A DNA stretch of 26,112 nucleotides from a virus. The DNA lies in the IMG/VR virus record IMGVR_UViG_3300032080_000020, positions 1 to 26,112 of that record. One strand, given 5' to 3'. A program made the position numbers and the translations under genes. This document shows positions 1-26,112 of the stretch, one piece after another (position 1 is the stretch's first letter; each line of letters begins with the position of its first letter). The notes beneath the pieces were generated by a model that made no database searches, was not told the origin of the DNA, and saw nothing but the letters and a program-made list of their open reading frames with translations.

Positions 1-3
1 GCG

Positions 4-165
4 ATGACTCCCGAAGTGGTCAAAGCCCTTTCGGATCTCCTTGACGAAGCAGAGGACGTCTTCGTCTGCATGGCGGACGCCACCGGCATTGACCGTCACA
101 ATCTGCCTGCCCCTTACATCCGCGCTCGCGTCGTTCTCAAGCGAGCCCTTGGGGAAGAGGGGTAG
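4..165 (+). CDS. Small unknown phage protein, possibly 5'-truncated
   Basis: This frame stays open from the window edge to a TAG at 163-165. The first visible ATG is at 4, giving 53 residues (MTPEVVKALSDLLDEAEDVF...ALGEEG). The true start could lie upstream of the window. The protein is acidic at the N-terminus and probably helical; I recognise no family. The next gene starts five bases after its stop, and the purine-rich end of this gene (GAGGGGTAGGGGG) supplies that gene's ribosome binding site. This spacing is the main support for it being a real gene. Confidence 0.5.
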   Translation: MTPEVVKALSDLLDEAEDVFVCMADATGIDRHNLPAPYIRARVVLKRALGEEG

Positions 166-169
166 GGGG

Positions 170-370
170 ATGGCCGTGGAGTCGACTTCGTGGACCAATG
201 AGACGGACTATCTCGCGGATGTCGCGCGCCGAGCTTGGCATGGGCGTAAAATATTACCGGCGTGGCATCTTGTAGATCGTTGGGAGCAACAGAAGTGGCG
301 CCAGGCGATCGGGGCCGTACAGAAGGCTCAGGCCGCCACCCAACCCCAGAAGCAGGAGGACGGAGAGTGA
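170..370 (+). CDS. Small unknown phage protein (66 aa)
   Basis: The ATG at 170 is chosen because a G-rich Shine-Dalgarno stretch lies directly upstream, although the frame is open further left. The product of 66 residues starts MAVESTSWTNETDYLADVAR and carries a Trp-rich, basic middle (RAWHGRKILPAWHLVDRWEQ, residues 21-40). It ends in a Gln/Lys-rich polar tail. No family is recognised. Its stop overlaps the GTG start of the next gene (GTGA at 367-370), so the two are probably translationally coupled. Small unknown genes upstream of the terminase are often early or accessory genes. Confidence 0.6.
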   Translation: MAVESTSWTNETDYLADVARRAWHGRKILPAWHLVDRWEQQKWRQAIGAVQKAQAATQPQKQEDGE

Positions 371-594
371 GTACAAACACCGAGACTCGCGATCAAGACT
401 ATCCGCAGACGATGCATCTGGGTCCCAACTCAGGCGCGCGAGTGGTGCCGTCCTATAAAACCATCCGTGACGAGTTCGCCATGGTGGCGCTGACAGGCCT
501 CACAGCGACTAAGGCGCCAGTCATTGCGGCTGGGCTCGCGTACGAATACGCCGACGCCATGATGGCTGAGCGCTCTAAGACGGGGGAGGGGTGA
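367..594 (+). CDS. Small unknown phage protein (75 aa), GTG start
   Basis: The GTG start at 367 overlaps the previous stop by four bases (GTGA), the coupling pattern used throughout this window. The product has 75 residues. Its C-terminal half (residues 37-68) is Ala-rich and probably helical, and includes TATKAPVIAAGLAYEYADAM. A central segment reads RVVPSYKTIRDEFAMVALTG. I recognise no domain and see no signal peptide. The end overlaps the next gene. Confidence 0.6.
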   Translation: MSTNTETRDQDYPQTMHLGPNSGARVVPSYKTIRDEFAMVALTGLTATKAPVIAAGLAYEYADAMMAERSKTGEG

Positions 595-800
595 TGATCG
601 CAGCGAACCAGTTCGGCGAGCAAGCGCCCCTGAGCGAGTACAAGTGGACGAGCTACGCGCTTGGGTTCTCGCTCGGCTCTGATCAGTTCAGCATACCGAT
701 CGCCAACTTCCAGAACGCGAGCGCGGCCGGCATGGACATGCGATCTTACGCGCGCATCCTGACCTCACCAGCGCTCAGACGCGTATCTGAGGGCAAATAA
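591..800 (+). CDS. Small unknown phage protein (69 aa)
   Basis: Translation could begin at GTG 591, which overlaps the previous stop, or at ATG 594, which makes no real difference to the product of 68-69 residues. It begins MIAANQFGEQAPLSEYKWTS and ends RRVSEGK. No known motif is visible. It is the last member of an overlapping set of small genes (170-800). The next strong gene begins only after a leader of about 120 bases, so a transcription unit may end or be re-initiated here. Confidence 0.55.
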   Translation: MMIAANQFGEQAPLSEYKWTSYALGFSLGSDQFSIPIANFQNASAAGMDMRSYARILTSPALRRVSEGK

Positions 801-834
801 CACGATCGGGGGATCACAAGGGAGGTCGGGGAAC

Positions 835-870
835 ATGAGTGAGCAAGTACCGAGAAAACCCTACCGTTGA
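835..870 (+). other. Possible 11-codon leader minicistron
   Basis: An ATG at 835 is preceded by the best Shine-Dalgarno match in the neighbourhood (AGGGAGGT, 819-826, eight bases upstream), yet the frame closes after 11 codons (MSEQVPRKPYR). It lies in the leader of the winged-helix gene and in a different frame from it. It could be a leader peptide, a decayed gene or chance. The sequence alone cannot decide. Confidence 0.3.
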
Positions 871-886
871 GATCGACAATGCGGTA
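862..886. promoter_or_regulatory. Dyad in leader of the winged-helix gene
   Basis: TACCG TTG (862-869) can pair with CAA TG CGGTA (877-886), giving eight base pairs with a two-base bulge around a seven-base loop. It sits 35 bases upstream of the TTG start at 921 and overlaps the end of the 11-codon minicistron. It could be an operator or an RNA hairpin. A poor promoter-like TTGAGA at 867-872 has no convincing -10 partner. Confidence 0.25.
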
Positions 887-920
887 ACTTTCATTTCGCA
901 AGTGATTTGAGGGGAGCGCG

Positions 921-1355
921 TTGTCCACTCGCATCATCAACGGATGCCCGGCCTCGCTGCACAAGGTGGCGTTCGAAGGCTATCTTGGCTTGGGGCCTGG
1001 ATCGTCCGAAGTCCTCGTGATCCTGTTCGACCGGGCCGGAACACCTATCAGCGCCCGCGACCTTTGCAGGGTCGTTTCAACCCATCGGCCCATCAACACC
1101 CAGGCCCTATACGAGCGCATCCGGGTTCTTCGCGAGGCGATGGACACCGAAGCCCTGGACTCCGACCGAGGCAGTTACTTCCTCACCGACGTGGGCATGG
1201 CTGAATGTCACCGCGCTCTTGCCGAGATGGCCAAGGCCATGACGGGCGAGAGCATCGCCAACACAGCCCAACCCCGACGCCCGCGATCGCCGAAGGTCAG
1301 CCGGCTTCAGCTCTCGTTCCTGGATGCGCTCGTGCCTGAGACCTTCGCAGCCTAA
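921..1355 (+). CDS. Winged-helix DNA-binding protein, OmpR/PhoB-C-like fold
   Basis: The 144-residue product starts with TTG at 921, supported by the strong upstream GAGGGGAG. Residues 28-92 look like a winged helix. A helical part (SSEVLVILFDRAGTPISARD) is followed by a recognition-helix-like segment (INTQALYERIRVLREAM, 58-74) and a strand-turn-strand wing (SDRGSYFLTDVG, 81-92). This resembles the DNA-binding half of OmpR/PhoB response regulators, which read '...ISRLRKKL...GYRL'. There is no receiver domain. The C-terminal 50 residues are basic and Pro-rich. I infer a phage transcription regulator, perhaps of the late genes, because it directly precedes the packaging block. Its target is unknown. 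Confidence 0.6.
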   Translation: MSTRIINGCPASLHKVAFEGYLGLGPGSSEVLVILFDRAGTPISARDLCRVVSTHRPINTQALYERIRVLREAMDTEALDSDRGSYFLTDVGMAECHRALAEMAKAMTGESIANTAQPRRPRSPKVSRLQLSFLDALVPETFAA

Positions 1356-1396
1356 GCCATAATCAAGGCCAGGGACCAACAGACACAATCAGCACC

Positions 1397-2017
1397 ATGG
1401 GACGACCGTTACCGCCTCCGGAAGTCGCCGAGGCCGTCGAGGGCATATTCCTCCCGGCCCACGACCTCGCGGCCTGGGTGAACGAAACCTTCATCGCGGA
1501 AGACGGAGATCTCGTGAACGCCGAGCACTCCCACCTAGAGGCCGCGACGATCGGCTTCCTCTGGACCAACGTCGCCAATACGCGACAGATGCGCCGGGTT
1601 CTTGGCCAGTGCGAACGAGGCCAGCCCCAAGGCTCAATGGGCAAGTGGGCAAAGGCGAGAGCCGAACAGCAGGTGATCGCCTGGTTCGGAGACGTGCCGG
1701 ATTTCATCATCACCATAGACGCTACGCACGCAGCCACGTGCAGCGACATCGAGTTTTGCGCCTTGATTGATCACGAGCTTTATCACGCAGGCCAAGAGCT
1801 TGACGCGTTCGGATCTCCCAAGTTCCGACAGGACGGGAGACCGGCCTTCACGATGCGCGGGCATGACGTCGAGGAGTTCATAGGCGTTGTGCGCCGATAT
1901 GGCGTGGTCAGCCCGGAGATCGAGGCGTTGGTCAGCGCAGCCAAGGGGCGGCCAGAGATCGGAATGGCGAGCATTTCGCAGGCGTGCGGGACCTGCATGG
2001 CCTTGAAGGCCGCATGA
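1397..2017 (+). CDS. Putative phage zinc metallopeptidase
   Basis: The 206-residue product has a zincin signature. HELYH (residues 126-130) would supply two zinc-binding His and the catalytic Glu, and HDVEEF (156-161) would supply a third His or acidic ligand about 26 residues later. The layout matches the putative phage metallopeptidase family I know as PhageMetallopep, which often lies beside terminase genes. The N-terminal 60 residues resemble no catalytic domain. It has no signal peptide, so it should act in the cytoplasm. Its stop overlaps the terminase small subunit start (ATGA). Substrate and role (prohead processing, host protein cleavage) are unknown. Confidence 0.7.
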   Translation: MGRPLPPPEVAEAVEGIFLPAHDLAAWVNETFIAEDGDLVNAEHSHLEAATIGFLWTNVANTRQMRRVLGQCERGQPQGSMGKWAKARAEQQVIAWFGDVPDFIITIDATHAATCSDIEFCALIDHELYHAGQELDAFGSPKFRQDGRPAFTMRGHDVEEFIGVVRRYGVVSPEIEALVSAAKGRPEIGMASISQACGTCMALKAA

Positions 2018-2484
2018 TGAAAGTTAAGGGAGAGCCTAAGCTTTCGGATGAAGCCCGCGCCTTTGTGGTGCAGGCCCTAGCGTGCTTCGACACGCCTACG
2101 ACGGTGTCCAAGGCCGTCAAGGCTGAGTTCGACTTCGTCATCTCGCCGCAGGCCGTGGAGTGCTACAACCCGACCAAGCGCGCCGGACAGAAGCTTTCTG
2201 AGCGCTGGCGAATGCTGTTCGAGCAGACCCGCAAGACCTTCCTGGAGGACGTGAGCCAGATCGGGATCAGCCACCGGGCTGTTCGCCTGAGGGCTATCCA
2301 GCGCATGGCGGAGAAGGCCGAGAGCGTCGGCAACATTGGCTTGGCGGCGCAGCTATACGAGCAGGCGGCCAAGGAGTCGGGCAACAGCTACACGAACAAG
2401 CGCGAGGTGACGGGCAAGGACGGGAAGGATCTACCGACCGGATCTCAAGTCACCGTGTTTGCTCTGCCGGATAATGGACGGTAG
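2014..2484 (+). CDS. Terminase small subunit (DUF2280-like)
   Basis: The 156-residue product starts at ATG 2014, overlapping the metallopeptidase stop by four bases. The order of motifs fits the DUF2280 family as I remember it: FVVQALACFDTPTTVSKAVK near residues 17-36, YNPTKRAGQKLSERWRMLF around 51-69, and ISHRAVRLRAIQRMAEKA around 84-101. The N-terminal part looks like a helix-turn-helix and the middle like a helical oligomerisation region. Small terminase subunits bind the packaging site and recruit the large subunit. The position immediately before the large subunit supports the call. It overlaps that gene by 11 bases. Confidence 0.75.
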   Translation: MMKVKGEPKLSDEARAFVVQALACFDTPTTVSKAVKAEFDFVISPQAVECYNPTKRAGQKLSERWRMLFEQTRKTFLEDVSQIGISHRAVRLRAIQRMAEKAESVGNIGLAAQLYEQAAKESGNSYTNKREVTGKDGKDLPTGSQVTVFALPDNGR

Positions 2485-3976
2485 CGAACCGAACACAATC
2501 CGACCGCAGGAAGGCCCGCAGCAGGCTTTCTTGGCGTGTCCAGCGGATATCGCCATCTATGGCGGCGCGGCCGGGGGCGGAAAGTCATGGGCGCTGCTCA
2601 TGGAGCCGTTGCGCCACGTCCACAACGGCCAGTTCGGAGCCGTGTTCTTCCGGCGCACGACGGTCCAGGTTCGCAACGAGGGCGGCTTGTGGGATGAGAG
2701 CGCCAAGCTCTATCCACTGCTCAATGCCGACCCGAAAGAGCACGTGTTGACGTGGGATTTCCCGAGCGGCGCCAGCGTCAGCTTTGCCCACCTGGAGCAC
2801 GATAAGACCGTCCACAACTGGCAGGGCTCCCAGATCCCGTTGATCTGCTTCGACGAGCTGACCCACTTCAGCGAGAAGCAGTTCTGGTACATGGTCAGCC
2901 GGAACCGCTCGATGTGCGGTGTTCGGCCATATATCCGGGCGACCTGTAACCCAGACGTGGATAGCTGGGTCGCCAAGTTCATCGCCTGGTGGATCAACGA
3001 GGAGACCGGCTTTCCGATCAAGGAGCGGGCTGGTGTCTTGCGCTGGTTTGTGCGGGTCAACGATCAGCTTGTTTGGGGCGATAGCGCCGAGGAGTTGCGG
3101 CGCGACCACCCGAATATCCCGGCCAAGAGCTTGACGTTCGTTCCGGCCAGCCTTCAGGACAACAAGGCCCTGATGGAAGCGGACCCAGGCTATATGGCCA
3201 ACCTGCTGTCTCTGCCAACCGTGGAGCGGGAGCGACTGCTAAACGGCAACTGGAAGATCCGGCCGGCGGCAGGCATGTTCTTCCAGCGGGCATGGTTCAG
3301 GCGCTATCGGAGAGGCGAGGAGCCCAAGAACCTCAAGTACTACCTGACCAGCGACCACGCGCCGACGCAGAACGAGAAGAACGACCCGACCGCCTGTCGC
3401 GTGTGGGGCCTGGATCATCGCCACGACATCTACCTTGTGGATGGCTTCAGCCATCACGCCACCATGGACGTGACCTCAGACCGAATTGTCGGCAATATTA
3501 AGGACCAGGGCCGCGACCCAGATAGGCCGCAGTACGAGGGGCTTATCCGCAAGTGGAACCCGTTCGCCTGGTTCCCAGAGGACGACAACAATTGGAAGTC
3601 CGCCGAGCCGTTCATCCTCCGGCGGATGAAGGATGAGGGCGTCAGGACGGTCATCGCCCCCATGAGCCCTCACGGCCACGACAAGGCAGCCAAGGCGCAA
3701 TCGGCGCAGGGCATGGCCGCTATGGGCTGCGTCTGGATACCTGAGGGACCGGAGTTTGACGCCATCATTGATCAACTCGACGCGTTCCCTGTGGCCGAGC
3801 ACGATGAGGAGGTGGATTGCCTGGCCATCATCGGCAAGGCTATCGCCATGGCTCACCCAGCCCTGGCGCCAGAAGCCCCGAAGCCGCCACCTGGCGAGCC
3901 GCAAGGGATCATGCAGATGAGCTTTGACCAGCTCATGGCGCAGATGGATCGGCAGAACGGGCCGGATCGGGTGTGA
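2474..3976 (+). CDS. terL: Terminase large subunit (packaging ATPase-nuclease)
   Basis: ATG 2474 (MDGSEPNTIRPQEGPQQAFL) is preferred over the in-frame TTG at 2459. The product has 500 residues, close to P22 gp2. Walker A is GGAAGGGKS (30-38), Walker B LICFDE (123-128) and the coupling motif ATCNP (156-160). The RNase-H-like nuclease half contains an acidic strand (YYLTSDHA, Asp294), a second acidic cluster (FPEDDN, 367-372) and the final acidic motif HDEEVDC (443-449). It should pump DNA through the portal and cut concatemers. Everything expected of an active enzyme is present. What is odd is the neighbourhood: the portal gene does not follow but lies about 20 kb downstream. Confidence 0.93.
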   Translation: MDGSEPNTIRPQEGPQQAFLACPADIAIYGGAAGGGKSWALLMEPLRHVHNGQFGAVFFRRTTVQVRNEGGLWDESAKLYPLLNADPKEHVLTWDFPSGASVSFAHLEHDKTVHNWQGSQIPLICFDELTHFSEKQFWYMVSRNRSMCGVRPYIRATCNPDVDSWVAKFIAWWINEETGFPIKERAGVLRWFVRVNDQLVWGDSAEELRRDHPNIPAKSLTFVPASLQDNKALMEADPGYMANLLSLPTVERERLLNGNWKIRPAAGMFFQRAWFRRYRRGEEPKNLKYYLTSDHAPTQNEKNDPTACRVWGLDHRHDIYLVDGFSHHATMDVTSDRIVGNIKDQGRDPDRPQYEGLIRKWNPFAWFPEDDNNWKSAEPFILRRMKDEGVRTVIAPMSPHGHDKAAKAQSAQGMAAMGCVWIPEGPEFDAIIDQLDAFPVAEHDEEVDCLAIIGKAIAMAHPALAPEAPKPPPGEPQGIMQMSFDQLMAQMDRQNGPDRV

Positions 3977-4219
3977 AAGCGACCGGGGTCCTAGACCGTC
4001 CGTCTCGAAGGCTCGCGCGGGGCCAGCGAATAACTTCCGATCGGGGCTGGCGAACCCGGTAAAACAATCCAGCTTTTCCCGCCTGCTCTCGGGACCGCAG
4101 CGCTACGGTTGATCCTACCCTGGCGGGCCGAAACCCCACTACCACAGTCTCGGCTATTTCTCAGCCTGCAAAATGAAGTATCTCTATGGGGCACTATCAT
4201 TTTGAGGCATATTGGTCCG
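3977..4219. other. Non-coding gap between terminase and mini-gene chain
   Basis: No convincing gene or tRNA is seen in these 243 bases; the open frames here are continuations of shadows of the terminase gene. Weak inverted repeats exist: GCCAGC/GCTGGC around 4023-4052 with a long loop, and TCCCG (4077-4081) with CGGGA (4090-4094). The second half is less GC-rich than the surroundings (TATCTCTATGGGGCACTATC), which would suit a promoter, but I find no good -35/-10 pair. Since the next gene is a helix-turn-helix protein, this is the best place in the window for a regulated promoter. Confidence 0.4.
4179..4190 (+). repeat. 12-base direct repeat, copy 1 (TATCTCTATGGG)
   Basis: TATCTCTATGGG occurs here, 30 bases upstream of the helix-turn-helix gene start, and exactly again at 4372-4383 near that gene's end. 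Two identical 12-mers 193 bases apart are not expected often by chance. They could be binding sites for the encoded protein, or a coincidence. Confidence 0.35.
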
Positions 4220-4405
4220 ATGACAGGCCAGCAGTTGAAGGCGTGGCGCAAGCGTATGCGGTTGACGATCAAAGAGGCGAGCGCGGAATTCGGGGTCTCG
4301 ACGGCCACGTTCTCGCGCTGGGAAGCCTCGAAGGAGGAACTGGTCCGCTACGTCGGACGCTGCGCCGCTGCTATCTCTATGGGTATACCGGAGATCGACG
4401 GATGA
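4220..4405 (+). CDS. Small Cro/C1-type helix-turn-helix protein (61 aa)
   Basis: The ATG at 4220 opens a product of 61 residues. Residues 3-35 form a clear Cro/C1 (XRE) helix-turn-helix: GQQLKAWRKRMRLTIKEASA, then EFGVSTATFSRWEAS, where STATFSRWE is the recognition helix. The rest (RYVGRCAAAISMGIP) is one further helix, so this is a DNA-binding domain with no effector or dimerisation domain, unlike a full repressor. The Shine-Dalgarno is poor: GAGG lies 13 bases upstream. A TTG at 4202 is an alternative start. It heads a chain of eight four-base-overlapping genes and may autoregulate them. Confidence 0.7.
   Translation: MTGQQLKAWRKRMRLTIKEASAEFGVSTATFSRWEASKEELVRYVGRCAAAISMGIPEIDG
4372..4383 (+). 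repeat. 12-base direct repeat, copy 2 (TATCTCTATGGG)
   Basis: This is the second exact copy of the 12-mer at 4179-4190. It lies inside the 3' end of the helix-turn-helix gene, in codons for Ile-Ser-Met-Gly, so coding constraint alone could explain it. Confidence 0.3.
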
Positions 4406-4620
4406 GCTTCGAGCCAATCGTTAGTGCTGGAGCGGATAGCTACTGGTGGCAGAAGAAGGCCGGCGGCCATATTGCGCGGGGTAGCGTCCAAGACATGCGT
4501 GTGGCGGCCATGAACGGCGCCGTCGCCTTTGGCGCAACATATGGCAAGATCGACATGGAGTTCGATGCGCTGAGGTGGAAGTTCGAGGGTGATCACGATT
4601 GGCGGGAGGTCCGAGGGTGA
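4402..4620 (+). CDS. Small unknown phage protein (72 aa)
   Basis: ATG 4402 overlaps the preceding stop (ATGA). The product of 72 residues begins MSFEPIVSAGADSYWWQKKA and is rich in aromatic residues, with WW at 15-16 and a C-terminal FEGDHDWREVRG. Charged and aromatic residues alternate, suggesting a compact mixed fold, but no family is recognised. A longer frame is open upstream but would run antiparallel in sense to the helix-turn-helix reading frame, so the overlapping ATG is the better start. Confidence 0.6.
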   Translation: MSFEPIVSAGADSYWWQKKAGGHIARGSVQDMRVAAMNGAVAFGATYGKIDMEFDALRWKFEGDHDWREVRG

Positions 4621-4778
4621 GTGGCGCTCAACCAATCTTCAAAACCATCACAGCGCCAGGCTTTCGGGCCAGGACAATGTCAGAGGCGGCGTATCGCCGA
4701 GCCTGCGCCAGGGCGAATGAGGCGATAAGGCAAGCGGTGGCCAACCCGCCACCGTTCCCGCCGGAGGTGAAGGGATGA
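4617..4778 (+). CDS. Small unknown phage protein (53 aa), GTG start
   Basis: GTG 4617 overlaps the previous stop by four bases and opens a product of 53 residues: MSGAQPIFKTITAPGFRART, then a basic helix (EAAYRRACARANEAIRQAV, about residues 23-41) and a Pro-rich end. The size is near the limit for calling a gene. The support is the unbroken chain of four-base overlaps on both sides. No function is suggested by the sequence. Confidence 0.5.
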   Translation: MSGAQPIFKTITAPGFRARTMSEAAYRRACARANEAIRQAVANPPPFPPEVKG

Positions 4779-4951
4779 GTGAACCCGAAAGGCCGCACCC
4801 GCTTGATGCTCTGGTTGTAGCGGCCGGCCCGGAGCGCGTTGCCGAATTGCTTTGCGACGCCTTCGAGCGAGCGATTTCCGGGCCAGACGGTGATTATCTT
4901 CTTGCGGGATGGATTAAGCGAGCGTCCAAAGCAGCGGAGATCAGGGGATGA
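4775..4951 (+). CDS. Small unknown phage protein (58 aa)
   Basis: ATG 4775 overlaps the stop before it, and GGAGG (4762-4766) provides a ribosome binding site within the upstream gene. The product has 58 residues and a helical look (LDALVVAAGPERVAELLCDA at 10-29, then FERAISGPDGDYLLAGWIKR). It ends AAEIRG. No family is recognised. It ends in another ATGA overlap. Confidence 0.55.
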   Translation: MSEPERPHPLDALVVAAGPERVAELLCDAFERAISGPDGDYLLAGWIKRASKAAEIRG

Positions 4952-5136
4952 GCACCAACCACATCGCCCGATCCGCTAGCGACCGCGATCCTACCTGGGA
5001 AGTCTGGTTTGTAGAACGCTCCGGCCTCAACGTCATGACGACTGGCCCCTGGTATGGTGGCAAGTTCGGACCACGCGAGTTTTGCGAGGCTGAGGCGGAC
5101 CGATTGAACGCCCTCAAGAACGTAGAGGATGGATGA
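4948..5136 (+). CDS. Small unknown phage protein (62 aa)
   Basis: The start ATG 4948 overlaps the previous stop, with AGGGG just upstream. The 62-residue product contains two likely beta strands (WEVWFVERSG, about 17-26, and VMTTGPWYGGKFG, 29-41), followed by a helix (REFCEAEADRLNALKNVEDG). The pattern of a short sheet and a helix ending in 'EADRLNAL' is common in small phage proteins. I cannot give it a function. Confidence 0.6.
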   Translation: MSTNHIARSASDRDPTWEVWFVERSGLNVMTTGPWYGGKFGPREFCEAEADRLNALKNVEDG

Positions 5137-5225
5137 TGACCATTCAGGAAAAGATGCTCGCGCTCCTCGAAAGCGGAGCCGCACGCAACATGGCTGAGGC
5201 CTACGCGATGGCGGGTGGACGATGA
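5133..5225 (+). CDS. Very short gene (30 aa), probable helix
   Basis: Between two overlapping neighbours lies a frame of only 30 codons: MMTIQEKMLALLESGAARNM followed by AEAYAMAGGR. ATG 5133 gives the ATGA overlap; ATG 5136 would also work, and a GAGG at 5125-5128 lies upstream of both. Both ends overlap their neighbours by four bases, which argues for translation even at this size. The peptide should fold as one or two amphipathic helices. It may be a real micro-protein or merely a coupling element. Confidence 0.45.
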   Translation: MMTIQEKMLALLESGAARNMAEAYAMAGGR

Positions 5226-5398
5226 GCGAGAAGCCAACCGAAGAGAGCGTCAATGGGCTCCTGAAATCCGCCTTCAGCAAGCTACCAGAAGTCGGCGATC
5301 GTTGCGTGATCGACGGCGTGACGCTGGTGTTTCGCCGAATGGACGGCAGATCTCAGATCTGGACCGGGGTAACGCCAGACGAGGATCTGCTGCGATGA
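5222..5398 (+). CDS. Small unknown phage protein (58 aa)
   Basis: ATG 5222 overlaps the stop of the 30-codon gene. The product has 58 residues: a helical start (EESVNGLLKSAFSKLPEVGD), then a beta hairpin-like part (CVIDGVTLVFRRMDGRSQIW, residues 28-47) and an acidic tail. A longer frame is open in the same phase of the next gene, but the overlap pattern fixes this one. No family is recognised. Confidence 0.55.
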   Translation: MSEKPTEESVNGLLKSAFSKLPEVGDRCVIDGVTLVFRRMDGRSQIWTGVTPDEDLLR

Positions 5399-5646
5399 GC
5401 GAGACCAAGACCGAAGCGGCCAGTCAAGAGCCGTACGAATGGACAGCAGCAGACTGGCCAGACCCCATGCAAGAAGTGCGCGACAAGGCAGCTGCCGGCG
5501 ACCAGATTGCGGCGTTGATCGTCGAGCGCGTGGACAAGGCGACGAATGCGGTTTTGGCTGACGTTCTACCGAAGTGGGAAGCGCAATTTATGGAGGGTAG
5601 CCCTTACTGCGCCGGCGGCCTCTCCGACTTGCTCGCGCAGGACTGA
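5395..5646 (+). CDS. Unknown acidic phage protein (83 aa)
   Basis: This is the last gene of the chain of eight. ATG 5395 overlaps the previous stop and yields 83 residues rather than the longer open frame. The product is acidic and mostly helical (MQEVRDKAAAGDQIAALIVE, then RVDKATNAVLADVLPKWEAQ), with a Gly-rich end (GSPYCAGGLSDLLAQD). No domain is recognised. After it the overlap chain stops and a 30-base gap with a hairpin follows. Confidence 0.6.
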   Translation: MSETKTEAASQEPYEWTAADWPDPMQEVRDKAAAGDQIAALIVERVDKATNAVLADVLPKWEAQFMEGSPYCAGGLSDLLAQD

Positions 5647-5660
5647 GCGCCCCTAACCCA

Positions 5661-5676
5661 GCGCTATCCTAAGCGC
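5661..5676 (+). promoter_or_regulatory. Hairpin abutting a start codon
   Basis: GCGCT (5661-5665) pairs with AGCGC (5672-5676) around ATCCTA. The 3' arm touches the ATG at 5677, so a folded transcript could hinder initiation of this gene. The gene has no clear Shine-Dalgarno of its own. Confidence 0.3.
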
Positions 5677-5940
5677 ATGGACCAGCAGAGCCAGTACCTA
5701 GCCCAAGCCCTCCGCGCGATGCAGGAGGGACCGCAGGCCCCGCCTCAGATGAACCCGCAGGCGATGGGCCTTGGCCGTATGCAGCCGGGCCAGATGGGCC
5801 AACAGCCCGGCCAGCCGCAAGGCCCCAACGCGCCGCGCCCGTCGATCGGCGACAACCTGCAACAGGCGTGGGGCAATCTCCAAGGTGCGCCGGGCCGCGT
5901 CCAGGGGAGCATCATGGGGCTGGGGAGCCTGTTCAAGTAG
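5677..5940 (+). CDS. Pro/Gln/Met/Gly-rich small protein, likely virion-associated
   Basis: The 87-residue product is highly biased in composition (PQMNPQAMGLGRMQPGQMGQ and similar over residues 20-55) and ends in a hydrophobic Gly-rich segment (GSIMGLGSLFK). Its N-terminus SQYLAQALRAMQE (5-17) matches SQYLTNALQQMQE (27-39) of the SleB-domain virion protein at 18602-20635, nine of thirteen identical. This suggests a shared docking or packaging segment, so I infer a minor virion or assembly protein. The gene converges with the reverse-strand acetyltransferase and overlaps its end by eight bases. Confidence 0.6.
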   Translation: MDQQSQYLAQALRAMQEGPQAPPQMNPQAMGLGRMQPGQMGQQPGQPQGPNAPRPSIGDNLQQAWGNLQGAPGRVQGSIMGLGSLFK

Positions 5941-6730
5941 CCCAGCAGTCGGGAACCCAGTAGGCCTCGCGCATGTCGGGTTTGAACGCCTCCGCCACGT
6001 AGGACTGAACGGCCTCGGGCGCGGCGGGCAGGGGGCGCACCACCTCGCCGTCTGTGAAGCCCACGACCGCATAGCCCGCGGACGACGCCGTCAGCACGAA
6101 TCGAGGCCGCTCAGCACGCCACTCATGCGGGCCTTCGGTCGCCGCGACCTCCTGAAGTCGGGAGTAGTTGGCTAGCAGGTAGTCGACCGCGAAATCCCAC
6201 CATGGGACACCGGGCGAGCGCTTGCCGACCTCACGTGCTGGAACGCCGGCCACGATCGAATAGGGCTCGACACGGAAGCGGACGACCGCATTGGCGCCGA
6301 CCACACATCCATCGCCCAACGATGCGCCTGGCAGAACCCGGGCGCCGGACGATATCACGACTCCATTGCCGACCGAGATGGCCGGAGCCTCCCGCATACC
6401 CATGTCAATCGACGGGTCAACGAAGGGCCTGAGACACGAGAGGCTGATGTTCACCGGCAGTTCGTGGGTGTGTTCGGCCCGACGCATGACCTCCGACGTC
6501 AGGGCGAAGTCGCACCATCGGCCGACCGTGGCGAGGCAACCGGCGAAGCCGTGTGGCGGACTCAGCATCGTCAAGCGATCCGCGCACGAGAGCGAGCCAC
6601 CGCCCAGGTCGATATAGGCCGTCTGCGTCAGGAAAATCCGCAAATCGTAGTGGCTGAAGAACCGCGTCAAGCGCTCCTCGTGGCTGGGGACGGAGGCGAA
6701 TTTCAGGAGAAAGCGACGGTCTTGGTTCAT
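5933..6730 (-). CDS. Hexapeptide-repeat (left-handed beta-helix) acetyltransferase
   Basis: This is one of only two reverse-strand genes seen. The start at 6730 (MNQDRRFLLKFASVPSHEER) gives 265 residues; the frame is open for 24 codons further. Residues 117-166 carry imperfect hexapeptide repeats (ISVGNGVVISSGARVLPGAS, LGDGCVVGANAVVR), followed by YSIVAGVPAREVGKR (157-171), the classic end of CatB/Vat-type xenobiotic and sugar O-acetyltransferases. HTHELP (88-93) may hold the catalytic His. The C-terminal 80 residues are an extra domain I do not recognise. It probably transfers acetyl to a surface sugar or small molecule. Its orientation against the late operon marks it as a 'moron'-like cargo gene, and receptor modification or exclusion is inferred. 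Confidence 0.8.
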   Translation of the reverse strand: MNQDRRFLLKFASVPSHEERLTRFFSHYDLRIFLTQTAYIDLGGGSLSCADRLTMLSPPHGFAGCLATVGRWCDFALTSEVMRRAEHTHELPVNISLSCLRPFVDPSIDMGMREAPAISVGNGVVISSGARVLPGASLGDGCVVGANAVVRFRVEPYSIVAGVPAREVGKRSPGVPWWDFAVDYLLANYSRLQEVAATEGPHEWRAERPRFVLTASSAGYAVVGFTDGEVVRPLPAAPEAVQSYVAEAFKPDMREAYWVPDCWAT

Positions 6731-6813
6731 ACCCAAGCCTAACCAATTAGCGCCGCCCTGAGGAGCCCCCGCGCCCGTCGATACTGATGGGGCAGGGAGC
6801 AAAGTCAGGTTCG

Positions 6814-7107
6814 ATGCGAGAGCGCTACGTCTATCGGAACGGTGAGTTGGTGAACGTGATGGACCTCGAGTTCGAGGAATCCAAGCGCTCGCCCCTCGGC
6901 GCGCCGATGATCATCTCCGACAACATGGCGCCTATCCGCTCGATGGCGGACGGCAAGATGTACGACAGCAAGTCGTCCTACGAGCGCGGTGTTCGCGCCA
7001 CGGGTTGCCGCGTCGTCGGAAACGACCGCCTCGAAAGCACCACGACCGCAGTCCCTCGCGCTGGCCACGACATCAAGCGGGCCATCGACCAACTGAAAGC
7101 TGGCTGA
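6814..7107 (+). CDS. Conserved small phage protein preceding scaffold
   Basis: ATG 6814 (MRERYVYRNGELVNVMDLEF) is preferred over the upstream in-frame ATG at 6787, because related phage proteins, as I recall them, begin with such an 'RYVYRNGxLV' segment. Neither start has a good Shine-Dalgarno. The product has 97 residues with a middle PMIISDNMAPIRSMADGKMY and DSKSSYERGVRATGCRVVGN. Proteins of this type recur beside portal and scaffold genes of podoviruses, but I know of no assigned function. The gene is divergent from the acetyltransferase and followed 10 bases later by the scaffold gene. Confidence 0.65.
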   Translation: MRERYVYRNGELVNVMDLEFEESKRSPLGAPMIISDNMAPIRSMADGKMYDSKSSYERGVRATGCRVVGNDRLESTTTAVPRAGHDIKRAIDQLKAG

Positions 7108-7117
7108 GGGGCCGACC

Positions 7118-8227
7118 ATGAGTGAGATGAGCCTTCGGGACACACTGACCGCAGCGATGAAGGGCTCGGAGGAGATCGCTCCGCCGGCTGAGATCACCGC
7201 CCCGGAACCGATCGCGGAGGCTGCGCCGTCTATCAAGGACGAGCCCAAGCCCGAAGACAACAAGCTGGCCCCGGACGGCGCGCGAGAACGCGACGAACAG
7301 GGCAAGTTCAAAGCCGCTGGCGACAGGCCGGCCGCACCCGTTTCAGAGCCCGCCGTGGTGGCGGAAGCGAACCCTCAGCCGGAAACCCCGGTCGAGCCCA
7401 TTCGCGTCCCGCCTTCGCTGCCCGCCGCCTTGAAAGCCAAGTTCGCTGAACTGTCGCCTGAGTGGAGGGAAGCCTTCCACAAGCGCGACGAGGATGTGAA
7501 TTCGGCCAAGGCTCAGTGGGACGTGAAAGCCGCGCGGCTCAACCGCTATGACGAGATCCTGGCGCCTCATAAGGACGCTTGGGCCGTGCAAGGCCTGGAA
7601 GACCACCAGGCTGTCGCACGTCTGGTCGCTGCTGAGAAGGTCCTCAGAGAGACCCCTGCCCAAGGCATCCTCTATCTGGCGCAATCGTATGGCGTCGACC
7701 TTCGACAGCTCGTCGGACAGCCCGGAGCACAGGCCCAGCCGCAGGCGCAAGCCGCGACAGCCGATCCGCGCCTGAACGACCTCCTGACGACGGTCCAGAC
7801 CCTGCAAGAACGCTTGGACCAGCAAACGCAGTCCGCTTCCCAGGCCAGCCTCGCACAGGCGCAAGCCACGATCACCAGTTTCGCCAACGACCCGGCCAAT
7901 CTCTACTTCGAGAACGTCAAAGACGACGTGGCCCTGTTGCTGGAGTCCGGACGGGCCTCGACCCTGAAGGACGCTTACGAGATGGCGATTTGGGCCAATC
8001 CTGAAACGCGCCCTCTGCTGATCAGCGCTCAAGCCGCCGAACAGCAAGCCGCCACGCAGGCCAAGGCCAAGGAAGAGGCCGCGAGGGCGAAAGCCCAGCA
8101 AGCCAAGGCGTCGAGCGGGTCTGTCACCGGAGCCCCAACACCAGGCGCAGCGCCGCCGGTGGCTCCTAAAGGCAGCCTTCGAGAGGAGCTGGTAGCCGCC
8201 CGACAGCAAGTCATGGGCGCAGTCTAG
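7118..8227 (+). CDS. Putative capsid scaffolding protein
   Basis: The 369-residue product has an acidic, Pro-rich disordered N-terminus (about 18-100) with the short motif ERDEQGKFKA (57-66). A helical core includes ALKAKFAELSPEWREAFHKR (104-123). Gln/Ala-rich coiled-coil segments follow (about 216-255 and 303-332), and the C-terminus ends EELVAARQQVMGAV. Composition, size and its place 21 bases before the coat gene are typical of podovirus scaffolds, which co-assemble with coat protein and leave before or during packaging. The start has a clear GAGGGG six bases upstream. No protease motif is seen inside it. Confidence 0.75.
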   Translation: MSEMSLRDTLTAAMKGSEEIAPPAEITAPEPIAEAAPSIKDEPKPEDNKLAPDGARERDEQGKFKAAGDRPAAPVSEPAVVAEANPQPETPVEPIRVPPSLPAALKAKFAELSPEWREAFHKRDEDVNSAKAQWDVKAARLNRYDEILAPHKDAWAVQGLEDHQAVARLVAAEKVLRETPAQGILYLAQSYGVDLRQLVGQPGAQAQPQAQAATADPRLNDLLTTVQTLQERLDQQTQSASQASLAQAQATITSFANDPANLYFENVKDDVALLLESGRASTLKDAYEMAIWANPETRPLLISAQAAEQQAATQAKAKEEAARAKAQQAKASSGSVTGAPTPGAAPPVAPKGSLREELVAARQQVMGAV

Positions 8228-8248
8228 CTCTAGAAAGACAGGACTATC

Positions 8249-9220
8249 ATGGCCAGCCCCGGCCTTTCGGAAATCGTCACCACCACCCTGCGCAACCGCT
8301 CGGGCGTGCTGGCTGACAACATGTCGAAGAACAACGCGCTCCTGTACCGTCTGGACAAGCGCGGCAAGGTGAAGCCGGTCTCCGGCGGTCGCACGATCGT
8401 CCAGGAACTGGAATACGCCGAGAACTCGACCTACCAGCGTTACAGCGGCTACGAGCTGCTGAACGTGTCGCCGTCCGACGTCATCAGCGCCGCTGAGTAC
8501 GACTGGAAACAGGCTTCGGTCGCCGTCACCATCTCTGGCCTGGAGCAATACCAGAACAGCGGCGAAGACGCGATCATCGACCTGCTGGAAAGCCGCATCA
8601 ACAACGCCGAAAAGACGATGCGCAACAACCTGTCGGCCGACATGTACTCGGACGGCACGGCGTCTTCGGGCAAGCAGATCGGCGGCCTGCAACTGCTCGT
8701 GGCTGACGTTCCCACCTCCGGCACGGTCGGCGGCATCAACCGCGCTTCCTATACCTTCTGGCGCAACCAGGCGTTCTCGGCGACCACGGACGGCGGCTCG
8801 GCGGCTTCGACGGCCAACATCCAGCGGTACATGAACACGCTGTACCAACGGACGACCCGTCAAACCGACAAGGTCGATCTGATCATCGCCGATACGAACT
8901 ACTACAACTTCTACCTGAACAGCCTCCAGGCCATCCAGCGCATCACCAGCGACGAGATGGCTCAGGCCGGCTTCCAGAGCCTGAAGTACATGGGCGCCGA
9001 CGTGGTGTTCGATGGTGGCATCGGCGGCGGTTGCCCGACGAACCACATGTACTTCCTGAACACCGACTACCTGATGTGGCGTCCGCACCGGGACCGCAAC
9101 ATGGTCCCGAGCGGTGACGTCCGTTCGATCAACCAGGACGCCTCGGTCAACCTGATCCTCTTCATGGGGAACATGACCTCGTCGAACTGCCAGCTCCAGG
9201 GCGTGATCTTCCAGACCTGA
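8249..9220 (+). CDS. Major capsid protein (HK97-type fold inferred)
   Basis: The 323-residue product starts MASPGLSEIVTTTLRNRSGV. It has the long N-terminal strand/helix region (RGKVKPVSGGRTIVQELEYA), the long central helix (DLLESRINNAEKTMRNNLSA, about 111-130) and a beta-rich C-terminal half (YMGADVVFDGG, MYFLNTDYLMWRP). This matches coat proteins of scaffold-using podoviruses. It is shorter than P22 coat (430), so no inserted domain is expected. Codon use looks unusually regular and C-ending, as expected of a very highly expressed gene. A hairpin follows the stop. Confidence 0.85.
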   Translation: MASPGLSEIVTTTLRNRSGVLADNMSKNNALLYRLDKRGKVKPVSGGRTIVQELEYAENSTYQRYSGYELLNVSPSDVISAAEYDWKQASVAVTISGLEQYQNSGEDAIIDLLESRINNAEKTMRNNLSADMYSDGTASSGKQIGGLQLLVADVPTSGTVGGINRASYTFWRNQAFSATTDGGSAASTANIQRYMNTLYQRTTRQTDKVDLIIADTNYYNFYLNSLQAIQRITSDEMAQAGFQSLKYMGADVVFDGGIGGGCPTNHMYFLNTDYLMWRPHRDRNMVPSGDVRSINQDASVNLILFMGNMTSSNCQLQGVIFQT

Positions 9221-9228
9221 CGCCGATC

Positions 9229-9254
9229 GAGGGCGGGCAATCCCGCTCGCCCTC
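9229..9254 (+). promoter_or_regulatory. Strong hairpin after the capsid gene
   Basis: GAGGGCGGGC (9229-9238) pairs with GCTCGCCCTC (9245-9254), ten base pairs with one G-U, around AATCCC. It begins eight bases after the capsid stop and has no T-run. It could stabilise the capsid message end, pause transcription or mark a processing site. It does not cover the Shine-Dalgarno (AGGAGAG) of the next gene. Confidence 0.55.
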
Positions 9255-9278
9255 AAACCTACGAGAGGAGAGCCTTCG

Positions 9279-9569
9279 ATGGCTTCGACTTCTTCGGTCG
9301 TTTTCGCGACCACTCCCGTTGCCGGCGTCGATCTGGACAGCAAGTCCTCGACCCCGGCGTTCAAGCTGCTCACTCCGGTCCTGGCGATCGACGGCCGCAA
9401 GCACGTCTACGTGCGGGCCTCCGAAGCGCTCGGCTCGGCTTCCACGATTTCGATCCGCTCGCTCGGCTCGGCGTCGTCGGACGCGGGCTCGGGTGGCTAC
9501 GACTGCAACACGACCGGCGGCGTCGCCTCCGGCCAGTGCTTCTGGGCTCGCAAAAGCTCGATCGCCTAA
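9279..9569 (+). CDS. Candidate capsid decoration/stabilisation protein
   Basis: This 96-residue product directly follows the capsid gene with a strong Shine-Dalgarno (AGGAGAG). It is Ser/Ala/Gly/Thr-rich and looks all-beta: SSVVFATTPVAGVDLDSKSS, FKLLTPVLAIDGRKHVYVRA, ASTISIRSLG. It ends CFWARKSSIA and contains two Cys near the C-terminus. Size, composition and place fit head decoration proteins, but no family motif is recognised, so this is inference from context. A terminator-like hairpin follows, so it is probably co-transcribed with the capsid gene at high level. Confidence 0.55.
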   Translation: MASTSSVVFATTPVAGVDLDSKSSTPAFKLLTPVLAIDGRKHVYVRASEALGSASTISIRSLGSASSDAGSGGYDCNTTGGVASGQCFWARKSSIA

Positions 9570-9575
9570 CACCTA

Positions 9576-9612
9576 GCCGGGACGTCATTCACGAGGCGTT
9601 CCGGCCTCTTTT
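9576..9612 (+). terminator. Probable intrinsic terminator after capsid/decoration genes
   Basis: GCCGGGACG (9576-9584) pairs with CGTTCCGGC (9597-9605), nine base pairs with one G-U, around a 12-base loop. CTCTTTTC follows directly. Stem plus T-rich tail fits a modest Rho-independent terminator seven bases after the 96-residue gene, which would lower expression of everything from the fibre gene onward. Confidence 0.5.
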
Positions 9613-9618
9613 CGAGGC
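9604..9618 (+). promoter_or_regulatory. Hairpin masking the fibre gene's ribosome binding site
   Basis: GCCTC (9604-9608) pairs with GAGGC (9614-9618) around TTTTC. The 3' arm contains GAGG (9614-9617), the only Shine-Dalgarno for ATG 9625. GAGGC also occurs at 9593-9597 and can pair with the same GCCTC, so alternative folds could expose or hide the site. Confidence 0.4.
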
Positions 9619-9624
9619 GCATAG

Positions 9625-10629
9625 ATGGCCAGCAAGACTTACGCGAACCTGACGGCGGTGACGACGACCGCTGATACGGATCTGGTGGCGGTCTATCCCA
9701 CCGGGGGTCCACTGAAAGTCATCGCCTGGGTCAACTTGGTGGCCAAGCTGGCGACCGACCTCATTCCGACCTTTCTGCGCCGCGATCAGAACCTCGCGGA
9801 TCTAAACAGCGCAGGCGTGGCTCGCAACAACCTCGGTCTCGGCAACGTAGCGGTGCTGACGACAGGCACAACGAGCGGTACGGTCGCGGTGCTCGGGACG
9901 GGCGGTAAGACGCCTATTTCGACGCTCCCCGGCGGCTATCTGGCCAAGTCCGCGACTTACTCGGCGGTGCTGGCCGACAACGGCAAGCTGATCGACTGCA
10001 CTGGGACATTCACCCTCACTCTGCCCAGCGCGGGCACCGTTGGAGAGACCTACTCAATTGACGTCCGCAACAGCGGAACAGGCACGATCACCGTCGCTCC
10101 ACCTTCCGGCCTGATCGACGATGCGTCGTCGGTGACGGTGGAGCCCGGCTCGACCCGGACTATCGTGACGGACGCGACGGACTACTACACGACCCCGGAA
10201 GGCCCTCAGGGCTGGACCCTGCTCAGCACGCAGGCGACCACCTCCGGCACATCGAAGATCTTCCAGCCGCCGCAATCGTGGGCTGAGATCATGTTTGAGT
10301 TCGATGGTGTGGCGGCCAACACCGGCGCTTCAATCACCATGGCCGTCAGCAGCGACGGCGTATCCTACTCGGCAGCGGTGACGCCCATCGGCGCTACGAG
10401 CGGCGGCGTCATGGGGCACATTGTTATGCCGCACTACAGCAGCACGGTTTGCTCAGTCGGAGTGACGATAGGCGCTGATGCGGCGGCTCCCGTGATGGCG
10501 GTAACCAACTCCGCCTACAGCAGCCAAAACCTTTCGGTGAGGACCGCCTCTGGCGTGAAGTATGTGAGCTTCGTTCCGGTGTTGGGCGAAGCCTACACGG
10601 CTGGCGCAATCCGGATGTACGGGCGCTAG
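9625..10629 (+). CDS. Fibre-like virion protein (tail fibre or head fibre)
   Basis: The 334-residue product carries FLRRDQNLADLNSAGVARNN-LGLG (residues 50-73), the 'NLxDLxxxxxARxNLGLG' segment common in phage tail fibres. A beta-rich domain follows (about 108-190, including GTFTLTLPSAGTVGETYSID). The C-terminal domain (about 205-334) looks like a beta-sandwich and ends GAIRMYGR. It would attach to the particle through its N-terminus and contact the host with the C-terminus. Its place straight after capsid and decoration genes, far from the tail genes, makes a head fibre (like the phi29 gp8.5 arrangement) a fair alternative. Confidence 0.7.
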   Translation: MASKTYANLTAVTTTADTDLVAVYPTGGPLKVIAWVNLVAKLATDLIPTFLRRDQNLADLNSAGVARNNLGLGNVAVLTTGTTSGTVAVLGTGGKTPISTLPGGYLAKSATYSAVLADNGKLIDCTGTFTLTLPSAGTVGETYSIDVRNSGTGTITVAPPSGLIDDASSVTVEPGSTRTIVTDATDYYTTPEGPQGWTLLSTQATTSGTSKIFQPPQSWAEIMFEFDGVAANTGASITMAVSSDGVSYSAAVTPIGATSGGVMGHIVMPHYSSTVCSVGVTIGADAAAPVMAVTNSAYSSQNLSVRTASGVKYVSFVPVLGEAYTAGAIRMYGR

Positions 10630-10666
10630 CGCGCGCCTGAGGGGTCATCTAGGCCCCGCACAATAC

Positions 10667-10684
10667 CTCCCATGCTTATGGGAG
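10667..10684 (+). promoter_or_regulatory. Hairpin masking a ribosome binding site
   Basis: CTCCCAT (10667-10673) pairs perfectly with ATGGGAG (10678-10684) around GCTT. The 3' arm holds GGGAG, the Shine-Dalgarno for ATG 10693. The gene downstream heads the long coupled operon, so this fold could set translation of the whole series. The two ATGs inside the hairpin (10672 and 10678) are unlikely starts. Confidence 0.5.
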
Positions 10685-10692
10685 CAAGCATC

Positions 10693-11043
10693 ATGCAATC
10701 AACACCGATGGAAGCGGCTGAGCAGGCCGCCGATGAGGTCCGGCGCATTGTCGCGCGGGCCATGTTCGACGCCCAGGCCGAAGAGGGCGAGAACTTCGAC
10801 GCTCTGACCGAGGAAGACCAGGCGCAGTTCATGTTCCTGGCCGACGCAGCCATTCGGGGCTATCGCGGCCATCTGCACCAGCAGGGCTACAAGATCACGC
10901 CTCCAGGGGCCTTCGTGGCGCCTGCGAGCGAACAGGAGGCCCGCGCCATGGCCTCGGTCGCGGCGCAGTACCTCAGCAGCCCTAGAGGTAAGTCGAAGCT
11001 GATCGCCACGCCGGGCCTAATCGTTCCGGGTCGGATGCAGTGA
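10693..11043 (+). CDS. Unknown helical phage protein (116 aa)
   Basis: ATG 10693 (MQSTPMEAAEQAADEVRRIV) is chosen because GGGAG lies eight bases upstream. Earlier in-frame ATGs at 10672 and 10678 fall inside the hairpin. The first 70 residues are acidic and helical (ALTEEDQAQFMFLADAAIRG), and the remainder is less regular, ending in PGLIVPGRMQ. No family is recognised. Its stop overlaps the GTG of the glycosyltransferase gene, so it leads the operon. A small virion or assembly protein is likely from context only. Confidence 0.6.
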   Translation: MQSTPMEAAEQAADEVRRIVARAMFDAQAEEGENFDALTEEDQAQFMFLADAAIRGYRGHLHQQGYKITPPGAFVAPASEQEARAMASVAAQYLSSPRGKSKLIATPGLIVPGRMQ

Positions 11044-12506
11044 GCATTCACTTCGTCATGGTGCGCGTCGGGGAGCGCTACGGCCCTGAGTACGTCGCCG
11101 TCCTAGCCGACATGATCGCCCGCAACGCCTCGAACCTGGAGAGCTTCTCCATCTGGTGCGTGACCGATCGGCCGGAGGAGCTTCCCGAGGGCGTGGGGTT
11201 CATCCAGGCGGATACGAGCATCCCGCCGAGTTGGTGGGCGAAGTGTCAGCTCTTCTCGTCGGCCATGCCGTGGGAAGCGGGCGACCGCGTCGTCTACTTC
11301 GACCTCGATGTGGCGATCACGGGGCGCCTCGAGGATCTCACGGAAACGGACGGGATCATTCAGGACTGGCATTGGCCGTGCTGGAACTCCTCGGTCATGT
11401 CATGGCGGCATGGCGAGCACAGGGCCGTCTGGGATGATCTGACGCCCGAGGTAATGAGCCGCCCCTCGACCGACCTGGCGCCCTATCTGCCGAAAGGCCA
11501 GGTCAACGGCGGCGACCAAGAGCACATCACCCGCCTCGGAGGCTGGAAGACTTTTCCGGCTGCGTGGTTCATTTCCTACCGCGACGCTAGGTCTTGGCCG
11601 CCCAACGACAGCAAGGCCGTCATCTTCCACGGTGATCCCAAGCCGCACGAGGTAACGAACGGTTGGGTTCCGAACGTCTGGAAGGTCGGCGGCTTCACGT
11701 CTCTTCCGGTCATGGGCGGCGTCAACGTCACGCACGAGGCGCTGCTGGACAACGTCCGGGCCAGCGTTCTACGGGATCTGCCTTGGTTCACCGGCTTTGG
11801 CCCCCACAAGCGCCTGGCCTGCGTGGTTGGTGGCGCTCCTTCCGTCCGCGACGACATCGGCAAGATCCGCGCCCAGCAGAAGCGCGGCGCGCGGATCATC
11901 ACCGTCAACAACACCTGGCGGCTGATGGTCGAGAACGGGATCATGCCAGACGTCCATGTGATGTTGGACGCGAGGGCCGAGAACGCGGCGTTCCTGAAGG
12001 GCGCGCCCAAGGGCATCCGATACCTGATCGCCAGCCAGTGCCACCCCGACGTGTTTGAGGCGCTGAAGGATCACGAGGTGATCGTCTGGCACAACGGCTT
12101 CGGAGACAACGCGGCGCTCCGCGAGGTTCTTCAGCCCTGGTGGAATGAAGGCCCAAGCCAGCGGCCCTGCGTGCTTGTGCCTGGCGGCGGAACGGTGGGC
12201 CTCCGCTCGCTCTGGCTCTGTGCCCTGTCAGGCTTCAAGACCATCCACATGTACGGCTTCGACAGCTCGTACGAGGGCGACAAGCACCACGCCTACGCCC
12301 AGCCGCTCAATGACACCGATCGGGTCATGGAGGTCACGATGGGCGGCAAAAACTATCGCGCAGCGCCGTGGATGGTTCGCCAGACGGAAGAGGTCAGAAC
12401 CCACTACAGCGACCTGAAGCGCGAGGGCGTGGCGCTGCACGTGCATGGCCGCGGCCTGTTGCCCGACGTCTTCCGGTCGATCCGGGAAGAGGAGCGGGCG
12501 GCGTGA
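11040..12506 (+). CDS. Glycosyltransferase fused to a DUF115-like domain
   Basis: The 488-residue product (GTG start, GTGA overlap) has two parts. Residues 1-235 look like a GT-A glycosyltransferase: an N-terminal Rossmann-like strand (IHFVMVRVG), the metal-binding DxD in VVYFDLDVAI (Asp88, Asp90) and a late HGDPKP (197-202), as in small phage and family-8-like transferases. Residues 258-475 resemble DUF115/Maf-type proteins, with VVGGAPSV (262-269), VHVMLDAR (305-312), PGGGTVGL (381-388) and MYGFDSSY (404-411). DUF115 members act on nonulosonic acids or flagellin in bacteria. I infer sugar transfer onto a virion protein or host glycan. It is coupled to the methyltransferase gene that follows. 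Confidence 0.75.
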   Translation: MSIHFVMVRVGERYGPEYVAVLADMIARNASNLESFSIWCVTDRPEELPEGVGFIQADTSIPPSWWAKCQLFSSAMPWEAGDRVVYFDLDVAITGRLEDLTETDGIIQDWHWPCWNSSVMSWRHGEHRAVWDDLTPEVMSRPSTDLAPYLPKGQVNGGDQEHITRLGGWKTFPAAWFISYRDARSWPPNDSKAVIFHGDPKPHEVTNGWVPNVWKVGGFTSLPVMGGVNVTHEALLDNVRASVLRDLPWFTGFGPHKRLACVVGGAPSVRDDIGKIRAQQKRGARIITVNNTWRLMVENGIMPDVHVMLDARAENAAFLKGAPKGIRYLIASQCHPDVFEALKDHEVIVWHNGFGDNAALREVLQPWWNEGPSQRPCVLVPGGGTVGLRSLWLCALSGFKTIHMYGFDSSYEGDKHHAYAQPLNDTDRVMEVTMGGKNYRAAPWMVRQTEEVRTHYSDLKREGVALHVHGRGLLPDVFRSIREEERAA

Positions 12507-13132
12507 TCGCGCAGTATTCGGGCTGGTGGTGGCCTGACAGCGATATTCACGCACGGCCGGTCATCATGCGCGATCGTGATCTGGCAATCGCTCACCTGCT
12601 CTCGCACGTCGAGGGGCGCGATCTGATCGTCCAAGCCGGCGCCAACGTCGGTACCTATCCGATCGCGCTGGCCGACCACTTTCAGAGCGTCATCACGGCC
12701 GAGCCGGACCCGGAAAACGCCGAGTGCCTGACGCGCAATCTCAAGGCCCGCGACAGTCTCAACCGCGTGACGGCCTACACCGGCGCGTTCGGCGAGACCG
12801 AAGGCGGCTGCAAGGTCGTGGAGGTCGAGAAGAACAACTGCGGCGCCCATCGCATCGCCGTTGGTGGGCCGATTCAAGTCCTGACCATCGACAGCCTCGG
12901 CCTGCCGGCCTGTGACGCGATCTGGCTCGATATCGAGGGCTCCGAACTGCTGGCCCTGAAGGGCGCGGTTCAGACGATCGACAGGTTCAGCCCCGTCATC
13001 GCCTGCGAGGAAAAGGGCTTGGGCGAGGCCTTCAATATCCAATCCGGGGAGCTTGAACGGTTCCTCGGCTTCTACGGCTACAGCCAGGTCGATCAGATCG
13101 GCCGCGACAAGGTTTTCAGGAGAGACCGATGA
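12503..13132 (+). CDS. FkbM-type methyltransferase
   Basis: GTG 12503 overlaps the glycosyltransferase stop (GTGA) and gives 209 residues (MIAQYSGWWWPDSDIHARPV). The SAM-binding motif I is VQAGANVGTYP (43-53), followed by the acidic motif ITAEPDP (64-70) and the FkbM hallmark IWLDIEGSELLALKGA (140-155). FkbM enzymes O-methylate sugars and other small or glycan substrates. Directly after a glycosyltransferase, it most likely caps the transferred sugar by methylation. Gln44 where Asp is more usual in motif I is a small oddity. It overlaps the next virion gene, so it is made with the structural proteins. Confidence 0.85.
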   Translation: MIAQYSGWWWPDSDIHARPVIMRDRDLAIAHLLSHVEGRDLIVQAGANVGTYPIALADHFQSVITAEPDPENAECLTRNLKARDSLNRVTAYTGAFGETEGGCKVVEVEKNNCGAHRIAVGGPIQVLTIDSLGLPACDAIWLDIEGSELLALKGAVQTIDRFSPVIACEEKGLGEAFNIQSGELERFLGFYGYSQVDQIGRDKVFRRDR

Positions 13133-13719
13133 CCCTCGACGACACGCCCGACTTCGACGCTGGAGCCGACAAGGGCGATAATGCCCGCCCTCGCTTCTTC
13201 ACCGAGCCCGTCAAGCACAACTACCGTTCGGACACCGAAGGCCGGCCCGTCTTCGAGGACCGCGAGTTTGTGACGATCCTGGTCCCCGGCGACCGAAAGA
13301 CCGAGTGGAGCGGCTACGTCACGGAGGTTCACAAGCGCCGCTGGCCGCGTGAGTACGCCGCCTTCAAAGCCGGCCTGGAGACGCCGACCGAAGGCACGCC
13401 TCTGAAGGAATGGGCGGTCATCACGCGGTCTCAGGTCGAGGAGCTGCGCTTCGCCCACATCCTGACGGTCGAACAACTGTCGGCCCTGCCCGACGACGCC
13501 CTGAACCGGTCTGTGTCCATGGGCGGCTTTGCCCTTCGCGACAAGGCCAAGCGCTGGTTGGAGGCGCAAGCCGGCAACTCACAGACCGAAGCGCTCGCGG
13601 CTGAGAACGACCGCCAGCGTGAGATTATCGCGGACATGGAGCGCAAGTACGCCGCCCTCGCCGAGAGCGTGGCGCAACTGACCGCTCAGCAGGGCCAGCG
13701 AGCCGGAGAGACCGCATGA
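13129..13719 (+). CDS. Virion-operon protein with coiled-coil C-terminus
   Basis: The 196-residue product starts at ATG 13129, overlapping the previous stop. Residues 41-75 (VFEDREFVTILVPGDRKTEW, then KRRWPREYAAFKAG) and 98-145 (ITRSQVEELRFAHILTVEQL...GFALRDKAKRWL) recur in proteins I have seen in podovirus head cassettes, without known function. The second part looks like a helix-hairpin-helix. Residues 150-190 are a probable coiled coil (ALAAENDRQREIIADMERKY). Likely a head-completion or assembly factor; this rests on context. Confidence 0.6.
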   Translation: MTLDDTPDFDAGADKGDNARPRFFTEPVKHNYRSDTEGRPVFEDREFVTILVPGDRKTEWSGYVTEVHKRRWPREYAAFKAGLETPTEGTPLKEWAVITRSQVEELRFAHILTVEQLSALPDDALNRSVSMGGFALRDKAKRWLEAQAGNSQTEALAAENDRQREIIADMERKYAALAESVAQLTAQQGQRAGETA

Positions 13720-14108
13720 CCGCACTAGAGCGCACCATCATGGCCGTTCCGGGTCCGAAGTTCGAGCGGCTCGACGGCGTCGTCATGTTCAAGTTCGTGA
13801 TCGACAGCGGGTCGGTCATTGGTCCCCGTCCCGCGACCAAGACCGATCAAGAGAACCACGCCGAGGCCTGGCGCCTGTTCTGCCTGGGCGATGGCGTTGC
13901 TCCCGTGGACCGGGCCGGTGATGGTGGCGCGTCACTGCCGGCCGAGCCGAGAACCGACCTCCCGGCTTTCACGCCGCCCGAGCCCCCCGTCAACGAGCGC
14001 GACACGCTGCGCCAGGATCTGAAGATGCTGGGCGTGGAGTTCGACGCTCGCTGGGGCGTCCCGCGTCTGAAGGCCGAACTCGAAAAAGCCACGGCGCCGA
14101 AGGCCTAA
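13716..14108 (+). CDS. Small phage protein with HeH/LEM-like C-terminus
   Basis: The 130-residue product overlaps the previous stop (ATGA at 13716). An ATG at 13740 is possible too. The N-terminal half has beta-strand character (LDGVVMFKFVIDSGSVIGPR). A Pro-rich linker (73-93) leads to residues 94-126, RDTLRQDLKMLGVEFDARWG then VPRLKAELEKA. This is the two-helix 'LKxxLxxLGIxYDxRWGxxKLKxxLE' pattern of HeH/LEM-like DNA- or protein-binding modules in phages. Its role in the virion is unknown. Confidence 0.6.
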   Translation: MTALERTIMAVPGPKFERLDGVVMFKFVIDSGSVIGPRPATKTDQENHAEAWRLFCLGDGVAPVDRAGDGGASLPAEPRTDLPAFTPPEPPVNERDTLRQDLKMLGVEFDARWGVPRLKAELEKATAPKA

Positions 14109-14112
14109 GCCC

Positions 14113-14817
14113 ATGACCATGCTGTCGATCATCCAGGACACGGCCGACCGGATGGGCATCCCCCGTCCGACCTCGGTCATTGGCTCGACCGACACGCAGG
14201 TTCGACAGCTACTGGCGCTCCTCAACGAGGAAGGGGAGGATCTTGCCAAGCGCGGCCTGTGGCAGTCGCTGACCAAGGAACACACCTTCGTCACCACGGC
14301 CACGCCGACCCAGACTGACACGCCAGTCCCAGACGATTTGGACCGGTTCATCGACGACAGTTTCTTCAACCGCACCCAGGTCCGAAAACTCCGCGGCCCA
14401 ATCACGCCTCAGGCGTGGCAGGCGTTCCAAGCTCAACCGCTCTACAACCTCGTCTATCTGGCCTTCCGCGAGCGTGACGGCGCGTTCCTGATCACCCCGA
14501 CCCCGCCGGCCGGCAACACGATCGCTTACGAGTACGTCAGCCTCAATTGGGCGCGTTCGAGCGCAGGCGTGGAGAAGGCCAGTTTCACGGCCGACGACGA
14601 CACCTCGTACCTGCCCGAAGATCTGATGAAGTCTGGCCTTCGTTGGCGCTGGAAGCAGGCCAAGGGTCTTCCCTACGGCGAGGACATGGAGACCTATGAA
14701 CGGTCGGTCCTGAAGCAACTCGGCCACGATGGTGGCGCGCGCGCCCTCAACATCACGGGCCAGGAACTGATCTTCCCCTACGGCGTGAACCTGCCGGAAG
14801 GCGGCTTTGGCCTGTGA
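14113..14817 (+). CDS. Head-tail connector, P22 gp4-like tail accessory factor
   Basis: The 234-residue product is mostly helical at the N-terminus (IIQDTADRMGIPRPTSVIGS, then DTQVRQLLALLNEEGEDLAK). A beta-rich middle follows (AFLITPTPPAGNTIAYEYVS), then a helical stretch (LMKSGLRWRWKQAKGLPYGE). This architecture, and the fact that the gp10-like gene comes next but one, fits the P22 gp4-like adaptor family that binds below the portal. It lacks muralytic motifs. The call rests on layout and pattern memory, not on a single diagnostic motif. Confidence 0.65.
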   Translation: MTMLSIIQDTADRMGIPRPTSVIGSTDTQVRQLLALLNEEGEDLAKRGLWQSLTKEHTFVTTATPTQTDTPVPDDLDRFIDDSFFNRTQVRKLRGPITPQAWQAFQAQPLYNLVYLAFRERDGAFLITPTPPAGNTIAYEYVSLNWARSSAGVEKASFTADDDTSYLPEDLMKSGLRWRWKQAKGLPYGEDMETYERSVLKQLGHDGGARALNITGQELIFPYGVNLPEGGFGL

Positions 14818-15041
14818 GCGACTATCAGGTCCCGATCCGCCAAAGCCCCGAGAACTTCCGCAAGACGCTCAACGCGATCCTGCTTCGCCTGGAAGAGCGT
14901 GTGACGGCGCTGGAGGACACTCAGCCAGGCTTGGGCTCGGCGTTGCCTGCCTCCGCGCCTGAAGGCCGCTTCTTCACCGAAACGGGCCTCGTCACCAACA
15001 CGCTCTATCAGCGCATCAATGGGAACTGGGAGGCCGTATGA
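14814..15041 (+). CDS. Small tail-region protein (75 aa), GTG start
   Basis: GTG 14814 overlaps the connector gene's stop. The 75-residue product begins MSDYQVPIRQSPENFRKTLN, followed by a short coiled coil (AILLRLEERVTALED, about 21-35). It ends with a beta-like segment LYQRINGNWEAV, reminiscent of the 'LYxKxNGxW' motif at fibre and tail-protein ends. It is probably a small virion component or trimeric adaptor. No established family is recognised. Confidence 0.55.
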   Translation: MSDYQVPIRQSPENFRKTLNAILLRLEERVTALEDTQPGLGSALPASAPEGRFFTETGLVTNTLYQRINGNWEAV

Positions 15042-16669
15042 GGCAGGCGGTCCAACAGAACAGGTCCAGGGGCCAGAAAGCCGTCGCCAGGGCTGTCCCG
15101 GCGCCCGTTGGAGGGTGGGACACCGAAAGCCCGCTGGCCAACATGCCCAAGCAAAACGCGGTGATCCTGGACAACTGGATTCCGCGTGCCGGCTACGTCG
15201 AGCTTCGTCGTGGATACCGTGGCCACGTCAACGGAACCTCCGATCCCGTCGAGGCGATCATTCCTTGGCGAGGCGATGCTTCGGGAGACAAGATCTTCGC
15301 GTGCGCGGGAACCGACATCTACGACGTGACCACGGCCGGCCCGCTTGGTTCGGCGGTCTACGCGAGCGCGACAAGCGCAAGGTGGCGATCGACCCAGTTC
15401 GCCAACGACGCTGGAGCCTTCGCCATCGCCGTCAATGGGGTCGATACCCCGCTCAAGTACGACGGCACGAGCTTCACGACGACCGCGATTACCGGCTCGT
15501 CCGGCTCAATCACGCTGGACCCGCAAGACCTTGACCATGTGATGGCGCACAAGCGCCGCCTGTTCTTCACCGAGAAGGGCACGCTGAGGGTCTGGTATCT
15601 CGCGGTACTGGCCATCGCCGGGGCATCTGAGCTTCTCGACCTCGGCGGGATCTTCGACAAGGGCGGCCATCTGATGGCCGAAGGGACGTGGTCGCTAGAC
15701 GGCGGACAGGGCATGGACGACATGGCCGTGTTCGTCACCTCGGAGGGCCAACTTGCCGTCTACCAGGGCACGGACCCTTCGGACGCGGACAACTGGTCGC
15801 TGGTGGGCGTCTACAGCGTTGGTAAGCCTGTAGGCGACAACTGCCTGATCAAGTGGGGCTCGGACCTGGCGGTTATCACCCAGGACGGCGTCATCCCGCT
15901 TTCACAAGCCCTGAACAAGGACCGAGCCCAGCAGAAGGAAATCGCGATCACCGCCAAGATCGCGACAGGGTTCGCCGAGGCGTGGGGCAGCTATGGATCG
16001 CTCTATGGCTGGTCGGGCTTGACCTATTCCGGGCGAGGTTCGCTGGCGATTTTCAACGTGCCCACGGCTGAGCTGACGAGCGCGGTGCAGTTCGTCCAGT
16101 CGATCCAGACCGGGGCGTGGTGCAGGTTTACCGGCCTGAATGCGGTCTGTTGGGAAACGGCGAACGATGAGATCTATTTCGGAGGCGAGGGCGGGGTCTA
16201 TCAGTGGGACATCACCGCTTCTGACAATGGCGAAACGATCGTCGCCGATGTGAAGCCGGCCTTCAACAACTTCGGGTCAAACACCGAAAAGCAGTTCACC
16301 ATGATCCGCCCGCTGATCAAGGCGCCGGCGATCATCAATCCGGCCCTCGAAGTCCTGGCGGACTACCGCGAGGCCGTTCCCACCGCGACAACCACGATGG
16401 TGACGCCGGATAACCTGACCAGTAGCGACGGCATTCGCTACGACTGGTCCAGCGCCACGGCTGTCGGATATGTCGCGACGCCCCGGATGCGGATCTCGGT
16501 TCTTGGCCTGAACGACGCCAACCTGATCGCGATCGACGTCGATCTGTCGGACCTTCTCATCGACACGGCTGGCGGCGACTTCATCCTGATCTATCCCGAT
16601 CTGCCGTTCGACATCGAGGTTCGGCTGATTGGCTTCGATGTGATGTTCATCCCTGGGGGGCAGCTTTGA
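15038..16669 (+). CDS. P22 gp10-like tail hub / DNA stabilisation protein
   Basis: The 543-residue product overlaps the previous stop (ATGA). After a basic N-terminus it has VGGWDTESPLANMPKQNAVI (24-43), then LDNWIPRAGYVELRRGY (44-60), the typical opening of these phage tail proteins. Repeated blade-like strand patterns follow (KIFACAGTDIYDVTT, FAIAVNGVDTPLKYDG, DMAVFVTSEGQLAVYQGTDP, EIYFGGEGGVYQWDI), pointing to a beta-propeller as in P22 gp10, which closes the portal vertex. The C-terminus is a separate beta domain ending FIPGGQL. Length compares well with gp10 (about 470). Confidence 0.75.
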   Translation: MRQAVQQNRSRGQKAVARAVPAPVGGWDTESPLANMPKQNAVILDNWIPRAGYVELRRGYRGHVNGTSDPVEAIIPWRGDASGDKIFACAGTDIYDVTTAGPLGSAVYASATSARWRSTQFANDAGAFAIAVNGVDTPLKYDGTSFTTTAITGSSGSITLDPQDLDHVMAHKRRLFFTEKGTLRVWYLAVLAIAGASELLDLGGIFDKGGHLMAEGTWSLDGGQGMDDMAVFVTSEGQLAVYQGTDPSDADNWSLVGVYSVGKPVGDNCLIKWGSDLAVITQDGVIPLSQALNKDRAQQKEIAITAKIATGFAEAWGSYGSLYGWSGLTYSGRGSLAIFNVPTAELTSAVQFVQSIQTGAWCRFTGLNAVCWETANDEIYFGGEGGVYQWDITASDNGETIVADVKPAFNNFGSNTEKQFTMIRPLIKAPAIINPALEVLADYREAVPTATTTMVTPDNLTSSDGIRYDWSSATAVGYVATPRMRISVLGLNDANLIAIDVDLSDLLIDTAGGDFILIYPDLPFDIEVRLIGFDVMFIPGGQL

Positions 16670-17181
16670 GCCGGATACTCGTCGGCATGAATGACTTTGT
16701 CGCCCACTGGACAGCCGAGCGGATACCGTTCGTCGGCGTGGGCGACAACTTCGGTCCGTGTTCAACAATGGGGGTGCTGGATTCGGAAGGCCTGATGGCG
16801 GCCGGAGCTGTCTACCACGCCTATCGTCCCGCATTCCGAGGCCTTGAGATTTCCTTTGCGATGCGGCCCGGCTTCTACCTGTCTCGGAGCGCCATTAGCG
16901 CGCTGCTGAGGTACCCTTTCGCAGAGCTAAATTGTGTCCGTGTAACCGCCGTGACACCGCTCAGAGCGACCAGCACCCGGCAGTTCCTTGAAAAGCTAGG
17001 CTTCAAGAGGGAGGGCGTGCTTCGGCGCGCTTTCGGGACCGATGATGCGGTTGTCTACGGAATGCTTGCGAAAGAATGGGCGCGAAGCCTGTTCAACGTC
17101 GAACGTCGGCGAGATGTCCCCCCGCTGCGCGCGGCTGGCCTAAGACATGGGCAAGTCCACCAAGACCATAGCGCCGCCTGA
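16666..17181 (+). CDS. GNAT-like acetyltransferase-fold phage protein
   Basis: TTG 16666 overlaps the previous stop (TTGA) and is preceded by a G-run. ATG 16687 is an alternative. The product of 171 residues ends its fold with KLGFKREGVLRRAFG (110-124) and DDAVVYGMLAKEW (126-138), the standard C-terminal GNAT pattern. TSTRQFLEKLGF is the acetyl-CoA-proximal helix. The canonical pyrophosphate-binding loop (Q/RxxGxG/A) is not obvious, so activity is uncertain. Similar GNAT-like proteins appear in P22-like tail clusters. The last 35 bases overlap the next gene. Confidence 0.7.
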   Translation: MSRILVGMNDFVAHWTAERIPFVGVGDNFGPCSTMGVLDSEGLMAAGAVYHAYRPAFRGLEISFAMRPGFYLSRSAISALLRYPFAELNCVRVTAVTPLRATSTRQFLEKLGFKREGVLRRAFGTDDAVVYGMLAKEWARSLFNVERRRDVPPLRAAGLRHGQVHQDHSAA

Positions 17182-18601
17182 TCCGGTTCAGACCGCGAAC
17201 GCGCAAGCGGCGGCGAACACGGCGACCGCGCAAGAGCAACAGCGCCTCAACATGATCGGGACTGCGGGACCTGACGGGACCGTCAAGTATGTCGCCGATC
17301 CGACCCAGCCCGGCGGCTACACCCAGACCACCACACTCAGTCAAGGCCAGCAGCAGCTCTATGACCAGGGCAACGCCGCCCAGAACGCGGCGCTCGGCGT
17401 CGCTAACCAACAGATCGGCCGCGTCGGTCAGGCCTTGGGTCAAACCCTGAACACCAACGGCCTGCCGGCGCTCTCTGGCGGCTATCAGGTCCAGCAGGCG
17501 AATGGCGGCCCGATCCAGAACCAAATCGCCAGCGCCGGGCAGATTCAGAACGGCTTCAATCCTGGTCAGGCGTTGCAGTACGACTTTAATCAGGGCCAAG
17601 CGGTACAGGGCCAGGTTGGCGGCAATCTCGACACGGCGCGTCAGCAGGCGATCGACGCGACCTATGGACAGGCCACGTCGCGCCTTGACCCGCGTTTCGC
17701 ACAGCAAGAGCGCAGCCTGGACGCCAAGCTCGCCAACCAAGGCCTAGGCATCAACTCGGCCGCCTATCAGAACGCTCAGGACGCCTTTGGGCGCGAGAAG
17801 ACCGACGCCTATAATCAGGCGCAGTACTCGGCCATCGGCGCCGGCGAAGACGCGGCCAACGCGCTGTTTGGTCGGCAGCTCAATCAAGGCCAGTTCGCCA
17901 ACGCGGCGGCTGGGCAGCAGTACAGCCAGGGCCTCGGCGCGGCGCAGTTCCACAATGCCACTGCCGGCCAGGACTACGGGCAGAACCTTGGCGCGGCGCA
18001 GTTCGCCAATCAGGCGCAGCAACAGCAGTTCGGGCAAAATCAAGCGCAGTTCGACGCGGCCAACGGCGCCCAAAACCAGGGCTTCCAGCAGTCGCTCGCG
18101 AATGCCCAGATCGCCAACCAGGGGGCGCAAGGCAACGCTCAGTTTGGCAACGAGGCCCGCAACCAGGGTCTGCAAGAGCGTGCCTATATCCAGAACCAGC
18201 CGTTGAATCAGTTCAACTCGCTGATGTCGTCTGGCCAGGTCTCGACGCCGCAGGGCATCCAGTACAGCCCCACGCAGGTTGGCCAAACCGACGTACTGGG
18301 CTCCTACGCGCTGAACCAGCAAGCCCAGCAGGCCAACGCCAACCGCGCCGCTCAGGCTAATTCCGGCATGATGGGCGGTCTTTTCTCGCTCGGGTCGGCG
18401 GCTCTGATGTCCGACGTTCGGCTGAAAAAGAACATCGAGCGTGTCGGCAGCTTGAAGCCTGGGATCGACCTCTACGCCTACGAATACGTTTGGGGAGGAG
18501 GCCCGCGCGTCGGGGTGCTGGCCCAAGAGGTGGCGGCGATCAATCCAGCGGCGATCGTCATGGCCGGCGATCACATGGCCGTTGACTACGCGAGGCTCTA
18601 G
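17147..18601 (+). CDS. Gln/Asn-rich virion protein with S74 chaperone end
   Basis: The 484-residue product is dominated by Gln, Asn, Ala and Gly over residues 60-400. Residues 237-326 form 18-residue repeats. The C-terminus MSDVRLKKNIERVGSLKPGI (421-440) is the S74 intramolecular chaperone signature, with Ser422 and Lys427 as the self-cleavage pair spaced as in endosialidases. It ends HMAVDYARL, the usual terminus of the short version. S74 domains trimerise fibres and then cut themselves off. I infer a trimeric tail or needle-type component, though such a low-complexity shaft is unusual. Start ATG 17147 lies inside the GNAT gene end. Confidence 0.75.
   Translation: MGKSTKTIAPPDPVQTANAQAAANTATAQEQQRLNMIGTAGPDGTVKYVADPTQPGGYTQTTTLSQGQQQLYDQGNAAQNAALGVANQQIGRVGQALGQTLNTNGLPALSGGYQVQQANGGPIQNQIASAGQIQNGFNPGQALQYDFNQGQAVQGQVGGNLDTARQQAIDATYGQATSRLDPRFAQQERSLDAKLANQGLGINSAAYQNAQDAFGREKTDAYNQAQYSAIGAGEDAANALFGRQLNQGQFANAAAGQQYSQGLGAAQFHNATAGQDYGQNLGAAQFANQAQQQQFGQNQAQFDAANGAQNQGFQQSLANAQIANQGAQGNAQFGNEARNQGLQERAYIQNQPLNQFNSLMSSGQVSTPQGIQYSPTQVGQTDVLGSYALNQQAQQANANRAAQANSGMMGGLFSLGSAALMSDVRLKKNIERVGSLKPGIDLYAYEYVWGGGPRVGVLAQEVAAINPAAIVMAGDHMAVDYARL
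17855..18124 (+). repeat. Five 18-residue (54-base) degenerate tandem repeats
   Basis: Residues 237-326 of the S74 protein divide into five units of 18 residues with the pattern xxxx-[FY]-x-Q-x-L-xxx-Q-F-x-N-xx. The best pair is AGQQYSQGLGAAQFHNAT (255-272) and AGQDYGQNLGAAQFANQA (273-290). At the DNA level the 15-mer GGCGCGGCGCAGTTC recurs 54 bases apart near 17936 and 17990. The units fade at both ends. Confidence 0.6.
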
Positions 18602-20635
18602 ATGGCGACGAACCCGGTTCCCGCCAACATCGCCGCCGCGCTCCGCTATGGGCCGCAGACGCAATCGAGCCTGCGCCGTTCCCAGTATCTGACCAATGCG
18701 CTTCAGCAGATGCAGGAGACTGGCGGCCAGAACATTCAGTCGGGCGGCGAGTTGGCTGCCAAGCTGCTAGCAACGGCCATTCTCAGCCGCCAGAGCAAGA
18801 AGGCTGACGCGAACGCGGTTTCGGCTCTGAAGGCTGATCAGGATAGTGAAACCTCGGCGCTGGTCGCGGCTCTGCGCCCGAAGCCCCAGCCTCCCGAGAC
18901 TCAACCTGTCGCGCCGGCCTCTCAGCCTCAAGTGCAGACCCTGCCGCAACAGCCGGTGGCCTTGCCGAACGCCCAGCCCGCTCCCGCGCCCGTGTCGCAA
19001 CTGACGGTGAACCCGGATATCGACAAGTTGGTCCGCACCGTTTGGGGCGAGGCCCGCGGCGAAGATCCTGTGGGCCAACTAGGCGTTGCCAACGTCGTGA
19101 TCAACCGCGCCAAGAAGGGCGGCAAATCGGTCAGTGACGTCGTGCTCGAGCGCAATCAGTTCGAGCCGTGGGGCAATCCCAAGACCCGCGCGGAGCTGGA
19201 GGCCCTTTCGCCGGACAGTTCAGACTATCAGCGCATCCTCGCCAACATCGCCCCAGCCCTGCAAGGCCAGGACGTGACGGGCGGCGCTGATCACTTCTAT
19301 AGCCCCACGGCGCAACAAGCCGCCGGCCGCACCCCGCCGAAGTGGGACAATGGTTCGGGCGTCGATCACGGACGTCACCGGTTCTTCAATCTCGGATACG
19401 GCGGCCAAGGAGCGCATGAGCGCCAAGCTCCGAGCGAGATCTTCCAGCCGCCGCAACAGCAACAGCCTCCGGTGAACGTGGCCGCGAACGGCCAGGTCGA
19501 TCCGTCGATGCTGCAAGCCTCCGCTCCTGTCGGTCCCTCCGGGGGCGGAGCAGCGCCCGCCGCGCCATATGCTCCCCAAGCGGCTGCGGCGGGCGCTGTC
19601 CAGTGGCCAACCTATCAGCCGACCGAGCAGGAAATCGGATACATCCAAGGCCTTTTGCAAGATCCTCGTCGGCATGACGAGGGGGTGTCTGAGGCTCGAA
19701 AGCTCCAGGCCAAGATGGCCCAGCCGGTTGAAGCAGACATTCAGACAATCAACGGTGTCCCGTTCTATGTCTCGAAGGTTCCGGGACAGGGCGGCCAGCC
19801 GGTGATGATCCCCGTGCCGCAAGGCGCCATGACGCAAACGATGGGCGCTCAGGAAGCTGGGCTGCCTAGCGCGCCGCAAGGGGCCTATGTGCAGCGCGAT
19901 CCGTTGGGGAACCTCAAGGAAGCGCCGTATGCGCCTCCCGAGGGCTACAATGCAGGCCCGAACGGCTATTCGCCTATCCGAGGTGGCCCAGCCGATCCCA
20001 ACGCGCCACAGAAGCCGCCGAGCGGCTATCAACTCCAAGGTCAGCAGTACGTGGCCATTCCTGGCGGGCCGGCCGACCCGACCTCGGCGGCGAACACCGT
20101 CTCGAACGAGGGCGCGCTTCGCAAGGAATACGAAGGCCAGGGCCTGCTTCCCTACATCGCGGCCCGGAACGGCTACGAGAAGGTTCTACGCGCGGCGGCC
20201 GACAATAGCGGCGCGTCGGATATCGCCCTGATCTTCGGCTTCATGAAGACGCTCGATCCGACCTCCACGGTTCGTGAGGGCGAATTCGCGACGGCGCAGA
20301 ACTCCGGTTCGGTCGATCAATCGCTGGCGAACCTCTATAATCGCGCCCTCAAGGGCGAGCGCTTGCAGCCAGGCCAGCGCGCCGAGTTCGCCAGGACAGC
20401 ACAAGGTCAGTTCGCCGTGGCCCAAGATCGGTTTGACCAACTGAACCAGCGCTATCAGGGGATTTCGCAGGCCTATGGGTTCGATCCGAAGCGGATCGTG
20501 CAGCAATTCCCAGCGATCGGTTCGGGTACTCAAGCGCAACGTGGCGCGCCTGCGCCCAATCCCGCCGTAGTCGCCACGCCAGGCACGCGTGAAGCGGCGA
20601 TGGCTGAAGCACGTCGTCGAGGCCTGATCAAATGA
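18602..20635 (+). CDS. Virion protein with SleB-type cell wall hydrolase domain
   Basis: The 677-residue product starts immediately after the S74 gene stop. Residues 138-263 are a Hydrolase_2/SleB domain: VRTVWGEARGE (144-154, catalytic Glu150), GVANVVINRAK (161-171), QFEPW (186-190), ADHFYSPTAQ (229-238) and GRHRFF (257-262). Such domains cut peptidoglycan. The flanks are Pro/Gln-rich, and residues 505-620 are helical. The N-terminal SQYLTNALQQMQE (27-39) matches the small protein at 5677-5940. No signal peptide is seen, so it is probably carried in the virion and opens the cell wall during DNA injection, not a free endolysin. Confidence 0.8.
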   Translation: MATNPVPANIAAALRYGPQTQSSLRRSQYLTNALQQMQETGGQNIQSGGELAAKLLATAILSRQSKKADANAVSALKADQDSETSALVAALRPKPQPPETQPVAPASQPQVQTLPQQPVALPNAQPAPAPVSQLTVNPDIDKLVRTVWGEARGEDPVGQLGVANVVINRAKKGGKSVSDVVLERNQFEPWGNPKTRAELEALSPDSSDYQRILANIAPALQGQDVTGGADHFYSPTAQQAAGRTPPKWDNGSGVDHGRHRFFNLGYGGQGAHERQAPSEIFQPPQQQQPPVNVAANGQVDPSMLQASAPVGPSGGGAAPAAPYAPQAAAAGAVQWPTYQPTEQEIGYIQGLLQDPRRHDEGVSEARKLQAKMAQPVEADIQTINGVPFYVSKVPGQGGQPVMIPVPQGAMTQTMGAQEAGLPSAPQGAYVQRDPLGNLKEAPYAPPEGYNAGPNGYSPIRGGPADPNAPQKPPSGYQLQGQQYVAIPGGPADPTSAANTVSNEGALRKEYEGQGLLPYIAARNGYEKVLRAAADNSGASDIALIFGFMKTLDPTSTVREGEFATAQNSGSVDQSLANLYNRALKGERLQPGQRAEFARTAQGQFAVAQDRFDQLNQRYQGISQAYGFDPKRIVQQFPAIGSGTQAQRGAPAPNPAVVATPGTREAAMAEARRRGLIK

Positions 20636-22989
20636 CCGACCAAGACGTCACCAAGCTTTCCGACGCGGAGCTGATGGCTCTGATCGGACAACCCGCTCAA
20701 GCCCAGCCGGCTACACCCCAGCAAGCTCCCATGCAGCAAGCGCCGGGCCTAGGGCTTGAGACCCCATACCAGCCGCAAATTCCGGTACAGCAGCAGCAGT
20801 TGCCGGACATCTCGCAGCCACGAGAGCAACCAATTGATACGGGATCTCCGCGCCAGCTTTCAGGCTGGAACGTCGGAGCGCAATTGATGGACGACGGGTT
20901 CCTCGAGGGGCTATCCGAGACGGTTCGCGGCGTGGCCCGTGGCGTCCCGATCGCGGGAGCGGGCGCAGACGAGGCGAACGCTGCGGTTCTGGCTGGTGTG
21001 GCGCCCTACGTCGAGCCGCTGATCAAGAACACGCCTCTATACGACCCCAAGTCCGCGATCGGCGATCTACCGAGTTTCGGCGACCGCTACAACGCGGCGT
21101 TAAACCTCCAACGCTTCCGTGACGATCGATATGACGCGGCGAACCCTACCGAGAGCAAGGTTCTACGCGGCGTTGGGACTGTGGCGGGCTCTCTTGCCGC
21201 GTTGCCAGCTCTGGCGGCGGGTTCTTCGGCGCTTCCGGCCACAGCCGGCCTTCTCCCTCGCATCGGCGTAGGGGCGTTGGAAGGCTCCCTCGTCGGCGGC
21301 GCGCAAGGCTATGCAGAGGGGGAGGGCGGTTTCACCGATGCCTCTCGATTGACTGGGGCCACGAAGGGCGCTGCGGTTGGCGCTGGTGTCGGCGGAGCAC
21401 TCCCGGTCGGCCTGACCGTTGGTGGCGCTGTATGGCGCGGAACGGGACAAAAGGCGGTCGATGCGATCAAGGGCGCACTGCCAGGCGCGAAGACCGAGGC
21501 GCAAGCTCTTGCTCAGGCGCTGAAGGGGACCGCACCCGCTGAAGCTCCGATTGCTGGTCAAGCGGCGCCTGACCTGACCGAGGCCGTCGCGAACAGCACC
21601 AAGCCAATCCCGCCCAGCCAACAGGCCGATGCCTATTCGCGTCTGTCGCAAGCCTTGGAGCGTCAACGCCAGACGCCCGATGAGATGGCCGCGCGGGTCA
21701 CCGGCCTTGGCCCAAATGCCATGATCGCCGACACGGGCGATGCCGTCCGCACGCTTGGCCGGGATGTCTTCAACCGCCCTAGCGGGGCCGAGGACATCAT
21801 CCGTAAGGCCCTGGAGGCTCGGCAGCGCGGCGTGATGGTCGATGGTGAGTTTACCGCCCAGCCGTCGTCCATGCGGATCTTGGACGCGGCGAGCGACGGT
21901 CTTGGCGTTAATGGTCGCAATTTCTACGACGAGACCGACAATCTCCTGGCAACACGGAAGGCGGCGGCTCGGCCCGCTTATCAGGCCGCCTATGAAGCCC
22001 CACCGGTAGACATCGGCGAGCTGCGCGACTTTGCTGGAACGCCGCTGTTCCAACAGGCCTATCAGCGGGCGCGTGGGATCTCCGAGAAGGAGTTCGTCGC
22101 GTTGCCGGATGGGTCCGAGGGCATCATGCCACTTCCGGAGCGCTTCACTTCGAACGAGGCGCTCGACTGGCGCACGCTCGACCTGATGAAGCAGGGTTTG
22201 GATGACCTGATCAAGGAGGGTCGCGTTCAGGGCATCGGCGCGAACGAACAGGGCGCCGTCAAACGCTATGCTGGGAAGTTCGTCGACAAGTTGGACAGTC
22301 TGAATCCGGCGTACAAGGCCGCGCGCGACGCTTACGCCGGCCCCACGGCCATGATGGATGCGCTGGACGCCGGCCGGTCGGCCCTGACTGAGGATGCACC
22401 GGTTCTGTCAAAGGCAATCGCCGACCTGTCGCCAGCCGAGCAAGATGCTTACCGTCTGGGGGCGTTCCAGGCGTTGAAGGACAAACTCGGCAACGCTGAT
22501 GTGACGTTCGATGCGGCGCGCCGTGCTGGCGTGCTCAAGCCGAACCAACTAGAGCGCTTCAAGGAGTTGTTCCCTGACCGCAAGAAGTTCGCCGATTTCG
22601 TGAACCTGATGGCGAACGAACAGACGATGTTCCAAACGCGCAACGCTCTGACCGGTAACTCGACCACGGCCAAGCAACTCGCGGCGATGGCGGAGAACGA
22701 CGCCGGCCCAATTGAGCAGATGGCGCAAGGGGCCGTGGATCTGAAGACGGGCAACGTCCTCGGGATCATTCGCGCCCTTGGTCGTGCTGGCGGTCAGCCC
22801 AAGATGAGTCCCGCCACGGCTGAAAGCCTAGCGTCGATCCTGACCAGCACGGATCAAAGCCAACTACCGATCGTGGTTCAGCAACTCACGGAAGCCCAGA
22901 AGCGCCGGCTATTGGCTGAGGCCGTGCGGGGCGGGACCGCTGTTGGTGCGGAAGCCGGGGCGGCAAGCGCGGCTCAGCCGAACCGATGA
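20632..22989 (+). CDS. Large internal/ejection virion protein
   Basis: The 785-residue product (ATGA overlap at 20632) begins with a small acidic helical part and a Pro/Gln-rich stretch (21-70). Residues 178-268 are a Gly/Ala-rich hydrophobic region with glycine-zipper-like runs (GAAVGAGVGGALPVGLTVGG). The remaining 500 residues are helical (DLMKQGLDDLIKEGRVQGIG, FKELFPDRKKFADFVNLMAN). Size, position after the SleB protein and a membrane-active-looking segment fit podovirus ejection proteins (P22 gp16/gp20 or T7 gp16 roles), which line a channel through the envelope. No catalytic motif is visible. Confidence 0.7.
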   Translation: MTDQDVTKLSDAELMALIGQPAQAQPATPQQAPMQQAPGLGLETPYQPQIPVQQQQLPDISQPREQPIDTGSPRQLSGWNVGAQLMDDGFLEGLSETVRGVARGVPIAGAGADEANAAVLAGVAPYVEPLIKNTPLYDPKSAIGDLPSFGDRYNAALNLQRFRDDRYDAANPTESKVLRGVGTVAGSLAALPALAAGSSALPATAGLLPRIGVGALEGSLVGGAQGYAEGEGGFTDASRLTGATKGAAVGAGVGGALPVGLTVGGAVWRGTGQKAVDAIKGALPGAKTEAQALAQALKGTAPAEAPIAGQAAPDLTEAVANSTKPIPPSQQADAYSRLSQALERQRQTPDEMAARVTGLGPNAMIADTGDAVRTLGRDVFNRPSGAEDIIRKALEARQRGVMVDGEFTAQPSSMRILDAASDGLGVNGRNFYDETDNLLATRKAAARPAYQAAYEAPPVDIGELRDFAGTPLFQQAYQRARGISEKEFVALPDGSEGIMPLPERFTSNEALDWRTLDLMKQGLDDLIKEGRVQGIGANEQGAVKRYAGKFVDKLDSLNPAYKAARDAYAGPTAMMDALDAGRSALTEDAPVLSKAIADLSPAEQDAYRLGAFQALKDKLGNADVTFDAARRAGVLKPNQLERFKELFPDRKKFADFVNLMANEQTMFQTRNALTGNSTTAKQLAAMAENDAGPIEQMAQGAVDLKTGNVLGIIRALGRAGGQPKMSPATAESLASILTSTDQSQLPIVVQQLTEAQKRRLLAEAVRGGTAVGAEAGAASAAQPNR

Positions 22990-22991
22990 GC

Positions 22992-23237
22992 TTACTTGCC
23001 GGCCGCTATCATGCCGACGAGACCTATAAGCGGGATCCCAAGGAGGAGTAGGGTTATGAGCGCAGGCCTAAGCCAGCGCCAAAACCTTGCTGGGGGCCGA
23101 TACCATAGCGGAACGCCCTGACTGTCGTAGGTCCCGGTCCACAGCCAACGTTTCCGGGTGCGATGCTCGTCGCCGATCCGATAAGGGCCTTCAATGACCT
23201 CGAACTCGGCGTCTGTGATTTTTCGATCTCTGGACAT
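22992..23237 (-). CDS. Small reverse-strand membrane protein (81 aa)
   Basis: ATG at 23237 (MSRDRKITDAEFEVIEGPYR) gives 81 residues; the frame also opens from a TTG at 23276. The first 57 residues are polar, with Trp-rich basic segments (RKRWLWTGTYDSQG, RFWRWLRP). Residues 58-78 (PALITLLLLGIPLIGLVGMI) form one membrane helix followed by Lys. The orientation fits a C-tail-anchored protein facing the cytoplasm. It converges with the ejection gene, two bases apart. A host-interaction or superinfection-exclusion role is possible but unproven. No Shine-Dalgarno is evident. Confidence 0.55.
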   Translation of the reverse strand: MSRDRKITDAEFEVIEGPYRIGDEHRTRKRWLWTGTYDSQGVPLWYRPPARFWRWLRPALITLLLLGIPLIGLVGMIAAGK

Positions 23238-23320
23238 TCGTCGGCGACTATGGCGACGCTGTGAAAGCGCCGTCAACTGGGTGGCGCATGATTGCCGCCA
23301 TGTTCTAGTTCCGGGCTTTT

Positions 23321-23533
23321 ATGATTCAGATAATTGCAATTGTAGCGCTAGCCCTGACCATTTTTATATTGGTCAGACGGCTTCTGACGTTATCGGCCAA
23401 GGTGACGACGCTTGAACTCCGGGCGCAGGCCATGGAGGAGCGCCTAGACACGCCCGGGCAGATGTCCCTTTGGAGCGCCCGACCACCTTCAGTGGCCATC
23501 GCCGCTTCGCCGCATCATCCTGAGGCGCTCTAG
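23321..23533 (+). CDS. Small membrane protein with short coiled coil (70 aa)
   Basis: The 70-residue product starts MIQIIAIVALALTIFILVRR, a clear N-terminal membrane helix (3-19) followed by basic residues. A short coiled coil follows (about 23-43, LSAKVTTLELRAQAMEERLD), then a Pro/Ser-rich tail. One helix plus a coiled coil resembles inner-membrane spanins or holin accessory proteins, but no lipobox partner or endolysin lies next to it, so I do not call a lysis gene. It diverges from the reverse membrane gene, with 83 bases between them. Its stop lies within a hairpin (23522-23539). Confidence 0.5.
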   Translation: MIQIIAIVALALTIFILVRRLLTLSAKVTTLELRAQAMEERLDTPGQMSLWSARPPSVAIAASPHHPEAL

Positions 23534-23544
23534 AGCCTCGTATC

Positions 23545-23567
23545 CTTCCCCTACTGATCAGGGGAAG
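23545..23567 (+). promoter_or_regulatory. Hairpin masking the portal ribosome binding site
   Basis: CTTCCCCT (23545-23552) pairs perfectly with AGGGGAAG (23560-23567) around ACTGATC. The 3' arm is the portal Shine-Dalgarno (AGGGGA), two bases before ATG 23570 at its end. Another imperfect hairpin, GAGGC/GCCTC at 23522-23539, precedes it. This arrangement should hold portal translation low or make it conditional. Confidence 0.65.
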
Positions 23568-23569
23568 TC

Positions 23570-25705
23570 ATGGCCGAAGTCATCGACGCCGCGGCCGAAA
23601 AGGCGAAGCTGCAAGCGCAGAAGACGGCGACGAAGTGGATCGCCGAACTCGGCGTGAGCGAAAAGGCGCTTCAGCCGTACATCACGCGCGCCCGAAAAAT
23701 CGTCCGCCGCTACAAGCGCGACGACGAGTCCGTTCGGGCTGTCAGCGCCCGTGACCGTCAATTCGCGCTTCTATGGTCGAACACCGAGACGATCCGTCCG
23801 GCGCTCTATGCCCGGCCTCCGCAGCCCGTTGTCTCTCGCCGGTTCAAGGACGCTGACGTTGTGGCCAAGGCCGCATCGGAGGTGCTTGAGCGCTGCCTGA
23901 CCTTCAGCATCGACAAGCAGAACCTTGATGGGGTGACGCGGGACCTGGTGCTAGATTACGTCCTGGTCGCTCGGGGCCTGACCTGGGAGCGCTATGTCCC
24001 GACCCATGGGGCCATGGTGTACCCCAAGGTCCCTGTCGTTCAGATCACCACGGATGCCGGGGTGAAGTACAACGACGACCAAGGCAACGAATACGAAGCC
24101 GATAAGGTCGAAGAGACAGAGCACGGCAAGTACGAGGCGACGGGTGACGGCTACGCGCCGGTGATCTTTGAGGAGAGCGTCACCGACTATGTGAACAACG
24201 ACGACTGGGGTTGTTCACCGTCTCGGACTTGGGACGAGGTCACGTATGTCTGGCGCCGGGTCTACATGGACCGAGAGCAGCTCATTGACCGGTTCGGCGA
24301 GAAGATCGGCAAGGCCGTTCCTCTGGACTGGGGTCCTCGCACCAAGACCCAATCGAAGGGCATGGACGACGACGGCGTCAAGCGCGCCGCGATCTACGAG
24401 ATTTGGGACAAGTGCACCAAGAGGGTGTTTTGGATCTCCAAGTCCTGGAGCGCTCAGCCGCTGGACGAGCGTGAGGACCCGCTAGGCCTTGACGGTTTCT
24501 TCCCGTGCCCCAAGCCCCTCCTGGGGACCACAGCGAATGACAGCCTGATCCCCGTCCCGGATTACGTCTATTGGCAGGACCAGGCCGAGGAAATCGACGA
24601 CCTGACGTCGCGCATCGGCAAGCTCGAAAAGGCCTTGAAGCTGAAAGGCTTCTACGCCGGCGACGGCAAGACCAACCTCGACCAGCTTTTCAAAGCCGAT
24701 ACCAACATGCTGATCCCGGTCGCGGACTGGATCAACATGAAGGAGGGTGGGGGCCTTCGCGGTCAGATCGAGTGGATGCCCATCGATCAGGTCGTGTCCA
24801 CGCTTCAGGCCTGCATCAATTTGCGCACCCAACTGATCGAGGACGTCTATCAGATCACAGGCGTCGCGGACATCCTGCGTGGCGCGACAGACCCTGGCGA
24901 GACGGCCACGGCGCAGAAGATCAAGGCCAGGACCGGCGCGGTTCGCATTCGGGACAAGCAGAACGAGCTTGCCCGGTACCTGCGCGACGTTCTTCGGATC
25001 AAGGGCGAAGTGATCGCCGAGAAGTTCGGGATCGACACGCTCAAGGCGATGACGGGCGAGCCCCTACCAACCGCCGACGAGAAGGCGCAACTCCAGGCGC
25101 AGATCCAGCAGGCGGCGCAACAGGCGCAACTTCAGGGCCAGCCTTCTCCCCCGATCCCGCCAGGCGTCGAGGACATCCTGAAAAGCCCGACTTGGGAGGA
25201 CGTTCAGGCGCTCCTCACCAACAACGCCATGCGCCAGTTCCGCATCGACATCGAGACGGACTCGACCATCGAGCCGAACGAGATGGACGAGCAGGAACGC
25301 ACGGTCCAATTCATCACGGCGATTTCCGGGTTCTTCGCCCAAGTCGGCCCGCTCGTGGCCGCTCAGCCGCTCCTTGGCAGGATGTTCGGCGAGATGATCA
25401 AGTTCGCCGCACGCCGGTTCCGCGCTGGGCGCCAGCTCGAGGACGTGATCGACAGCACCATTGATCAGATGCTGGCGCAGGCGTCTCAACCACAGCCTCA
25501 AGCCCCGGCGGAGCAGCCCGACACAACCCCGATCGCCGTCGCGCAGATCAACCAGCAGACCGAGCAGATGGTCCAGCAAGGCGAGACGGAGCGGGCGATC
25601 ATCGAGGCGCAGTCGAAGGCGGCCGAACTACCGCTGCGCCAGACGGATCAGCAGCTCAAGGGCCTGGCGCTGGTTCGAGACAGTAACCCTCAAGCGGTCG
25701 CTTAG
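23570..25705 (+). CDS. Portal protein, P22 type
   Basis: The 711-residue product compares with 725 for P22 gp1. The N-terminus is helical and basic (AEKAKLQAQKTATKWIAELG), followed by FALLWSNTETIRPALYARPP (65-84), which is typical of this family. A mixed core spans 140-345. Helices IEDVYQITGVADILRGATDP (423-442) and GETATAQKIKARTGAVRIRD carry the tunnel-loop and crown-side helices. RIDIETDSTIEPNEMDEQER (558-577) is another recurring portal segment. The C-terminal 100 residues are Gln-rich helices, as in the P22 barrel. It forms the dodecameric DNA gate. It lies after the ejection genes, not beside terL. Confidence 0.85.
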   Translation: MAEVIDAAAEKAKLQAQKTATKWIAELGVSEKALQPYITRARKIVRRYKRDDESVRAVSARDRQFALLWSNTETIRPALYARPPQPVVSRRFKDADVVAKAASEVLERCLTFSIDKQNLDGVTRDLVLDYVLVARGLTWERYVPTHGAMVYPKVPVVQITTDAGVKYNDDQGNEYEADKVEETEHGKYEATGDGYAPVIFEESVTDYVNNDDWGCSPSRTWDEVTYVWRRVYMDREQLIDRFGEKIGKAVPLDWGPRTKTQSKGMDDDGVKRAAIYEIWDKCTKRVFWISKSWSAQPLDEREDPLGLDGFFPCPKPLLGTTANDSLIPVPDYVYWQDQAEEIDDLTSRIGKLEKALKLKGFYAGDGKTNLDQLFKADTNMLIPVADWINMKEGGGLRGQIEWMPIDQVVSTLQACINLRTQLIEDVYQITGVADILRGATDPGETATAQKIKARTGAVRIRDKQNELARYLRDVLRIKGEVIAEKFGIDTLKAMTGEPLPTADEKAQLQAQIQQAAQQAQLQGQPSPPIPPGVEDILKSPTWEDVQALLTNNAMRQFRIDIETDSTIEPNEMDEQERTVQFITAISGFFAQVGPLVAAQPLLGRMFGEMIKFAARRFRAGRQLEDVIDSTIDQMLAQASQPQPQAPAEQPDTTPIAVAQINQQTEQMVQQGETERAIIEAQSKAAELPLRQTDQQLKGLALVRDSNPQAVA

Positions 25706-25770
25706 CGGGCCGCTGAGGGGGCACAGAACCGCCGGATAATTGCTCCGAACCCTATGGGGAAGAGGCGAGC

Positions 25771-26112
25771 ATGTCAGGCGAAACCTGGAACGAGATCACC
25801 TATAAGGCGGCGGCGGCCTACCTGGATGGCGGCGCGCCATCTCCGACGAACCCCAACGCCAACCCCGCGACGGGTCACGCTGGCCAGGTCAAGATCGCTG
25901 TGACGGGTACAGCCGTGCGAGTAACCGCCTCGGCCACCCCGCTAGTGAACGGCCTTATCTTCAGTGCTCTTACGACAAATGCCGCTCTGGCAGCGGGGGT
26001 GTGCGGCACGGCCGGGCCCTCCTCGGGGCTAACCAATGTCGCCGACGGAACAGGGAATGGCTATATCGTCCTTCCTGGCGGCGGCGGCTCCCTGGCTATC
26101 AGCGACCTATCC
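25771..26112 (+). CDS. Unknown protein, cut by window end
   Basis: ATG 25771 has a fair Shine-Dalgarno (GGGAAGAGG) and an open frame of 114 codons running to the end of the window. The visible part starts MSGETWNEITYKAAAAYLDG. It continues with a Pro/Asn stretch and a beta-rich Ala/Gly/Thr/Val region (IAVTGTAVRVTASATPLVNG, GYIVLPGGGGSLAIS). The composition resembles small virion surface or decoration proteins, but nothing diagnostic is present. It follows the portal gene by 65 bases, with no terminator seen between them. Confidence 0.55.
   Translation, partial: MSGETWNEITYKAAAAYLDGGAPSPTNPNANPATGHAGQVKIAVTGTAVRVTASATPLVNGLIFSALTTNAALAAGVCGTAGPSSGLTNVADGTGNGYIVLPGGGGSLAISDLS

Follow-up and report, generated by a model that had tools for sequence, protein, structure and literature searches.

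The DNA analysed in this study (the window) is the IMG/VR record IMGVR_UViG_3300032080_000020, a stretch of 26,112 bases, and the phage from which it comes is known only as this fragment of approximately 26 kb. It is an uncultured, tailed, Mx8-like phage, with distant cultured relatives from Myxococcus, Rhizobium, Bradyrhizobium and Ruegeria. The window encodes a terminase, a major capsid protein, an SU10-type adaptor and a portal protein (23570-25705). The genes of main interest lie between those of the capsid protein and the adaptor (Table 1), and include a two-domain enzyme, named here GT115 (488 aa), and a methyltransferase of the FkbM family (209 aa).

Table 1. Genes and other features of the region between the capsid and adaptor genes
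Feature	Position	Strand	Remarks
Major capsid protein	8249..9220	+	phrog_9953 major head protein, E 3.5e-120
g96, probable capsid decoration protein	9279..9569	+	immediately 3' of capsid gene; relatives match phrog_29386 "virion structural protein"
Terminator-like hairpin, between decoration gene and cargo genes	9576..9605	+	11-pair stem, T-rich tail
Fibre-like protein, in cargo slot	9625..10629	+	weak PHROG tail fibre match, E 1e-5
g123, small protein overlapping GT115 start	10672..11043	+	homologues precede GT115 in some relatives (L008, L086, L090, L152)
GT115: GT8-like GT-A domain (residues 1-219) and DUF115/PF01973 Maf-like domain (residues 231-475)	11040..12506	+	
FkbM-family SAM methyltransferase, predicted O-methyl capping	12503..13132	+	PF05050, TIGR01444, PDB 2py6
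g196, conserved head-region gene, far edge of slot	13129..13719	+	phrog_20268, E 8e-26; homologues in Mx8 and RHph_I3_18
SU10-type adaptor (head-tail connector)	14113..14817	+	PF24175, E 7e-11

Four-base overlaps join g123 to GT115 (11040-11043, GTGA), GT115 to the FkbM gene (12503-12506, GTGA) and the latter to g196 (13129-13132, ATGA). An earlier note on this DNA had described these overlaps, and its coordinates, reading frames and motifs for the enzymes (D88/D90, HGDPKP, VVGGAPSV and PGGGTVGL) likewise proved to be correct. The same note had proposed that the enzymes are coupled to assembly genes on both sides and co-translated with them. The downstream half of this statement holds; upstream, the overlapping g123 belongs to no known family (no Pfam or PHROG match in the profile search), and the hairpin separates the genes of the capsid and decoration proteins from those of the enzymes. 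Terminator-like sites follow g96 in 25 of 67 GT-positive relatives, as against 2.5% in shuffled sequences, which suggests that the enzymes may be produced at lower levels than the capsid proteins. Furthermore, the gap between GT115 and the FkbM gene has a median length of 179 bases in relatives, the tight overlaps being particular to this genome. Given this lack of conservation and the terminator-like site on the upstream side, the co-translation argument is weak.

The identities that had been assigned to the enzymes from their motifs (GT-A, DUF115 and FkbM) were confirmed by profile searches and structure prediction. GT115 contains FDLD at position 87 (D88/D90), HGDPKP at 197, VVGGAPSV at 262 and PGGGTVGL at 381. 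Its DUF115 half matches PF01973 (E 1e-19; 71.3 bits versus the Pfam gathering cut-off of 34.6) and its glycosyltransferase half matches phrog_1962 (E 9e-17). A structure was modelled with AlphaFold (13 relatives in the alignment, mean pLDDT 86) and compared with known structures by VIA-align. For residues 231-475, the comparison gave the Maf flagellin glycosyltransferase 5mu5 (Z 21.5 over 217 residues, 2.8 A); for residues 1-219, it gave LgtC 1g9r (Z 17.4 over 199 residues, 3.0 A) and glycogenin (Z 17.2). In the same model, the second half also resembles the pyrophosphokinase MptE (8sd5, Z 15.7). The profile of GT115 ranked PDB sequences similarly, with 5mu5 at E 2e-8, glycogenin at E 8e-5 and MptE at 0.03. 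Profiles and predicted structure thus identify GT115 as a GT8-like GT-A domain fused to a DUF115/PF01973 domain, although the chemistry of the DUF115 half is not certain, because its nearest relatives in the PDB include MptE.

Known Maf enzymes (Magnetospirillum 5mu5 and Clostridium botulinum CbMaf; pfam01973) are composed of a Rossmann-like domain, the Maf_flag10 domain and a helical C-terminal domain (PMC11339370). GT115 shares with them only the central domain, in which the GxGPS, PD and G-D...H motifs align; the N-terminal Rossmann-like and C-terminal helical domains are missing, a GT8-like domain is present instead, and the gene belongs to the head operon of a phage and is not associated with flagellin. 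The other half has the GT-A fold and DxD motif of GT8-type enzymes (LgtC, glycogenin, GlyE) and of PHROG 1962, and PmgQ of phage P1 is a weak relative. Among the 13 relatives, D88 of the metal-binding DxD motif is invariant and D90 nearly so. The sequence FHGDPKP aligns with FLGQTKPW of glycogenin (GT8 motif HxxGxxKPW), with H and G invariant, KP nearly invariant and the Trp absent; GT115 differs from the GT8-type enzymes in this missing residue and in its fusion to DUF115.

The product of the downstream gene is an FkbM-family methyltransferase by its sequence, scoring above both curated cut-offs (PF05050, E 3e-11, 44 bits, cut-off 22.7; TIGR01444, 60.5 bits, cut-off 37.7), with the PDB relative 2py6 at E 1e-8. 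The SAM-binding motif and D-x-E-G-x-E of the family (TIGR01444, PF05050, 2py6; PHROG 8156) are kept in this short, stand-alone phage form. The DUF115 and FkbM motifs are invariant among relatives. Homologues are full-length at 31-67% identity and dN/dS is low for both genes (approximately 0.03-0.24 in the non-identical pairs tested), which indicates purifying selection and argues that our reading of these genes is not due to chance. Both proteins are predicted to be soluble, as no membrane-type segment was found in either (maximum 19-residue hydropathy of 1.36 and 1.27).

We surveyed the fused copies in the best 80 of 404 viral loci, more distant contexts being outside this set. All 79 copies that share a fragment with a capsid gene lie downstream of it, and the fused copies precede g196 and the adaptor gene wherever these are present on the fragment. 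In most of the relatives surveyed, a g96-type decoration gene precedes the fused enzyme. An FkbM match accompanies 63 of these 79 copies, located after the enzyme gene in 62 cases and before it in one (L084). In a comparison of surveyed loci, the methyltransferase was found solely with the fused enzyme (57/70 loci with it, 0/50 without it), although some relatives carry the fused enzyme alone; under control for phylogeny the association is not significant, with 2.1 pairs agreeing and none opposing, which is too few pairs. Twelve matches were obtained in a bacterial genome collection, all of them MAG contigs and several bearing capsid genes.

The co-occurrence survey proposed in the earlier note also showed that the module is often missing from relatives with similar virion genes. 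It is absent from the cultured relatives Mx8, RHph_I3_18 and ppBjS10J-1 and from approximately 50 surveyed loci, in which the distance between the capsid gene and g196 is typically 0.1-1 kb, leaving space for one decoration-type gene or none. On the capsid tree there have been at least nine changes of state for the fused enzyme and at least 11 for any DUF115 protein. In view of these repeated changes and absences, the region between the capsid and adaptor genes is, judging by gene content, an optional cargo slot subject to repeated gain or loss. We therefore rejected an essential assembly factor as an explanation of the module, which is missing from all of these relatives; its optional nature argues against such a role, but not against a putative role in surface decoration.

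The arrangement of the genes within the slot varies. In L163, the glycosyltransferase, DUF115 and FkbM domains form a single ORF of 702 aa, which is the strongest individual indication that the three domains may act on one substrate, whereas in L042 DUF115 and the glycosyltransferase are separate genes in reversed order. Other occupants of the slot are DUF115 alone, fibre-like and pectate-lyase-like proteins and a hexapeptide transferase; the last three of these cargoes are surface-related as well. The slot of L022 (3139-4509) and of L165 (537-2009) contains a fusion of DUF115 with a Methyltransf_25-type domain, a second pairing of transferase and methyltransferase. In L080 (3326-5553), a hexapeptide-repeat transferase lies beside a DUF115 protein whose N-terminal half, approximately 230 residues long, is of no recognised family. 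The first 73 residues of the fibre-like protein of the window resemble the N-terminus encoded by a gene of L002 (2238-2456) located upstream of its capsid gene, as though a fibre sharing this anchor had been relocated or copied.

We found no cultured phage with the full fusion among 50,697 deposited phage records, in which the DUF115 half had no match at all, and the literature search yielded no paper on the combination of GT8-DUF115 with FkbM. The FkbM search, on the other hand, led to Tetraselmis viridis virus S20, an unrelated phage with an HK97-type capsid gene (PF05065). Downstream of that gene lie sialyltransferase-like phrog_4603 genes, a GT-D glycosyltransferase, a methyltransferase, a GT2 enzyme, FkbM (phrog_8156) and a phrog_1962 glycosyltransferase. 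In comparison with the module of the window, the enzymes of S20 are encoded by separate genes and include additional glycosyltransferase families, and their function is likewise predicted. Because the same enzyme families adjoin the capsid gene of an unrelated phage, this cluster argues, by analogy, for virion-directed enzymes as an independent case. The S20 cluster is large (4388-9971 of HQ632857.1 20315-36920, our locus L177) and several of its genes are annotated merely as hypothetical; SI1 gave the same FkbM match as S20.

The earlier note had suggested a virion glycosylation and capping system. The fixed capsid-side position (79/79 in the best 80 of 404 loci), the L163 fusion and the S20 case all strengthen this suggestion, which is supported in part; no acceptor or product is visible in the sequence. 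We consider it probable that the module is a virion-decorating glycosylation and O-methyl-capping cassette, carried in the optional slot between the capsid and adaptor genes. The enzyme activities, the order of the transferases, the sugars and the acceptor in the following scheme are what we infer. Late in infection, the two transferase domains of GT115 would work in sequence on a protein of the virion surface: one would attach a sugar to Ser/Thr, which the other would then extend (either domain may be the first). The GT8 half would take a UDP-sugar and the DUF115 half a nucleotide-activated sugar of the host, which would be a CMP-nonulosonate if this half is Maf-like; Maf enzymes attach O-glycans to Ser/Thr of flagellin (PMC11339370). 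FkbM would then O-methylate the glycan, producing a cap.

The likeliest acceptor would be g96, whose gene lies just upstream; next in line would be the capsid protein and the adjacent fibre-like protein. The candidacy of g96 stems from its gene position, from its fold and from a conserved Ser-rich loop (residues 63-73). The top PDB matches of its predicted structure are capsid decoration and head-fibre proteins, at Z values of only 5.6-7.1. The loop, a candidate glycan acceptor site that we regard only as a lead, contains D-x-G-S in 19 of 21 sequences from FkbM-positive phages and in 1 of 13 from FkbM-negative ones, and the Ser/Thr content of g96 is 25.9% in phages with both enzymes, 21.6% in those with the glycosyltransferase but not FkbM, and 19.2% in those without the glycosyltransferase; the sample is small and confounded by descent. 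We rejected the type of decoration protein as proof of the acceptor: GT115 co-occurs with g96-type decoration in 67 of 75 raw cases, yet phylogeny-controlled independent pairs revealed no co-variation of decoration type with the cassette (p about 1). For this reason, g96 as the acceptor is a guess. The full scheme, in which a bifunctional GT8-Maf enzyme and FkbM would place an O-methyl-capped glycan on the Ser-rich loop of the decoration protein across a large, uncultured group of Mx8-like phages, is put forward tentatively, and the odds are against it. Were it true, it would represent a protein O-glycosylation machine akin to that of flagellin glycosylation, dedicated to virions.

Other targets of the enzymes have to be considered. 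They might alter the LPS, capsule or flagellin of the host late in infection, so that virions avoid debris or superinfecting phages cannot bind. Phage glycosyltransferases which alter host antigens are well known (PMC12619734), the DUF115 half is nearest to a flagellin-glycosylating enzyme, and an optional slot would suit a moron. However, the lack of membrane-type segments is not in keeping with this role, nor was any flippase or Gtr-type gene recognised in the families around the module. The partners known from gtr-type serotype conversion (membrane glycosyltransferase, flippase and bactoprenol glycosyltransferase) were likewise not recognised among the proteins scanned in the window, itself a fragment, and the enzymes found here are predicted to be soluble. 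Glycosyltransferases sited with virion genes, as expected of a phage virion glycosylation system, are what was found (79/79; best 80 of 404 loci), and this placement, together with the capsid-side cluster of S20, fits the virion better, which makes modification of the host surface rather unlikely.

The cassette could instead modify a fibre of the tail or head, for example the one encoded in the same slot just upstream, and so tune host recognition; fibre-like or pectate-lyase-like genes also occur in the slot of some relatives. Most cassette-bearing relatives have no fibre gene there, however, so that a fibre is not the general acceptor, and we judge this target to be unlikely. An action on DNA or small molecules, for example in base hypermodification or in the metabolism of nucleotide sugars, seems highly improbable; DUF115 would in that case be an MptE-like diphosphokinase. 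PF01973 does include MptE, with the structural match given above, and DNA-hypermodifying phage glycosyltransferases are known (studies cited in PMC12619734), but the profile prefers Maf over MptE, no base-modification gene was recognised among the proteins scanned in the 26-kb window, and a place beside the capsid gene and not among replication genes would be unexpected for DNA modification.

Glycosylation of tailed-phage virions has been documented mainly in mycobacteriophages, and we know of no GT8-DUF115 fusion or FkbM coupling in those systems. In mycobacteriophages, capsid and tail-tube subunits bear glycans (Freeman et al. 2023, as described in PMC12619734 and PMC11256854), and for Che8 and Rita, which belong to a different phage group, glycosylation of virion proteins by phage-encoded glycosyltransferases has likewise been proposed or shown (Freeman et al. 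2023, from the same accounts). In the related F1 mycobacteriophage Maravista, the glycosyltransferases are encoded near the 3' end of the genome (PMC11256854). Each enzyme family described here is thus already known, as is virion glycosylation in mycobacteriophages (PMC11256854, PMC12619734). Neither the deposited phage genomes nor the literature searched yielded the fusion of GT8 with DUF115, the FkbM partner or the fixed capsid-side slot. A distinct architecture occupies one capsid-side site in many environmental Mx8-like phages and takes a different form in an unrelated phage. If the cassette does decorate virions, glycosylation of phage particles would be more widespread than thought, with a possible bearing on capsid display and on the stability of environmental phages.

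Additional observations concern other parts of the window. A GNAT-type acyltransferase (16666-17181, phrog_4470) is encoded within the virion operon; relatives without the cassette have counterparts of it too. Just 5' of the terminase gene, the product of 1397-2017 strongly matches PHROG 513 "transposase", yet contains HELYH, a motif of HExxH-type metallopeptidases, and the PHROG name may be wrong. Finally, the gene order of this phage is rearranged: in Mx8 and RHph_I3_18 the portal gene comes after that of the terminase, but here it is located 3' of the genes for tail and lysis functions.
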